64,000 nucleotides of DNA from an uncultured Candidatus Actinomarina sp. (GTDB taxonomy: Bacteria; Actinomycetota; Acidimicrobiia; Actinomarinales; Actinomarinaceae): positions 1 to 64,000 of the forward strand of contig CABZMN010000006.1 of the NCBI GenBank assembly GCA_902526825.1, given 5' to 3'. Made by a program: the position numbers and the translations under genes. Below, piece by piece: positions 1-64,000 of the stretch (positions are counted from its first letter, which is position 1; every line of letters starts with the position of its first letter). The notes below the pieces were generated by a model. It did not search any database and was not told the origin of the DNA. It saw only the letters and a list, made by a program, of their open reading frames with translations.

Positions 1-1
1 T

Positions 2-634
2 ATTTATTTTAATAATGATATTCAATATGGATCAAAATTTATCATTAAAAGAATTTTAGATATTACATTAAGTTTAATTTTGTTGGTTCTTTTTTCACCC
101 TTTATAATCTTTATCTCCATATTAATTTTTATTAAAGATGGGCTTCCAATAGTGATAAAACAGGATCGAGTTGGTTTGCATGGAGAACAATTTAGTATGT
201 TTAAATTTAGGAGTATGAAAAATGATTCACATGAACTGCGAAAAGAATTGTCCAATTTGAATAAAAGAAAAGGTCCTTTATTCAAAATTCAAAATGATCC
301 AAGAATTTTGTCCGGTCTCAGTTTTATAAGAGAAATGAGCCTAGATGAAATACCTCAATTACTTAATGTTCTTAGGGGTGAAATGTCTATAGTTGGACCA
401 AGACCTTTGTTTGATGATGATACAAAAATGTTTGATACTAATTACATGAGACGCTTGAATGTTATGCCGGGAATAACAGGATTGCTACAAATAAATGAAA
501 GGAATGCTGTTGATTTTAAAACTTGGTATAAATATGACATTGAATATATTGAAAATTGGAGTTTATTTTTAGATTTAGAAATAATTCTTAAAACGCCTTT
601 TGCAATGTTTTCTAAAAAAATAAGAGGAATTTGA
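2..634 (+). CDS. Bacterial sugar transferase (undecaprenyl-phosphate glycosyl-1-phosphate transferase, C-terminal part; 5' end outside window)
   Basis: Motifs QDRVG, FKFRSM, SLDEIPQLLNVLRGEMSIVGPRP, PGITGL; frame is open to the window edge, so partial. Confidence 0.93.
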   Translation: MYFNNDIQYGSKFIIKRILDITLSLILLVLFSPFIIFISILIFIKDGLPIVIKQDRVGLHGEQFSMFKFRSMKNDSHELRKELSNLNKRKGPLFKIQNDPRILSGLSFIREMSLDEIPQLLNVLRGEMSIVGPRPLFDDDTKMFDTNYMRRLNVMPGITGLLQINERNAVDFKTWYKYDIEYIENWSLFLDLEIILKTPFAMFSKKIRGI

Positions 635-636
635 AG

Positions 637-709
637 TGGGTCGGGTGGGAATCGAACCCACGACCTTGAGCTTAAAAGGCTCCTGCTCTACCAATTGAGC
701 TACCGACCC
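637..709 (-). tRNA. tRNA-Lys(UUU)
   Basis: Reverse complement GGGTCGGTAGCTCAATTGGTAGAGCAGGAGCCTTTTAAGCTCAAGGTCGTGGGTTCGATTCCCACCCGACCCA; acceptor GGGTCGG/CCGACCC; anticodon TTT. Confidence 0.96.
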
Positions 710-748
710 TGACATACTATATTACATTAAATTAATAGTAAAACTTTA

Positions 749-940
749 TTATTCTTCCTCTTTAAGTGAAGTGTCTGAAAAGCTTAATTTAATTTTACTC
801 ATATAGTCTTTCAATAATTTTTCTATATCATCAATGTCAACGTTTTCTTTTTTTATAAAACTTATTTCTTTAAGTAAATTATCAAATAAAGATTCAATTT
901 CTTCTGATTTTTTATTAATTTGTTCGTTAATTTCATTCAT
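749..940 (-). CDS. Small coiled-coil protein, possibly divergent XseB-like
   Basis: 63-aa charged helical ORF; family resemblance is weak. Confidence 0.4.
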   Translation of the reverse strand: MNEINEQINKKSEEIESLFDNLLKEISFIKKENVDIDDIEKLLKDYMSKIKLSFSDTSLKEEE

Positions 941-949
941 AGCTTTATT

Positions 950-1819
950 TTATATATTAGCTTTGTCAGAAAATTTCAACTCAGGGTTCTTTGAAAGCCT
1001 TTGTTTTGCCCATCTTGCAGGAGGTATTAATCTAAAAAAAGGTGGTAGGAAAGGTCTTGTTGTCTTTAACATTAACAAATTAAATCTTAAAATAATTTGT
1101 TTTAGCTTATTAGTTTTAATTCCATAAACATTCTTGAATTCATCAGGAAGAGTATGAAATGCAGTAAATGAAATAAATGGCCATATAGGTTTAATATGTT
1201 TTGGGACTGGACCCCCTGCAATGATATCGTATACGTCCTTAGCAACGTCTGTAAGGAGCAAATAATTTGCTTCTTTACTTTTTTTGGCTACCCAGTTTTT
1301 TAAATCTTCGTGAGTTTTAGGCATTTTATCGATATCAATCAGGACTAATTTAGCAGACAGAATATTTTCTTCGTGATATGTATCTTTCTCTTCTTTAGTC
1401 AGTTTTCTAACAGTTTTTTCATAAAAATATATAGATGAGAGTTGTAAACATGCATGAACCCAAAGAAGTTGTTCGTGATCAAGCGCATCATAATATCCTC
1501 CAGTTATTTCGTCTTCACCATTTATTACCTCATGTAATTTGTTGATTCTTGTAGCACTGTCATTTGCTTCCTCAATTGTTCCAAAGGTAACAGAATTTTG
1601 GAGAGAAAGAGTGCGTATAAGTCTCTTCCATGGGTCTCGTTGATAAAAAGATGTTTGTCTTGCACCAGCAGCGATTAATGGGTGTGCTGCATGCATAAGT
1701 AAAGCTCTAGCCCCACCAAAAAGAACTGTTATTTCCTTATTAACTTTCCACATCATTGAATTAGGACCAAAATGTCCGGGGTCGCCATTCATAAAATATA
1801 TAATATTCAATCTATGCAA
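950..1819 (-). CDS. Oxygenase MpaB / latex-clearing-protein-like (DUF2236) family protein
   Basis: MNGDPGHFGPNSMMWKVNKEITVLFGGARALLMHAAHP...GARQ and DHEQLLWVHA motifs; true start probably the internal Met near 1792. Confidence 0.85.
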   Translation of the reverse strand: MHRLNIIYFMNGDPGHFGPNSMMWKVNKEITVLFGGARALLMHAAHPLIAAGARQTSFYQRDPWKRLIRTLSLQNSVTFGTIEEANDSATRINKLHEVINGEDEITGGYYDALDHEQLLWVHACLQLSSIYFYEKTVRKLTKEEKDTYHEENILSAKLVLIDIDKMPKTHEDLKNWVAKKSKEANYLLLTDVAKDVYDIIAGGPVPKHIKPIWPFISFTAFHTLPDEFKNVYGIKTNKLKQIILRFNLLMLKTTRPFLPPFFRLIPPARWAKQRLSKNPELKFSDKANI

Positions 1820-1887
1820 TATCAGGAAATTATGATGGTTAAAATTACCTTATATTTAAGTTAAAAATTAAGAGATAATAATACTGT

Positions 1888-2220
1888 ATGGATAGCGATA
1901 TTTTTAATATATGTGGAGAATCTGATTTATTACCAGAGCTCGAAAAAATACAAAGCGACCCAAACTTTGTATTTGCACCAGATCCAAATTTTAATCCCAT
2001 AACATTATTTAATGAGATAGGTGATACGATCATGGTTAATTCATGGATTGAATGTGCAAATTATGTAAATGGTGGATGGGTAAATAATATTGTAGAGACT
2101 GGAAACTATGAAAGAAATCTATTCTTTGGTTTGTCAATATTAACTTTTGTATTATTCATTCCTGAAATTTTAAAATATTTGAATCGATTTTTAAATAGAA
2201 AAAAGGAGAAAATATCTTAA
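1888..2220 (+). CDS. Hypothetical protein with C-terminal TM segment
   Basis: 110-aa ORF, C-terminal LFFGLSILTFVLFIPEIL then basic tail; upstream of a polymerase-like gene. Confidence 0.55.
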   Translation: MDSDIFNICGESDLLPELEKIQSDPNFVFAPDPNFNPITLFNEIGDTIMVNSWIECANYVNGGWVNNIVETGNYERNLFFGLSILTFVLFIPEILKYLNRFLNRKKEKIS

Positions 2221-2276
2221 AGAGTGAAACTACAATAAAGTTTGTTTTTCTTATCCTTCTTCTTTTTGTTCCTTGG

Positions 2277-4205
2277 ATGATAAATTCATCTGATAATTTA
2301 GATAATGTACCTACAATAAATAATGAAAATATTGGTGAATTTGAATCAAATGTTTGTGAATTTTCATTTTTTGAATTTTTAAGTAAAAATTTAAATAGTT
2401 CTTATTTTTTACAACTTGATAACCCTTCATCAATTAATTGTTTTGCAAAAATTAATAGCGCTGACTATTTGAATGGTAAAAACATTGTTTATATTGGAAC
2501 TAATTTAAACGTAGATATAATAATTCAGTCATTGTTCTGGTTACTACTTTTTTCAATTATTCCAAAAGACAAAAAGATAAGTAAATTAAACTTCAAAAAT
2601 TCTTCAATCTTTGTTACCGTACTTTTGCTTCTCTTGCATTTTGTTTCTGAAGAATCTTTTTATAATATGAATTCAAAAATATACTCATCAAGTCTCAAAG
2701 ATAATTATCAACTTTACTCAGTACTGCTTACATTTTTTATAGTTTTAAAACTTTTTTCAATTCTGGTGGAAACACGAATTAACAACATAATATACTATCT
2801 TCCAATACTTTTTGTTTTTCCCGGTACATACAACAGCAGTAACCTAAATGTAATTTATATATGCTTGATATTCATTGGTGTTTCAATAATGTTAAGAAAA
2901 AATGTCTACAAAATATTGGTAATTATTAACTTGATTATTACTTACCTATGGATAAGTTTCATAAATGAAGATATTTTATATTTTGATGTAGACAAATTAA
3001 AGGGTTTTAGTAGTTCTTCCTATAATCAAAATTCTATTTTCTATTGGTCCATGTCATTTTTGTTTGTTATTTTTGGATTTGTGTACATATGTAAAATATC
3101 TCTAAAAAATATTGAGCTTAATAAGTTAAAAATTAATTTTTTAGCTTCTGGAGTTTTGGTTGTCTTTTTCTCACTCATTTCAGCGGTTAGCCCTGTAATT
3201 AATTTTTTTACGTACTACTATCTCGGATTAAACAAAACTGCAAGTAAAACTTTCGATCCAGTTGCTGGAAATGCCTGGAGAGGAATAAGTTCTAGTGCGG
3301 AAGCAATTGGAGAATTTTATGCTTTTGTTATCCTATTTACAATTTTTACTTCTGTGTATAAAAAAATGAAATTAAGTCTTTTAGAGATATGTTTGCTTTT
3401 GATTAATTTATATGGACTTTATAAATCAAATAATTTTGCTGCGATGACTTCAATGTTGATTGTAATTCTGTTGTTCTTCATATTTTTAAATGTTCAAAGT
3501 AAAAATATAAAATATCCTTTATTTATTTTGACAATATTAATTTTTCCAATAATTTATTTTTCTTTTTTTAATTCTTATGATTTAGATGAATCTAGTAGAA
3601 AGATGATTAAAGAGGGATTTAATGTTTCAAATGTTGAGTATCTTGATAAAAATGAGTTTGGACGAACTCCTATCGATGACAATCGATTTTATGAAGTAAT
3701 TTTAAATAGTGATAGTAAAAGTAAAATTTCTACTTCTTTAAATTATTTAGTTGAAGAATATCACTTTAGTGAAAGAAATGGTATTCCAAATATTACAACA
3801 ATAATTAGTTCAATTGCTACACCAATAAATAGAAGTGAAAAATGGGGAATTTTTTTTGGTAAATATAATCCAAGCTTTAAAACTTTTCTCATTGGGACAG
3901 GGTCAATTAATTTAACAGATTACTATTTTGGTCATGCCTCAAAAGCAAATTTTGGCCTTATACTTCCACACTCATCAATATTTTCATATTTAATATTCTT
4001 TGGTATTTTAGGTTTGGTAGTTTTAATAGGTTTAATTTTTAGTAAGTTTTATTTAAATAAAAACAACACTTACTTTATTCTTCTCAATGTATATTTTTTA
4101 ATTAATTTACTAAAAAGTGATTCACTTCTTTATCTAAATTCATTCCTATTATTTATAATGCTTCTTAGTTCAAATAATTTATTTAAGTATTCTAAAGTCG
4201 AATGA
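2277..4205 (+). CDS. Multi-TM O-antigen polymerase/ligase-like (Wzy-like) protein
   Basis: Many hydrophobic segments inside an EPS gene cluster; N-terminus probably extends upstream (see findings). Confidence 0.6.
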   Translation: MINSSDNLDNVPTINNENIGEFESNVCEFSFFEFLSKNLNSSYFLQLDNPSSINCFAKINSADYLNGKNIVYIGTNLNVDIIIQSLFWLLLFSIIPKDKKISKLNFKNSSIFVTVLLLLLHFVSEESFYNMNSKIYSSSLKDNYQLYSVLLTFFIVLKLFSILVETRINNIIYYLPILFVFPGTYNSSNLNVIYICLIFIGVSIMLRKNVYKILVIINLIITYLWISFINEDILYFDVDKLKGFSSSSYNQNSIFYWSMSFLFVIFGFVYICKISLKNIELNKLKINFLASGVLVVFFSLISAVSPVINFFTYYYLGLNKTASKTFDPVAGNAWRGISSSAEAIGEFYAFVILFTIFTSVYKKMKLSLLEICLLLINLYGLYKSNNFAAMTSMLIVILLFFIFLNVQSKNIKYPLFILTILIFPIIYFSFFNSYDLDESSRKMIKEGFNVSNVEYLDKNEFGRTPIDDNRFYEVILNSDSKSKISTSLNYLVEEYHFSERNGIPNITTIISSIATPINRSEKWGIFFGKYNPSFKTFLIGTGSINLTDYYFGHASKANFGLILPHSSIFSYLIFFGILGLVVLIGLIFSKFYLNKNNTYFILLNVYFLINLLKSDSLLYLNSFLLFIMLLSSNNLFKYSKVE

Positions 4206-5347
4206 ATAGTAAAAATAGGTTAGCATATGTAACTTATCAGAGTTTTCCAGCTGATACTGCAAATTCCTTGCAGACAATAACTAACATAATTGAGTTAACA
4301 AGGCTAGGGGTAAATGTTGAACTAGTTTTTCCAGAGAGAGATATTACTTGTTCAGATAATTTGGAAAAATTGAAAGAATTTTATAATTTCAATGATAATT
4401 TTAAAATTAGTATGCTCAAACATAACTTACCATTTAAAAAAATTGGTATCTTCGAAAAATTTATGTTTCACATAAGTCATTTTTTGTGGTCAAGACAAGC
4501 AGTGAAGTATATAAATAATAGAAAAAGTCATGATGTGTACCTTACAAGATCCGATTGGATTTTCTTCTTTTTAACAAGTAGTGGAAGGAATGTGATTTTT
4601 GAATGTCACCAACCTTCAAAAATAAGAAAATTAGTGCTAAAACGATGTTTGAAAAATGAAAATGCAAAGGTAATTTTTTTAAATAAAAAATTGTATTTAA
4701 CTTATAAAAAATATATTAAATTTGATAAAAATTCAATCATATTAGAGAACGGTTATAGAGAAAGTCTATTTGATAAGAAAATTTCAAAAAAAGAAAATCA
4801 GATGATTTTTGTTGGTCAGTTATTGAGATTTGGTTCAGGGAGAAATTTAGATTTTATAATCTCTTGTTTTGAAGATAAAAGTTTAAATAATTTTAATCTG
4901 AAAATAGTTGGAGGCCCTGTAGAGTATATTGAAATAATTAAGGAGAAAAAAGGAGGTATGATTCCAGATAATATAACTTTCTTAGGAAGGTTGGATCACA
5001 ATCAAACAGTTCAGGTAATGCTTGAATCAAATATCGGTATTCTCATTAACTCAAGCGAAAATATTCATTCCACAAAATTTACTTCTCCACTTAAATATTT
5101 TGAATATATGGCAGCACAACTGAAGATACTTGCAGTAGATTTTGAATCACATAGAGAGCTACCTTTTAGCGATAATATCTTATTTTTTGATGAGAATAAT
5201 AAGGCTTCTTTTATTGATGCAGTTAAAAAATTAAATAAAACTAAACCAATAGAAAAAGAAAAATACAATAATTTTTCTTTATCAAAAAGATCAAAAAAAA
5301 TAATTGAATTTGCACGCCTGGAGGGACTCGAACCCCCAACCCTCTGA
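4202..5347 (+). CDS. Glycosyltransferase (GT4-like)
   Basis: C-terminal half IFVGQLLRFGSGRNLDFI...IVGG...FLGRLDHNQTVQVMLESNIGILINSS...SPLKYFEYMAA; C-terminus read through antisense tRNA-Arg. Confidence 0.85.
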   Translation: MNSKNRLAYVTYQSFPADTANSLQTITNIIELTRLGVNVELVFPERDITCSDNLEKLKEFYNFNDNFKISMLKHNLPFKKIGIFEKFMFHISHFLWSRQAVKYINNRKSHDVYLTRSDWIFFFLTSSGRNVIFECHQPSKIRKLVLKRCLKNENAKVIFLNKKLYLTYKKYIKFDKNSIILENGYRESLFDKKISKKENQMIFVGQLLRFGSGRNLDFIISCFEDKSLNNFNLKIVGGPVEYIEIIKEKKGGMIPDNITFLGRLDHNQTVQVMLESNIGILINSSENIHSTKFTSPLKYFEYMAAQLKILAVDFESHRELPFSDNILFFDENNKASFIDAVKKLNKTKPIEKEKYNNFSLSKRSKKIIEFARLEGLEPPTL

Positions 5348-5386
5348 TCCGAAGTCAGATGCTCTATCCAGTTGAGCCACAGGCGC
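5313..5386 (-). tRNA. tRNA-Arg(UCG)
   Basis: Reverse complement GCGCCTGTGGCTCAACTGGATAGAGCATCTGACTTCGGATCAGAGGGTTGGGGGTTCGAGTCCCTCCAGGCGTG; anticodon loop CTTCGGA. Confidence 0.95.
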
Positions 5387-5421
5387 AAAATATTTAAAAG
5401 TTTTATACAATATATATATTA

Positions 5422-6156
5422 ATGAAAAAACATTTAGTTTTAAATACCCAAATAAATGAGACGACTGTCGATAAGGTTGCAAATCTTTTGGTAAATGAAT
5501 CAAAACTAACAGTTGCTGTTTGTAATGCAAACTCCCTAGTTAGAGCATCTAAAAATAATAGAATAAATAAGGTTCTTAATGCATTTGACATATGTACACC
5601 AGATGGATTTCCCGTAGCATTAGCATCACGATTGTTGTACAAAAATGGTCAAAAAAGAGTGGATGGATTTAATTTGTTCAAAAAGACACTTGAAATAAGT
5701 GAGAATAAAGAAGTTACACACTATTTTTTTGGTAATAAAGAAGAAGTTGTTATGAAAATAATAAATAAGTTTGAAAAGTCGAATCCGAATACACAGATCA
5801 TAGGATATGTTTGTCCACCATACTTGGAAATTGATGAACTTTTAGATGAACAATATATTAAAGAAATCATAGAGATACAGCCAAGTATTGTCTGGGTATC
5901 TTTAGGTTTTCCTAAACAAGAACTTTTTATAAATGAATTAAAAAATAAATATAATTTTAATTCAAACCTTGTTGGAATAGGTTTTACTTTTGACTGGATT
6001 TCAGGAACAAAATTTAAAGCTCCTGAAATGCTGGCAAATATAGGAATGGAGTGGATATTTAGACTTGTTCAGGAACCAAGAAGATTACTTAAACGCTATT
6101 TGATCGATAACTATTTATTTATACTTTATTTTATAAAACAATACAAAAATAAATAA
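5422..6156 (+). CDS. WecB/TagA/CpsF family glycosyltransferase
   Basis: VAVCNANSLVRASKN...CTPDGFPVALASRL...VDGFNLFKKTL...WVSLGFPKQELF...GIGFTFDWISGTKFKAPE. Confidence 0.93.
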   Translation: MKKHLVLNTQINETTVDKVANLLVNESKLTVAVCNANSLVRASKNNRINKVLNAFDICTPDGFPVALASRLLYKNGQKRVDGFNLFKKTLEISENKEVTHYFFGNKEEVVMKIINKFEKSNPNTQIIGYVCPPYLEIDELLDEQYIKEIIEIQPSIVWVSLGFPKQELFINELKNKYNFNSNLVGIGFTFDWISGTKFKAPEMLANIGMEWIFRLVQEPRRLLKRYLIDNYLFILYFIKQYKNK

Positions 6157-7794
6157 ATGTATCAACTTAAAAGCATAGTAAATAAACTAGAAGAAAATTT
6201 AAAAGAATTCAACATCTTCGAAAACGTTGATATAAAAATTTGCAATGAGCAAAAATATCAGTTTCAAATTAACAATTTTGTAAAGTACCAAAAACACGAA
6301 CAGATAAATGATATTATCACTTCAACAATTAAAATTATTGAAGAAACAGATATTATCAATTCATTTGAGGTATCCGATAAAAATTTCATAAATTTAGAGA
6401 TAAATATAAATAAATTTCAATATACATTCAAAAATATTAGAAAAGCCATAATGGTTGAAAATCAAAAGAATATAATTCTCGATTATGGTGGACCTAATAT
6501 TGGAAAACCTTTACATGTTGGTCATTTAAGATCATTAAATATAGGAAGGAGTCTATATAACATAAATAAATTGGTGGGGAATAAAGTAACCAGTGATATT
6601 CATCTGGGTGACTGGGGAATGCCAGTTGCTCAAATAATTAGTTATATGATTGTTCATAAAATAGATTTTGAAAAAATAACTATTGATGAATTAGAGAAAA
6701 TTTATCCTTTGTCATCTAGTTTATATAATGATCATGATGAATTTAAAGAATCTGCTCTTAAAATAAATAAAAAATTAAATGAAAACGATAAAGAAATAAT
6801 TGATCATTGGAGTAGGTTAAAGAATGTTTCGATAAAAGCAATAAATCAGACACTTGAAATACTTGGCCATAAATTTGACCTAATTCTTGGAGAAAGTGAT
6901 GTAAATTATTTAATTCCAGAAATGATTGAATCTCTATTGAAAAAGAAAAAAATAACTAACGATAATGGAGCTTACGTCGCAAGTTTAAATACAGATCCAA
7001 AGATATTAATAACAAAATCAGATGGTTCATACTTATACATAACGACAGATCTTGCAACAGTAATTAATCGAAAAGATAAAAATTTCGACACGGTGTTATA
7101 TGTGGTCGACAAAAGACAGTCATTACATTTTAATCAACTTTTTAAATGTATCGATTATTTTGGTTTTGACGATGCGAATTTTGAGCATATAGCATTCGGT
7201 ACTATAAATGACTCAATGGGAAATCCATTCAAGACAAGAGAGGGCGGGACAAAAAAATTAATTGACTTGTTTAAAGAAACTAAATATTACGTAAAAGATA
7301 TCAATAAGAATCTAGATGACCCAACAGTTAATAAATTAGCTAACACAATTCTTACTTTTAGTGATCTGATTACAAATAGAAAAACAGATTACAAATTTGA
7401 TTTAGAAAAATTTTCTAATATTAGTGGAAAAACAGGAATCTACGTTCAATATGCACTTGTAAGAGCTAAAAAATTATTGAATAAATCAAACTTAAAATTA
7501 GAAAAAGATTTTTATATAACAAAATTAGATGAAAAAGATTTAAACCTAATTTATAGTTTTATGAAATTTGAAATTTATTTTGAGCAAGCTTTAAATAATA
7601 GTGAACCACATCACCTTGCAGATTATCTATATGAATTATCAAATTTATATAATTCAATGTATCAAAGTGATAATATTTTAGAGAATAACGATCAGGAAAT
7701 TATGACTAATAAGTTGTTGGTTACCAGCTACTTTGTAGATTATTCGACATTGTTAATGGAGTCTTTAGGTATATTTCCAGTAGATGAAATGTAA
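6157..7794 (+). CDS. argS: Arginyl-tRNA synthetase
   Basis: LDYGGPNIGKPLHVGHLRSLNIGRSL (HIGH), DIHLGDWGMP, YVVDKRQSLHFNQLF, KTREGG. Confidence 0.95.
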   Translation: MYQLKSIVNKLEENLKEFNIFENVDIKICNEQKYQFQINNFVKYQKHEQINDIITSTIKIIEETDIINSFEVSDKNFINLEININKFQYTFKNIRKAIMVENQKNIILDYGGPNIGKPLHVGHLRSLNIGRSLYNINKLVGNKVTSDIHLGDWGMPVAQIISYMIVHKIDFEKITIDELEKIYPLSSSLYNDHDEFKESALKINKKLNENDKEIIDHWSRLKNVSIKAINQTLEILGHKFDLILGESDVNYLIPEMIESLLKKKKITNDNGAYVASLNTDPKILITKSDGSYLYITTDLATVINRKDKNFDTVLYVVDKRQSLHFNQLFKCIDYFGFDDANFEHIAFGTINDSMGNPFKTREGGTKKLIDLFKETKYYVKDINKNLDDPTVNKLANTILTFSDLITNRKTDYKFDLEKFSNISGKTGIYVQYALVRAKKLLNKSNLKLEKDFYITKLDEKDLNLIYSFMKFEIYFEQALNNSEPHHLADYLYELSNLYNSMYQSDNILENNDQEIMTNKLLVTSYFVDYSTLLMESLGIFPVDEM

Positions 7795-7800
7795 ATTTTC

Positions 7801-8343
7801 TTATAAAAATATTTGAGAGGACATTACCCAAAGGAATAAAACAACACTGTATGATACTGAATCCTTTAGGTCAATAGTTCTTAACAAATTATGCTGTAAA
7901 AACAAAACTAGAGGTACTGCTATAAAGCCAGAAAATGAAACAGCTTTACCAATATCAATTACATCGCTTACTATTTTTGATTGTGGGTCAATAAAGAATT
8001 GAAAAAAAATAAGAAAAAAGAGAGAGGTAAATATAGCAATAATAATATTTGTAATGAGGTCTCGAAATGAAGAATTATATATTTTGAAAATATTCAAAAA
8101 CTCAACAGGAATAAATAAAACAAAGAGCGATACACAGAAAAGAATTAAAAACCAAAATAATCCTTGTGCGTTCCATGTAATTACTTGTTGTTCGATAATA
8201 CCTATAGATTCCATAAGAAGATATACAGAGTAACCAAGGTAAATTGAACCTAATGAAAATAGATACAATCCAAACATACTAAACATGTGCTTTTTCTGAA
8301 AATTTATATTTGTTATTTGATTATTCATATTTTCATAATTCAT
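7801..8343 (-). CDS. Hypothetical membrane protein
   Basis: 180-aa ORF with about five hydrophobic segments. Confidence 0.55.
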   Translation of the reverse strand: MNYENMNNQITNINFQKKHMFSMFGLYLFSLGSIYLGYSVYLLMESIGIIEQQVITWNAQGLFWFLILFCVSLFVLFIPVEFLNIFKIYNSSFRDLITNIIIAIFTSLFFLIFFQFFIDPQSKIVSDVIDIGKAVSFSGFIAVPLVLFLQHNLLRTIDLKDSVSYSVVLFLWVMSSQIFL

Positions 8344-8387
8344 ACTGTCATATAATAATGTTTTTTATATTAAAGTTAATTATAAAT

Positions 8388-8621
8388 ATGGAATTAATAG
8401 ACACACCCAACCCTAATGCTAAAAAAGTGCTAGCTAAGAATATATCACCTTCTAATTTCCATAATGAAAATACCCAATCTTCCATTTCTAAACAATTAAA
8501 AAACATTGAAGGTGTTACATCAACTTTTTTTGGTCCTGATTTTATAACAATTACAAAAGGTGAGAATGTGAGCTGGGAGACCATAAATCAAGATATTATC
8601 AACATATTTGATAAACTGTAA
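8388..8621 (+). CDS. Stand-alone Nfu/NifU N-terminal domain protein
   Basis: MELIDTPNPNAKKVL...SSISKQLKNIEGVTSTFFGPDFITITK...WETINQDIINIF matches the Nfu_N pattern; start moved from 8310 to 8388. Confidence 0.85.
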   Translation: MELIDTPNPNAKKVLAKNISPSNFHNENTQSSISKQLKNIEGVTSTFFGPDFITITKGENVSWETINQDIINIFDKL

Positions 8622-8623
8622 AC

Positions 8624-9235
8624 ATGGAAACATTTAATGAGGATCCTAAACCTGGAAGATTGGTCTTACCATTAGTTCTTATAGGAATGATTGCTACAAC
8701 TTATACATTTATAAATAGAGTAGCCGCTAATAACAACCTTGAGATTGAACCAGAGGAATCACAAGTAGAAGAGGTAGTTGAGATTGAGACAACAACAGAA
8801 GAATCAACAACTACAACTACTACAACATTGCCTGATGAAGTAATAACCTATTTAGAAGAAATTTCTTCCGAAAAAATTCAGTCCATTGACTTGGCATCAA
8901 AAGTTCTTGAAGCCAATGACAATTGGGACAATGAAAGTGTAACTTACCAAGAAGCAAAAGATGAATTTGCAAACTTTATTGAAGATGCAGAACAATTTGT
9001 ATTAACAGTGAACGAGCCTGGGCCTCCAAATACCTTTGCAGGATTGATAAAAAGCCATGAAGAGTTGAAATCTCTTGCTCAATTAATATATGAGGATACT
9101 GTAGAGCTTTTAGAAGGCCTTACTTCATCAGATACTGGTGAAAGAAGAGCCGCAGCTTTAGATTCCTTCAACAATAATATAAATCTCTTTCAACAAAAAA
9201 TTGAAGAAATAGTTGCTATTAATACCTCAAGCTAA
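8624..9235 (+). CDS. Membrane-anchored hypothetical protein with Glu/Thr-rich linker
   Basis: N-terminal TM then EEVVEIETTTEESTTTTTTTLPDE linker and helical domain. Confidence 0.6.
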   Translation: METFNEDPKPGRLVLPLVLIGMIATTYTFINRVAANNNLEIEPEESQVEEVVEIETTTEESTTTTTTTLPDEVITYLEEISSEKIQSIDLASKVLEANDNWDNESVTYQEAKDEFANFIEDAEQFVLTVNEPGPPNTFAGLIKSHEELKSLAQLIYEDTVELLEGLTSSDTGERRAAALDSFNNNINLFQQKIEEIVAINTSS

Positions 9236-10260
9236 CCAGTAGTTGCAGAACAAATAGTGTCAATCATTACTGTAGCAATTACGTAGGGGTCTGCGTTTGC
9301 ATTAGGTCTTCTATCTTCTAAATAACCTTTTTTATCAACCTCTACTTGCCAAGGTATTCTTATTGATGCACCTCTATCACTAACACCATAAGAGAATGTA
9401 TCAAATCTTTGTGTTTCGTGATCCCCTGTAAGACGATCTTCTATACCTGCACCATAGTTTTGAACGTGAAATTCAGCATTTTTTCCGAGCGCTTCACATC
9501 CAGCAACTATTGCATCGTATCCACCATCTTCACGCATTTGTTTTGTAGAAAAGTTTGTATGCATACCTGCTCCGTTCCAGTCACCTTTTACTGGTTTTGG
9601 TGTAAGAGTTGCAGAAATATTATAATCTTCAGCAATTCTATACAGAAGCCATCTCGCTATCCATATTTGGTCACCAATATCCGGTGCACCTACAGGTCCA
9701 ATTTGAAACTCCCATTGACCTGGCATAACTTCAGCGTTTGTACCAGAAATGTTTAGTCCTGCCTCCATACAAGCTGTAGCATGGTCTTCTGAAATTGAAC
9801 GGCCATATACCTCATCTGCACCAACTCCGCAATAATATCCTCCCTGTGGCGCAGGGTATCCCGATGGTGGAAAACCAAGTGGCTGACCATACTTTAATGA
9901 ATCATAAGATTGTTCATAAAATGTATATTCCTGTTCCAAACCAAACATTGGTTCAAACTCAGAAAAGTTCTCGGCAGAGGCGACACATGCTGCTCTGGTA
10001 TTTGAAGCATGAGGTGTCATGTCTACATTCAATACTTCGCACATTACAAGTATGTTATCTCCACCTCTTATAGGATCTGGAAATTGTGATACAGGTTTTA
10101 AAACACAATCAGATTGGTCTCCTGTTGCTTGTTCGGTACTTGAACCATCGAATCCCCAAATTGGAGGTTCAGTTCCTTGATCCATAATTTTGGTTTTACT
10201 TCTTAACTTAGCAGTTGGTGTTTTACCATCTATCCATATGTATTCAGCTTTAATTTTCAT
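9232..10260 (-). CDS. glnII: Glutamine synthetase type II (eukaryotic-type)
   Basis: EYIWIDG...PPIWGFDGSSTEQA...FGLEQEYTF...GYYCGVG...ISGTNAEVMPGQWEFQIGP...GDWNGAGMHTNFST. Confidence 0.95.
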   Translation of the reverse strand: MKIKAEYIWIDGKTPTAKLRSKTKIMDQGTEPPIWGFDGSSTEQATGDQSDCVLKPVSQFPDPIRGGDNILVMCEVLNVDMTPHASNTRAACVASAENFSEFEPMFGLEQEYTFYEQSYDSLKYGQPLGFPPSGYPAPQGGYYCGVGADEVYGRSISEDHATACMEAGLNISGTNAEVMPGQWEFQIGPVGAPDIGDQIWIARWLLYRIAEDYNISATLTPKPVKGDWNGAGMHTNFSTKQMREDGGYDAIVAGCEALGKNAEFHVQNYGAGIEDRLTGDHETQRFDTFSYGVSDRGASIRIPWQVEVDKKGYLEDRRPNANADPYVIATVMIDTICSATTG

Positions 10261-10354
10261 TGTTTTTAATACCTCTTTTAATATTCTCGTTAATAATGTA
10301 GTATTTATTTAAAATATTGGTTACTCGGAAATATTAAATATTTGTTTCAAGATT

Positions 10355-10984
10355 ATGGTAAAAGCGTATATAAATATTGAGAAAGAGCATGAAAAGGTAA
10401 TTTCGTGCTTAAATTCTTATGATTTAAATTCAGTTGATCTAGGTAAAATAGCCACTCAAAATGAAGTTCACTTAGTATGTACATCTTTTTCAATGTATGG
10501 AGAAACAAAAAAGAACCTCTCTGACATTGAAACAGCTTCAAAACCTATCCCTGAACTAATAATTGCTAATGAGGAAGAATTTAAACAAAGTATCGATTTA
10601 ATTAAAAATCCAAAAATTGAAGTAATATCAAATGATTGTAAGGAAGAGGAAGTAATTGCAAGATTTCAATCTTTAATTGGAGATAGTTCATCAGAAAAAA
10701 TTGAGTTTGATGATCTAGTAATTAATTTGAAAACTTATGAGGCTAAAGTCGATGATCAATTATTGGATCTTACCTTTATGGAATATGAATTATTAAAATT
10801 TTTTGTTGAGAATCAAGAAAATGTGTGGTCAAGAGAAGAGTTGTTAGAAAAAGTATGGGGATATGATTATTTTGGAGGGGCTAGAACAGTGGATGTTCAT
10901 GTTAGAAGACTTAGATCGAAGTTGGGTGAAAAAAGATCTGACTGGATAAAAACAGTGCATTCAGTTGGATATAAATTTAACTAA
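10355..10984 (+). CDS. glnR: GlnR-like orphan OmpR-family regulator
   Basis: C-terminal LTFMEYELLKFF...VWGYDYFGGARTVDVHVRRLRSKLG...TVHSVGYKF; degenerate receiver; divergent from glnII. Confidence 0.8.
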   Translation: MVKAYINIEKEHEKVISCLNSYDLNSVDLGKIATQNEVHLVCTSFSMYGETKKNLSDIETASKPIPELIIANEEEFKQSIDLIKNPKIEVISNDCKEEEVIARFQSLIGDSSSEKIEFDDLVINLKTYEAKVDDQLLDLTFMEYELLKFFVENQENVWSREELLEKVWGYDYFGGARTVDVHVRRLRSKLGEKRSDWIKTVHSVGYKFN

Positions 10985-11324
10985 AACTGTCTCCACATCC
11001 ACAAGTTCTTGTTGCATTTGGGTTATCGATTGAAAATCCGGTCTCCATTAAACCTTCTTTATAATCTAAAGTTGATCCCTTAATATGTTCAAGGCTTTGT
11101 GAGTCAATACCAATATCTACACCTTCATATGACTCGAAAATATCATTTTGTTGTCTTTCTGTGTCGAAGAACATCTCATATGATAGTCCGGAGCAACCAC
11201 CTGGCTTAACTCCCATTCTTAGAAAGCTATCTTCGTTAGATTCTTCAGCTTTAAGTTCAACTAGTTTTTTTACAGCATTATCAGTTGCTAAAACTGATCG
11301 AGATGATTTTATTTGTATATCCAT
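10977..11324 (-). CDS. A-type Fe-S carrier (HesB/IscA/ErpA family)
   Basis: LRMGVKPGGCSGLSYEMFF...GFSIDNPNATRTCGCGDSF. Confidence 0.95.
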   Translation of the reverse strand: MDIQIKSSRSVLATDNAVKKLVELKAEESNEDSFLRMGVKPGGCSGLSYEMFFDTERQQNDIFESYEGVDIGIDSQSLEHIKGSTLDYKEGLMETGFSIDNPNATRTCGCGDSFS

Positions 11325-11431
11325 GATTTAATTATATCGTATATTAAATTATTCAAAAAATTAATTGTTACATGAAATTTTTTCACTTTAAGATATAAAC
11401 ATGAGTTTTAAACCAATAAAAGTAGCAATAT

Positions 11432-12727
11432 ATGGATAAAATATCTGTAAATAAACTGGTCGAGGAAGTGAAATCCAATCTTCCAAGAGAAATATTAGTT
11501 TTAATAGCTCAAAATTGTCTTAACAAAAACACGGATATTCAAACAACTATTAAAAATTTTGAAAACGAAGTTTATAAATATACATTAAAAGTTCAAAAAA
11601 AAGTTATCAACTGTACTGGGACGTTGTTACATACAAACCTTGGAAGAGCACAAACTGATATTGACTTTAATGGAGAAAGTACAAATGTTGAATACGATAT
11701 TTTTAATAACAGAAGAGGTAAAAGAAATGAATTCTTAAGTGAGTCAATGAACTTACTTCTAGGGTCTGATGATGTTTGCTTTGTCAACAACAATGCTTCA
11801 TCGCTCTTTATAACACTAAAGACACTTAAAAATATTTATGGGAAAAAAACAGTAATTATTTCTAGAGGAGAAATAATTGAAATCGGTGGATCTTATAGGC
11901 TTCCAGAGATAATTCAAGAAACAGACTTGAAGATGGTCGAAATTGGAACAACAAATAAAACTAAAATAACTGACTATGAAAAAGCCCTAAAAGAAAATAA
12001 AGATTCTTTAATTTTAAAAGTCCATAGATCAAATTTTTCAATTGATGGTTTTGTAGAAGAAGTAAATTTAAAAGATTTAAAGTCTTTAACTGAAAGTCAA
12101 AATAGTATTTTGATTCATGATCTCGGAAGTGGTCTAGTTGCAAGTAAAAAATTTCTAGAAAAAGAAAATATTAATATCTTTGATGATGAGCCAACAGTGC
12201 AGGAATCATTGAGACAGGGTTCAGATTTAGTTATGTTTTCAGGTGACAAACTATTTGGATCTTTACAGTCGGGAATAATAGCTGGAGATAAAAAAATGAT
12301 TCAATCAATAAAGGAATCTCCATTATTTAGGACATACCGCTGTTCACCTTTAACTCTTTTTGAACTTCAAGAAACTACAAGTAAATATGTATCCAAAAAA
12401 GAAAAAGAAATACCCTTATGGAAAATGATTTCAATGAAATATGAGAATCTAGAAAATAGAATCAAAAGTGTATGTGAAAATCTTAAAATAAAACATGAAT
12501 TTGTCCATGATTATTCTGTAATGGGTGGAGGTACTTTACCAAATAAGACTATTCCTTCGCCAGTAGTACAAATAAGTGAACTTGAAAATAAAGATCTGAT
12601 GAGCAAATTAATGCTTAATGAGATACCAATAATTCCTAGAATAAATAAAAACAATATAATTATTGATTTAAGAAGCACATCAGAAAAAAACGATATAAAC
12701 ATTAAAGATTTTTTTACTAAGTTATGA
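11432..12727 (+). CDS. selA: L-seryl-tRNA(Sec) selenium transferase
   Basis: INCTGTLLHTNLGRA, HRSNFSIDGFVEE, HDLGSGL, VMFSGDKLFGSLQSGIIAG; followed by selB. Confidence 0.95.
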   Translation: MDKISVNKLVEEVKSNLPREILVLIAQNCLNKNTDIQTTIKNFENEVYKYTLKVQKKVINCTGTLLHTNLGRAQTDIDFNGESTNVEYDIFNNRRGKRNEFLSESMNLLLGSDDVCFVNNNASSLFITLKTLKNIYGKKTVIISRGEIIEIGGSYRLPEIIQETDLKMVEIGTTNKTKITDYEKALKENKDSLILKVHRSNFSIDGFVEEVNLKDLKSLTESQNSILIHDLGSGLVASKKFLEKENINIFDDEPTVQESLRQGSDLVMFSGDKLFGSLQSGIIAGDKKMIQSIKESPLFRTYRCSPLTLFELQETTSKYVSKKEKEIPLWKMISMKYENLENRIKSVCENLKIKHEFVHDYSVMGGGTLPNKTIPSPVVQISELENKDLMSKLMLNEIPIIPRINKNNIIIDLRSTSEKNDINIKDFFTKL

Positions 12728-14403
12728 CAGTTATTGCTACCGCTGGACATGTAGATCATGGCAAATCTACGTTTGTAAATTTTTTAACTAAACAAGAAAC
12801 TGATAGATTACCCGAAGAAAAAAAAAGGGGCCTTACGATAAATTTGGGTTATACCTATTTTACAATTGAAGACAAAACTTATTCAATAGTTGATGTGCCT
12901 GGTCACAAAGATTTTTATAAAAACACAATATCTGGATTTGCTAATGTAGATGTAATTCTGTTTGTAATAGATTCAATTCAAAACTGGTCTGAGCAGTCCG
13001 AACAGCATTTTCAATCGTTAATTTCACTTAACAAAAAGAATTTTATATTTGTATTTACAAAAATTGATCTACTTGAAGGTGAGATAAAAAAAGAATTCTT
13101 AAGTGAAAAACTAGATAATAATCAAGATATTAATTATCTTGTTTTGGAGTTCAACAAAGAAACCTCTAGCAGAAGGGCATTTTGTGAATCTATTCATAAT
13201 TTTATTAAAACCTGTAAATTTGAGGAAAAAACACCACGACTATGGGTCGATAGAAGTTTCACAGTTGATGGAACTGGAAAAGTTGTTACCGGTACAGCAA
13301 GTAAAGATCTGGATTATAAAAATATTTTATACAATCTACATAATGAAAAACTTCAAATAAAAGAAGTTCAGAGCAGAAATCAGAAGAATGATAAAAATAA
13401 TGTAACAAAAAGAGTGGCATTGTCTTTAAAAAAAACAAACAAAAATTTTCCCAGAAGAGGCGACCTACTTACAAATGAACAAATTAATTTTTCAAACAAT
13501 TTATTTATCGAATTAAATAATCGAGATGTGGATAGATCAACTTTTAAAGGAACGTTAAGAATTTTTTTTGGAACAAATAATGCACATATATCAAAAATAA
13601 AATTGATAAATTCTGAAAAAGAGATTTTTGCTATTTTAAGTCTATCCAAAGCAGTACCAATTCCAATTTTTGAAAATCTACTAATTCAAAATATAGACAG
13701 AGATAAATATATCGGTGGAAAGTTCTTACTATTTCCGGATAAAAACCAAATTTTAAAGTTGAACAAAAAGATTAAAGACAAAATCAAAATAAATAATTTA
13801 TTAGATATTTTTGACTTTTTAGATATAAAATTCTTCAAGAATAATAAAGAATTCAAACAAATAGAAAATCTATATGTCAATGAATCAGTTCTTGAGAAGA
13901 TTTTTGTAGATTTAGTAAATAATACATATTCAATAAATAAGACTGGTGTAAAAAATTACTTTCAAGATAACTATCAAATATCAACAGAAATATTAGAACA
14001 ATTGATAAAAGATAAAGAAAATATAACTATTTCAAATAATCAAGTAATTAAAAAAATAGATAACTTTGAAGCACTAGAAAATCAATACATAAAAATTAAA
14101 AAACTACTTGGTAAAACATTGGAAGTAAACATTATTAATACAAAAGAATTTGATAGGGATGAATTAAAAGATCTTTTTTTATCTAAAAAAATTTACAGAG
14201 TTGATTCTAAAATCATTATCTCCGATACACATTTGAAACAATTAGTTGAGATTGTCGGATTTATGCCTGATGAATTTTCTGTAAAAGATTTTAAAGATAA
14301 ATCTAATCTTTCAAGAAAGTATGCAATTCCTTATCTGGAATTGCTTGACAAGATTGGAGTGACTCAAAAAATTGATAAGTCTGGATCAAGAAAAAAACTT
14401 TAA
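12724..14403 (+). CDS. selB: Selenocysteine-specific elongation factor
   Basis: IATAGHVDHGKSTFV...LTINLGYTYF...VDVPGHKDF...FVFTKIDL; adjacent to selA. Confidence 0.95.
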   Translation: MTVIATAGHVDHGKSTFVNFLTKQETDRLPEEKKRGLTINLGYTYFTIEDKTYSIVDVPGHKDFYKNTISGFANVDVILFVIDSIQNWSEQSEQHFQSLISLNKKNFIFVFTKIDLLEGEIKKEFLSEKLDNNQDINYLVLEFNKETSSRRAFCESIHNFIKTCKFEEKTPRLWVDRSFTVDGTGKVVTGTASKDLDYKNILYNLHNEKLQIKEVQSRNQKNDKNNVTKRVALSLKKTNKNFPRRGDLLTNEQINFSNNLFIELNNRDVDRSTFKGTLRIFFGTNNAHISKIKLINSEKEIFAILSLSKAVPIPIFENLLIQNIDRDKYIGGKFLLFPDKNQILKLNKKIKDKIKINNLLDIFDFLDIKFFKNNKEFKQIENLYVNESVLEKIFVDLVNNTYSINKTGVKNYFQDNYQISTEILEQLIKDKENITISNNQVIKKIDNFEALENQYIKIKKLLGKTLEVNIINTKEFDRDELKDLFLSKKIYRVDSKIIISDTHLKQLVEIVGFMPDEFSVKDFKDKSNLSRKYAIPYLELLDKIGVTQKIDKSGSRKKL

Positions 14404-14654
14404 GAAAATATTAAGTTACGTTTTCTTTCGACTTCGTTTAGTCCTCCCCAAATTCCAAAAGGTTCTTCAATCTCTTTAGCTTCTTCTAAGCAATTGACTT
14501 TCACAGGGCAGCCATTACAAACAGCTTTTGCTTTTGCCTCTCTTTTTTCTCTATCTTCTTTCTTTTCAAAAGTGGCGGGAGGAAAGAATAAATTTGAACT
14601 ATGCTGCCTACAAAGAGCATTGTATTGCCAAGTTGAAATTTTTATTTCTAACAT
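14400..14654 (-). CDS. WhiB family Fe-S transcriptional regulator
   Basis: ALCRQ...FFPP...AVCNGCPVKVNCLEEA...FGIWGGLNEVER; four Cys and GIWGG. Confidence 0.95.
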   Translation of the reverse strand: MLEIKISTWQYNALCRQHSSNLFFPPATFEKKEDREKREAKAKAVCNGCPVKVNCLEEAKEIEEPFGIWGGLNEVERKRNLIFS

Positions 14655-14718
14655 ATAGGAACGTTATTTCAAAAAAAACAAATGGCAAAAGGTTTTTTTC
14701 GCGAAGTTTTGTGGATAT

Positions 14719-15837
14719 TTAGATGTAAAGATTTCCATCTTTTTCTAAAAAGATATAATTTTGTTTTTCCTTATACGATTTATCTAATTCTAAATTAACC
14801 CTAAGTTTTGTATCTTTATACAAAACAAGGCCTGTGTCAGATTCTAGAATTTCTATTAATTCACATTCTTTCTCAACCAAAGAAGTTCCACCACTGGTAT
14901 CAGTTGTAAGCCTTGATCTTATAACCGTAGGTATTGCTACAAAATAAAATAATGCCAGGGCAACTGAGACTAAAAATAAAAGGAGAAAATTTACGCTAAT
15001 TTGGTAGTTACTAAACATCACAAATGAAGAACTAAAAAGAACTAAGAATGCAACAACTCCAAGAATTGAAAAGTATCCTCTTGATAAAATTTTTATATAC
15101 ATTAAAAATGAAATACCGAATATAAGAATTCCATAATAATTTATTCCAAACTCTTGAAATGGCAAAGTAGAAGATATTACAAGTAGTGACCCTACAACTG
15201 CCATCAAACCTGGACCTATAGCAAATAGTTCAAGACCAATTAATGCAAAACCTAGAACAAAAAACATATATGTGAATATTGGGTTAGAAATTGCAATATA
15301 GAAGCGCTCAAACAATGAGGGTTTAAAAAATTCAATTGACTGATCGGATATTGCAAAATCTATATTCTCGATAAATGACCCAAGTGTTCCAACAATTAAA
15401 TAGTTATCATAGATACCCTCGTTTGTAGAAACGATAATTTTTCTTTCTTCAAAATTGCAAATATTAACCATACAATATTTTTTTTCTACTGATTCATCAA
15501 AACTTACATTGTTAATTTCCAGTCCTGGAGAAAAGCCTATGTAATCAAAATAGTTAAGTTGTTTAAAATCTATGGATATTTTATATGGACCAAACCAAAC
15601 TCCTATTGGAAAATCATATCCCGATAACAAGCTATTTAACTTTGCAATACTCTCTTCACTTCCTTCTTTAGAGCTATATTGAAGAATCAATAAATCATTA
15701 TCTGTATATTCATATTCTTCAATGTGGCCTTCAAGAGCGTTTATATGAGCATTAGAAAAAATACCTTCGATTTCAAATATGTTTAGTTGCGCAGTTCCGA
15801 CCACTGCAAAAATTAAGGTAGAAATTAAATATGTCAT
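14719..15837 (-). CDS. NfeD-like membrane protein
   Basis: ClpP-like N-terminal region, four TM segments (LGFALIGLELFAIGPGLMAVVG), C-terminal OB-like domain. Confidence 0.8.
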   Translation of the reverse strand: MTYLISTLIFAVVGTAQLNIFEIEGIFSNAHINALEGHIEEYEYTDNDLLILQYSSKEGSEESIAKLNSLLSGYDFPIGVWFGPYKISIDFKQLNYFDYIGFSPGLEINNVSFDESVEKKYCMVNICNFEERKIIVSTNEGIYDNYLIVGTLGSFIENIDFAISDQSIEFFKPSLFERFYIAISNPIFTYMFFVLGFALIGLELFAIGPGLMAVVGSLLVISSTLPFQEFGINYYGILIFGISFLMYIKILSRGYFSILGVVAFLVLFSSSFVMFSNYQISVNFLLLFLVSVALALFYFVAIPTVIRSRLTTDTSGGTSLVEKECELIEILESDTGLVLYKDTKLRVNLELDKSYKEKQNYIFLEKDGNLYI

Positions 15838-15875
15838 TGTTATTTAAAATTACAGAATAGTATCCTTTTAAAACT

Positions 15876-16205
15876 GTGAAAATTTTAATTTATAGCGATA
15901 ACAAATGGGTTATAGAATCTATTGAAAAATACATTGATTTTGATTATGAACTGCTTGAAAATGTTGATTTAGAAAGTTTGAATCAACGTATTGATTATAT
16001 ATTTGTTGATATGCAAGTTAAAAATAATGGTGGACCGTCAATAATAAGAGAGTTGAAAAGAGACAAAATTACCAAAAATACTCCAATAGCTTTAATTGCA
16101 GACCGGGAAGCGGATGAGTTCCAAGCCAAAAGGGTAGGTGCTGATTTTTTTACAGTAAAACCGGTATCAAAAACTAAAATAAATAAATTCTTTAATTTAA
16201 AATAA
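15876..16205 (+). CDS. Single-domain response-regulator-like protein
   Basis: MKILIYSDN...YIFVDMQVKNNGGPSIIRELK...TPIALIA...GADFFTVKPVSKTKI. Confidence 0.75.
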   Translation: MKILIYSDNKWVIESIEKYIDFDYELLENVDLESLNQRIDYIFVDMQVKNNGGPSIIRELKRDKITKNTPIALIADREADEFQAKRVGADFFTVKPVSKTKINKFFNLK

Positions 16206-16230
16206 AATCCTCTAGAATCATATATACAAA

Positions 16231-17487
16231 TTGAGTACTAACTTAGATATCATCCTTTACCTTCTTATATTTATATGTTTAATATTCTCTGCTATGTTAT
16301 CTGGTTCAGAAACTGCAATCACAACACTCCCCAGAGAAAAAATTCACCAACTAGATGATTCAAAGAAAAATAAGAGAATAAAAAATGCAAAAGATGATAT
16401 TGAGAAAACAATTGGAGGTATTCTTGTCGCAAATAACTTTGTAAACATACTTATGGCCTCCCTAGCAACAATAATATTTGTAAGACAATTTGGGGAGAGA
16501 ACTGGTGGAGTAATTGCTACATTATTTATTACATTTCTCGTTTTAATTTTTGGTGAAGTAACTCCAAAGACAATTGCAACAAGAAAACCTGTTGAGTTTA
16601 TGTCTAGAACATCTTTATTAATTAGTTATCTATCAAGAATTTTTGCGCCTTTTACAAATCTTATAACTAGTTCAATAAACAAATATGGAACTGGTAGAAC
16701 AGGTGACATGGATGGTGATAATGAAATTACAGAAGCAGACATCCAAGCATTAACAGCTTTGGGTGAACAGGAGGGTCAGATTCTTCCAGCAGAAAGAGAA
16801 ATTATTGACTCTTTATTAGAGTTTTCTGATAGACCTATTAAGGAGATAATGACTCCTAGGGTTGATGTCTTATTTTTGTCTGTTCCATTGTCAATTAGCG
16901 ATGTAACAAAAATAGTAGATGAGAAAAGAATTTCAAGATTGCCTGTATCAAAATCAGAATCACTTGATGATACTTATGGTGTCGTTTACGTTAAAGATTT
17001 ATTAAATTTAAAACAAGATTCGGAAAGTATTGAAATAGAAAACCTTATAAAAGATGTGATCTATTTGCCGGAATATACCACTTCTCTTTCCGCATTAAAT
17101 ATTCTTAGAGAGAATAAAGCAAGCTTTGCCTGTGTAATTGATGAAAATGGTGGTATCGAAGGTGTCATTACAATTAAAGATGTCTTGTCAGAGTTTGTTG
17201 GAGACTTGCCTGACGAACATGATCAAAGGTTTACTGGAATAAAAAGACTGGGACCAGGACAGTGGACTATAGAAGGTAAAACAGACATTGATGATTTCGA
17301 AGAATTTTTTGGTTTAGATCCAAACGATAAGGATGTGGCAACTGTTGGAGGTCTCTTTCTGAGCCACTCAGAGCAACTTCCATCACAAGGTGAAAAAATA
17401 ACATTAGATGGTTTAGAAATTACAGTAATGGAAGTCGACAACAGAAGAATTGAATCTGTAGTTGTTAAAAAAATTGCAAAGAAATAA
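16231..17487 (+). CDS. CNNM/CorC-HlyC family transporter (DUF21 + CBS)
   Basis: GSETAITTLPREKIHQL...GEVTPKTIA...REIIDSLLEFSDRPIKEIMTPRVDV...DENGGIEGVITIKDVL; TTG start. Confidence 0.93.
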   Translation: MSTNLDIILYLLIFICLIFSAMLSGSETAITTLPREKIHQLDDSKKNKRIKNAKDDIEKTIGGILVANNFVNILMASLATIIFVRQFGERTGGVIATLFITFLVLIFGEVTPKTIATRKPVEFMSRTSLLISYLSRIFAPFTNLITSSINKYGTGRTGDMDGDNEITEADIQALTALGEQEGQILPAEREIIDSLLEFSDRPIKEIMTPRVDVLFLSVPLSISDVTKIVDEKRISRLPVSKSESLDDTYGVVYVKDLLNLKQDSESIEIENLIKDVIYLPEYTTSLSALNILRENKASFACVIDENGGIEGVITIKDVLSEFVGDLPDEHDQRFTGIKRLGPGQWTIEGKTDIDDFEEFFGLDPNDKDVATVGGLFLSHSEQLPSQGEKITLDGLEITVMEVDNRRIESVVVKKIAKK

Positions 17488-17514
17488 TTTAATTCTTTTT
17501 ATTAAGGTATAAGT

Positions 17515-17793
17515 ATGGGTGCAATTTGGGCAGTTATTTCTTTGTTAGCAGTCTGGCTTATATACGGATTGATTGCTTCAATATTTGTTAAAGGTGTTAC
17601 TAGTAGAGATGGTTTGAAGTTAATTTTTGCTGGTATGTTGGGTGGATACTTGGGTGGTCAAATTGGAATATTTATGGATGTTCCTGAAAATTTATGGTGG
17701 ATGAGAGAAGTAACAAAATTATTACTTACAATAGGAAGCTTGAATGTTATTCATCGACTTGGATTTATTAAAAAAAGAGGAGAGCAAGCTTAA
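17515..17793 (+). CDS. Small hypothetical membrane protein
   Basis: 92-aa hydrophobic ORF with start downstream of a purine-rich stretch. Confidence 0.55.
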   Translation: MGAIWAVISLLAVWLIYGLIASIFVKGVTSRDGLKLIFAGMLGGYLGGQIGIFMDVPENLWWMREVTKLLLTIGSLNVIHRLGFIKKRGEQA

Positions 17794-18064
17794 TTTTTTG
17801 GAATCCTTGCTGCTTTTAGCAAGTTTCCATTTTCATCAATAACACCGCATCGTTTTGATAAAAGTTTTGTATTAAACAAGAAAAGATTTTTTTTCCAGAT
17901 AGCTAAGTATCCGAATCCCCCAACAATGTCTAATTTTTCAAGGGCTTGGCCTAATGAAGCAGCATCTTCTACAATAACAACAGGTAACTCGTCATATGTT
18001 GCATCCCATTCTTCTGAAGTTTTGACTTTTCCAGAATTGAGTAATTGATCTTTTAAACTATTCA
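17790..18064 (-). CDS. Hypothetical protein coupled to HPr gene
   Basis: Start at MNSLKDQLLNS; its ATG overlaps the HPr stop (GATGAATAG). Confidence 0.65.
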
Positions 18065-18405
18065 TCGTCAACTGTTTCAAATACTTGTAATTCTTCTTCT
18101 TCAATATTTTCGTTATCAAAATCATCTTTACTACTGTAGGCTTCTGTTTTCCAATTTATTAAATTTTCCATAAGTTCTTCCTCATCACTACCGGTTATAT
18201 GTAGATCAATGATTGAAAATTGCTTAGGTTCTATCTTGAATAAACTTAGTAAACTTTTACCATTTGCTGTTTTATCGCCAACTTTTATTTCAACATCACT
18301 ATCGAATTGTTGGCAATATTTAACAAATTCACTCCCAGGTCTTGCGTGAAGACCAGGATAAATTAATATTTTTAGTTTTTGTGAAACAGAAATTTTAATC
18401 TCCAA
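18058..18405 (-). CDS. ptsH: PTS phosphocarrier HPr with acidic C-terminal extension
   Basis: PGLHARPGSEFVKYCQQF...VGDKTANGKSLLSLFKI; TTG start overlapping mtlD stop. Confidence 0.9.
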   Translation of the reverse strand: MEIKISVSQKLKILIYPGLHARPGSEFVKYCQQFDSDVEIKVGDKTANGKSLLSLFKIEPKQFSIIDLHITGSDEEELMENLINWKTEAYSSKDDFDNENIEEEELQVFETVDDE

Positions 18406-19474
18406 GCATATTCAAATATTTTTCATAATTTTTATCTTGATTCCAAAAATTTTTGTAAAAATTTGATCTTCCTAAGTCTAATACTTCTTTTTTAAAGTCG
18501 TTGAAACCTTCAATATCCCCAAATGAAAGATTAAAAATAATATTTAGAACTTTCTTGAATCCAGCAACACTTTTATCATTATTTATCAAAATATCTAATG
18601 GTTCTTGGAATCTCTCATTGTAAGAGAATTTAATTGCCGGATTTCTTGCAACTCTAAATAGTTGATCTTTAATTTCTGGATTAGAGAATCGGTCATTGAT
18701 TGTATTTTTAAATTTAGTTAATTCTTCTATTTCTTCTTTATCAAGCAAAAATAGGCTTTCTAAAATTTCCAAAGATATTTGATCTATAAATGCTTTTGAA
18801 GCATCGTTTTGATACAACTCGTGCATATATTCATATTTTTCTGATAGTCCATAATAAGCAAGACACAAATGAAGGCCATTTAACATCCATAGCTTTTTTT
18901 TAAATTCATAATCATATTCACCTTGCTTTATAACATCTGATGGTTTCAAAGGTAGTGGACCCTCTTTATCAAATACAATTGAACCGTATTCTTCAACGTA
19001 AACATCCAAACTATCTTTTGATTGTAAAGGAACAATTTTATCGATGACCACATCAATGAAAGTAATATTTTTGTTATTAATATCTAACTCATTTTTCGCA
19101 GTGGTAGAAGCTCTATATTTATTTTCAAATGCAACAAAATTTATACTTTTAAGGAGATCTAAATTAGATATCAAGTCTAAAACACTATTTACATACTGTG
19201 GTCCAACCGATGTAGATACAAAATCACAGTTGCTAATTAATGATTGAATTTTGCTGGAGTCTGATAGATTCAGTGCTTTTATATTTGAGACCCTGGTGCT
19301 TTCTTTACTAGATCCAATGAAATTTACACTATATTTTTTCTCTGTGTTTAATTTATTTACTAGATCAGAATCTACATCAACTAGAGCTACTTCGTATCCA
19401 TTTTCCTGAAGTATGGGTGTTATAAAGCCTCTTCCTATGTTGCCAGCACCGAAATGTAATGCAGTTTTAGGCAT
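18395..19474 (-). CDS. mtlD: Mannitol-1-phosphate 5-dehydrogenase
   Basis: ALHFGAGNIGRGFITPILQENGYEVALVDVD; MLNGLHLCLAYYG; in mannitol PTS operon. Confidence 0.93.
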   Translation of the reverse strand: MPKTALHFGAGNIGRGFITPILQENGYEVALVDVDSDLVNKLNTEKKYSVNFIGSSKESTRVSNIKALNLSDSSKIQSLISNCDFVSTSVGPQYVNSVLDLISNLDLLKSINFVAFENKYRASTTAKNELDINNKNITFIDVVIDKIVPLQSKDSLDVYVEEYGSIVFDKEGPLPLKPSDVIKQGEYDYEFKKKLWMLNGLHLCLAYYGLSEKYEYMHELYQNDASKAFIDQISLEILESLFLLDKEEIEELTKFKNTINDRFSNPEIKDQLFRVARNPAIKFSYNERFQEPLDILINNDKSVAGFKKVLNIIFNLSFGDIEGFNDFKKEVLDLGRSNFYKNFWNQDKNYEKYLNMLGD

Positions 19475-19917
19475 TATTCACTGCTAAGTATCGAAAATAG
19501 CTCATCTACTGAATTTGTTCTCCAAAGTTTTTGTGCATCTTCTTCTGATTCAAGAGCATCACTTAGTGATGCTAGTACATTCATATGTTCATCACTATTT
19601 GCTGCAATTGCAACGACTATGTAAACTTTTTCATCAAGCCAATCTACTCCGTTAGGTACTTGTAATACACTAATACCGGTGTTTTTGATATATTTAAACC
19701 CATCTGACATTCCATGAGGTATTGCAACACCTGCTCCTGGAAGATAAGTTGTATATGGATGTTCTAAGACTTTTTCTTTCATTGATTCGATATATTCTTG
19801 TTCAATATACCCATTATCTAACAACAATTTTCCAGCTACATCAATACTTTCATTTAGATCATTAAAATTTTGATCTACCAATATGGATTCTTTAATTAAT
19901 ACTGGTTTAGATGTCAT
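19474..19917 (-). CDS. PTS mannitol-type EIIA
   Basis: YTTYLPGAGVAIPHGMSDG with active-site His; VAIAANSDEHMNVLASLSDAL. Confidence 0.93.
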   Translation of the reverse strand: MTSKPVLIKESILVDQNFNDLNESIDVAGKLLLDNGYIEQEYIESMKEKVLEHPYTTYLPGAGVAIPHGMSDGFKYIKNTGISVLQVPNGVDWLDEKVYIVVAIAANSDEHMNVLASLSDALESEEDAQKLWRTNSVDELFSILSSE

Positions 19918-20234
19918 GTAGAAGTTATAGTATTTCCTTCTGCCAAATCTTTAATTAATTTATTCAAAGATGGATCATTCATAAACATTATGTATTGAAT
20001 TAATACTGCATTATCAGGTGCAGACTGTTTAGCAACTCCGGCCAATCCTTGATGTGTCACAACAATATCTGCATCGCTTGGTATTTGTGTGGCTGGAGAG
20101 TGAACGATTTCAACTACCAAACCAGCTTTCTTTGCTTTCTTAATAAGACTGTTCTTTACCATTAAACTTGATCCAGCTCCTGCTTCACAGGCTAAACATA
20201 TTTTCTTTACATCCGCGGCTTCGATTGAACTCAT
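19914..20234 (-). CDS. PTS mannitol-type EIIB
   Basis: KKICLACEAGAGSSLMVKNSLIKKA with phospho-Cys; start trimmed because the longer ORF reads through a terminator hairpin. Confidence 0.92.
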   Translation of the reverse strand: MSSIEAADVKKICLACEAGAGSSLMVKNSLIKKAKKAGLVVEIVHSPATQIPSDADIVVTHQGLAGVAKQSAPDNAVLIQYIMFMNDPSLNKLIKDLAEGNTITST

Positions 20235-20253
20235 AGTATTCCTTTCAAAAAAA

Positions 20254-20284
20254 ATTGGCTTGGGAGTTTCCTCCCAAGCCAATT
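20254..20284 (-). terminator. Intra-operon terminator-like hairpin between EIIC and EIIB
   Basis: Minus strand ATTGGCTTGGGAG-GAAA-CTCCCAAGCCAAT followed by TTTTTTTT. Confidence 0.85.
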
Positions 20285-20305
20285 ATAACTAATTTTTTTT
20301 AGTTC

Positions 20306-21373
20306 TTATACATCAACTCCTGGAATTGAAGTATCGATAGCATCGTCGACTCCAGCGTCTGTTTCTTGAATTGGTCGAACTCTCAATAAGATCGTTCCAA
20401 CTACTGCAGCTGCAACAGCTCCAATAGCAACACCAATCAGAACATTCGCACCACCACTTCTAGGTAACATTGCTAAGTATGCAAAAATACTACCTGGTGA
20501 TGGAGGTCCAACAAGACCAGCGTCTGTGGCTACCCACCATAGATCGGCAGAAATTCCACCAGCCCACATTGCAACGATCATAATTGGATGACCTAATACA
20601 TATGGGAAGTAAATTTCATGAATTCCACCGAAGAAATGAATAATTATAGAACCCGGTGCTGATTGTTTCCACATTCCAGTTCCTGCAATGTAGTATGCAA
20701 TAAGCAATCCTAGACCTGGTCCAGGATTTGATTCAAGCATGTAATATATTGACTTTCCTTCTTCTGCAGCTTGTGCAGCTCCAAGAGGTGTCAACACACC
20801 GTGGTTCACAGCATTGTTTAAGAACAACACTTTTGCAACTTCAATAGGTATGTCAGCTAAAGGAACTAGACCAGCATCAACGATACCAGCAGCAAAGTTT
20901 CCTAAGCCGTCTGCAACTGCTTGGAGAATGTTTGCAAGAAATGAATAAACAAATACTGCAAGCCCCCAACCAAGGATACCTGATGAGAAGTTGTCATATA
21001 ACATCTCAAAACCTTCCGGTACATTATCACGGAGTCTTGCATCAAGTTCTTTAAGAACTTTTGCTGCTCCAGGTCCAACTAACATAGCGCCCAAGAATTG
21101 TGGACTATCTGTTCCGACAATAGCTGCCATTGTGACAACTGCGCCGATAACTCCACCTCTGTGGCCATATATCATTTTTCCACCGGTATAACCGATTAAT
21201 AATGGGAGAAGGTTTACAATCATTGGTCCGACCATTGAGCTCAAATCTTCATTTGGTGCCCAGCCAGGTCCAATGTACAGGGATGTGATTAATCCCCAAG
21301 CGATGAAGGCACCAATGTTAGGAATAACCATTCCTGACGCAGCACCACCAACGCGTTGTATGAATTCTTTCAT
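20306..21373 (-). CDS. mtlA: PTS mannitol transporter EIIC
   Basis: VGGAASGMVIPNIGAFIAWGLIT, GGKMIYGHRGGVIGAV, NNAVNHGVLTPLG, GGIHEIYFPYVL. Confidence 0.95.
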   Translation of the reverse strand: MKEFIQRVGGAASGMVIPNIGAFIAWGLITSLYIGPGWAPNEDLSSMVGPMIVNLLPLLIGYTGGKMIYGHRGGVIGAVVTMAAIVGTDSPQFLGAMLVGPGAAKVLKELDARLRDNVPEGFEMLYDNFSSGILGWGLAVFVYSFLANILQAVADGLGNFAAGIVDAGLVPLADIPIEVAKVLFLNNAVNHGVLTPLGAAQAAEEGKSIYYMLESNPGPGLGLLIAYYIAGTGMWKQSAPGSIIIHFFGGIHEIYFPYVLGHPIMIVAMWAGGISADLWWVATDAGLVGPPSPGSIFAYLAMLPRSGGANVLIGVAIGAVAAAVVGTILLRVRPIQETDAGVDDAIDTSIPGVDV

Positions 21374-21585
21374 ATTTTTTCAATCCCCCTTTAGATTGAT
21401 CAATCTGTCACTCTTTGTAACAAATATGTGACATTGGTAATATCACATACTCTAATTATAAAAAATAAAACTTTGCCTTTCATACATCTTCAAAAATTTT
21501 TTATTTATAAGTTGTAACTTTGGATTAAGTTGGCAGTCATTTAAACCTAATTTTCGCTTATAATTTAATAAAATAGGAGGTTTAG

Positions 21586-22179
21586 ATGGATGTTGAATCA
21601 ACAATGTTACCGTTAGGAACGAAAATGCCAAGCTTTAATTTACTAGGCATTGACGGTGAAATGTATTCAAATGAAATGTTCGATGGAAAAAAAGGTTCTC
21701 TTGTAATGTTTATATGTAATCATTGTCCTTTTGTTAAGCATGTCAATGAAGAAATAGTAAATTTAAGCAATGAAATAATGGGAAACGACATCAGTGTAAT
21801 AGGAATTAATTCAAATGACAGTACTCAAGAAAAATATGCAGAAGATAGCATTGATAAAATGAGAGAGTACGCAGATAGCTTAGGATACAATTTTCCCTAT
21901 GTTGTTGATGAAGACCAATCTGTTGCAAAAAATTTTACAGCGCAATGTACACCTGATTTTTTTCTTTTTGACAGGGATCAAAATCTTGTTTATCGAGGTC
22001 AACTTGATGGCTCAAGGCCTGGGAATGATGTGCCAACTAATGGAGAAAGCCTAAGAAGTGCTATTCAGGCCTTGTTAAATAATGAAGATCCAATTTCTGA
22101 GCAACTTCCAAGTATGGGATGCAACATTAAATGGCGAGTGGGAGAAGAGCCGGACTATTTTTTGAATGTAAAAGGTTAA
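21586..22179 (+). CDS. Thioredoxin-like/AhpC-TSA family protein
   Basis: LVMFICNHCPFVKHVNEE; YVVDEDQSVAKNFTAQCTPDFFLFD; AGGAGG upstream. Confidence 0.9.
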   Translation: MDVESTMLPLGTKMPSFNLLGIDGEMYSNEMFDGKKGSLVMFICNHCPFVKHVNEEIVNLSNEIMGNDISVIGINSNDSTQEKYAEDSIDKMREYADSLGYNFPYVVDEDQSVAKNFTAQCTPDFFLFDRDQNLVYRGQLDGSRPGNDVPTNGESLRSAIQALLNNEDPISEQLPSMGCNIKWRVGEEPDYFLNVKG

Positions 22180-22724
22180 TCTAAATCTTGAATCTGAACA
22201 AAAAGTCTTCTTGGACGGGCACAATCTAACTCAATAAAAAAGAGACGTTGCCATCTTCCTAAAATAATTTCAGAATCTACAACAGGTAAAGTGACCGAGG
22301 TTGAACCAATGATAGAACTTCTTACGTGAGATCTTCCATTAATATTTTCATCTTCTTGCATATTTTCTGTTCTTAAATCCCAATCATCATGCTCGTAGTA
22401 TGAATCTGAAGGTATCAGTTCTTCTAGTTTTCTTTTAAAGTCATTAATATACCCTGTTTCGGATTCGTTAATAATTATTGCTGTAGTTGTATGTGGGGTT
22501 GATATTGTTACTGAACCATGTGCAACATTTGAAGCTGAAATTAAGTTTTGAATATTTTCAGTAAAATCACAGAACTGATTTGTTTCTACTGTATCAAAAT
22601 GTAAAGCGTAAGTTGCAGATTTGTTTGATGTTGATTTGTGAAGTTCTACCAAATCAGATTTAACAACATCTCCACCGATTCTTTGATTAGGTTTTTTCAT
22701 AGTAAGATCAAATTTTAATAACAA
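22176..22724 (-). CDS. YjbQ/UPF0047 family protein
   Basis: VTISTPHTTTAIIINE...HVRSSIIGSTSVTLPVVDSEIILGRWQRLFFIELDCARPRR. Confidence 0.92.
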   Translation of the reverse strand: MLLKFDLTMKKPNQRIGGDVVKSDLVELHKSTSNKSATYALHFDTVETNQFCDFTENIQNLISASNVAHGSVTISTPHTTTAIIINESETGYINDFKRKLEELIPSDSYYEHDDWDLRTENMQEDENINGRSHVRSSIIGSTSVTLPVVDSEIILGRWQRLFFIELDCARPRRLFVQIQDLD

Positions 22725-22748
22725 TTTGATAATTTATTCAATATTTAT

Positions 22749-23957
22749 TCAACTATTTTGTGATAACCAATACTTATAAAGTTGATTGTCAGTTATATCG
22801 ATATTTTCAATCTCAATTGGTTCACCTTTTTTAACTTCAGAGTTCAAGATATTATTCTCGGCTATACCTAGTGGAGCAAGATTTTTCGAATTTTCAACTC
22901 TCATGGCTTTTCCATATATATTTTCTCCGCCGATTGAACCAAGATTTGTGCCAGCTTTTAGATCTTTTTTTGAATGTGCAACTACTTCAACGTTCCATTT
23001 TTTTGCACTTAGTTGTGTTTCTTTCTCAACCATTAACTTCATGATTGTTCTTGGAATCTCTAAGCTAGTTAAATGATAGGGTCTATATAAAGTCCAGTAT
23101 GGACCTTTTCCCATTTTTAAATACTCCATTTCATAATTTACATAATCATCTTCTGAATAAACTATTGCAAAAACACCTGGTGCTACCCCAAACGCAAAAT
23201 CAACAACATTTGTATTTTCTAATATTCCACCAGATGTTTTAGGAATAAAAATAGAATTTAGTTCATCATAAGTAGAGTTAGGTCCGTGCATTCCATCAAT
23301 ATCAATATCAAAATCAAGATAATTTGCTAACGCTGCCATCTCAATCATTGTTTTACTACCATCAACAAAGCTTGTTAGCATATAGGGGTTCATTTTTTTT
23401 TGTTTAGCTTCTTTTTCAAGATCCATTGGAGTTTTAAAGACATCAAAAGAATTATTCTTACCTTTACCAATTGCAATTACATCGAGGGAAATTTCTCGTG
23501 CAAAATTAAATAACTCAACTGCTGCAACTGGTTCATCTCCATCTCCAACAGTCACAATGGTATTATTTTTCTCTGCCTCTCTATTTAAAGCTAAACCTAT
23601 CGTTGCTTCTGTCTCAACATTTAATAAAATCAAATTAATTTTTCTATTTAAAACCTTAAATGCAACTTCGGCTCCTGAGGAAGGTGTTCCCGTTGCTTCT
23701 ATGACTATATCTAAATCCTGATCATCGAGTGAATCAAGATTGGTTGAAATTGTAATATCATTATTCTGGTTGTATTTGCTTCGAGCCATATCTAATTTGT
23801 CTTCGTTTTTGTCAACGATTAGAAGAAGGTCTGTATCTGGCATTTTATTGATTTGAGTGACAATACCCTGACCCATTTGTCCAGCACCAACTAAAGCAAC
23901 TTTTGTTTTTTTACCTCTTTCTTTAACAAAATCTGAATATCTATCTAATAAACTCAT
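22749..23957 (-). CDS. Homoserine-dehydrogenase-like oxidoreductase with SAF-like C-terminus; candidate DXR-like (DRL) reductoisomerase
   Basis: KVALVGAGQMGQGIVTQ, IGKGKNNSFDVF, MNPYMLTSFVDGSKTMIEMAALAN, GMHGPN, GVAPGVFAIV, GKGPYWTLYRPYHLTSLEIP; overlaps ispD. Confidence 0.75.
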   Translation of the reverse strand: MSLLDRYSDFVKERGKKTKVALVGAGQMGQGIVTQINKMPDTDLLLIVDKNEDKLDMARSKYNQNNDITISTNLDSLDDQDLDIVIEATGTPSSGAEVAFKVLNRKINLILLNVETEATIGLALNREAEKNNTIVTVGDGDEPVAAVELFNFAREISLDVIAIGKGKNNSFDVFKTPMDLEKEAKQKKMNPYMLTSFVDGSKTMIEMAALANYLDFDIDIDGMHGPNSTYDELNSIFIPKTSGGILENTNVVDFAFGVAPGVFAIVYSEDDYVNYEMEYLKMGKGPYWTLYRPYHLTSLEIPRTIMKLMVEKETQLSAKKWNVEVVAHSKKDLKAGTNLGSIGGENIYGKAMRVENSKNLAPLGIAENNILNSEVKKGEPIEIENIDITDNQLYKYWLSQNS

Positions 23958-24634
23958 TTATTTCCATACTCTTCTAGTTTTAATTTAATAGTTTCTAAAT
24001 CTTCTTTGTATGTTATTTTCAAATTGAGGTCAGAACCTAAAATAACTTTTGATTCAATATTCAAATTTTTTGAAACTTGTTGAGTTGTATCGTGTGAAAT
24101 CATTTCTTCTTCAATATTGATAAGGTAGGCCTTTTCTAAAATTTCATATTCAAATATTTGGGGAGTTTGAATTTCAACAAGATTATCTTTTAAAAGCTTT
24201 TCTGATGCTTTATTGTAAAGGCTGGTCTCTATGTAAGGCGAGCAAGATCCATGTGTTTTTGCTTCTGTAATTAGTTCCTTCAATAAGTCTTCCGGTAGAA
24301 AAGATCTTGCACAATCATGAATTGCAACTAAATCATTATTATTTATGTTCATTAATTTTAAAGTATTTAGAGCAAAAATCTCACTTTCTTGTCTTGTTTT
24401 GCCTCCTAGAATTAATTCAAATTTCTTATCAATTACATATGAATTTAGAATTTCGTTTATTTTTTCTATATTGGTTTTATTACAAACAATAACTATTGAG
24501 TCAATATCGTTACAGTTTAAAAAAGTTTCGAGTGGGTATCTAATAAGCTCTTTATCTTTGTATAAAGCAAATAGTTTATCTGACTCAAATCTTTCACTTA
24601 AGCCAGCTGCAAGTAGTATTCCAAAAACTTTCAA
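23954..24634 (-). CDS. ispD: 2-C-methyl-D-erythritol 4-phosphate cytidylyltransferase
   Basis: LLAAGLSERFESDK, VAIHDCARSF, LVEIQTPQIFEYEIL. Confidence 0.85.
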   Translation of the reverse strand: MKVFGILLAAGLSERFESDKLFALYKDKELIRYPLETFLNCNDIDSIVIVCNKTNIEKINEILNSYVIDKKFELILGGKTRQESEIFALNTLKLMNINNNDLVAIHDCARSFLPEDLLKELITEAKTHGSCSPYIETSLYNKASEKLLKDNLVEIQTPQIFEYEILEKAYLINIEEEMISHDTTQQVSKNLNIESKVILGSDLNLKITYKEDLETIKLKLEEYGNK

Positions 24635-24640
24635 TATATT

Positions 24641-26254
24641 TTATGATATGAGTTTTCTTAAACTTTGAGAATCTGTTGAAGAAAGAATTTCTTCTTTCTT
24701 TATGTGGGATAAATTTTCTTTTGCATGAACAAGTGAATTGATTATATTTGGTCCTTGAGATGGAGCAATACTAAATACTCTAAGTCCTAGTAAATATAAG
24801 ATAATGGATGAGTCTTTATCCGAAGCCATATCTCCACATACAGAGACTTCGATATTATTCTTAAGTCCAGTATCGATTACATTACTAATTAATCTAAGTA
24901 CAGAAACATCAAGAGGATCTTGATATTTGTTTAGTGTGGAAAGACCCCGATCAGCTGCATAGGTGTATTGAATTAAGTCATTAGTTCCTATTGAAAAGAA
25001 ATCAACATGTTGAATGTATTGATCAGTATTTAATGCAACAGAGGGTGTTTCAACCATTATCCCTAAAGGAGGCAGGTTTACATTTAATTTTTTAGATTCT
25101 TCTGTGACTATTTTTTTAGCATCTAAAAAATCATCAAGAATAGAAACCATTGGAAACATTATTTTTACTTTTTCTATCAGATCTGAACTAAGAATTGAGA
25201 TTATTTGTTCTCTAAAAAGATCTTTTTCATCTAGAGAATATCTTATTCCTCTTACCCCAAGAAATGGGTTTTCTTCTTTAGGTAAATTTAAATATGGAAC
25301 TTGTTTGTCGCCACCTATATCTAAAGTTCTAAAAACAATAGTGTTAGAAAATTTTGTATTTAATTCATTATTAATTTCTATTTGTTCTTTTAATGTAGGT
25401 TTTGAGGCTCTATCAATATAGACAAATTCAGATCTAAATAGGCCAACTGATTTTATATGGTCATCATTAAAAGCATTTACCTCTTCACTGCTACCTATAT
25501 TTGCTCTAAGTTCAATACCTAAGTCTTTGATTGAATCATGATTATAAGACTCTCTTAATTTGTTTATTTTATTCAAACCTTCTTCAACTTTTTTTAGAAC
25601 GTCCGATGTTGGATCTAAGAAAATTTCTCCTGTATCTCCATCTAATACAACACTTTTATTAAAATCCGTATCAATTTTTGTAATATCAAAATTTATCACA
25701 CAGGGTATTCCTAAATTTTTAGCAACAATTACAGCATGAGATGTAGGTCCTGCATTAGATACAACGAAACCTTTTACTTTTGTAAGGTCAATTGATGAAG
25801 TATCATTTGGTGTTAAATCGTCAGCAAAAATAATTACATCCTCAGTTAAATTTTTATCTATAACAATATCCTGCATTGTAAAAATGATTTCTTTACCTAT
25901 AGAAATTATGTCTTCGGCTCTTTGTTTAAAATACTCATCTTCAAAACTAAGCATTTGATCTGATGTGTCTTTAAAAACTTGAAAAACCTCTATGAGATTT
26001 TGGTCTTCATCGACCATCTCAACTATCTCAGGGTCATTTATAAGAAGACGATATGCATCTAAAACTTTTGATTCATCTTCTCTGTTTTCTTTTTCTAATT
26101 CACTAATTAGCTGTTCATATCGCATATCTAATTTGCTTTGACCTTCTTTAAAACTCAGCTTTTTAGGAATTGAAAAATCTATTTCATTATTTATAACGTA
26201 AAATTTACCAAGACCAATACCGGGAGAAACTCCTGATCCTTTGTAAGTGTCCAT
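24641..26254 (-). CDS. ptsI: PTS enzyme I
   Basis: YKGSGVSPGIGLGKFY, SNAGPTSHAVIVAKNLGIPCV, FRTLDIGGDKQVPYL, LGVRGIRYSL, SIGTNDLIQYTYAADR, SVCGDMASD. Confidence 0.95.
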   Translation of the reverse strand: MDTYKGSGVSPGIGLGKFYVINNEIDFSIPKKLSFKEGQSKLDMRYEQLISELEKENREDESKVLDAYRLLINDPEIVEMVDEDQNLIEVFQVFKDTSDQMLSFEDEYFKQRAEDIISIGKEIIFTMQDIVIDKNLTEDVIIFADDLTPNDTSSIDLTKVKGFVVSNAGPTSHAVIVAKNLGIPCVINFDITKIDTDFNKSVVLDGDTGEIFLDPTSDVLKKVEEGLNKINKLRESYNHDSIKDLGIELRANIGSSEEVNAFNDDHIKSVGLFRSEFVYIDRASKPTLKEQIEINNELNTKFSNTIVFRTLDIGGDKQVPYLNLPKEENPFLGVRGIRYSLDEKDLFREQIISILSSDLIEKVKIMFPMVSILDDFLDAKKIVTEESKKLNVNLPPLGIMVETPSVALNTDQYIQHVDFFSIGTNDLIQYTYAADRGLSTLNKYQDPLDVSVLRLISNVIDTGLKNNIEVSVCGDMASDKDSSIILYLLGLRVFSIAPSQGPNIINSLVHAKENLSHIKKEEILSSTDSQSLRKLIS

Positions 26255-26282
26255 AGAGTAAAGTTAGTGAAATATTTTTATA

Positions 26283-26690
26283 TTGCAATACTTCTTAGTT
26301 GTTAAAGATTGTATCTTTGTATTAGTGGAAATATTAGAAATTATTATTGATAGAGAATTGTTTTCTTCTAAAGATATTGAAGAGCTTGGAATAGTTGAAA
26401 ATCAATGCTTAAAGCTTGTTAACTTTAAAAACAGTAGTGATTTAACACTTGATGATGAAGTTCTTGAAAATTTTGACTGTGTCGTAACTGCAAGTGAATT
26501 AGGTAGTGCAATCAAAAAAATTTCAGATGGAAAAATTGTTGAACATCTGAATAGAGAAAACTATAAAAAACTTACCTACCCCTTGTTTCTAAAAAGCGAG
26601 ACTTTTTTACAGTTCTTAAAGGAAAATAATTCAGAATGGAATCTAATTAAATTCTTAGAAAATCATACTTTTATGATTAGTCAGACTTAA
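26283..26690 (+). CDS. Hypothetical protein
   Basis: 135-aa ORF; start uncertain (GTG at 26325 plausible). Confidence 0.45.
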   Translation: MQYFLVVKDCIFVLVEILEIIIDRELFSSKDIEELGIVENQCLKLVNFKNSSDLTLDDEVLENFDCVVTASELGSAIKKISDGKIVEHLNRENYKKLTYPLFLKSETFLQFLKENNSEWNLIKFLENHTFMISQT

Positions 26691-27519
26691 TCCTTGAATC
26701 ATAAATCACCTGGGATATTCCGACAAAAATAATAAGAACAAAACCTATTAACTGGCTTAGAGATATTATTTCATCTAATAAAATAATCCCTAAAATAACT
26801 CCAGAAGTTGGCTCTAAATAAGTAATGGTACTTACAGATAAAGGTTTAATAATTTTTACTACATACCAATATGTTGTTAAACCTATGGCTGTTAAAAAAA
26901 TTCCAAGAAAAAGACTTATACCTATATTATCTATCATCCATCCAAAGCCTTGAGTAGTAAAATAAAGCATTACGAATCCCGCAGAAATCAATTGTGCAAA
27001 TGCAATATTTAAACCACCAAATTCAGATGTATAATATTCACCAATAGTTATCAAAAAAGATAAACTTATTGCACTTAAAATCCCAAAAATTAACCCACTT
27101 ATCGAATTGATAGATCTAACCTCTAGCAAAATTATCAAGCCACTAAATCCAACTAGAATAATTAAAATTTGAATTATTGTTAATTTTTTTCCACGAATTC
27201 TTTCAATAATTAGAACAAAAATAGGATAAGAAAAAACTAAGCCTATACCAACAGCAACGCTATTTCTGTCTATAGATTCAAACATTGTTGCCCAGTGGAT
27301 CGCTAACAAAGGTCCTAAAATTAATCCGGGCTTAACTAAAGCTTTAAAGTTTACTTTTTTATTGATAAAGAATAATGAAAGAAAAATAGAGCCGATAAAT
27401 GTTCTAATTCCGACAAGACTTAATGGACTTATATCGGTGGTCTTGATAATTATTGGTATGGTTCCCCAGGAAATAGCTAAAACTGTTATTGCAGCATAAG
27501 CTCCAAAAGTTTTATTCAC
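26677..27519 (-). CDS. EamA/DMT family transporter
   Basis: About ten TM segments; LVGIRTFIGSIFLSLFF and YLEPTSGVILGIILLDE. Confidence 0.9.
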   Translation of the reverse strand: MNKTFGAYAAITVLAISWGTIPIIIKTTDISPLSLVGIRTFIGSIFLSLFFINKKVNFKALVKPGLILGPLLAIHWATMFESIDRNSVAVGIGLVFSYPIFVLIIERIRGKKLTIIQILIILVGFSGLIILLEVRSINSISGLIFGILSAISLSFLITIGEYYTSEFGGLNIAFAQLISAGFVMLYFTTQGFGWMIDNIGISLFLGIFLTAIGLTTYWYVVKIIKPLSVSTITYLEPTSGVILGIILLDEIISLSQLIGFVLIIFVGISQVIYDSRIKSD

Positions 27520-28877
27520 TAATCTTGTTGTCTTGAATAATTAGAAAATTGTGTATATTCCTTGCTAAAGTAAAGGTCTACTCTTCCTGTTGATCCAGAT
27601 CTATGCTTTACAATATTAACTTCAGCGACACCCGGGGCTTCTGTAGCTGGATTGTAATAATCATCTCTATAAAGCATCATGACAATATCAGCATCTTGTT
27701 CAATAGCTCCTGATTCACGAAGATCACCTAATCGTGGTCTTTTATCTTCTCTTGCTTCCGCTGCACGATTTAACTGTGATAAAGCAATGATTGGAACTTT
27801 TAACTCACGGGCTAGATTCTTTAAGTTTCTACTTATTTCCGCAATTTCTTGTTGTCTATTATCTCCAGACATACCCTGCATTAATTGAAGATAATCTACA
27901 ACAATAAGATCGAGGCCTTTTGAAGATTTAAGCCTTCTAGATTTTGCTCTAATGTCTGTGACTGTGATTACAGAAGCATCATCGAAATATAAAGGCATAT
28001 TGTTTACTTTTGAAGCTGCTTCAACAACACGAGACCACTTTTCAGGACCAAGTTGACCTTTTCTTGCATCTCCTGAAGTAACCTTTGCTTCAGAAAATAA
28101 TACTCTTTGAACTAATTCTTCTTTTGTCATTTCAAGTGAAAAGAAAGCTGTGACTTTGTCTTCTTTTGAAACATTTGTTGCAATATTTAATGCAAGCGAT
28201 GATTTACCCATACTTGGTCTTGCAGCGATTACAACAAGGTTTCCTTCTTGCAGCCCAGCAAGTACTGAGTCAAGATCTGCAAAATTTGTTGCTAAACCTG
28301 AAAGACCAGTACCCCTATTTTCAATTTCTTCAATTCTCTCAATTGCATCATTTAACACATCTGATACGCCAATGAGTCCCTCTCCAATAGCATCGTCTGA
28401 TGCAGTAAATATTGACTGCTCAGCCTCATCCATAACATTTGATATGTCCTTATCAAGGGCATAAGCTAAAAGCTCTATCCTTCCACTAGCTTTAAGTAGT
28501 TTTCTTCTGTTTGAATGTTCGAGAACAATTTCAATATATCTCTCAAAGTTTGCTGAACTAGGTACGTTTTCTATCAATCTTGCAATAGATGAAGTTTTTA
28601 AGCTTGTAGTATTTTTATTATCTTTAAAAACAGTCTCTGAAACAGTAACGCTATCAATTGGTTTTCCTGAATCAAATAAATCTTTCATTGCTTCAAAAAT
28701 TGTTTGATTTGTAGGACTATAAAAATCTGATGATTTGACTGATTCCATCAATCTATTTGCGGCATCTCGAGATAAAAGTGCACTTCCTAATAGTGCTTCT
28801 TCAGCCTCAATACTATTTGGAGGTGCTTTTTGAAGGCTTTCTAAATCTCTATTTGATACTGCTTCCGGTCCAGCCAT
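27519..28877 (-). CDS. dnaB: Replicative DNA helicase
   Basis: PPNSIEAEEALLGSALL; LVVIAARPSMGKSSLALNIA; DYLQLMQG; LSQLNRAAEAREDKRPRLGDLRESGAIEQDAD. Confidence 0.97.
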   Translation of the reverse strand: MAGPEAVSNRDLESLQKAPPNSIEAEEALLGSALLSRDAANRLMESVKSSDFYSPTNQTIFEAMKDLFDSGKPIDSVTVSETVFKDNKNTTSLKTSSIARLIENVPSSANFERYIEIVLEHSNRRKLLKASGRIELLAYALDKDISNVMDEAEQSIFTASDDAIGEGLIGVSDVLNDAIERIEEIENRGTGLSGLATNFADLDSVLAGLQEGNLVVIAARPSMGKSSLALNIATNVSKEDKVTAFFSLEMTKEELVQRVLFSEAKVTSGDARKGQLGPEKWSRVVEAASKVNNMPLYFDDASVITVTDIRAKSRRLKSSKGLDLIVVDYLQLMQGMSGDNRQQEIAEISRNLKNLARELKVPIIALSQLNRAAEAREDKRPRLGDLRESGAIEQDADIVMMLYRDDYYNPATEAPGVAEVNIVKHRSGSTGRVDLYFSKEYTQFSNYSRQQD

Positions 28878-28879
28878 AT

Positions 28880-29326
28880 TTATGTCTCCGGAACAATTTC
28901 TAGAGTTACTTCAAATGAAACATCTCCACTTAGATTGATAGCAATGTTGTGTAAACCTATTTCTTTAATTGAGTTTTCAGCTATTTGATCTTCTTCGATT
29001 TTATAACCCGAAAATTTTTCGATTGCTTCGATTATTGAATCATTTGAAATTGCAGCATAAAGTGTGCCTTCGTCAGTTGAATTTGCAGCAATTACAATTT
29101 TTGCATCGGCAAGTCCTTCTTTGATAGAGTTTGCTAACTCAATATTTTCTTCAATAGAGGCTTGTCTCTTTTCTTGCATTTTTTCTGCAAGTAAAATATT
29201 TTTTGGAGTAGCTTTTATACCTAAGTTCTTAGGAAGTAGATAATTTCTTGCATAACCTTTAGTAACCTCAACAACGTCTCCTTTTTTACCAAGTTTCTTA
29301 ATGTCTTGATTTAAAATTAATTTCAT
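28880..29326 (-). CDS. rplI: 50S ribosomal protein L9
   Basis: MKLILNQDIKKLGKKGDVVEVTKGYARNYLLPKNLG. Confidence 0.97.
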   Translation of the reverse strand: MKLILNQDIKKLGKKGDVVEVTKGYARNYLLPKNLGIKATPKNILLAEKMQEKRQASIEENIELANSIKEGLADAKIVIAANSTDEGTLYAAISNDSIIEAIEKFSGYKIEEDQIAENSIKEIGLHNIAINLSGDVSFEVTLEIVPET

Positions 29327-29607
29327 CTTCTGTTGTAGGATTGCTTATAAGAACTTGTTGTTACGTAAGGTAAAAGAGCTAACTCTCTACCAATTTTTAC
29401 GAGTCTGGCAATTTTTGCCTGTTCTTGTTTAGTTATGCCTGTAATTAAGCTAGATCTGATTTTTCCTCTATCAGATAAAAATTTTTCTAAAAGTTTTACA
29501 TCTTTATATGTTGCATTTTCTATCTGCTCTTTAGAAATTCTCCTATGTTTTGGAGCTTCATATTTTGATAACTTTGGCTTACTTGATCTGTTGTTTGATT
29601 TACCCAT
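29323..29607 (-). CDS. rpsR: 30S ribosomal protein S18
   Basis: YKDVKLLEKFLSDRGKI...RSSLITGITKQEQAKIARLVKIGRELALLPY. Confidence 0.95.
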   Translation of the reverse strand: MGKSNNRSSKPKLSKYEAPKHRRISKEQIENATYKDVKLLEKFLSDRGKIRSSLITGITKQEQAKIARLVKIGRELALLPYVTTSSYKQSYNRR

Positions 29608-29615
29608 GATATACC

Positions 29616-30041
29616 TTAAAACGGAGCTTCGTTCTCTTCGAAATCATCTCTTGCTTTAGGTGTTTCTGATACGCTACCTCCACCTGATGTTCTCTCAACA
29701 TTTGCTCTTGCCCATCTCAGACTAGGTGCAATTTCATCGATAGCTATATCCACTACTGATCTGTTCTGTCCATCTTGTGTCTCCCAAGATCTATAATTTA
29801 ATCTACCAACAACGATTACTCTCATTCCTTTTTGTAATGTTGAAGATGCATTTTCTGCCATATCGTTCCAAACTGTTCCCTGGAAGAACATTGGCTCACC
29901 TTCGTCCCAAGATCCGTCATTGTTTCTTTTTCTTTTGTTTTGTGCAATTCTTATCTCAGCTAATGTCGCACCAGAGTCTGTGACTCTTACCTCTGGATCA
30001 GCTGTTAAATTTCCAATTATTGTTACTGTGTTATCTACCAT
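29616..30041 (-). CDS. ssb: Single-stranded DNA-binding protein
   Basis: NTVTIIGNLTADPEVR...VVGRLNYRSWE; C-terminal acidic tail ENEAPF. Confidence 0.96.
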   Translation of the reverse strand: MVDNTVTIIGNLTADPEVRVTDSGATLAEIRIAQNKRKRNNDGSWDEGEPMFFQGTVWNDMAENASSTLQKGMRVIVVGRLNYRSWETQDGQNRSVVDIAIDEIAPSLRWARANVERTSGGGSVSETPKARDDFEENEAPF

Positions 30042-30051
30042 TTCTCTACCT

Positions 30052-30339
30052 CTAGCTTTCCATCTTTAACACTTTGTGTCTAATAACATCATCAGATATT
30101 TTTAGCACTCTATCTAACTCTCCAGGAATATTTCCAGGACCTTCAAATGAAGTGATTGTATAAATCCCTTCATTGAAAGTATCAATTTGATAAGCAAGTT
30201 TTCTTTTTTGCCAAACTCCTTGATCTGATACGTTACCACCATTTGTGGTGATTAAATCAGTTATAGTTTTGTGGATTTCTTCAACAACGCTGTCTTCAGC
30301 GGTCGGTCTCACAATTGAGACTAAATCATATTTACTCAT
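30052..30339 (-). CDS. rpsF: 30S ribosomal protein S6
   Basis: YDLVSIVRPTAEDSVVEEIHKTI...GVWQKRKLAYQIDTFNEGIY; synteny. Confidence 0.93.
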   Translation of the reverse strand: MSKYDLVSIVRPTAEDSVVEEIHKTITDLITTNGGNVSDQGVWQKRKLAYQIDTFNEGIYTITSFEGPGNIPGELDRVLKISDDVIRHKVLKMES

Positions 30340-30358
30340 ATATCTCCTATGGACACTT

Positions 30359-30385
30359 GTACGTGGCTTCTTACGAAGCAGGTAC
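30359..30385 (-). promoter_or_regulatory. Hairpin in rpsF 5' leader
   Basis: Minus strand GTACCTGCTTC-GTAA-GAAGCCACGTAC. Confidence 0.5.
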
Positions 30386-30410
30386 CTATTAATTTAATAC
30401 TAGATATGGG

Positions 30411-31274
30411 TTATGACAGAATTTTTTTAACTTCTTTTTTCCACTCTTCAAGATTTTCTAATAAAGAATCACCCGAATCATATGAGTGATCATCAGTAGG
30501 AAATTCTTTATTTTCAATGTCTTTTTTGAAATTTTTCATTGCTTCAACAACCCTGTCATATTGGTTATCATACCTTTTCACAAATTTTGCATCTATATAC
30601 TCTTTAGATTTCATACCAAGAAGATCATGATAAACAAGTACTTGTCCATCGACATGTACCCCGGCACCTATCCCAATTGTAGGAATAGAAACTTGTTCAG
30701 TTATAGTTTGAGCAACTACCTTTGGCACTCCTTCTAGGACAAAAGAAAAGCATCCTAATGAATCTAAGAGAATTGCGTCTTCCAATAATTCTTTTGCAAG
30801 CTCTAGTGTTTTTCCTTGAACTTTATATCCACCCATAATATTTTTTGATTGTGGTGTTAATCCTAAGTGACCCATTACAGGAATTTCAGCATTGATTAAT
30901 GCTTTTATCATTTTTTCTCTTTTTTTTCCACCTTCTATTTTTACAGCGTCAGCTTTACCTTCTTGAATAAATCTTGCAGCATTTTTTATTGTTTCCTCTT
31001 CAGAGACGTGATAGCTCATATAGGGCATATCTGCTACAACAAGTGAGTTTGGATTTGCTCTTGTTACCGCTTTGACGTGGTGAAGCATTTCATCAACAGT
31101 AACTGAGAGTGTATCGTCATAACCTAAAACTACCTGAGCAAGTGAATCTCCAACAAGAATGATGTCTATTTCTGCATCAGATATTGCTTTTGATGAAGGA
31201 TAATCGTACGCGGTCATCATCGATATGACGCGTTCTTGTTTTAATTTAATTATTTTAGGTACTGTTATTTTCAT
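30411..31274 (-). CDS. panB: 3-methyl-2-oxobutanoate hydroxymethyltransferase
   Basis: MMTAYDYPSSKAISDAEIDIILVGDSLAQVVLGYDDTLSVT; VKIEGG; GLTPQS; IGIGAG; VYHDLLG. Confidence 0.96.
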   Translation of the reverse strand: MKITVPKIIKLKQERVISMMTAYDYPSSKAISDAEIDIILVGDSLAQVVLGYDDTLSVTVDEMLHHVKAVTRANPNSLVVADMPYMSYHVSEEETIKNAARFIQEGKADAVKIEGGKKREKMIKALINAEIPVMGHLGLTPQSKNIMGGYKVQGKTLELAKELLEDAILLDSLGCFSFVLEGVPKVVAQTITEQVSIPTIGIGAGVHVDGQVLVYHDLLGMKSKEYIDAKFVKRYDNQYDRVVEAMKNFKKDIENKEFPTDDHSYDSGDSLLENLEEWKKEVKKILS

Positions 31275-31424
31275 TTTTCTCTCCGCCTTTTGGTCGAAGG
31301 ATTAATTTAATTTTAAACAAAAAATTCTTTAATACAACTTATTTCCCGTTAACAAATAATTTACAATTTATTTCGACATGAATAGATTCGATTTCTTAAG
31401 ATTGATTATATAAGAAAGGAAATT

Positions 31425-32060
31425 ATGTATTTTAGAATAACAATCCCAGCTCTACAGGATGGAAAAAAAGATGAGGCTGTGTCTTTTGTGAAAGATAAAG
31501 TTATGCCTGAATTTGATGGTACACCTGGCTTACTTTCAATGACAGCAGCCATAACAGGTGAGACATCTGGAATAAATATGTCGGCTTATGAAAATAAAGA
31601 AGCAAGTGATGCTATTGCTGAAAAAGTTCAAGCAACTCTAGCTGAGGCTGCATCATTTATGTCTGCACCTCCAGTAATTTATGAAGGTGAAGCTGTTTTT
31701 GGAAAGGTATATCAAAGCATTAGCAAGGAAGAGAAAAAACCTGGTTATATGAGATTGGTAGTGGGCGTAGCAAAAGAAACAGATGCTGTATTAAATTTCC
31801 TAAAAGAAAAAGTTGAACCTATTTATGAAGACTCTGAAGGACTTCAGATAACTGGAGCATTGTTTGATGGCAATAGTGCGATCAGTTGGAATATATGGGA
31901 TAGCCAGGAAGCTATGGAAAAAGCCGTAGAGAAGTTACAAGCTGCTCTTGATAGCGAATCAGAGAGCGATTTGTTTGATGGAGATACATTGGCCTACATG
32001 GGTCCTGTATATGCAGGTAAAGTATTTATAGATTTTAATGAGGGTGAGTCACCAAATTAA
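31425..32060 (+). CDS. Tandem-repeat ferredoxin-like/ABM-like protein
   Basis: Two ~95-aa repeats: MYFRITIP..DGKKDEAVSFVKDKVMPEFDGTPGLL and YMRLVVG..ETDAVLNFLKEKVEPIYEDSEGLQ. Confidence 0.65.
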   Translation: MYFRITIPALQDGKKDEAVSFVKDKVMPEFDGTPGLLSMTAAITGETSGINMSAYENKEASDAIAEKVQATLAEAASFMSAPPVIYEGEAVFGKVYQSISKEEKKPGYMRLVVGVAKETDAVLNFLKEKVEPIYEDSEGLQITGALFDGNSAISWNIWDSQEAMEKAVEKLQAALDSESESDLFDGDTLAYMGPVYAGKVFIDFNEGESPN

Positions 32061-32075
32061 AATCTCTAATTAGAT

Positions 32076-32109
32076 TAAAAAAAGAGCCCTCTTTGGGCTC
32101 TTTTTTTTT
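32076..32109 (+). terminator. Rho-independent terminator
   Basis: AAAAAAAGAGCCC-TCTTT-GGGCTCTTTTTTTTT. Confidence 0.93.
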
Positions 32110-32150
32110 GTAAAATAAATTTAGTAATAACTAAATTATTAGGAGGTAAT

Positions 32151-32768
32151 TTGTTAACAGCGAAAGAATCTCAACTTGGAAGTCTTATGGCAAGAATTGC
32201 CGCATTAGGAACTATTGTGTTCTTTGCAATTCAAGCACTGCTTATAGGACCAGATCAAGTTGGTTATAGTGAGCAATACGGAGCAATTTCAGATATGGTT
32301 GGCTTCGTTCAAAGTTTTGGAATTTTATTTACTATTTCATTAACTCAAAAATTGTTTGGAGATAATAATCCTTATTTCCGAATTGTTAGTGCAATATTGT
32401 TTGTAGCAGCAGTTATAACACTAACAGGATCTCTTGCATCTACAGGAAATGCAAACAGTGTGTTCGATACTGTATTAACAGCAGATCAGACTGGAGCAGT
32501 TGCTAGTAATGGTCAATTAGTAACTTTTATTTTGTTTGGTATATGGGCTTTATGTCTTATAAGTGCAGATGAAAACAATCTTGTACCATCATGGGGAAGA
32601 GTTTCGGGTCAAGGAGCAGCCTATCTGATTATTGTTGCTCAAATAGGTATATTTTTTGGGTTAATACCAGCTAATGCTTTTGTTCCTTTGTTTTTGCTTG
32701 GTGGAGTAGTTTTATTTCCAATCTTCACATGGGGCATAAGTGTAGCCTTTAGCTCAACTGGAAATTAA
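32151..32768 (+). CDS. Six-TM membrane protein of the ABM-associated family
   Basis: TTG start after AGGAGG; GPDQVGYSEQYG loop and VPSWGRVSGQGAAY, GGVVLFPIFTWGISVAFS; paralogous to 59118..59726 and 61525..62139. Confidence 0.7.
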   Translation: MLTAKESQLGSLMARIAALGTIVFFAIQALLIGPDQVGYSEQYGAISDMVGFVQSFGILFTISLTQKLFGDNNPYFRIVSAILFVAAVITLTGSLASTGNANSVFDTVLTADQTGAVASNGQLVTFILFGIWALCLISADENNLVPSWGRVSGQGAAYLIIVAQIGIFFGLIPANAFVPLFLLGGVVLFPIFTWGISVAFSSTGN

Positions 32769-32772
32769 GAAT

Positions 32773-32802
32773 AAAAAAGGACCGGTCTTCTGGTCCTTTT
32801 TT
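32773..32802 (+). terminator. Rho-independent terminator
   Basis: AAAAAAGGACC-GGTCTTCT-GGTCCTTTTTT. Confidence 0.92.
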
Positions 32803-32809
32803 AAATTAC

Positions 32810-33418
32810 ATGTCTCTTATGAAAAATTTAAAATTAATTTTTCTAGTACTATTGTTTTCATGTATAAATGTAGAAACGTCAAACATGTCTGAGAATACTG
32901 AAAAAGCTTATTTTGGTGGAGGGTGTTTTTGGTGTATGGAACCCCCCTTTGAAGTTCTCGATGGTGTGTTAGAAGCAACTTCTGGCTATATGGGTGGAGA
33001 AACAGAAAATCCAACTTATGAACAAGTAAGTATGGGGAATACAGGCCATGTAGAAGTTGTAGAAATAGAATTTGATCCAAATATAATCACCTACTCAGAA
33101 TTACTAGAAGTTTTTTGGAGAAATATTGATCCGACTGCTTTAAATTATCAGTTTGCAGATGTTGGGTCACAGTATAGAACAGAAATTTTTACAGTTGGAT
33201 CCCAACAGATGGAGGAAGCACTTAAATCAAAAACTGATCTTGAAAATTCTGGAAAATTTGATAAACCAATAGTTACAGCAATTACGGAAGCACCAACATT
33301 TTATATTGCGGAAGAATATCATCAGGATTTTTATAAAAAACAAAGTGCTCGCTACCAAATTTATGCTGAAGCAAGTGGTAGAAAAGGCTTTCTAAAGGAA
33401 ACTTGGGGAGACGAGTAA
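32810..33418 (+). CDS. msrA: Peptide methionine-S-sulfoxide reductase MsrA, predicted lipoprotein
   Basis: AYFGGGCFWCMEPPFEVLDGV...SGYMGGETENPTYEQV...GHVEVVEI; N-terminal LIFLVLLFSC lipobox. Confidence 0.94.
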   Translation: MSLMKNLKLIFLVLLFSCINVETSNMSENTEKAYFGGGCFWCMEPPFEVLDGVLEATSGYMGGETENPTYEQVSMGNTGHVEVVEIEFDPNIITYSELLEVFWRNIDPTALNYQFADVGSQYRTEIFTVGSQQMEEALKSKTDLENSGKFDKPIVTAITEAPTFYIAEEYHQDFYKKQSARYQIYAEASGRKGFLKETWGDE

Positions 33419-33425
33419 TTCTTTA

Positions 33426-34304
33426 ATGGGCAAAAAAATTTGCGTAATTGGCAGCTCTAATATTGACCAATTTTCATACGTTAATAAATTTCCTCAAGAG
33501 GGAGAAACAATAATTGGCGAATCTTTTAAAACTGGATTTGGTGGAAAAGGAGCCAACCAAGCCGTAATGGCAGGAATCCTTGGTTCTGATGTATATATTA
33601 TTTCATGTTTGGGGAATGATATATTTGCAGAATCAACAATTGATAACTTTAAAAAAAATAAAGTTAACACAGAATATATACAAAGAGCTGATGTTTCAAG
33701 TGGTGTTGCACCTATCTGGGTAGATTCAGGCGGTGAAAATAAAATTGTTGTTATCCCAGGAGCAAATAATGAAATCAATGCTGAAGATGCGATAAATTCA
33801 ATAAAGAAAATTGAAAATGTTTCTTATGTCGTTGGGCAAGCGGAGATACCAATGAAAGTAAACGATAAGGTATTTCATTATTCAAAAAGCAACAACATAT
33901 TAACAATATTTAATCCAGCACCAGGAATGGAATTAGAAGATAAGTTCCTAGATAATGTAGATTGGCTTATACCAAACGAATATGAATTTGAAATTATCAG
34001 TGGGCTAAAACTGTCAGAAGAAAATATTTTAGATTTCTCTTCTAAAATTTATTCAAATTTAATTGTTACCCTTGGAAAACGGGGAGCTTTTCTAGTCGAA
34101 GATACTAATCTAATAGAATTTGGAGCACCTACTGTAGAAGTGGCAGATACGACTGGTGCTGGTGATGCTTTCGTTGGTACATTCGTACATGGATTATCAG
34201 AGAATTTAACTGCAAAGGAATCAATAAAGCTAGCAATTGAAAAAGCGAGTTCTTCTGTGCAGAGAAAAGGTACTCAGTCTTCTTATTCGTCCTCTTCAGA
34301 ATAA
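33426..34304 (+). CDS. rbsK: Ribokinase / PfkB family kinase
   Basis: GSSNIDQFSYV...GFGGKGANQAVMAG...TTGAGDAFVGTFVHGL. Confidence 0.92.
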   Translation: MGKKICVIGSSNIDQFSYVNKFPQEGETIIGESFKTGFGGKGANQAVMAGILGSDVYIISCLGNDIFAESTIDNFKKNKVNTEYIQRADVSSGVAPIWVDSGGENKIVVIPGANNEINAEDAINSIKKIENVSYVVGQAEIPMKVNDKVFHYSKSNNILTIFNPAPGMELEDKFLDNVDWLIPNEYEFEIISGLKLSEENILDFSSKIYSNLIVTLGKRGAFLVEDTNLIEFGAPTVEVADTTGAGDAFVGTFVHGLSENLTAKESIKLAIEKASSSVQRKGTQSSYSSSSE

Positions 34305-34501
34305 CTCTTGTTAAACATCCAAAAAATTGTATAAGCTAGCGCGATTGCAAAGATAAAGATATTAAAGTTTGGTGTTTCATTTATTTCTAATCCAAAAACA
34401 CCATCAACAATTGCAACTGCTATCCTAAGTAAAATTCCAGAGGCAATTAATCTTCCAAAACTAAATTTTTTAATAACTGCGATTAAATTTCCTGTATCCA
34501 T
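34283..34501 (-). CDS. Small membrane protein
   Basis: 72-aa ORF with two hydrophobic segments; 3' ends overlap rbsK convergently. Confidence 0.5.
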   Translation of the reverse strand: MDTGNLIAVIKKFSFGRLIASGILLRIAVAIVDGVFGLEINETPNFNIFIFAIALAYTIFWMFNKSYSEEDE

Positions 34502-34508
34502 GAAATAA

Positions 34509-35273
34509 TTATATCTTCAAACTTGATTCAAGAATGATACTTGTAGCTTTATTAACTGACTCTAAGTAACTTTCTTTAGACAAAGCTTCTTGTCTTTTTT
34601 GATCACCATAGATTACAAGTAAAGCTCCCGTCCTTACTCTTCGATAACTACCAACAACAAATAAAGTTGAAACTTCCATTTCAGAACACAAAACTCCACC
34701 TTTTACCCAGGCATCCCATTTTTGATTTAGGTCATAAGAAACAGGCATTGAGTTTGGGTCATGCTGACCGTAAAAAGAGTCTTTAGATTGAACAACTCCG
34801 ATATGATATTTTGATTTGCTTTCAATAGCGGCAGATTCTAAGGCAGAAACCATATCTGAAGATGGAACAGCAGGAAATTCTATTGGCATATACTGTAAAG
34901 ATGTTCCTTCTTGTCGAACGGCACCATTTGCAATCACTAAATCACCAATTCTTGTGTGATCCTGCATAGCTCCAGAAGTACCAAGTCTTACTAAAGTTTT
35001 AGCACCAATATTTGCCAGCTCTTCGATCGCAATAGCAGCAGAAGGACAGCCTATTCCCGTTGATGTAACGCTTACAGGTCTACCTTTATAGGTACCAGTA
35101 ACAGTTTTATATTCTCTGTTGAATGCTATTTCTTTTGCATCATCAAAATGTTCAGCGATAAAATCAACTCTACCTGGATCACCAGGAAGAATAACAAAAT
35201 CAGCTATATCACCTTCTTTTAACTGTATGTGATATTGTTTTTCACCATCAAGCATTGATTTCTTTTCTGTCAT
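34509..35273 (-). CDS. udp: Uridine phosphorylase-like nucleoside phosphorylase
   Basis: YHIQLKEGDIADFVILPGDPGRV; TSTGIGCPSAAIAIEEL; VRLGTSGAMQ; CSEMEVSTLFVVGS. Confidence 0.92.
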   Translation of the reverse strand: MTEKKSMLDGEKQYHIQLKEGDIADFVILPGDPGRVDFIAEHFDDAKEIAFNREYKTVTGTYKGRPVSVTSTGIGCPSAAIAIEELANIGAKTLVRLGTSGAMQDHTRIGDLVIANGAVRQEGTSLQYMPIEFPAVPSSDMVSALESAAIESKSKYHIGVVQSKDSFYGQHDPNSMPVSYDLNQKWDAWVKGGVLCSEMEVSTLFVVGSYRRVRTGALLVIYGDQKRQEALSKESYLESVNKATSIILESSLKI

Positions 35274-35363
35274 GATTTTATGTTATCAATGTATTTGAAG
35301 ATGGTCACTAAATATTTTTTATAAATCTATAGAAAAATTGGCTAAAACTGATACTTTATTGTT

Positions 35364-36569
35364 ATGGGTATTCCAGAAATTATGTTTCCAAATGAAGACA
35401 TAGAGTTTATTAAAGATCCTTACCCTTATTTGAAAGACTTGCGAGATGAATCACCAATTCATTATGACAAATTATCGGGATTAAATTTAGTAACACATTT
35501 TGAAGATGTAAAAGATATACAAAAAAGTAAAAATTTTTCTTCTTCTGAACCAACAGACTATGTAAAGGATTCAGATGAATTATTAATTAACCCGAAAAAT
35601 TATGATTATTTTTGGAAGACTGAAGAATTTAATTTATTAAATCTTGAGGGCAATATTCATGATGAACTCAGAGGTTTAGTTGCTAAAGCTTTTTTAAATA
35701 GGCAAGTACAAGAGCTAAAACCATTCATGGAAAAAAAGTCAAGCGAGCTTCTTAATGGTGTTAATAATGATAAGTTTGATCTCTTGGCTGATTATGCACA
35801 GCCATATTCAATAGCTGTAATTGGAGAGCTTTTAGGTGTGCCTCAAGTAGATTATGATAAGTTTCTTTACTGGTCACACGCCATAGTAAAAATGTATGAC
35901 CTAAAAGTTTCTGATGAAAGTGCATCAGAGGCTGAAGCAGCTGCAAAAGAATTCTATATTTATATGAATAATTTAATTGATGAGAAAAACAAAAATCCTC
36001 AAAATGACATGATCTCAAGATTATCCCAAGTTACAGAAAATGATCAGAAACTAACTAAAGACCAGATAATTTGTACAGTGATATTACTTTTAAATGCTGG
36101 CCACGAAGCAACTGTAAATACAATAGGAAATTCGATAGTTGCATTATTGCAAAATAATATTCCTACTAAGAATTTGGACAAGGATCACGATATTAAAAAT
36201 ATTATTGAAGAGCTGATACGTTGGGATAGCCCTCTGCAATTTTTTCAAAGATGGGTATTAGAGGAAACGGAGATCTCTGGAATCAAATTACCTAAATTTT
36301 CAAAAATTGCAATCCTTTTAGGATCAGCAAACAGAGATGGGGAAGCTTTTGAAGATCCGGAAGAAATAAATTTCCAAAGAAGTAATTTGAACCATACAAG
36401 TTTTGGAGGTGGAGTGCATTATTGCTTAGGTGCTCATCTAGCAAGATTAGAATTAGAGGTGTCATTTAAAAATTTATTTCAAAATAATATTAGTTTGAAT
36501 GAAGAGCCTGAAAGAACCGGGGCTTTTGGTATTAGGGGTTTTAAAGAAATTAACGTATCAATTAATTAA
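35364..36569 (+). CDS. Cytochrome P450
   Basis: I-helix LLNAGHEATVNTIGNS; heme-binding FGGGVHYCLGAHLARLE. Confidence 0.96.
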   Translation: MGIPEIMFPNEDIEFIKDPYPYLKDLRDESPIHYDKLSGLNLVTHFEDVKDIQKSKNFSSSEPTDYVKDSDELLINPKNYDYFWKTEEFNLLNLEGNIHDELRGLVAKAFLNRQVQELKPFMEKKSSELLNGVNNDKFDLLADYAQPYSIAVIGELLGVPQVDYDKFLYWSHAIVKMYDLKVSDESASEAEAAAKEFYIYMNNLIDEKNKNPQNDMISRLSQVTENDQKLTKDQIICTVILLLNAGHEATVNTIGNSIVALLQNNIPTKNLDKDHDIKNIIEELIRWDSPLQFFQRWVLEETEISGIKLPKFSKIAILLGSANRDGEAFEDPEEINFQRSNLNHTSFGGGVHYCLGAHLARLELEVSFKNLFQNNISLNEEPERTGAFGIRGFKEINVSIN

Positions 36570-36615
36570 AAAACAAATAATTATTAGTGCACTGATTTTA
36601 AATCATATCTAAAAT

Positions 36616-37809
36616 TTGAACATGGCTGATTCGAAAAAATATGGAATAAATACAAGAGCTATCCACACTCAAAAAAAATTTGAACTTCCAACTGGAGATG
36701 TTATGCCTCCACTGCACATGTCAACAACATTCGAGAATACTGAGCCTGGTGAATCAGAATATTTTTATGGAAGAATGGGAAATCCAACTCGAGAGATCTT
36801 TGAAAGAACAATTGCTTCTCTGGAGGGTATTGAAGACTACGAAAATATGCATGGATTTGCAATGGCTTCTGGTATGGCTGCAGTAACAATGATTGCTGAA
36901 CTAATTGAACCTGGAGAAAATGTTGTTATTACAGATGAAGTGTATGGGGGAACAACTAGATTTTTTTCAAAAATTGCACCAAAACGTGGAATAGAAGTAA
37001 ACTTTTGTAATTTTTATGACACAGATAAGTTAGAAAGTTTAATTAATGAAAAAACAAAATTAGTTTGGATAGAATCTCCATCCAATCCAAATATTAATCT
37101 TTATGATATTTCCTCAATTGCTGAGATAGTCCATCGAAATAATTCAATACTTGTGGCAGACAGCACCTTCTCTACCCCATTTATAACAAGACCTTTTGAA
37201 CACGGAGTTGACATTATTATGCACTCAACTACAAAATATATTGGTGGCCATAGTGATACTCTTGGAGGAGTCGTAGTAACTAATGATCCCGAGTTACATG
37301 AGAACCTCTATTTTGTTCAAAAGGCAAGTGGCGGCGTAATGTCTCCTTTTGATGCATATCTTGCTCAAAGAGGACTGTATACACTTGGACCACGTATTCA
37401 GATACATTCAAAAAATGCACATGAACTTGCTGAATATTTATCAAGTTCTAAGCACATAAAAGAAGTGAAATATCCAGGCTTAACAGATTTTAAAAATCAT
37501 GAAATTGCCGTAAAGCAAATGGATTATTTTGGTGGAATGCTTAGCTTTTATACAGAAGACCATATTGATAAACAAAAATTATTTGATAATTTAGATTTAT
37601 ATAAATTAGCTGTAAGTTTAGGTGGAGTGGAGTCTTTGATTGAAGTTCCTTCGTTGATGACGCATGATTCAGCTGCTGGAACAGATGCAGAAGCTCCTGA
37701 TGACCTAATTAGAATATCAGTAGGGCTTGAGAATATAGAAGATCTTATTTCAGATATGGATAGATCATTAAATGCTTCCATAAAATCTCTTGATGAATCA
37801 AAAAAATAA
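36616..37809 (+). CDS. Cys/Met metabolism PLP-dependent enzyme (MetB/MegL-type)
   Basis: GINTRAIHTQ...YGRMGNPTRE...ASGMAAVTMI...DSTFSTPFITRPFEHGVDIIMHSTTKYIGGHSDTLGG. Confidence 0.94.
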   Translation: MNMADSKKYGINTRAIHTQKKFELPTGDVMPPLHMSTTFENTEPGESEYFYGRMGNPTREIFERTIASLEGIEDYENMHGFAMASGMAAVTMIAELIEPGENVVITDEVYGGTTRFFSKIAPKRGIEVNFCNFYDTDKLESLINEKTKLVWIESPSNPNINLYDISSIAEIVHRNNSILVADSTFSTPFITRPFEHGVDIIMHSTTKYIGGHSDTLGGVVVTNDPELHENLYFVQKASGGVMSPFDAYLAQRGLYTLGPRIQIHSKNAHELAEYLSSSKHIKEVKYPGLTDFKNHEIAVKQMDYFGGMLSFYTEDHIDKQKLFDNLDLYKLAVSLGGVESLIEVPSLMTHDSAAGTDAEAPDDLIRISVGLENIEDLISDMDRSLNASIKSLDESKK

Positions 37810-38761
37810 TTTAAATAATTTTTTCCCTCTAAAAGTTGCAATCTATTCTGTCTTAGGATTTTTTACTATTTATATTCTGTTTGGTTTAGATGGCTGGGGT
37901 GATAGAGCTTCAAACGAAAATGCTGTTGGTCAGGTCTCAAGATGGTGCGAAAGAGTAAGTGATGGATTATTGAGGGAGCCTTCAAATACATTAGGTAACT
38001 TGGGTTTTATATTTGTAGGTATTTATATGTTTTATAAACTGTCTCAAGATGCAACGTCTGAAAAAGGAATTACTATGTTTGGTTCTTCTAGTATTGCGGT
38101 GATCTATGCCGGAGCCTCCACTTTTCTAGGTCCAGGTTCGATGGCAATGCATGGGACTAACACTGAATTTGGGGCATGGCTAGATAACTTATCAATGATT
38201 ATGTACATAATTATTTTATGGATTTATAACTTAAAAAAACTAATTGGTTTTTCAACAAGAATATATCTAACCCTCTATTTCTTACTTGTAATGTTCTATG
38301 CCGTTGACTCATGGTTTTTAGGTGGTGGGTTTGGTGTTGGAATTAGTTTGTTTGAATTGAGCATTGGGCTTTGGATTGCAACAGAGATTGTTGTAAAATT
38401 TCCAAACATTTATGGAAGAATCAGTTCAGGTATTTCTGTATTAATTATTCAACAACTATTTGGTAGTCCAGTATTAGATTCTTTTCAAGACTTCCAAAAT
38501 AATTGGGAGATGCTTCTTTACTTTACACCTGCATTAATTCCAAACTTAAGAAAGCCATCAGAGATAAATTACTCTCCTTGGTTTTTCTTAGGATTTCTCT
38601 CATTCTTTGGTGCGTTGCTTATTTGGGAAACAGGCGTTCCAGATCATCCTTGGTGTAAACCCGACTCATGGTTGCAAGCTCATATGATATGGCATTTATT
38701 ATGCTCAGCTGCTACGTTTTCATTTTTCAAACTTTACAGAACTGAAAAATATTTAACTTAA
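37790..38761 (+). CDS. Ceramidase-like (CREST superfamily) membrane protein
   Basis: WCERVSDGLLREPSNTLGNLGF; GSMAMHGTNTEFGAWLDNLSM; DSWLQAHMIWHLLCS. Confidence 0.75.
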   Translation: MMNQKNNLNNFFPLKVAIYSVLGFFTIYILFGLDGWGDRASNENAVGQVSRWCERVSDGLLREPSNTLGNLGFIFVGIYMFYKLSQDATSEKGITMFGSSSIAVIYAGASTFLGPGSMAMHGTNTEFGAWLDNLSMIMYIIILWIYNLKKLIGFSTRIYLTLYFLLVMFYAVDSWFLGGGFGVGISLFELSIGLWIATEIVVKFPNIYGRISSGISVLIIQQLFGSPVLDSFQDFQNNWEMLLYFTPALIPNLRKPSEINYSPWFFLGFLSFFGALLIWETGVPDHPWCKPDSWLQAHMIWHLLCSAATFSFFKLYRTEKYLT

Positions 38762-39162
38762 AAATCTAATTGATCAATCCAAGTACTTATATTTTTAACC
38801 GTTTGATTGTAGATGTCCATGGCGTGTGTATCTGATTCATATGATTCTTTGCTCGGGTCTTCAAAAGAATTATGTATCTTATTTTTTGCATTATGGAATG
38901 TTGGACAAATTTCATTTGCAGAATCACAAACTGTTAAAACATAATCAAAATCTTGATCAACAAAGTCATCTACTAATTTTGGATAATTGTCTGATATATC
39001 AATATTTATTTCCTCCATTGCTCTTATTGCATAAGGATTTACATTGATTTCCGGTTTTGTTCCTGCGGAGTGTATCTCATAAGCTGGAAATTTTGATTTG
39101 AGCAATCCTTCAGCAATTTGAGACCTGCATGAGTTCCCTGTACACAAGACAATAATTTTCAT
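38758..39162 (-). CDS. arsC: ArsC-type arsenate reductase / low-MW phosphatase family
   Basis: IIVLCTGNSCRSQIAEGLL...HSAGTKPEINVNPYAIRAM...VLTVCDSANEICP. Confidence 0.92.
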   Translation of the reverse strand: MKIIVLCTGNSCRSQIAEGLLKSKFPAYEIHSAGTKPEINVNPYAIRAMEEINIDISDNYPKLVDDFVDQDFDYVLTVCDSANEICPTFHNAKNKIHNSFEDPSKESYESDTHAMDIYNQTVKNISTWIDQLDF

Positions 39163-39195
39163 GATTCTATATTAAATCATGAGTATTCTTTAAGT

Positions 39196-39495
39196 ATGAG
39201 TTCTGAACAAACAAAAGAAGAAAAAGTTACTAGAACATTAGAAAAAGTAATCATGACATTTATGTATTTACTTTTTGGATTTATGTTTTTAGGTGTAGCG
39301 TTTAGTCGTGAACTTTCTGGCCTGTTTGTTGTGGTCCCACTTGGTGCTTTTAGTATTGGTCTAACTAAATGGGGTTTAAAGTGGCAAAATGATCGATATT
39401 TAAGGTCTGCAAAAAATGTTGATGACATTCAAGAACTTTCCAAAAAAATAGATGATATTCACACAAGATTAAATAGACTTGAGTCAGAAGAATGA
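39196..39495 (+). CDS. Small membrane protein with C-terminal coiled coil
   Basis: Two TM segments; stop overlaps next start (ATGA). Confidence 0.6.
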   Translation: MSSEQTKEEKVTRTLEKVIMTFMYLLFGFMFLGVAFSRELSGLFVVVPLGAFSIGLTKWGLKWQNDRYLRSAKNVDDIQELSKKIDDIHTRLNRLESEE

Positions 39496-39974
39496 TATCT
39501 CTTGAACTTTTAGCAAAACACATGGCATGGGCAAATCAAGAAATTTACAAAGAAGTAAAAAACCTTGACCCTGAAGTCCTTGACTATTTCGTTGTTGATA
39601 AAGAATGGACAGTTAGAACAATAATGGTTCATATAGTTGCTGCTTCTTATCTTTATAGTGGGAGACTCACGGGTAAACCATTTTCAAAATTTGAATTTGA
39701 CTTAGATAGTCCCAACTTAATTTATGACCTAATGTCAGAACTTGAAAAAATTGATAAAAGTTTAATTGAACAAGTTTATAGAGAAGATGAAGAGGTTACG
39801 TTTGAGACGTCAAAAGGAGAAAGTTCTGCAAAAGTCTCAGTTATATTATCTATGATGATATTTCACGCTACAGAACATAGAGCTCAAATAGTTGCTGCTT
39901 TGGATAAAAATAACGAAAGAAGTATTAATCTTGATGAATATAGTATTTTTGGATATCTTCGAGACAATAATTAA
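39492..39974 (+). CDS. DinB family protein
   Basis: LAKHMAWANQEIYKEV...WTVRTIMVHIVAASYLY...FHATEHRAQIVAAL. Confidence 0.85.
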   Translation: MISLELLAKHMAWANQEIYKEVKNLDPEVLDYFVVDKEWTVRTIMVHIVAASYLYSGRLTGKPFSKFEFDLDSPNLIYDLMSELEKIDKSLIEQVYREDEEVTFETSKGESSAKVSVILSMMIFHATEHRAQIVAALDKNNERSINLDEYSIFGYLRDNN

Positions 39975-40276
39975 ATAGTTTCTTTATTTACCCAATCATC
40001 ATATTCAGGCAAAGTATAAGTGGGTTTTATCGTAGTAATCTTTGGAAGTTCATAAGTGTGCTTTTCTTGTAATGTTTCAATCAACTGATCATGTAGTGAC
40101 TCTTTTGAGTAAAGATTAATTTCATATTCAGATTCTTGTTGGATTTTCCCTTCCCATTTGTAAATGGATTGAATCTTGGTAAAGGTCCCACATGCAATAA
40201 GTTGTTTGTTGACAAGATAATTTGTTAACTCTCTTGCGTCTTCTTCGGATCCAATTGTTGTTTGAATTATTATCAC
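39971..40276 (-). CDS. cutA: CutA-like divalent-cation tolerance protein
   Basis: TTIGSEEDARELTNYLVNKQLIACGT...IYKWEGKIQQESEYEINLYSK. Confidence 0.92.
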   Translation of the reverse strand: MIIIQTTIGSEEDARELTNYLVNKQLIACGTFTKIQSIYKWEGKIQQESEYEINLYSKESLHDQLIETLQEKHTYELPKITTIKPTYTLPEYDDWVNKETI

Positions 40277-41118
40277 AAGATATCTTTCATCCCAATTTTA
40301 TCTAAAGTATAGTTCCATAATGTTTCTCTCTCTTGAAGGTTGTAGGCAAGTTTGTTTGCTTTATATGTTGAAGGTTTTCCATATTGATGAATTATTTTTG
40401 GAGCATAAACTCTTTCTTTTTTTAATTCAGCTGTTGTGCTTGCTTCAATTACAGGAGCTACTCCTGTAGATACATTTGTCTTAAACTTATCGATAATTTT
40501 ATAGCTCAAACTTGGATTACTCCTTCTGTAAAGTCTTGATCTAGTAACCCCAGGGTGAGCAACTACAACATCTGTTTCAAAATTTGTTATTTTTTTATCG
40601 AGTTCAAATGAAAACATTGTTCTATATAGGTTTGAATAGTTATACCAAGTCCAGGGACTATATATGGACTCATCTTCTAACCTTTCGTATCTCATCTCCT
40701 TTACAAAATACATTGCGATACTTGAAATTTGGACAATTCTAGAGCTCACAACATTCTTCATTAGATCCAACATCATTAAAGTTAAGTAGGTTGAGCCAAA
40801 ATAGTTAGTCGCCAGTGTTGATTCAAGCCCTGCTTTAGTTTTTGAAAAAGGAACATACATTATTCCAGCGTTGCTATAAAAAATATCAATATTTTTAAAA
40901 TTACTAGTTAGGTTATTGTAAAAATTATCAATACTTTCATAGTCGGTCATATCCAGTTTTATAAATTTTGAATTTTTACCAATCTCTTTTTCAGCAGCAA
41001 TTCCTTTTTCTTGATTCCTACAACCTAAAACTACAAAATACCCTTTACTTTCGTATATTTTTGCAGCTGCATATCCAATCCCTGAATTTGCACCGGTGAT
41101 TACAACAACCTTATCCAT
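40273..41118 (-). CDS. Short-chain dehydrogenase/reductase
   Basis: VVITGANSGIGYAAAKIYESKGYFVVLGCR; NAGIM; AHPGVTRSRLY. Confidence 0.93.
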   Translation of the reverse strand: MDKVVVITGANSGIGYAAAKIYESKGYFVVLGCRNQEKGIAAEKEIGKNSKFIKLDMTDYESIDNFYNNLTSNFKNIDIFYSNAGIMYVPFSKTKAGLESTLATNYFGSTYLTLMMLDLMKNVVSSRIVQISSIAMYFVKEMRYERLEDESIYSPWTWYNYSNLYRTMFSFELDKKITNFETDVVVAHPGVTRSRLYRRSNPSLSYKIIDKFKTNVSTGVAPVIEASTTAELKKERVYAPKIIHQYGKPSTYKANKLAYNLQERETLWNYTLDKIGMKDIL

Positions 41119-41158
41119 GTAATTTGATTGTAATTCCTGAAGTGCTTTAATTTATACT

Positions 41159-41380
41159 ATGTATTATCTAATTTTATTTGTTGCCATAATTCTCGTACTT
41201 AGACTCTTTAATCTACTACCTAAATTATCGAATAAGTTTTGGAGATACGTTGACTATACAATTGCTGGTATTGCATTTATATTATTTCTAGTAAGAATCC
41301 CTCCATTCTTTTCTGGGATAGTCTTAAGTGCAGTTTCTTACTACGCGTATAGAAAAGGTTTTTTTGATAAATATCGTTAG
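41159..41380 (+). CDS. Small membrane protein
   Basis: 73-aa hydrophobic ORF. Confidence 0.5.
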   Translation: MYYLILFVAIILVLRLFNLLPKLSNKFWRYVDYTIAGIAFILFLVRIPPFFSGIVLSAVSYYAYRKGFFDKYR

Positions 41381-41391
41381 TGAGTAATTTA

Positions 41392-41526
41392 TTAGTAGTA
41401 CCTGTCGTTTTTAATTAACCAGTTTACCCCCAACACAACTCCAACAATACCAATTAATACAGACAGGTTGGGAAACCAGCCAATTAATAGAACTGAGCCA
41501 ATAATGACTAAAAAAATTACTAACAA
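41392..41526 (-). CDS. Candidate 44-aa membrane microprotein (below ORF-track cutoff)
   Basis: TTG-initiated LLVIFLVIIGSVLLIGWFPNLSVLIGIVGVVLGVNWLIKNDRYY, directly after the acyltransferase stop. Confidence 0.4.
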   Translation of the reverse strand: MLVIFLVIIGSVLLIGWFPNLSVLIGIVGVVLGVNWLIKNDRYY

Positions 41527-41527
41527 A

Positions 41528-42193
41528 TTAATCTTTTCCAGGTTTTAAAAATATTTTATTTCTTCCCTGAACTAGGTGATATATATCCATTAATGCATTT
41601 TTATCTATTTCGAGAGAATCTGTAAGCTTGTATTCGCTCATCAGTTCAAATCTTCTATTTTTGTAGTCAATTTTTGTAGGAACAATAGTTGCATCAAGTT
41701 CTTTCCCTATATAATAAAAGCCAGTTTTGATTGTTTTGTTCGTGTGCATGAGCCCTTCAACAGTTAGATATAAAATAAATTTATCTTTTGTTTTTAATTC
41801 ATCAATAACTTGTTGAGTTACTCCTGAGGATTTTGTTCTCCAGACAGGTATTCCACCAAAATTCATCATTACTTTTTTTTGTATCAAGCCAAATGGATGT
41901 GGAATTCCTAATTTATCTGGGTTCTTTTTAAAGGGAATTGGTACAACAATTCTTGTAAACATAGATATAGATCCTAAAAAATAAAATTTTAAATCCGACG
42001 CCATGCAAACAAAAAATGCATAAATACTATCAAAAGAAGAAGAGTGGGGTGCTGAGGCAATAATTATTTTTTTGTTATCTGGAAGGTTACCAATGATATC
42101 CCAATTAATTAACTTTAAAATTACTCTTCCCAAAGGTCCTAAGATATATCTTTTTTTTATAGGATGATTTTTAGTTATTTTTATATCTTTCAT
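41528..42193 (-). CDS. PlsC-like acyltransferase
   Basis: APHSSSFDSIYAF (HX4D), GGIPVWR, TVEGLMHT. Confidence 0.75.
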   Translation of the reverse strand: MKDIKITKNHPIKKRYILGPLGRVILKLINWDIIGNLPDNKKIIIASAPHSSSFDSIYAFFVCMASDLKFYFLGSISMFTRIVVPIPFKKNPDKLGIPHPFGLIQKKVMMNFGGIPVWRTKSSGVTQQVIDELKTKDKFILYLTVEGLMHTNKTIKTGFYYIGKELDATIVPTKIDYKNRRFELMSEYKLTDSLEIDKNALMDIYHLVQGRNKIFLKPGKD

Positions 42194-42218
42194 AAATTAA
42201 AGACGAAAGCCTAAATGT

Positions 42219-43421
42219 TTAAGGATAATATAACCTTCCCGTGCTTTCTTCCACAGTAGGGATTACAGTTTTTCTTTCCTCCTCTGAAAGATAGATCCAT
42301 AAATCAAAATCAGCAAAAAATTCATCTCTTGTTAAACCAAATGTATTTAAAAATACAAGTTCTGGATCACCTAAATTTTTTAATTCTGGGTAATAAACAT
42401 TTTCAAAAACATAAGGATCATTTACTTTATGAGTTAGATAAGCAGCTGCCCAAGCTCCCCATCCATAAACAGCTTGGCTACATGGATCACTATATTTTAT
42501 GTCTCTTATTGACATTCCTGGACACTGCTCCATGGCTCTTTGTCCATCAAAATATTGATTATTAAATTCTTGAAATATGTCTCCTTGATTGTTTTTATAA
42601 TTGCCTTTCTTTATCTGCTCTTCTAAGATCATTATTTCTTTAAAAACTGCTGTTCCTTCTTGAAGCCACGTACCCCCAACAAGATAGTCAATCGAATCAA
42701 AATCAAAATCACATGTTGATCGAACATCTCTATCAGAACAATTATAAAAATCCATATGAGCCATCTGGAACACATGCCAATATTCATGGAAAACACCTCT
42801 TACTTCAATGTTGTATCCTTCACCATTTTCAACTTCAAAACCAATTGGTTTTGACCAAACAAGCAAATGGTACCTCTGTTCAAATTGTCCGTTATGACCT
42901 TTATTTCCACTGGCTGGAAATCCTCTTTGTTCAGTTTCTAGACCGCTTCGAAGGTACTCTGAAAAATATCTTTCATCGATAAAGTTCATACAATCGTCAA
43001 AATCTTGAAAATTAAATCGAAGGTCATTTGAATCAAAATTACCGGTCTCTTCTCGATTAGTACAAAAAAGATTAGATAGTTTGTCTTTTTCACTTTCATC
43101 AGTTCCTACAAAATAGATTTCAACAGGATATTTTCCGAGTTTTTCTTGAATTATAGAAAAGGCATACTCTACTCGGCCATGAACCTCTGTTGGTATATCT
43201 CCTGCAAAATAAAGTTTTGCTGGATAGTCAACTAAAGTCATATGATCTATTAGTTCTTCTTTTTTTTCAGTTACTTTATTGCTTTCTGATTGTTGTGAGG
43301 TTTCATTGCTTTCTGATTGTTGAGAGGTTTCATTGCTTTCTGATTGTTGAGAGGTTTGCTGCGATTCTGAAGCTCCTCCACAAAAAGACAAAAGTAATAT
43401 AAAAATTAAAGATTTCTTCAT
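42219..43421 (-). CDS. Lipoprotein with HExxH zinc-metallopeptidase motif
   Basis: Lipobox LLLSFCGG; FHEYWHVFQMAHM; WLQEGTAVFKE; Ser/Gln/Glu repeat linker. Confidence 0.65.
   Translation of the reverse strand: MKKSLIFILLLSFCGGASESQQTSQQSESNETSQQSESNETSQQSESNKVTEKKEELIDHMTLVDYPAKLYFAGDIPTEVHGRVEYAFSIIQEKLGKYPVEIYFVGTDESEKDKLSNLFCTNREETGNFDSNDLRFNFQDFDDCMNFIDERYFSEYLRSGLETEQRGFPASGNKGHNGQFEQRYHLLVWSKPIGFEVENGEGYNIEVRGVFHEYWHVFQMAHMDFYNCSDRDVRSTCDFDFDSIDYLVGGTWLQEGTAVFKEIMILEEQIKKGNYKNNQGDIFQEFNNQYFDGQRAMEQCPGMSIRDIKYSDPCSQAVYGWGAWAAAYLTHKVNDPYVFENVYYPELKNLGDPELVFLNTFGLTRDEFFADFDLWIYLSEEERKTVIPTVEESTGRLYYP
43281..43361 (-). repeat. Three tandem copies of a 27-bp coding repeat
   Basis: GCTTTCTGATTGTTG[T/A]GAGGTTTCATT at 43281, 43308 and 43335; encodes (SQQSESNET)n. 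Confidence 0.95.
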
Positions 43422-43546
43422 AATACAAGTATATACCTAATAAAAGTTGGCTTTTGTGTTGATAAACCCTTAATTTCTGTTTTTACAAAAAATTAATATT
43501 CTAAAAGTTTTAGTAAATTCAGCTAAATGCTACTATTTTTGAAACA

Positions 43547-43732
43547 ATGAGTAAAAAAGTAACAAAATTTTTAGAATTTGAAGATAGAGTTTTTAGAGCT
43601 CCATATAACTATTTAAAAAAAATTGGACTCATTGATAAAGTAAAAGAAATCAAACAACGTTTCGTAGAAATCTATTCAAAAGACGAAGAAATTCCATACG
43701 GTGGAAATCAAATGTTTTTTGGTGACGATTAA
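43547..43732 (+). CDS. Small hypothetical protein
   Basis: 61-aa ORF with mixed composition. Confidence 0.45.
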   Translation: MSKKVTKFLEFEDRVFRAPYNYLKKIGLIDKVKEIKQRFVEIYSKDEEIPYGGNQMFFGDD

Positions 43733-43739
43733 AAACTTC

Positions 43740-44003
43740 TTAATATCTGTCTTTACTATCGTTCTTTAATCTCTCTACTTCCTTTTCAACTGAAAAAAGA
43801 CTATTGCTTGTAATGCCTACAAAATGTGAAAGCAAACCAATACCCCAACCACTAACAACAAAATACCACCAATTCGAACCGGTAGAATCAATAAATACAT
43901 CAAATAAAGTTAGAGCTAAGCAAACAATAAAATAAATTACACTGTGAACCCTAAAACCAATTCGTGCTTTTGCTTTTCTAATTAGCTTTTCATCATTATC
44001 CAT
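43740..44003 (-). CDS. 2TM domain protein
   Basis: RKAKARIGFRVHSVIYFIVCLALTLFDV...WWYFVVSGWGIGLLSHFVG. Confidence 0.8.
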   Translation of the reverse strand: MDNDEKLIRKAKARIGFRVHSVIYFIVCLALTLFDVFIDSTGSNWWYFVVSGWGIGLLSHFVGITSNSLFSVEKEVERLKNDSKDRY

Positions 44004-44018
44004 AATTAAAATAATAAT

Positions 44019-45011
44019 ATGACTCTCGCATTAATTACTGGTGGATCTGGACATGTTGGAGCAAATCTTACACGAGAATTAATTAATCAAGGATACAAAG
44101 TGCGGTGCATTGATTATGACAATGATTATCGAGCCTTTGAAAGTTTAGACATTGAGTTAATTGAAGCTGACATTACAGATAAAGATTCTTTAAAGCCAGC
44201 TTTTAAAGATGTTGAGGTAGTTTTCCACACAGCTGCTTTTATAAGTCTTGATAGAAGATATGAGAATCTGATAAGAAAAATAAATGTCGAGGGGACAAAA
44301 AATGTATGTGAAGCATCTGTTGATGCAAATATAAAAAAATTAGTTCATTTTTCTTCTATTGATGCCTTTCAAAGAGAGCCGATGGATGAACCATTATATG
44401 AATCTAGAAATCTTGTATCTGGTCTTAAGTCAATTCCATATGACCTTTCTAAGGCTGATGGTCAAAGAATTGTTTTAGATTTTACAAATAATTATCTGGA
44501 TGCAAGTATTATTCATCCAACATCAATAATGGGTCCCAATGATTTTAAACCTGGACTAAATTGTCAATCAATGATCGATATTGCAAACCAAAAGAGGCTT
44601 TTGAATATAGATTTTGGATATAACTATGTTGACGTAAGAGATTTATCAAAAACTGCAATTAATTGTTCAATAAAAGGAGTTAATGGTCAAAATTATCTCG
44701 TAGGCGGAGAATTTTTGATGTTTCCAGAAATTGCAAAAATGATAGGCGAATTATTAGATAGAAGAACTTTGCTTGCTGCTTTACCTATATCTTCAATGTA
44801 TTTCAATGTTCCGTATGAAATAGTAAAGTCAAAATTTACAAATAAACCAAGACTCATGACGATTGACACTATTCATACAATAAAAACTGCACATAAACTA
44901 ATTCCTTGTACGCTCGCCAAAAATGAACTAGGTCACGAAAATAGACCTTTCATTGAAACAATAAGTGATACAATTAATTTCTTTATTAATAGAGGGTTGA
45001 TAAAAAATTAA
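44019..45011 (+). CDS. NAD-dependent epimerase/dehydratase family protein
   Basis: LITGGSGHVGANLTRELINQGYKVRCIDYD; VFHTAAFISL; YDLSKADGQ. Confidence 0.9.
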   Translation: MTLALITGGSGHVGANLTRELINQGYKVRCIDYDNDYRAFESLDIELIEADITDKDSLKPAFKDVEVVFHTAAFISLDRRYENLIRKINVEGTKNVCEASVDANIKKLVHFSSIDAFQREPMDEPLYESRNLVSGLKSIPYDLSKADGQRIVLDFTNNYLDASIIHPTSIMGPNDFKPGLNCQSMIDIANQKRLLNIDFGYNYVDVRDLSKTAINCSIKGVNGQNYLVGGEFLMFPEIAKMIGELLDRRTLLAALPISSMYFNVPYEIVKSKFTNKPRLMTIDTIHTIKTAHKLIPCTLAKNELGHENRPFIETISDTINFFINRGLIKN

Positions 45012-46300
45012 GAATCTTGTGCAAGAGTATCTTCAAAAGACTGTCTTTTAACTAAGTCGAAAACCTCATTACTTGATATACCAATGACTTTAGCCTTTGG
45101 AACCCGATTATAATTACTGGCCATAGCGAATGTGTAAGCTCCGGTAGATGTTGACATTAAAATATCGCCTGGATTTGTGTCAGTTGGAAGACTTGCTTCT
45201 TCAACTAAAAGATCTCCTGATTCGCAATGTCTTCCAGATACTGCAAAAACTTTTTCTTCCTCTTTTTTGTTTCCTGATATATTAAATAGCTTGTGTTCAC
45301 TACCATATAAAGCTGGTCTTGGATTATCTGACATTCCTCCATCAACCAAAATATATGGTTTATCTCCTCTGTCATCTTTAATTGCTCCTGCTGTGTAAAG
45401 AATTAGTCCAGCATTATTAACAACTGCTCTCCCTGGTTCAATCATTAATTTATAGTCTGAACTCCAGTTTTCTTCAATGCCAGACTTAATCGCTTCAGCG
45501 TAAACTTCAAGATCTTGACTATTCTCGTCCCCTTCATAGGGAGAAAAGAAACCACCACCAGCATCAAAAACAATCTCTCTTTCAACACTGGCTTTGTTAT
45601 TCTCTAAAAATAAAGAGCACTCTTCCATTGCTTTTTTAAATCTTTCAGGGTCTTTAATCTGACTTCCTATATGGACATGAATTCCTGAAAATAAAAGTGA
45701 GTCAGATTTGTAAACTTCTTTTAGGGCTGTATCAGCAATATCAATTGAAAGTCCAAACTGCTGATCATAACCAGATGTCAAAACCATTGGATGAGTTTCA
45801 GCCCCAAGATCTAAATTTATCCTTAAAATAACTGGTTGTTTTCTTTTATTTTTTGAAGCAATGTCTTGTAGTAAAGATATTTCATTCAAGTTATCAATTG
45901 ATATATGTCCACCATTATTAGAAATGAAAAAATCTACTTCTTCTATAGTTTTATAAGTCCCATTAAAAAGTGTATTTTCAAGTGTTTCTAATGAAGACAA
46001 TACAGTCGCCATTTCACCACCTGAGACCACATCAACACCCCAGTTATTTTTATCTAGTAATTCAACAAGTTTTTTACAAATGAAAGCTTTCGCAGCATAT
46101 CTATATATCACATCCTCTCCAAAAGCATTTGTGAAATCAGATATATTATTTTCGATATGATTCCAATCATATACATAAAGAGGTGTTCCATGTTCTGATG
46201 CGATATCTATAAGTGAAAAGTCATTTATAAACGCAACTCCCTCGTCAAGCGTTAAGTTTTTTGGTAAATAATTCATTTTTTTAAACGTCTCTTTATCCAT
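45008..46300 (-). CDS. lysA: Diaminopimelate decarboxylase
   Basis: YAAKAFICKKLVELL; GVDVVSGGEM; HVHIGSQI; EPGRAVVNNAG; CESGDLL. Confidence 0.94.
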   Translation of the reverse strand: MDKETFKKMNYLPKNLTLDEGVAFINDFSLIDIASEHGTPLYVYDWNHIENNISDFTNAFGEDVIYRYAAKAFICKKLVELLDKNNWGVDVVSGGEMATVLSSLETLENTLFNGTYKTIEEVDFFISNNGGHISIDNLNEISLLQDIASKNKRKQPVILRINLDLGAETHPMVLTSGYDQQFGLSIDIADTALKEVYKSDSLLFSGIHVHIGSQIKDPERFKKAMEECSLFLENNKASVEREIVFDAGGGFFSPYEGDENSQDLEVYAEAIKSGIEENWSSDYKLMIEPGRAVVNNAGLILYTAGAIKDDRGDKPYILVDGGMSDNPRPALYGSEHKLFNISGNKKEEEKVFAVSGRHCESGDLLVEEASLPTDTNPGDILMSTSTGAYTFAMASNYNRVPKAKVIGISSNEVFDLVKRQSFEDTLAQDS

Positions 46301-47040
46301 GCAATGTCTTTCTTTTGGGCTTCAAGTCCTCCAGGTGTTTCAACAACAATATCTGTTTTGCAGTTTTTAATTACATATTCTAGTTCATCTTTTGGGATCT
46401 GGCCTTTACCTAAATTTTCATGGCGATCCCTCGAGCTCTCAAAACCATCTTTAGAATCATTAAAGTGTACAAGATCTATTTTTTTAACAAGCTTATTAAA
46501 TCCCCTCACTGCTTTTTTTGTAGGAATGCCTCCAGCCCAAGTGTGGCAAGTATCTAAACATAACCCAACGTTTAAGTGGCCAATTACTTCCCAGAGTCTC
46601 TCAATAGAGTCCATGTATCTTGCAACAGAGTTTTTTCCTCCAGCAGTATTTTCAACCAGCACTCTCATACCTGTATCTTCAACGTGTTCTAAAGCTTTTC
46701 TCCAGTTATCGTAACCAACACTAATGTCTCCGCCTTCTCCAACTGATCCTCCATGAACAATTACTCCTTTGGCACCAAAACTTGCAGCGACTTTACACGT
46801 ATCTTTCAATAGTTTTCTACTTGGATGACGAACTTTATTGTTGGGTGTTGCAACATTGATCAAGTAGGGAGAATGGACATATATCGGCCCATCATAGTCT
46901 TGTAAAATATCGATATCTTCTCGAGGTTTTGGGCTCTTCCACATTTGTGGGCTTGAAATAAAAATCTGAAAAGTATCTCCTTTTCTCATTTTTATTTCCT
47001 CTACTGCATTTTTAGAGGGTATGTGTGCACCAACATTCAT
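46273..47040 (-). CDS. nfo: Endonuclease IV
   Basis: NVGAHIPSKNAVEE; VHSPYLINVA; VHGGS; LVENTAGGKNS; LCLDTCHTWAGG; HFNDSKDGFESSRDRHENLGKG. Confidence 0.94.
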   Translation of the reverse strand: MNVGAHIPSKNAVEEIKMRKGDTFQIFISSPQMWKSPKPREDIDILQDYDGPIYVHSPYLINVATPNNKVRHPSRKLLKDTCKVAASFGAKGVIVHGGSVGEGGDISVGYDNWRKALEHVEDTGMRVLVENTAGGKNSVARYMDSIERLWEVIGHLNVGLCLDTCHTWAGGIPTKKAVRGFNKLVKKIDLVHFNDSKDGFESSRDRHENLGKGQIPKDELEYVIKNCKTDIVVETPGGLEAQKKDIAWIKRRLKK

Positions 47041-47084
47041 GGGTTAAGTATAAATGAAAAAGGGATTATTTAGATTTATAAACT

Positions 47085-48092
47085 TTAGGGAAGAATTAAT
47101 TGTGCTGTAAATAATTGATAAATAGGATTTTTCATAGGATCGGCCATTTCATTTGTTGCCCCACTCATAACCAGCAAATATGTTCCATTGTCAAGTGGTA
47201 CTCCTGTTGGATCTAAGTAACTAAAATCTTTTTCAGTTATTCTCTTTTTACTAAATTTCCAATCTAAGCCATCTCTTGAGGTTGCGTAAAATATACTTTG
47301 GGGTATGTCGGGAAGGTAGTGTGGAGTGTATGACATTACAGCTCTCCAGTCTCCTTCTTCAGCTTTTAAAACTTCAAAATCTACATAGCCATCATCAATT
47401 CTGTAACCTGGGTCAAGTGTAAACTCAATCCCTTTTGTTGTTTTTGACGTTGCGCTCGAAATTTTCTCAGGTGAAAAATTATCCTCTGTATATATCCAGT
47501 AAACTCTTACCAAACCATTTGGCGTAACTACTGAGTCGGGAACACCCCAAGCTACTTCATCTTCTTTAGCTGTAATCCCTAAAGGTGTTTTCTCAGTATA
47601 TGAGAGCCCATCCTCAGAAAAAATTGCAGTATAAATTCCACTTTCCATTGTATTTGGGTTCATTTCTACAAAATAACCCCTTCTTTCACCATCTAGGGTT
47701 TCAATCAAAGTTAGATCTGTAATAAATCGAATGGTTCCCTGTTTTTCGCAATCAAAATCATAACTACAAAGAAAAACTACAACACCATCAAAATCATTGT
47801 AAAAAAGTCTTAAAGTAGATTCATCTACTATTTCCATATGCGAACTTGTACCGTAATGATCTATAGGTTTTATATTTTCAATCGTTACAGCTTGATTTTC
47901 CTTACTTACTGAATCAGATTTATTATTTGTGTCAGTTTGGGCGGTTTCTTCCAATTTTTCAGTTGTTTCTAAATTGTTCACATCAGTTTCTATATCTTCT
48001 TCTATCGGTTCATTTACTTCGATAGAGGAACCACTACCACACATACCAAAAGCTAATATTAAAAAACATAAAATAAACTTTTTTTCTTTCAT
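47085..48092 (-). CDS. Lipoprotein, beta-propeller-like; paralog of 48089..49342
   Basis: Lipobox ILAFGMCGSG; 'Y..EDGLSY' and 'Y..SRDGLDW' strands typical of propeller repeats. Confidence 0.65.
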   Translation of the reverse strand: MKEKKFILCFLILAFGMCGSGSSIEVNEPIEEDIETDVNNLETTEKLEETAQTDTNNKSDSVSKENQAVTIENIKPIDHYGTSSHMEIVDESTLRLFYNDFDGVVVFLCSYDFDCEKQGTIRFITDLTLIETLDGERRGYFVEMNPNTMESGIYTAIFSEDGLSYTEKTPLGITAKEDEVAWGVPDSVVTPNGLVRVYWIYTEDNFSPEKISSATSKTTKGIEFTLDPGYRIDDGYVDFEVLKAEEGDWRAVMSYTPHYLPDIPQSIFYATSRDGLDWKFSKKRITEKDFSYLDPTGVPLDNGTYLLVMSGATNEMADPMKNPIYQLFTAQLILP

Positions 48093-49342
48093 GGCAGTAC
48101 TAACTCAGCAGCAAACAATACATGTTCTCTAGCTCCCAAGGTATTAGGAGCAGCTGAACCTACAACTAAAAAGTTTTTGTCATCAATTTGGATGGCTGTA
48201 GGGTCGAAGTAAGAATACCCTTTAGGAGTTATTCTTTCCTCGATTAAATCCCACTTTAACCCATCTTTAGATTTTGCATAAAATAGGCTCTGAGGTATTT
48301 CGGGCATATAATGTGGAGTGTACGACATTAGAGCTTTCCAGTCTCCTTCGACAGCTCTTATTACTTCAAAATCTACATAACCATTTTCTAACCTGTATCC
48401 AGGATCCATGGCAAACTCAATACCCTTAGTAGTTTTAGATGTTGCACTTACAAGTTTTTCATCAGAGGTCTTGTCTTCTGTATAAACCCAATAAACTCTT
48501 ACTAAACCATTTGGCATTAATACAGCATCTGGCACTCCCCAGGCAATCTCATTCTGATCTACAGGAAACCCAAGCGGTGTTTCATTACTATAACTCAATC
48601 CATCTTCTGAAAAAACAGCAGTAAAAATATCTTTCTGTTTGGTTTGAGGATTTAATGCAACATAGTATCCTCTTCTTACCCCGGCTAGTGTCTTGATTAT
48701 TGTAAGGTCTGACATCCTCTCAAGAGCTCCTTGTATTTCACACTTAAGCTCATAATCACATAAAGATACTGCTATCCCTTTTACCTCAATGCTGCTGTAA
48801 AATAATCTGAGAGTCTTGTCATCAACTTTTTCTAAATGAGGACTTACGCCATCTTCGTCCAAAGATCTAATGTTTTCAACGCTTGCAAATGAAGTGGCGT
48901 AATAGGTCTCTTGAACAATTTCAGTATCATTAGAGGAAGTTGCTTCTTTTATTCCTATTCCAGGTGGACCAGGAAGATTACATGATGTGAAATAATCCAT
49001 ATGCTCCTGAAGAATTGCCCCTTCCTCCATTAAGCTTTTTTCCATGCTTTTTAGAGATTCTGTGGTTGAAATTTCTGATATACATTGCTTTTCATTATCT
49101 GCTAAAAACGAAAGTGCACCTTGCGGGAATTCTTTAAGGACTTCTTTAATATCAGCCATTTCAGTATTTGCTTCCGGTTTTGATAGTTGTTCTTTTTCTT
49201 GGACTTCGTTTTCGATAATTTCATTTTCAACTGGATTTTCTAATACTTGAGGTGAGTTTACAGGCGATTCAATATTTTCTTCACCAGAGCATGCTTGAAG
49301 TAAAAAAAGTAAGATAATCCCTATTTTTATTGACTTTTTCAT
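48089..49342 (-). CDS. Lipoprotein, beta-propeller-like; paralog of 47085..48092
   Basis: Lipobox LLFLLQACSG; same core (RRGYYVALNP...VAWGVPD-type...VRVYWVYTED...SYTPHYMPEIPQSLFYA). Confidence 0.65.
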   Translation of the reverse strand: MKKSIKIGIILLFLLQACSGEENIESPVNSPQVLENPVENEIIENEVQEKEQLSKPEANTEMADIKEVLKEFPQGALSFLADNEKQCISEISTTESLKSMEKSLMEEGAILQEHMDYFTSCNLPGPPGIGIKEATSSNDTEIVQETYYATSFASVENIRSLDEDGVSPHLEKVDDKTLRLFYSSIEVKGIAVSLCDYELKCEIQGALERMSDLTIIKTLAGVRRGYYVALNPQTKQKDIFTAVFSEDGLSYSNETPLGFPVDQNEIAWGVPDAVLMPNGLVRVYWVYTEDKTSDEKLVSATSKTTKGIEFAMDPGYRLENGYVDFEVIRAVEGDWKALMSYTPHYMPEIPQSLFYAKSKDGLKWDLIEERITPKGYSYFDPTAIQIDDKNFLVVGSAAPNTLGAREHVLFAAELVLP

Positions 49343-49407
49343 GGTTTAATTATATGAATTTTTTCCAAAATTTAAAAGAAAATCAAAAGAATATTAAACT
49401 AAATGAT

Positions 49408-49492
49408 AAGACTTCCTTTCGTGCTTTGAGCCACTGCTAAAAGTGTGATAAAACAAAAATAACAGCCACAAGGGAGTCTTTTTGCTTTTTTT
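49408..49492 (+). ncRNA. Candidate structured RNA with long closing stem and terminator-like T tract
   Basis: AAGACTTCCTT (49408-49418) pairs AAGGGAGTCTT (49470-49480) with one G-U; internal CACTGCTAAAAGTG hairpin; then TTTGCTTTTTTT. Confidence 0.45.
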
Positions 49493-49501
49493 GATAAAAA
49501 A

Positions 49502-49662
49502 TTGGCTATAAAGCAAAAATCCCGATTGATCTTGCGACCCTTCGGGATTTTCTATTCTATCTCATTTTCGGTCTTGCGACTTCTTTTTTGATAGTGTGTA
49601 TTAAATTTACATACATATCTATGTTTTGGCAAAAAATTTAAGATCTTTTTTTTCGCGAACTT
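49502..49662 (-). repeat. Copy A of duplicated ~160-bp intergenic element (candidate structured RNA)
   Basis: 55-bp identical core 49508..49562 shared with 50976..51030; distal TTCGCGAACTTT shared. Confidence 0.85.
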
Positions 49663-49676
49663 TTTAAGATAAAACC

Positions 49677-50945
49677 CTATGAAACTTGAATTTTCACATC
49701 TTTTCTAGGGTTTGGTATTGGTGCAGGGTTGATTTTAAGTTCTTCATTTGTACTAATTACCTGAAAATTATCTACAAGTTTATAGATAACGTTTTTAAAT
49801 AAATAACTTGCAAAAAATTTTCCAAGACAAGTATGAGCTCCTCCAGCAAATGGAAAATATGCCTCATGTGTAATTGTTGGATCTTCAAATCTTTCTGGAT
49901 TGAAAGCTAAAGGATCTTCCCAGTATCTTTCATCGTTGTGCAAAACTAAAGGTCCAGCAGCAATATATGTATTTTTAGGTATTTCATAACCGTCCAGTTC
50001 TGCATCTCGGACTACCCATCTTGGAGAAAAAGGGACAGGAGGGTATTTTCTTATTGCTTCATTAAATAAAGCCTCACCTATGATTCCATTTTTAAGATCA
50101 GATATGTCTGTTTTTGATAGTGTAGAAGATTCCGTTTTAACTTTGTTTTGATAACTTTTATCTCCAGCTAAAAAGTGAATTGATGAAGTCAGGGTGCTTG
50201 TTGTTGTGTCATGCGCAGCAAGTAGTAAAAAAATCATATGCTCAGCTATTTCGAAATTTGTTAACCCAGCTTGCTCATTATTTGTTTTTACTAAGTCTGC
50301 AAATAATGTTTCTTTTGAAAGATCAATCTTGTCAGATTTTTCTTGAAAATATTCTAATAACTCAACCCTAGCTTTTAATCCTTTTTTCATTCTTGTCATT
50401 GGATAAGGGCTACGTACAATTGTTGTTGCAGGTTTGATTGAATTTATAAAAAGCTGATTTAAGTGATTTAATTTTGTATCGTCTACTTCATCAAAAAATA
50501 ATTCAACAGCAACGTTAAACATAAGTTGTTTTATTGACTTATATAAATAAAACTCTCTTTTTTGTTTTACTTCTTCAATCCATGAATCAATTCTTGGTTG
50601 AATGATGTGTATATATTTATCTAATGCATCTCTTCGAAATGAATTCTGCAAAAGTGATCTATGATATTTATGATCATCAAAATCACGAAGCATCAGACCA
50701 TTTTCAAATGTTGGTCCTATGGAGAATTCCCAACCATGTTTTGAAGAAAAATTATCATCAGGATCTAAAAAAATTTTTTTTGTAGCTGAGGGAGTTAAGA
50801 ATAACATTACGTCTTCATTTAAAATATTAAGCTGAAACACATCACCCTTTGATTCCTGAAGTCTTTGGATCAATGCCAGTGCATCATAATTAAATTGTAT
50901 AGAGTGACCCACAACAGGAGGGCTTCCAACTACTGGTGCTTTCAT
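49677..50945 (-). CDS. Cytochrome P450 (second)
   Basis: LLAAHDTTTSTLTSS I-helix; FPFAGGAHTCLGKFFASYLFK heme-binding loop. Confidence 0.95.
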   Translation of the reverse strand: MKAPVVGSPPVVGHSIQFNYDALALIQRLQESKGDVFQLNILNEDVMLFLTPSATKKIFLDPDDNFSSKHGWEFSIGPTFENGLMLRDFDDHKYHRSLLQNSFRRDALDKYIHIIQPRIDSWIEEVKQKREFYLYKSIKQLMFNVAVELFFDEVDDTKLNHLNQLFINSIKPATTIVRSPYPMTRMKKGLKARVELLEYFQEKSDKIDLSKETLFADLVKTNNEQAGLTNFEIAEHMIFLLLAAHDTTTSTLTSSIHFLAGDKSYQNKVKTESSTLSKTDISDLKNGIIGEALFNEAIRKYPPVPFSPRWVVRDAELDGYEIPKNTYIAAGPLVLHNDERYWEDPLAFNPERFEDPTITHEAYFPFAGGAHTCLGKFFASYLFKNVIYKLVDNFQVISTNEELKINPAPIPNPRKDVKIQVS

Positions 50946-50967
50946 ACTTTAATTTTAGATAGATAAA

Positions 50968-51130
50968 TCGGCGGCATAAAGCAAAAATCCCGATTGATCT
51001 TGCGACCCTTCGGGATTTTCTATTCTATCTTCTTTTCTATCTTGCGATTTCTTTTCCGATAGTTTCTATAAATATAGGTAGAAATCCATGTTTATGCAAA
51101 ATATTTTCTAATCTATTTTTCGCGAACTTT
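50968..51130 (-). repeat. Copy B of duplicated ~160-bp intergenic element (candidate structured RNA)
   Basis: Same 55-bp core; lies directly upstream of the P450 start on the minus strand. Confidence 0.85.
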
Positions 51131-51584
51131 ACTGGGGAATTGCTGACTTTATTTCATTCAAAAGAAGTTCTAATTCACGACTGTCTATATGTTTTATCAC
51201 TACTTGATATGATTTTTCATGAAATGAAAAAATGATAGTATCTTCATCTCTTTCTTCAATATCGGTTATTTCATCTACTGCATAAATTACTGACAATATT
51301 TTTTCTTTTGTCTTAATAGCTATTTTTCCATTTTTGATTTCTATCACAGGTTGAAAGAATGCTTGTAGAAAAATGATAATCTGGAAAAGACCAAAAAATA
51401 AAATAAGGTAATAAAGACTTTCTTCTCTATTGTTAGAACCAAATTCTTCAAGATCAAAATAACGTTTTAAAAATTCTCTTAATGGGCCTTCTAGAATGTT
51501 GTCAACCGAAACATATGAAAGAAAAAAACCATTCAAAAGTTTTGAAAAGAATTTATTCTTTTTTCTAAAAAGTTTTTTTTCCAT
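51129..51584 (-). CDS. Hypothetical membrane protein with C-terminal soluble beta-rich region
   Basis: Two TM segments then VIEIKNGKIAIKTKEKILSVIYAVDEITDI. Confidence 0.5.
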   Translation of the reverse strand: MEKKLFRKKNKFFSKLLNGFFLSYVSVDNILEGPLREFLKRYFDLEEFGSNNREESLYYLILFFGLFQIIIFLQAFFQPVIEIKNGKIAIKTKEKILSVIYAVDEITDIEERDEDTIIFSFHEKSYQVVIKHIDSRELELLLNEIKSAIPQ

Positions 51585-51635
51585 AAATTTGATTCTATTA
51601 CCTACAGAATACTCAAGTATAGCTATTGTTTAAAT

Positions 51636-52331
51636 ATGGAAATTGTTCTAATTAGGCACGGCCAACCAAAGTGGGTTGATGGTGATCAATATGATCTTAA
51701 TCCTGGCTTAACTGAACTTGGAAAGATCCAAGCAAATAAATCTGCTTCAATATTTTCTGAAAATAACTTTGATGAACTTTGGGTATCACCATTGAAAAGA
51801 GCACAGGAAACAATGTATCCTTTTAAAGAAAAAGGTGTGGCACAAATCCTTAAAACTTTTGATTGGCTTGAGGAGGCCCTTGATGATGAAGAAAAAGAGC
51901 TTTTTGGCAAATCCGGTGGTGACATAGAAAAGTTTTTTGAACAGAGAAATGCTATGTCATTCGAGCAATGGTACAAAAGTGTTCATGGTGAATATATGAA
52001 AGGATTTAGCTCAAATATATTTAATAATCTCGATAAAAATTTAAATTTGATTGGGATCACAAAAGTAAAAAATGACTTTGATTCATTGTTTAATCTAAGT
52101 GAATCCAAAATTGAAAAGCTATTAATCATTTCACATGCTGGAACAATGTCAGCCTTGCTCTCATATTTCTTAGATTTAGATTTGTTTCCTTGGACCTGGC
52201 GAAAATATCTTCCAAGACATGCTGGCCATACTACCTTAAAATCAAGTCAAATATCATCGGGACACTTTTTTCGATTAAAAGAATTCAATAATGTAACATT
52301 CTTAAATTCCGAAGAAGAAAAAACATATTAA
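51636..52331 (+). CDS. Histidine phosphatase (phosphoglycerate mutase-like)
   Basis: IVLIRHGQPKWV...LTELGKIQA...LWVSPLKRAQET...LIISHAGTMSALL. Confidence 0.92.
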   Translation: MEIVLIRHGQPKWVDGDQYDLNPGLTELGKIQANKSASIFSENNFDELWVSPLKRAQETMYPFKEKGVAQILKTFDWLEEALDDEEKELFGKSGGDIEKFFEQRNAMSFEQWYKSVHGEYMKGFSSNIFNNLDKNLNLIGITKVKNDFDSLFNLSESKIEKLLIISHAGTMSALLSYFLDLDLFPWTWRKYLPRHAGHTTLKSSQISSGHFFRLKEFNNVTFLNSEEEKTY

Positions 52332-52356
52332 AAATTAAAGTAATAAAATTCTTTAT

Positions 52357-53025
52357 ATGCCGTATACAAAGATACTTCCTTACGTAGATATTCCGACAAA
52401 TACCCCAAGAAAGAAAAGATTTTTTCTTCAAAAATTAGCATATTTCTTATTGCTTTTTGAAGATATAAAAGCTGTTGGGAGCTTTCTTGATAATAAAAGA
52501 GTTATAGTTGTTGCTGCACCGCATCAATCTTTTAAAGATGAGTATCTTATGATTCTTATGATCTTAGCTTTAGATATTAAAGTTTCCTATCTTTCGGCTA
52601 AGTGGACAATGCGTAAACTGCCAAACCCTTTTACAAATGCAAAAGACATTGATAATCAAGGAATCAGTTGGCCACTAGGGTGGCTGCAGGAAAGATTATT
52701 TAAAAGGTTTGGAGCAATTCCTGTTGATAGAAAAGAAGGCTCTGGTCAGTATGATCTTGTCATTAATGAACTGAAAAAAATTGATAATTTTTTACTAATT
52801 GTTACACCAGAAGGAAGGTTTGATGCAGAAAGATTTAGATCAAGCTTTGTGTATCTTGCAAAAGAACTTGAGGCTGAAGTAATGCCTGTACAAATTGACT
52901 ATGAAAATAGACAATTAAAATTTCTACCATCATTTGATATGGCTGGAACAAAAGATGAAATCATCAAAAGGATGCGATTAAAATTTGATGGTATTAGGGG
53001 TAAAAAGAAAATATTTAGAGCTTGA
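52357..53025 (+). CDS. PlsC-like acyltransferase
   Basis: VVAAPHQSFKDEYLMI (HX4D), FGAIPVDRKEGSGQ, VTPEGRFDAERFRSSFVYLA. Confidence 0.78.
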   Translation: MPYTKILPYVDIPTNTPRKKRFFLQKLAYFLLLFEDIKAVGSFLDNKRVIVVAAPHQSFKDEYLMILMILALDIKVSYLSAKWTMRKLPNPFTNAKDIDNQGISWPLGWLQERLFKRFGAIPVDRKEGSGQYDLVINELKKIDNFLLIVTPEGRFDAERFRSSFVYLAKELEAEVMPVQIDYENRQLKFLPSFDMAGTKDEIIKRMRLKFDGIRGKKKIFRA

Positions 53026-53825
53026 TGGAAGAAAAAATCTACAGCCTTATTCGTGAACGAGGGCCATGGTTCCTTAAAAAAAATATTTTTTCTAGATTGA
53101 TATTTAATTTTCTATCAAAGTATTTACGAATTGATGAATCTATCTATGTTGGTGACCATATACAAAGTATGTCGGGACCTGAAGCTTTTGAATGGCTTGG
53201 AGATACATATACAAAAAATTGTGAAGTAAGTGGATTGAATAATATTCCTGAAGACGGAAAATGTTTAATTGTTGCAAATCATCCAATGGGCCCTGCTGAT
53301 GCTGTGGCAATGTATCATAATGTCTACAAAAAAAGAAAAGATGCATTCTTTTTTGCAAATGAATTATTTGTTTATTTACTAGGTGCTTTTGATGATATGA
53401 TGGCTCCTGTTGTTTGGGATAAAGAAAAACAAATACATACAGCAACAAAAAAAACCATTGAAAGAATGAGAACATTTTTTTCTGAGGAAAGAATTGGAAT
53501 ATTGTTTCCATCTGGAAGATTATCGAAATTTACTATCTTTGGTTTGGAGGAAAGGCCTTGGCAAAAAACTCCTGTAAACATTGCTGAGAGAAATGATTGC
53601 TTATTAATCCCAGCATATATACAAGGACGAAATTCATGGTTTTTTTATTTTGCTTCAATGATAAATAAGCAGTTAAGAGATATATCCCAATTAAATGAAC
53701 TTCTAAACAAGAAAAATAAAAAAATAAGAATAATTATTGGGGAACCAGTTTCTAGAAATCAATTACCTGAGGATGACGGAGATGCAATCAAAGAATTAAA
53801 GAAATTATCTGATTCGTTAAAATAA
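53022..53825 (+). CDS. Acyltransferase family protein
   Basis: CLIVANHPMGPADAVAMYH; GILFPSGRLSKF; LLIPAYIQGR. Confidence 0.8.
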   Translation: MMEEKIYSLIRERGPWFLKKNIFSRLIFNFLSKYLRIDESIYVGDHIQSMSGPEAFEWLGDTYTKNCEVSGLNNIPEDGKCLIVANHPMGPADAVAMYHNVYKKRKDAFFFANELFVYLLGAFDDMMAPVVWDKEKQIHTATKKTIERMRTFFSEERIGILFPSGRLSKFTIFGLEERPWQKTPVNIAERNDCLLIPAYIQGRNSWFFYFASMINKQLRDISQLNELLNKKNKKIRIIIGEPVSRNQLPEDDGDAIKELKKLSDSLK

Positions 53826-53832
53826 TTAATTT

Positions 53833-54822
53833 TTAGGAAACTGTCTCTCCGGTAGAAGGACTGACGCCAAGATTGCCAACCATATATCCAAATAGCAAGG
53901 GTGTTGTTACTAATCCTCCAAGTCCATAAAATCTCCATGAAAGCTCATAACCACCTGTTATTTCAATTAGTAATATGTATAACACAACAGTTAAGCCATA
54001 AAGTGAACCTACTAGAGCTGTAGATATTTGAATTTTTCTATCATGATTAGTTTTGTAATACCAAGTCGCTATTTGATTGACGAAGAAAGCTATAAACACA
54101 CCTGCTATGAAAGTTCCAATCAATAATTGGAAGTCTCCAAGTAAAAAAATTAAAGCTTGATACATGAATGAGATTAAGAATATTAATGCCATATTTCTTG
54201 GAGAAACATTAAATCTAATTGCATAGACAAAAACAACCGAACCAAGCATAGCTTGAAAAAATACTGATGCTGCAGAAAATGCTTGGTAGATAAATTCATT
54301 ATTTTGAAAAAACATATATGGCTCAAAAAATGGGTTCACAAATTGAGTAATATAAATCACTAATGCATAGCTTGAAGCTAGAGCAAATATAGATGCTTTA
54401 TCTAAATGTTCTCTATCTGGTCTAGATGCAAAAACGTGATCTAACATTAAAAATGCTCCTAAGAATAACATAAGGTGAGAAGGTGTAATTAATGGTTCAA
54501 TGCCAACTTCAATGCCAAGCAAGGTATGCCATATAGCATCTGAACCTCCACCAATTGCAAATATAGAAGCTCCTAATATTCCCACATCAAATTTATAATC
54601 CTTCATTTTATTTTTAACGTACACAGCAGACAAAACAACAACACCAAAACCTGAATATAAAATACCGTGCCATGGAGTAAAAAAAGATTCAAGCTCATCT
54701 ATTACATACCTATGTGCACTGGCATCAACCCATGCTCCAATAAACATCCAAAGCATCGCAAAGATCATTAAATTTCTATATTTTGGCTCCGTAATTGGAG
54801 CTGGGGATAGCTTATTGAACAT
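53833..54822 (-). CDS. Multi-TM protein with conserved-looking His/Asp/Glu residues
   Basis: GAWVDASAHRYVIDELESFFTPWHGILYSGF; GGGSDAIWHTLLGIEVGIEPLITPSHLMLFLGAF. Confidence 0.6.
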   Translation of the reverse strand: MFNKLSPAPITEPKYRNLMIFAMLWMFIGAWVDASAHRYVIDELESFFTPWHGILYSGFGVVVLSAVYVKNKMKDYKFDVGILGASIFAIGGGSDAIWHTLLGIEVGIEPLITPSHLMLFLGAFLMLDHVFASRPDREHLDKASIFALASSYALVIYITQFVNPFFEPYMFFQNNEFIYQAFSAASVFFQAMLGSVVFVYAIRFNVSPRNMALIFLISFMYQALIFLLGDFQLLIGTFIAGVFIAFFVNQIATWYYKTNHDRKIQISTALVGSLYGLTVVLYILLIEITGGYELSWRFYGLGGLVTTPLLFGYMVGNLGVSPSTGETVS

Positions 54823-54889
54823 AGAAATATTTTATCACGAAACATTATTCATATTTGTTTGTATATCTTCTATGAAATAAAATTACTGA

Positions 54890-56053
54890 ATGGACAAATT
54901 TCAGAGGACTTTAACACTAAATAAATCAATCTTATTGGGCCTTAGTTCCATGATTGGTGCTGGTTTGTTTTTTAACATTTCACCTACTTCAAAAATTGCA
55001 TCTTACTCTTCAATAATAGGGTTGTTACTCGCAGGAACTGTGGCGTTCGCAAATGCTAGTTCATCTGCCCAACTTGCAAGGCTTTTCCCTGAAACAGGAG
55101 GGACTTACCTTTATGCAAAAAATGTTCTAGGAATGTATCCATCTTTAATGGCTGGATATTCATTTATTATTGGTAAGTTGATTAGTTGTACTGCGGTAGC
55201 TTTAACACTTGGAAATTATCTTTATCCAGAAAGTCCAAAAGTTGTATCAATAATATTTATTATTTTTGTCACACTAATAAATTATTTTGGAATCTCAAAG
55301 ACTGTAAATATTGCTAGATGGTTTGTATACACAATAGTTCTAATACTTATTTTTTATATTATATCTGTTACAAGCTCCAGTAATTTTTCATTTGACATAC
55401 CTATTGGAAAAGGTTTTTCATTTAAAAACCTTATTCTGAGTGCAAGTATTTGGTTTTTTGCATTTACAGGATACTCAAGACTTGCAACATTTGGTGAAGA
55501 GGTTGACAGTCCAGAAAAAATTATACCCAAGGCAATACTTGTTGGTTTAGGAATTACGTTATTTTTATATGTCTCTACATCATTTGTTACGCTTGGAATT
55601 GTAAATCCAAATATCATTGAGAATTCCTTAACTCCATTAAAAGTGGCTTTTGACTTGAGTCGATTTTCTGAGTTTTCATATCTAATTATTATTGCATCAA
55701 CTATTGCTACAGGATCTGTGTTACTAGCTCTTTTGCCTGGGATAAGTCGGGTATTAGTGGCAATGGCAAGAGATAAAAAAATTCCAAGCTTTTTTATGAC
55801 CATCCATCCAAAGCAAAATTCTGCCTATATTGCAGATATATTTGTTGGTTCTATTGTTGTGGTTGGTATTTTAAATTTCGATGTATTGTCAGCAGTAAAA
55901 TTAAGTGCAATATTCATATTAATTTATTACTCAATTACAAATCTTTGTGTCATCAGACTTAAAAAATCTAGAAGAATATTTCCTATCTATATATCTGTAT
56001 ATGGACTGCTCCTTTGTGTTATTCTTGGAATCTTTCTTGTAATTTATTTTTAA
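54890..56053 (+). CDS. APC family amino-acid permease
   Basis: LGLSSMIGAGLFFNISPT...FPETGGTYLYAKNVLG...FAFTGYSRLATFGEEVDSPEKIIPKAI. Confidence 0.92.
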   Translation: MDKFQRTLTLNKSILLGLSSMIGAGLFFNISPTSKIASYSSIIGLLLAGTVAFANASSSAQLARLFPETGGTYLYAKNVLGMYPSLMAGYSFIIGKLISCTAVALTLGNYLYPESPKVVSIIFIIFVTLINYFGISKTVNIARWFVYTIVLILIFYIISVTSSSNFSFDIPIGKGFSFKNLILSASIWFFAFTGYSRLATFGEEVDSPEKIIPKAILVGLGITLFLYVSTSFVTLGIVNPNIIENSLTPLKVAFDLSRFSEFSYLIIIASTIATGSVLLALLPGISRVLVAMARDKKIPSFFMTIHPKQNSAYIADIFVGSIVVVGILNFDVLSAVKLSAIFILIYYSITNLCVIRLKKSRRIFPIYISVYGLLLCVILGIFLVIYF

Positions 56054-56079
56054 ATCTGATCAGAGTTATTCTTATAAAT

Positions 56080-56160
56080 ATGGATGTAAAAAGAATTGTT
56101 GCTCTTGCTTTTGTTCTTCTAATCCCTATGTTTGTAGGGTTTCTATATTTGATGCTTTAG
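56080..56160 (+). CDS. Candidate 26-aa single-TM microprotein
   Basis: ATG..TAG ORF MDVKRIVALAFVLLIPMFVGFLYLML. Confidence 0.4.
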   Translation: MDVKRIVALAFVLLIPMFVGFLYLML

Positions 56161-56235
56161 TTTCACAAACACATTTATTATGTGAAAATAATTGCACAAT
56201 CTTGCACGTTTGTGATTAAATATATATAATTAATT

Positions 56236-56302
56236 CATAGGCTGACTGCTTGTATGCGTTATTGAGTCACTCAAACACTCTTCCAAATGTAGTTAGCCTA
56301 TG
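56236..56302 (+). ncRNA. Candidate structured RNA / 5'-UTR element
   Basis: CATAGGCTGACT (56236-56247) pairs AGTTAGCCTATG (56291-56302) with one G-U; internal TTGAG-TCA-CTCAA hairpin; 15 nt before next CDS. Confidence 0.45.
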
Positions 56303-56317
56303 CCCTAAAATAATCTT

Positions 56318-56809
56318 ATGAACAATATTTTATCTATTAAGAGGACTAAGAAGCTTGATTTTTCTAAAGATGAAGTATGGAATGTAATAACAACGCCAAA
56401 TTATTTAAATGAGACTCATCCATTTTGTAAAAACAATACTGTTGTTACCTGGCCAGGTGTCGGATCGAAAGATATTTTAGAGTATCTGAGTGGACTTACT
56501 TTTGAAAGAGAGTTTACTCAATGGGACGAAAATGGTTATGACTTAATAATTGGAACCAAGAATGGAAAAAAGTCAAAAGTAAAATGGAGGCTATCAGGTA
56601 ATGAGGAGTCATCTCAATTATCTATTCAGATAAATACCTATCCTCTTAAAAAATTTCCAGGTCCCTTGTATATTGTTCCCTTTGTTTTTCAGATTAATCC
56701 ACAACTTAGTCGCTATTTAGATTCAGTTTTAGGAGGTATTGAATATTTTTTAAAGAATAAAAATCCGGTTCCAAGAAATCATTTTGGAACTCATAAATGG
56801 TTTTCTTAG
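56318..56809 (+). CDS. SRPBCC-like protein
   Basis: SIKRTKKLDFSKDEVWNVITTPNYLNETHPFCKNNTVVTWPGVGSKDILEYLSG. Confidence 0.65.
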   Translation: MNNILSIKRTKKLDFSKDEVWNVITTPNYLNETHPFCKNNTVVTWPGVGSKDILEYLSGLTFEREFTQWDENGYDLIIGTKNGKKSKVKWRLSGNEESSQLSIQINTYPLKKFPGPLYIVPFVFQINPQLSRYLDSVLGGIEYFLKNKNPVPRNHFGTHKWFS

Positions 56810-56851
56810 ACTAATTTTCGTCTTCGCATCCACACTCTGGACAAAACACTT

Positions 56852-57226
56852 TTATTCCTTTTCTTGAATTTTGATTATTGCACGATTTTCATTAGAACCT
56901 CGTATAAACATTTTAGACATTGATCCATACTTTTTTATGATTTTATCAAGAGCTGCTTGTTTCTTTTCCTCGTCATCAATTATTGATGCTCTTACATCAA
57001 GTGGATCTGAAAGTGCACTGCTCCCAATTTGGTCTGTAACATATATAGTTGCTCTGCCATTGTTATTAATTCTTTTTACTTTTCCAGCGGATTTACTTGA
57101 AGTAATAACTAAATAATCTTCATGTTCTGCAACCCATACTGGAGTCTTTACTGAAGTATCATCTTTTTTGTATGTAATTAAATTGATATATTCATGATCT
57201 GCAAAATCTAAGAGATTCATATTCAA
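56852..57226 (-). CDS. PPOX-class (F420/FMN-type split barrel) family protein
   Basis: INLITYKKDDTSVKTPVWVAEHEDYLVITSSKSAGKVKRINNNGRATIYV. Confidence 0.9.
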   Translation of the reverse strand: MNMNLLDFADHEYINLITYKKDDTSVKTPVWVAEHEDYLVITSSKSAGKVKRINNNGRATIYVTDQIGSSALSDPLDVRASIIDDEEKKQAALDKIIKKYGSMSKMFIRGSNENRAIIKIQEKE

Positions 57227-57350
57227 AAATAGTTTAATAAGAGTGATGGTAATTGCACTAATCTTCGTGCAATATAGGAATCAGAAAATATCAAAAAAAG
57301 CAAAAAAAGTAAAACAAAAATACTCCTAACTATAACTTTTCGATTCATTT

Positions 57351-58451
57351 TTATTTTTTATTAGGTAACCCAAAAAGTGGTCTTAAAAATTTAATATTTT
57401 TTACACCGTGATAAATGGTGAGACTCAAGAAACAGAGTAAAAACAAAACGAGTGAAAACTTGATTAAAAAAGGTAAATTTATATCTGAAAAAATATACAT
57501 CACTCCCATTTGTACAGGCATGTGCACAATATAAACAGGAAATATTGCTTGTTTGTAATATTGCAGTTGTGATGAATCTTTATTTAGGTATTTTGCTCCA
57601 ATTCCAAGAATTAAGAAAATAAAGTTAAAAGATTCGAAAGCGATTAGCTTATTTACAACTTCGAATTCGTTTACAAATCTGTTTACTAAGAGTGGAATAC
57701 CTATGGCAGTATGAGTGCTTATATTTTTTAAATTATATTCCCAAAATTTATCACCTTGAGAGGTTAAAACTATTCCAATAAAAAACCATAAAAAACCAAG
57801 TAATAAACCATGGTTCGTACCATAGTATTCGGCATAACCATTTCCATAACCTATCTCTTGATTAAAAGCTGTTAAGTCGAGAAGGTGACCTTCAAGAACT
57901 ATTGGGATTGAGAAAATTAAAACACCTCCTCTAAAGTTAAGAATTGAATCTAAAAATTTAAAACCTTCTTTTTTATTTGATAAGAAGTTAATAATTGGAA
58001 TGAGCAATAAACAATAAATTAATATATTTATTAAAAACCATAAATGCCCCCCTGTGAAAAAAGAGGTAATCACAATTCCAACGCTGTCTTCCATGTTTAT
58101 ATCCCCGTAGATAAACTGAACAGAAATTATCAAATACAATGGAACAAAAGTTATGGAACCAAAAAGATAAGGAATTCCCAATCTTTTCAGTCTCTCTTTA
58201 AATAGATCTCCAATACCTCTGTTTTGGAATGAAAATCTTAATGCAATACCAGCAATTACAAAAAGTAGCGGAATCCTCCATATGTTGAATATGCTAAGCA
58301 AGCTCCATATATTATCTATTGGCTTATTGTTCGGAACAAAAAGAATCCACTTAGCTACAGATGTGAAAGATACAGCCAAATGATAAAAAATTAAGAGAAA
58401 AAGAGCAATAGATCTAAGTGCGTCTATATCATGTCTTCTTTCGTCAAACAT
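57351..58451 (-). CDS. Acyltransferase family 3 membrane protein (OpgC-like)
   Basis: RRHDIDALRSIALFLLIFYHLAVSF; IPLLFVIAGIALRFSF; GGHLWFLINILIYCLLL. Confidence 0.88.
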   Translation of the reverse strand: MFDERRHDIDALRSIALFLLIFYHLAVSFTSVAKWILFVPNNKPIDNIWSLLSIFNIWRIPLLFVIAGIALRFSFQNRGIGDLFKERLKRLGIPYLFGSITFVPLYLIISVQFIYGDINMEDSVGIVITSFFTGGHLWFLINILIYCLLLIPIINFLSNKKEGFKFLDSILNFRGGVLIFSIPIVLEGHLLDLTAFNQEIGYGNGYAEYYGTNHGLLLGFLWFFIGIVLTSQGDKFWEYNLKNISTHTAIGIPLLVNRFVNEFEVVNKLIAFESFNFIFLILGIGAKYLNKDSSQLQYYKQAIFPVYIVHMPVQMGVMYIFSDINLPFLIKFSLVLFLLCFLSLTIYHGVKNIKFLRPLFGLPNKK

Positions 58452-58473
58452 AGAATTGATTTTAAAAGACTAT

Positions 58474-59118
58474 TTAATTTATTGATTCACCGGACTTAAA
58501 GTCAACAAATTGCTTTATTGCATAAGGGTTTCCATAATAATCATCAAACCCATTCATCAATGGCATAAATTGTTCGTATACATTTCCATCAGCATTAAGT
58601 TTTTCGTCGAAATCATGCTTTGCGTCATGAGAAGTCCAAAATTCAAATAATACTAAATTGTTTTCATCAGATTTGAAAGCTCCATAAGAGATAATGCCTT
58701 CATCCTCTTCAAGTTTTGGTAAGTAGATTTCTTTTTGAAGATTCATATACTCATCAGCATCTTTGACATCTAATTTAGCAAATGCTAAAAACATTGACTC
58801 TTTTGAGTCTTCAATTAATGAATCTTTTAAAGTCTTACCGGTAATCAATTCACCTTCATAGACTCTTGGAAAACTATCAAGAATATCTTGAATTTGCATT
58901 AAGTTTTCGTTTCTAATTTCTGCAAATTTATCTGCAGTCTCTTTGTCCTTCATAAATGCAATACCAAGATTTACATTATCTTTTGGGTTAAAGAATGCGA
59001 TAGAATACATATCACCTCTAAGAGGCTCTAAAGCTGGGAACCCTGAGGTTTCAAAAAAGTCTTTGAGCTCTTCAAGCTTTCCGTCTTTAAATAAAATGGT
59101 TACTGCTACGGCATACAT
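58474..59118 (-). CDS. Tandem-repeat ferredoxin-like/ABM-like protein
   Basis: MYAVAVTILFKDGKLEELKDFF... and MFLAFAKLDVKDADEYMNLQKEIYLPKLEEDEGI; start TAATG-coupled to upstream membrane gene. Confidence 0.6.
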   Translation of the reverse strand: MYAVAVTILFKDGKLEELKDFFETSGFPALEPLRGDMYSIAFFNPKDNVNLGIAFMKDKETADKFAEIRNENLMQIQDILDSFPRVYEGELITGKTLKDSLIEDSKESMFLAFAKLDVKDADEYMNLQKEIYLPKLEEDEGIISYGAFKSDENNLVLFEFWTSHDAKHDFDEKLNADGNVYEQFMPLMNGFDDYYGNPYAIKQFVDFKSGESIN

Positions 59119-59726
59119 TAGCTTGCGTAAGCTTTTGATATTGCAAAAAACCAAGCAGGCGTCAAAACTACTCCAAGAATTACATTTAAAGGTATAAATG
59201 CTGCATCAGGAAATAATCCAGCAAGGAAAACTATAGTTACTATTCCAATTCCATAGCCAACTGTATTTCCTACTGCTGGTCCCCATGATGGCAAAATATC
59301 TTTTCCATATTTTGCAAATTGTATATTCCAGGGTGCTATAAAGAGAAAAACTGCTGGAGTTACATAGAAAACAAAATCAGCAGCCATATCAGCTGTTAAA
59401 GTAGTTTCGTTAAATGCATTATAAACTGCAGAAGGAACAAGTGCAGTTACCACACCTACAGCAGAGACTGTGTAAGCTAAACCAATTGATCCTGTCAGTA
59501 ATGGTTTATCTTTATCGTCAAGAAGCTTTCCCGATAATCTAACAACTCCCATTCCAGCCATAAGCTGGAGAGCGCTAGATATTCCAATTATCGGTCCCCA
59601 AGTTTCATTGTAACCTGATGCATCTGGTCCTAATACAAATACTTGAATAAGAAAATTTGCAAGCAATAAAGTTAATGCTCCTAATGCAAATCTCCTACCA
59701 AGATTTTTTTCTTCTGTTGTTATCAT
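59118..59726 (-). CDS. Six-TM membrane protein of the ABM-associated family
   Basis: LGPDASGYNETWG; LPSWGPAVGNTVGYGIGI; IPLNVILGVVLTPAWFFAISKAYAS. Confidence 0.7.
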   Translation of the reverse strand: MITTEEKNLGRRFALGALTLLLANFLIQVFVLGPDASGYNETWGPIIGISSALQLMAGMGVVRLSGKLLDDKDKPLLTGSIGLAYTVSAVGVVTALVPSAVYNAFNETTLTADMAADFVFYVTPAVFLFIAPWNIQFAKYGKDILPSWGPAVGNTVGYGIGIVTIVFLAGLFPDAAFIPLNVILGVVLTPAWFFAISKAYAS

Positions 59727-59789
59727 TATTGATTATTCCAATCTAAAAGTTTTCCTTCAAGAAAACTTTCATTTTTTATATTCTTTCTT

Positions 59790-60146
59790 CTAATTACTAT
59801 TTGAGATTTCCATACCGCCTATGATCAGCTCCATCTCTTTCCCATATTTTTCATCTGCTTCTTCAGATGTCATTCCAATTCTCTCGGCAAATCTATCTTG
59901 GAACTCTTTGGTTCCAGCATCTGCATCATAAGACTCCATCCATTTATTTCTTGCATCTTTTGATGGAAACATATTTATGGATACATAATAAACACCATCC
60001 TCTTGTTCTTGGTATGCCCACAAGAATTTTACATCTGTCGCATCTACAAACTCTTTAGAATATTCATTCCAAACTTCTTTCCAAGCTTTATAGACTTCTT
60101 CACTATGTTCTTTATATTTTGTTATATTGACTGTCATTTGTTCCAT
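59790..60146 (-). CDS. Single-domain ABM/ferredoxin-like protein
   Basis: MEQMTVNITKYKEHSEEVYKAWKEVW...DGVYYVSINMFPSKDARNKWMESYDA. Confidence 0.6.
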   Translation of the reverse strand: MEQMTVNITKYKEHSEEVYKAWKEVWNEYSKEFVDATDVKFLWAYQEQEDGVYYVSINMFPSKDARNKWMESYDADAGTKEFQDRFAERIGMTSEEADEKYGKEMELIIGGMEISNSN

Positions 60147-60148
60147 AA

Positions 60149-60799
60149 TTATTTACTCCATTCTGAAAGTTTTCCTTCAGGAAAACTTACATTATTTACA
60201 TATATCTTGCATACTCCAGTTACAACAGTTGGTGGACTTTTAATATAAGTCATAGCATCTGCCATTATTTGTTGAAATTTTTCCTGGGATGAATCTATTG
60301 CTTCTTGTGATTCCCAATTGCTCAATGTGACACCCTTGTTGTCACCTACATCTGCAGCTAAAGCACCAATTAAACCTTCTGTACCTTCATAGCTCGCATA
60401 CACAGTATTTTGAATCCAATCTGTGAATTCATCAATTTTTTCTTCGTCATATGCTGATCCAAATCCTAACCGAACAACAAAGGGTTTAACTGGATCGTCT
60501 TTTCTTGTAGTCTGATAAATTTGTCCTGCATTCATAGGTCCAAACGAAATAGTTGGTGGCCCGCTGACAAATTCTCCCAATCCACTTAGCGCTTCTTGAA
60601 TTTGTGGTCCAGCAGCATTCATTGCGTCTTCATTAGCCCACAAACTCCAAGAAGTCATTTGACCATTATCCATTTCAGCAATACAAATCTGAAATAAACC
60701 AGGCGTATCCCTAAAAGAATCGGCTACGCTTTCAGCATATGCTATAGTTTCTTCCATTTTGCCCTCTTGTATGTCAACTTGCGTTAATCTAAAGTACAT
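60149..60799 (-). CDS. Tandem-repeat ferredoxin-like/ABM-like protein
   Basis: MYFRLTQVDIQEGKMEETIAYAESVADSFRDTPGLFQI... and PFVVRLGFGSAYDEEKIDEFTDWIQNTVYASYEGTEGLIGA. Confidence 0.68.
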   Translation of the reverse strand: MYFRLTQVDIQEGKMEETIAYAESVADSFRDTPGLFQICIAEMDNGQMTSWSLWANEDAMNAAGPQIQEALSGLGEFVSGPPTISFGPMNAGQIYQTTRKDDPVKPFVVRLGFGSAYDEEKIDEFTDWIQNTVYASYEGTEGLIGALAADVGDNKGVTLSNWESQEAIDSSQEKFQQIMADAMTYIKSPPTVVTGVCKIYVNNVSFPEGKLSEWSK

Positions 60800-60823
60800 A
60801 TTTTCTCCTTTTAATTTAATTTT

Positions 60824-61465
60824 TTACAATTTTCCAACAGGAAAATCTACATAATTCTTCCATATATCACATTGACCAGTTACTTCTTGTGGCGGTTCTG
60901 AAATAAGGTTTGCGACCGCATCGGAAACTACAGATGCAATAACATCAGATGCTGAGTGTGCAGCATCATGATCAGTCCAAAAATTGAAACTAAATCCTTT
61001 ATCCTCTGCTACTTTACAAGCACCAGTTCCATAAATTCCCTCTACATTTTCATAAGCTGGATAAACAGTGTTTGTCATAAATTCTGTAACATCATCATAG
61101 GTTTTACCCTCTTGAGTTCCTCCACCTAAAACGAATCTCGCAAAAAATCCATCTTCGCCTTCCTTGGATACTGCGATATATTGTTGTCCAGCAACCATAG
61201 GTCCTTCCATCACTTCTGGTTGACCATCAAGCATCTCTGCCGCTCCTGCTAAAGCCTGATTAAATTTATCAATTGAAGCTTCTTTAGCTCCTTCATTAGT
61301 CCAAGTAGACCATGCCATGAATCTTCCATCATTTGTCGCACATGCAGCTATTCCTAATAACCCTGATATTCCATCATAAGATGGGATGACTGTATTTTTG
61401 ACGTATTCAAGGGCATTATCCATTTCACCCTCATTCACATCTGCAAGTGTAAGTCTTACAAACAT
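60824..61465 (-). CDS. Tandem-repeat ferredoxin-like/ABM-like protein
   Basis: MFVRLTLADVNEGEMDNALEYVKNTVIPSYDGISGLLGI... and FFARFVLGG..EGKTYDDVTEFMTNTVYPAYENVEGIYGT. Confidence 0.68.
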   Translation of the reverse strand: MFVRLTLADVNEGEMDNALEYVKNTVIPSYDGISGLLGIAACATNDGRFMAWSTWTNEGAKEASIDKFNQALAGAAEMLDGQPEVMEGPMVAGQQYIAVSKEGEDGFFARFVLGGGTQEGKTYDDVTEFMTNTVYPAYENVEGIYGTGACKVAEDKGFSFNFWTDHDAAHSASDVIASVVSDAVANLISEPPQEVTGQCDIWKNYVDFPVGKL

Positions 61466-61524
61466 TTTTACTCCTAACGTAATTTTGTCGTCAGTTAAGT
61501 GTATCTACAAAGCCCTGTTTATGT

Positions 61525-62139
61525 TTATGCCTTTGAAAATGCTGAAGAAAATGAGAATATAAATGCTGGAAACAAAATAACTCCGCCTAATACAGCTATT
61601 AAAATAAAGGCTCCTTGTGGTAGAAGTCCAAATATACTTCCAAGAGAAAACATCAATATTAAAATAGATCCACCCCAACCAGAATAAACACCATAGGTCG
61701 GGAGTTGACCATTATTAACTGAAAGTACACAAATTACTGCTATTCCAGCTAATAAATTCCAACCCCATGCATTAATATTTTGCAGTATCTGTATTTGATC
61801 AACTGTAAAGAGTGTTCCATCGTTATTAAAGTATCCAGTTGCGTTGAAGCTATTTACCATATTTATAGCTATTACTGCAAAAAAGGCTTGAATAACCACT
61901 CTAAAGTATGGTTTATCTTCAGCATTGAAGAGCTTTAGTGAGAATGCAAGTACAAACAAAAAAGAAAATGCTTGTGCGTAATTTAAAATTGCGACTATTC
62001 CTCCCGTTGCTGAATCAAAACCAGGACTACCTGGATCACCCAATGCAACCTGCACTGCAAATGATAAAAAGATACAGGCCGCAGAAACTCGAGCCATTAA
62101 GCTTCCTATTCTTTTTTCACTATCAGATAATGTATTCAT
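61525..62139 (-). CDS. Six-TM membrane protein of the ABM-associated family
   Basis: GSLMARVSAACIFLSFAVQVALGDPGSPGFDSATGG; LPTYGVYSGWGGSILI; GGVILFPAFIFSFSSAFS. Confidence 0.7.
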   Translation of the reverse strand: MNTLSDSEKRIGSLMARVSAACIFLSFAVQVALGDPGSPGFDSATGGIVAILNYAQAFSFLFVLAFSLKLFNAEDKPYFRVVIQAFFAVIAINMVNSFNATGYFNNDGTLFTVDQIQILQNINAWGWNLLAGIAVICVLSVNNGQLPTYGVYSGWGGSILILMFSLGSIFGLLPQGAFILIAVLGGVILFPAFIFSFSSAFSKA

Positions 62140-62151
62140 TTTTCCTTTCTT

Positions 62152-62724
62152 CTATTCCGTGCCCAATGACATTTTGTCACCCCAAGCAACATAGCTACCA
62201 ACGCCTAGTCCAATAATCATTGCAATCCACCCAATTCCAAATAATGGTTGAAATGACTCTGGTAGTGTATAGTCAAAGAAAAGCTGTGCTCCTGAACCAA
62301 TTAAAATAAATGTAAAAGCAAAAATGCTTAGATATTCATAAACTGGTCTAAACACTCCAGTACCTCTAGTCGTGAGAGCGAAAGTTAACGTGTTAAATGC
62401 CCATAAAAAATACATTCCAGCAAATCCATTTTCTCTAAATTCTGGAAATGATATTTCAATTAGCGTCCCAAGAATTATCACAGCACCTAAAATACCTGTA
62501 GCCATTTTCCAATAATCGGGGACTTGATCTTCTATTAAATAATATCCTCCAAGAATTATTCCTAAAAGTGTAAATGCCCAAGCAAAGTTGAATATTCTAT
62601 TGATCCCTTCTGGCCCCTCATATAGACCGAATCCATTACCAATAAGATATAAATTACAACCAATAAATCCAATACAATTTTGTCTTGCCAGTTGCCCTAC
62701 CGGCTGTGTAAAAAATTTTTTCAT
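62152..62724 (-). CDS. Multi-TM membrane protein, second family, in the ABM cluster
   Basis: 190-aa ORF with about six TM segments; lacks the PSWG..G signature. Confidence 0.6.
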   Translation of the reverse strand: MKKFFTQPVGQLARQNCIGFIGCNLYLIGNGFGLYEGPEGINRIFNFAWAFTLLGIILGGYYLIEDQVPDYWKMATGILGAVIILGTLIEISFPEFRENGFAGMYFLWAFNTLTFALTTRGTGVFRPVYEYLSIFAFTFILIGSGAQLFFDYTLPESFQPLFGIGWIAMIIGLGVGSYVAWGDKMSLGTE

Positions 62725-62850
62725 AAAACTTCCTTCCTAAAGTTTTTTTAAAACTAAAAATATGAGCTTCCCCCATACTCAATCCGAGTATATAAACAAA
62801 ATAAAGAGCGTGTTGGTTATTTCTAAATTTTAAGTAGATTTAACAATTTG

Positions 62851-64000
62851 TTAATAATTTGAAATAGCGTCCGTAAGACTATCAATAAGTCTTTGAATAT
62901 CACTAATATTTACGCTTTCATTAGGGGCATGAGCATTTCCTTCTTCATCACCTGCACCAACTAAAACTATCTCAGAGTTAGGGAACTCATTAATAAAGAC
63001 ATTTGCAAAAGGAATTGAACCTCCTACACCCATATATGCCACTTCATTTTCCCAGTGTTTATTAAATGACTCTATTAGTTTTGAACTAAATTCATTTTTG
63101 GGATCAACTAGTATTCCTTTTCCTTTTGCTTCAGGTATGAATTCAACATTTGCATTAAAAGGAGTATTTTCTTTTATATGTTGTTCAAGCATATTCATTG
63201 CATGATCTGGATCTTCAGTTGGAGGAAGCCTTAAGCTAATTTTTGCTTTTGCTTTAGGAATGAGTAAATTTACAGATTCAGCTACAGGAGGAGCATCAAT
63301 GGCCAATATACTTAATGCGGGTTCCAACCATAATCTTTTTGAGTAACTATCCATTTCAAACAAGTTAACACCAGTGGAAGAAAGTGTGCTTTTTACAAAT
63401 TCATCAGATAGTTCAAATACATCTTGTTCGGTTGGAGTAAGTCCTTCTATAAGTAATTCTCCTTTATCATTATGAAAAGAAGAAATGATTCGACTTAAAA
63501 TCATAAATGCGTCTGGAACAACTCCTCCACCTAATCCAGAATGTACAGGTTCCATTTGTTGATCAACAACTATGACACCATCAACTAGTCCTCTTAGGGA
63601 TGTCGTTATCGTTGGAACACCTGACTTAATATTTCCTGAATCTGCAATAACAATTACATCTGCCTCAAGATCTTCTCTGTTTTCAGCGATAAACTCAGTC
63701 ATGTAGGGTGAACCTATTTCTTCTTCACCTTCAATAAAAATTTTTATATTCACAGGCAGGGTTTCAAGTAGGTTTTTCACCACTTCATAATGTGTTACAA
63801 CTCCTGCTTTATTATCTCCTGACCCTCTTGCAAAAAGTCTTCCATCGATAATCTCTGGTTTAAAGGGGTCTGTATCCCATTTATTTATATCTCCAACTGG
63901 TTGAACATCGTGATGTGCATAGAGAAGAACCGTTTTTTTAGAGGGGTCTATTTCACTCTGACCAAGTACGGCTGGTTTACTATTTTTACTAGAAGTAACC
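62851..64000 (-). CDS. M20 family metallopeptidase/dipeptidase (5' end outside window)
   Basis: KTVLLYAHHDVQPVGDINKWDTDPFKPEIIDGRLFARGSGDNKAG (in frame beyond ORF track start), IEGEEEIGSP, GAGDEEGNAHAPNESV. Confidence 0.93.
   Translation of the reverse strand, partial: VTSSKNSKPAVLGQSEIDPSKKTVLLYAHHDVQPVGDINKWDTDPFKPEIIDGRLFARGSGDNKAGVVTHYEVVKNLLETLPVNIKIFIEGEEEIGSPYMTEFIAENREDLEADVIVIADSGNIKSGVPTITTSLRGLVDGVIVVDQQMEPVHSGLGGGVVPDAFMILSRIISSFHNDKGELLIEGLTPTEQDVFELSDEFVKSTLSSTGVNLFEMDSYSKRLWLEPALSILAIDAPPVAESVNLLIPKAKAKISLRLPPTEDPDHAMNMLEQHIKENTPFNANVEFIPEAKGKGILVDPKNEFSSKLIESFNKHWENEVAYMGVGGSIPFANVFINEFPNSEIVLVGAGDEEGNAHAPNESVNISDIQRLIDSLTDAISNY

Follow-up and report, generated by a model that had tools for sequence, protein, structure and literature searches.

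A variable array of six-transmembrane and tandem ABM-like protein genes at a fixed site in 'Candidatus Actinomarina'

Background

Several solved structures carry two ABM domains in one chain, as do the tandem proteins described here, and are of similar length (PDB 3f44, 3mcs, 5f9p and 2pgc); we know of no membrane partner for any of them. Cofactor-free oxygenases of the ActVA-Orf6/SnoaB type have an Asn four residues ahead of a Trp. Heme-degrading monooxygenases, represented by IsdG/HmoB, have a triad of Asn6, Trp66 and His76 (PMC4835899). The barrels of the present locus share with the ABM family a fold and a sequence match (ABM_2, 1e-7), and their fused halves resemble known fused barrels (PMC4835899). 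Unlike the characterised members of the family, they do not keep the Asn/His catalytic positions, and unlike known members they are paired with six-transmembrane (six-TM) proteins in a multi-gene arrangement.

The genomes of 'Ca. Actinomarina', an uncultured marine lineage, are streamlined, with sizes near 1.1 Mb, and a comparison of Actinomarinales genomes found that a single flexible island is retained across the whole order (PMC7771536). That island, fGI1, spans 43-79 kb and is a low-GC glycotype island with tRNA-targeted cassettes; the text of the comparison makes no mention of monooxygenase genes (PMC7771536). The array described here is like fGI1 in its fixed chromosomal position, its variable content and its exchange between lineages. 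It differs in being only about 2-6 kb long, in its normal or slightly higher GC, in having no tRNA, and in homologous exchange at gene boundaries. A full-text literature search, with few subscription papers in its scope, found no description of the array. It is a real, conserved and undescribed system; the ABM fold was known beforehand, and the novelty, as far as our tests go, lies in the membrane families, the TM-ABM pairing and the shuffling.

Results

Anatomy of the array

The window, the whole stretch of 64,000 nucleotides analysed here, comes from an uncultured 'Ca. Actinomarina' genome. A first-pass annotation had proposed a minus-strand cluster of seven genes in it, and the list of open reading frames (ORFs) agrees, with seven ORFs ending where claimed: three encode six-TM proteins, three tandem ABM-like proteins and one a single ABM-like protein. 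The array, its neighbours and a second pair of genes are listed below; G017 is the closest relative.

62851 to 63999, minus strand: M20 peptidase, conserved left anchor, outside the system
62152 to 62724, minus strand: TM_A, first array gene, six-TM-type, 190 aa, family A2
61525 to 62139, minus strand: TM_B, six-TM, 204 aa, aligned in family A1; 98% protein identity to G017
60824 to 61465, minus strand: ABM_1, tandem ABM-like, 213 aa, swapped allele; Pfam ABM 0.035
60149 to 60799, minus strand: ABM_2, tandem ABM-like, 216 aa, swapped allele; Pfam ABM 1e-7
59790 to 60146, minus strand: ABM_s, single ABM-like domain, 118 aa; weak DUF1428 match
59728 to 59785, minus strand: putative scar, degenerate copy of an ABM_2 3' end (ESFLEGKLLDWNNQ-stop), at the border of the swap and TM_C
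59118 to 59726, minus strand: TM_C, six-TM-type, 202 aa, family A1; 99% protein identity to G017
58474 to 59118, minus strand: ABM_4, tandem ABM-like, 214 aa, beginning in the TAATG overlap
57351 to 58451, minus strand: Acyl_transf_3 membrane acyltransferase, accessory, adjoining the array; Pfam 5.2e-15
56852 to 57226, minus strand: PPOX-class F420-dependent oxidoreductase (Rv2061 type), conserved right anchor
31425 to 32060, plus strand: ABM_5, tandem ABM-like, in the second, relocated pair, between panB and msrA
32151 to 32768, plus strand: TM_D, six-TM, 205 aa, partner of ABM_5

One gene start was revised. The end of the gene at 58474 and the TAATG overlap at 59116-59120 stand as first described, but its start moves: the mechanical ORF listing opens it at a TTG at 59154, while its homologues place it at the ATG at 59118, within the overlap. 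The common C-terminal tails that had been pointed out are real, except that 'IDFNEGE' comes from the gene at 31425-32060, beyond the interval to which it was ascribed. That gene is part of a second ABM+TM pair inside the window (31425-32768, plus strand, at the panB-msrA site). The PPOX gene matches TIGR03666 at 6.9e-24, slightly below the family cut-off.

Because dozens of genomes have orthologues, with dN/dS of 0.06-0.11, the status of these ORFs as true genes is beyond chance; the array genes are under purifying selection. Codon usage gave no signal of high expression, and the region's higher GC is not located at third codon positions. RNA hairpins at the ends of ABM genes are suggestive only.

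The ABM-like proteins

With 32.4 bits in two stretches, ABM_2 lies above the curated cut-off of Pfam ABM (PF03992), which is 23.1; ABM_1 and ABM_4 fall below it (E 0.035 and 0.0047), and a Pfam ABM match at E<=1 was found in 26 of the 35 tandem family members. Within the tandem family, the first and second halves plainly repeat one another (hhalign probability 99.7%, E 1.6e-25). AlphaFold2, whose inputs were sequences from the window and L004 only, models ABM_2 as a two-domain barrel (pLDDT 88.5, pTM 0.84, from an eight-row alignment). When this model was searched with Foldseek, tandem ABM structures ranked first, with E 4.5e-12 to 3f44 and further matches to 3mcs, 5f9p ('anthrone oxidase-like') and 2pgc, from a marine metagenome; TM-scores to the four range from 0.61 to 0.77 at identities of 11-16%. 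The model and these matches bear out the ABM-like fold originally suggested. Expansion by duplication, also suggested at first, is likewise supported, there being several paralogous ABM and TM clades.

The 118-aa ABM_s has DUF1428 as its sole Pfam match, and a weak one (0.011), so the label 'single ABM' is loose. Between them, ABM_s and ABMx, another single-domain protein, weakly match DUF1428 (PF07237) and NIPSNAP (PF07978), below the curated cut-offs; both families belong to the same barrel clan as ABM.

Barrel residues and the heme question

All 35 rows of tandem proteins have the Trp that ends strand 3 in domain 2. At the same position of domain 1, 21 rows have Trp and 5 have Tyr, the five ABM_4 rows all carry Met, and the four ABM_6 rows carry Leu. 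The strand-1 Arg is retained by 26 first halves and 30 second halves, out of 35 each, and the first half of ABM_4 lacks the Arg and Trp typical of other ABM families.

These residues bear on heme degradation, which the first-pass annotation named, beside cofactor-poor oxygenation, as a frequent role of such folds. If they were heme-degrading or other heme-dependent enzymes with membrane partners (of the IsdG/HmoB, Cld/HemQ or DyP type), the presence of HmoB and coproheme decarboxylases among the fold matches would be explained, as would the PPOX gene next door. The Asn and His of the IsdG-type triad, however, are absent: in both halves of all 35 rows, His never stands at Trp+10 and strand 1 has no Asn. 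Many barrels have no His at all, including 7 of 10 ABM_2, 23 of 29 ABM_5 and 4 of 4 ABM_6 proteins. Because the Asn and His of the triad are missing and most ABM_2, ABM_5 and ABM_6 proteins have no His, His-ligated heme chemistry is argued against; heme degradation was rejected on this evidence, and we regard any heme-dependent role as extremely improbable. The Asn of the ActVA-Orf6/SnoaB type (Trp-4) was not found in domain 2, where Ser, Thr, Leu or Gly takes its place, and occurs in domain 1 in 9 of 35 rows. Cofactor-free chemistry through other residues may still be compatible with the barrels.

Two families of six-TM proteins

The TM proteins fall into two families, A1 (TM_B, TM_C and TM_D) and A2 (TM_A), the latter aligned from 34 members from related loci. 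Profile comparison indicates that the two are remote homologues, aligned across all six helices (probability 89%). TM_E and TM_F were rejected as members of this superfamily, their matches being weak only (TM_E to A1 80%, TM_F 23-34%). TM_A, whose protein is 100% identical to that of G017, has no Pfam or PDB match, and for the families as a whole, comparison with Pfam, NCBIfam, PDB sequences and known folds gave nothing of weight: the best Foldseek E is 0.48, and the best Pfam matches, each from few members, are to DUF2871 (5e-5), EamA (5e-4) and HlyIII (8e-4). AlphaFold2 places six helices in TM_D (pLDDT 77.4, pTM 0.75), in a model limited by a shallow alignment of four sequences only. An internal 3+3 repeat was looked for in the TM proteins and none was found.

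In these proteins Lys and Arg lie almost exclusively in every second loop, a pattern that puts the N- and C-termini inside, so that a partner would face the cytosol. Conserved polar residues within the membrane are almost absent, and thus nothing in the TM families indicates catalysis or transport; residues of the outer loops are conserved.

The barrels might be ligand-binding sensors or carriers that perform no chemistry, with the six-TM proteins as their transporters or receptors. The canonical catalytic residues are indeed missing from the barrels, and ABM_4, whose first half lacks Arg and Trp, is among the better conserved members (82-99%). Yet the nearest Foldseek folds are mostly annotated or known oxygenases, and the TM families are unlike any known transporter. 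We consider this alternative possible but doubtful.

Distribution and linkage

Comparison of gene neighbourhoods shows that the soluble and TM families found together in the window co-occur across the genus: 33 of the 42 genomes surveyed have both TM and tandem-ABM genes, three have TM genes only, six have neither, and none has ABM genes only. Family A1 and tandem ABM are both present in every one of the eight genomes whose completeness reaches 90% or more. Completeness is 51-82% in the nine genus genomes that lack tandem ABM, seven of which lack the M20 anchor as well. Genome G465, most likely the same as that of L004, was counted once. The single genus of GTDB may span several of the genera recognised in PMC7771536.

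The full tandem architecture is restricted to this genus among the 396 genomes of the class that were searched. Distant single ABM relatives in other Acidimicrobiia (L108, L110, L112 and L113, the relatives whose ORF was recovered) have no adjacent A1 or A2 six-TM gene. Across 398 genomes of the phylum, a single TM match turned up outside the genus and was judged spurious: the TM relative in G258 was rejected as a zinc-ribbon membrane protein with no ABM gene nearby. The contig search yielded a single relative, OCS155 cluster bacterium AG-349-E07, which puts the window in the OCS155/'Ca. Actinomarina' lineage. In a check for a phage origin, a tblastn search of ABM_1 against phages gave no match.

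Linkage between the two kinds of gene is tight. Tandem-ABM genes lie within 150 bp of 49 of the 53 A1 genes and within 1.5 kb of 51, and the contigs of the remaining two yielded no ABM gene; conversely, 72 of 76 tandem-ABM genes have a TM gene within 1.5 kb. A few TM_A-type genes occur alone. The first-pass proposal of a membrane-associated multi-component system is supported.

The relocated pair is especially informative. In the loci read, a genome has a single ABM_5 gene, which lies in the main array or between panB and msrA but never in both. It is at the panB-msrA site in the window and nine further genomes, and is directly followed there by TM_D in 9 of these 10; the exception, G006, has ABM_5 without a neighbouring TM gene. 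In the main array of five genomes (G003, G004, G010, G016 and G021), a gene of the TM_D type stands ahead of ABM_5. The two genes are therefore adjacent and co-directional at both sites, with their order reversed. No other observation argues as strongly for a functional unit as the retention of the pair through relocation despite this reversal.

Variable composition at a fixed site

The position of the array is constant, running from the M20 peptidase, which a luciferase-like gene accompanies in some loci, to the F420-type PPOX gene. Its content is not: 27 complete loci from 26 distinct genomes show 22 gene compositions, labelled from best hits and our own ORF calls, so that single assignments may err. 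The order of genes is nearly constant, with TM_A types first, then TM_B/TM_De, ABM_1, ABM_2, ABM_s, TM_C/D/E types, ABM_4 and ABM_5/6, after which a cupin or an acyltransferase is often present. The acyltransferase adjoins the array in 12 of the 27 loci, or about half.

Such fast turnover of composition might mean that the site is merely a recombination hot spot that gathers unrelated genes by chance. We find this very improbable, because only a few families are present and their order hardly changes, the ABM_5+TM_D pair survived relocation, and the genes are under purifying selection in streamlined genomes. Given that selection (dN/dS 0.06-0.11), what varies is gene content, and not the proteins by rapid change.

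Mosaic structure

Protein identities to G017 are 97% for the M20 peptidase, 100% for TM_A and 98% for TM_B, fall to 62% for both ABM_1 and ABM_2, and return to 99% for TM_C and 98% for ABM_4, followed by 84% for the acyltransferase and 79% for PPOX; ABM_s is absent from the site in G017. In 60-base steps, DNA identity is 92-100% as far as 61511, 83% in the step holding the ABM_1 start codon, 52-82% within ABM_1/ABM_2 and nil over ABM_s, and is back to 98% at the TM_C start, directly past the scar. These sharp shifts at the starts of ABM_1 and TM_C show cassette exchange at gene boundaries. The 58-base scar, in which 47 of 57 bases match the tail of the window's own ABM_2, is a degenerate copy of an ABM_2 3' end, and we read it as a probable trace of recombination.

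Other relatives match the exchanged genes better. ABM_1 is 94% identical to G006, against 62% to G017, and ABM_2 is 73% identical to AG-349-E07, against 62%. The PPOX protein is 99% identical to that of G012, while the ABM_4 protein is 98-99% identical to those of G017, G012 and G474 and 82-99% within the genus. A tree of the tandem-ABM proteins agrees with the mosaic pattern. Hypervariability, mosaic between species, is the main feature of the array.

Hypervariable composition, a fixed site and exchange at gene boundaries are also seen in loci under frequency-dependent selection, as would befit a surface-diversification or phage-resistance locus in which variable six-TM proteins change the envelope with the help of the soluble proteins. 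Against this, PADLOC gave no match of note (best E 0.0082 and 0.027, for two proteins), cytosolic ABM barrels have no place in such a locus, and low dN/dS together with conserved outer-loop residues speaks against an arms race. We consider such a role improbable.

Discussion

Our preferred reading, to which we assign a probability of roughly 0.4, is a modular array, specific to this lineage and built of two-part units that act on lipophilic ligands. Each unit would combine a six-TM inner-membrane protein with a tandem-ABM protein in the cytosol, whose two domains would be fused into one alpha+beta barrel; we assume that the two proteins are in physical contact. Judging from fold, topology and pairing, the barrel would bind a lipophilic small molecule, which the six-TM partner may gather or present at the inner face of the membrane. 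The barrel would most likely modify this molecule without a bound cofactor, by oxygenation, cyclisation or isomerisation. The expansion of the array and its species-specific sets suggest several related ligands, and the sets of units, which differ by species, might each serve different compounds. ABM_4, with neither Arg nor Trp at the customary places of its first half, may serve in binding or regulation. Taken as a whole, the array might then be, in a bacterium among the smallest free-living ones of the ocean, a membrane-coupled enzyme kit of fused ABM barrels and two unclassified six-TM families, with cassettes swapped between species at gene boundaries while pairing and order are kept; this extension of the preferred reading we offer only tentatively.

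That a genome keeps several array genes, renewed by interspecies exchange, implies a contribution of these genes to open-ocean fitness. With the array, the order would gain a second variable locus, smaller than fGI1 and of defined composition, along with two unannotated membrane protein families. The array would also tie the common but poorly assigned tandem ABM fold to a membrane partner, making its function testable.

Palindromes at the ends of the ABM-like genes

Near-perfect DNA palindromes, for example AGTTTTCCTGAAGGAAAACT, encode the FPxGKL tail of the ABM-like proteins. They are found at the ends of the tandem genes ABM_1 and ABM_2 in related loci and, in the window, at two sites:

60167-60188, FPxGKL-tail palindrome
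59728-59785, FPxGKL-tail palindrome, in the degenerate copy of the ABM_2 3' end

Across 24 related sequences the palindromes folded somewhat more strongly than synonymous shuffles (mean rank 0.21), with part of the effect imposed by the codons. This is suggestive only; they could act as an RNA hairpin or as a recombination aid.

Array-related genes in other Actinomarina genomes

At loci L098 and L099 (genomes G020 and G008), genes of the type of TM_A, the six-TM gene that begins the array, stand alone with no ABM genes nearby, and are possibly solo members of that family. An ORF of about 1,100 aa adjoins the M20 peptidase gene or the array in several genomes; in L052 (8908-12234) it encodes a PutA-like fusion of proline dehydrogenase and aldehyde dehydrogenase, and ORFs of similar length occur in L101, L093, L095, L096 and L065.

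Other features of the window

This streamlined genome carries two cytochrome P450 genes in the window, where we also found a ceramidase-like membrane protein and two neighboring, paralogous genes for putative lipoproteins:

35364-36569, cytochrome P450 (Pfam p450, 9e-22)
37790-38761, membrane protein, 323 aa (ceramidase family, PF05875, 1.5e-8)
47085-48092, putative lipoprotein
48089-49342, putative lipoprotein
49677-50945, cytochrome P450 (Pfam p450, 8e-55)

The Pfam scan, which covered the first of the two lipoprotein genes (47085-48092), returned no match for it. Positions 1-8000 have a lower GC content (0.27) and contain tRNA-Lys and tRNA-Arg genes; the glycotype island described in the literature (fGI1 of 'Ca. 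Actinomarinales', PMC7771536) may have its edge here.
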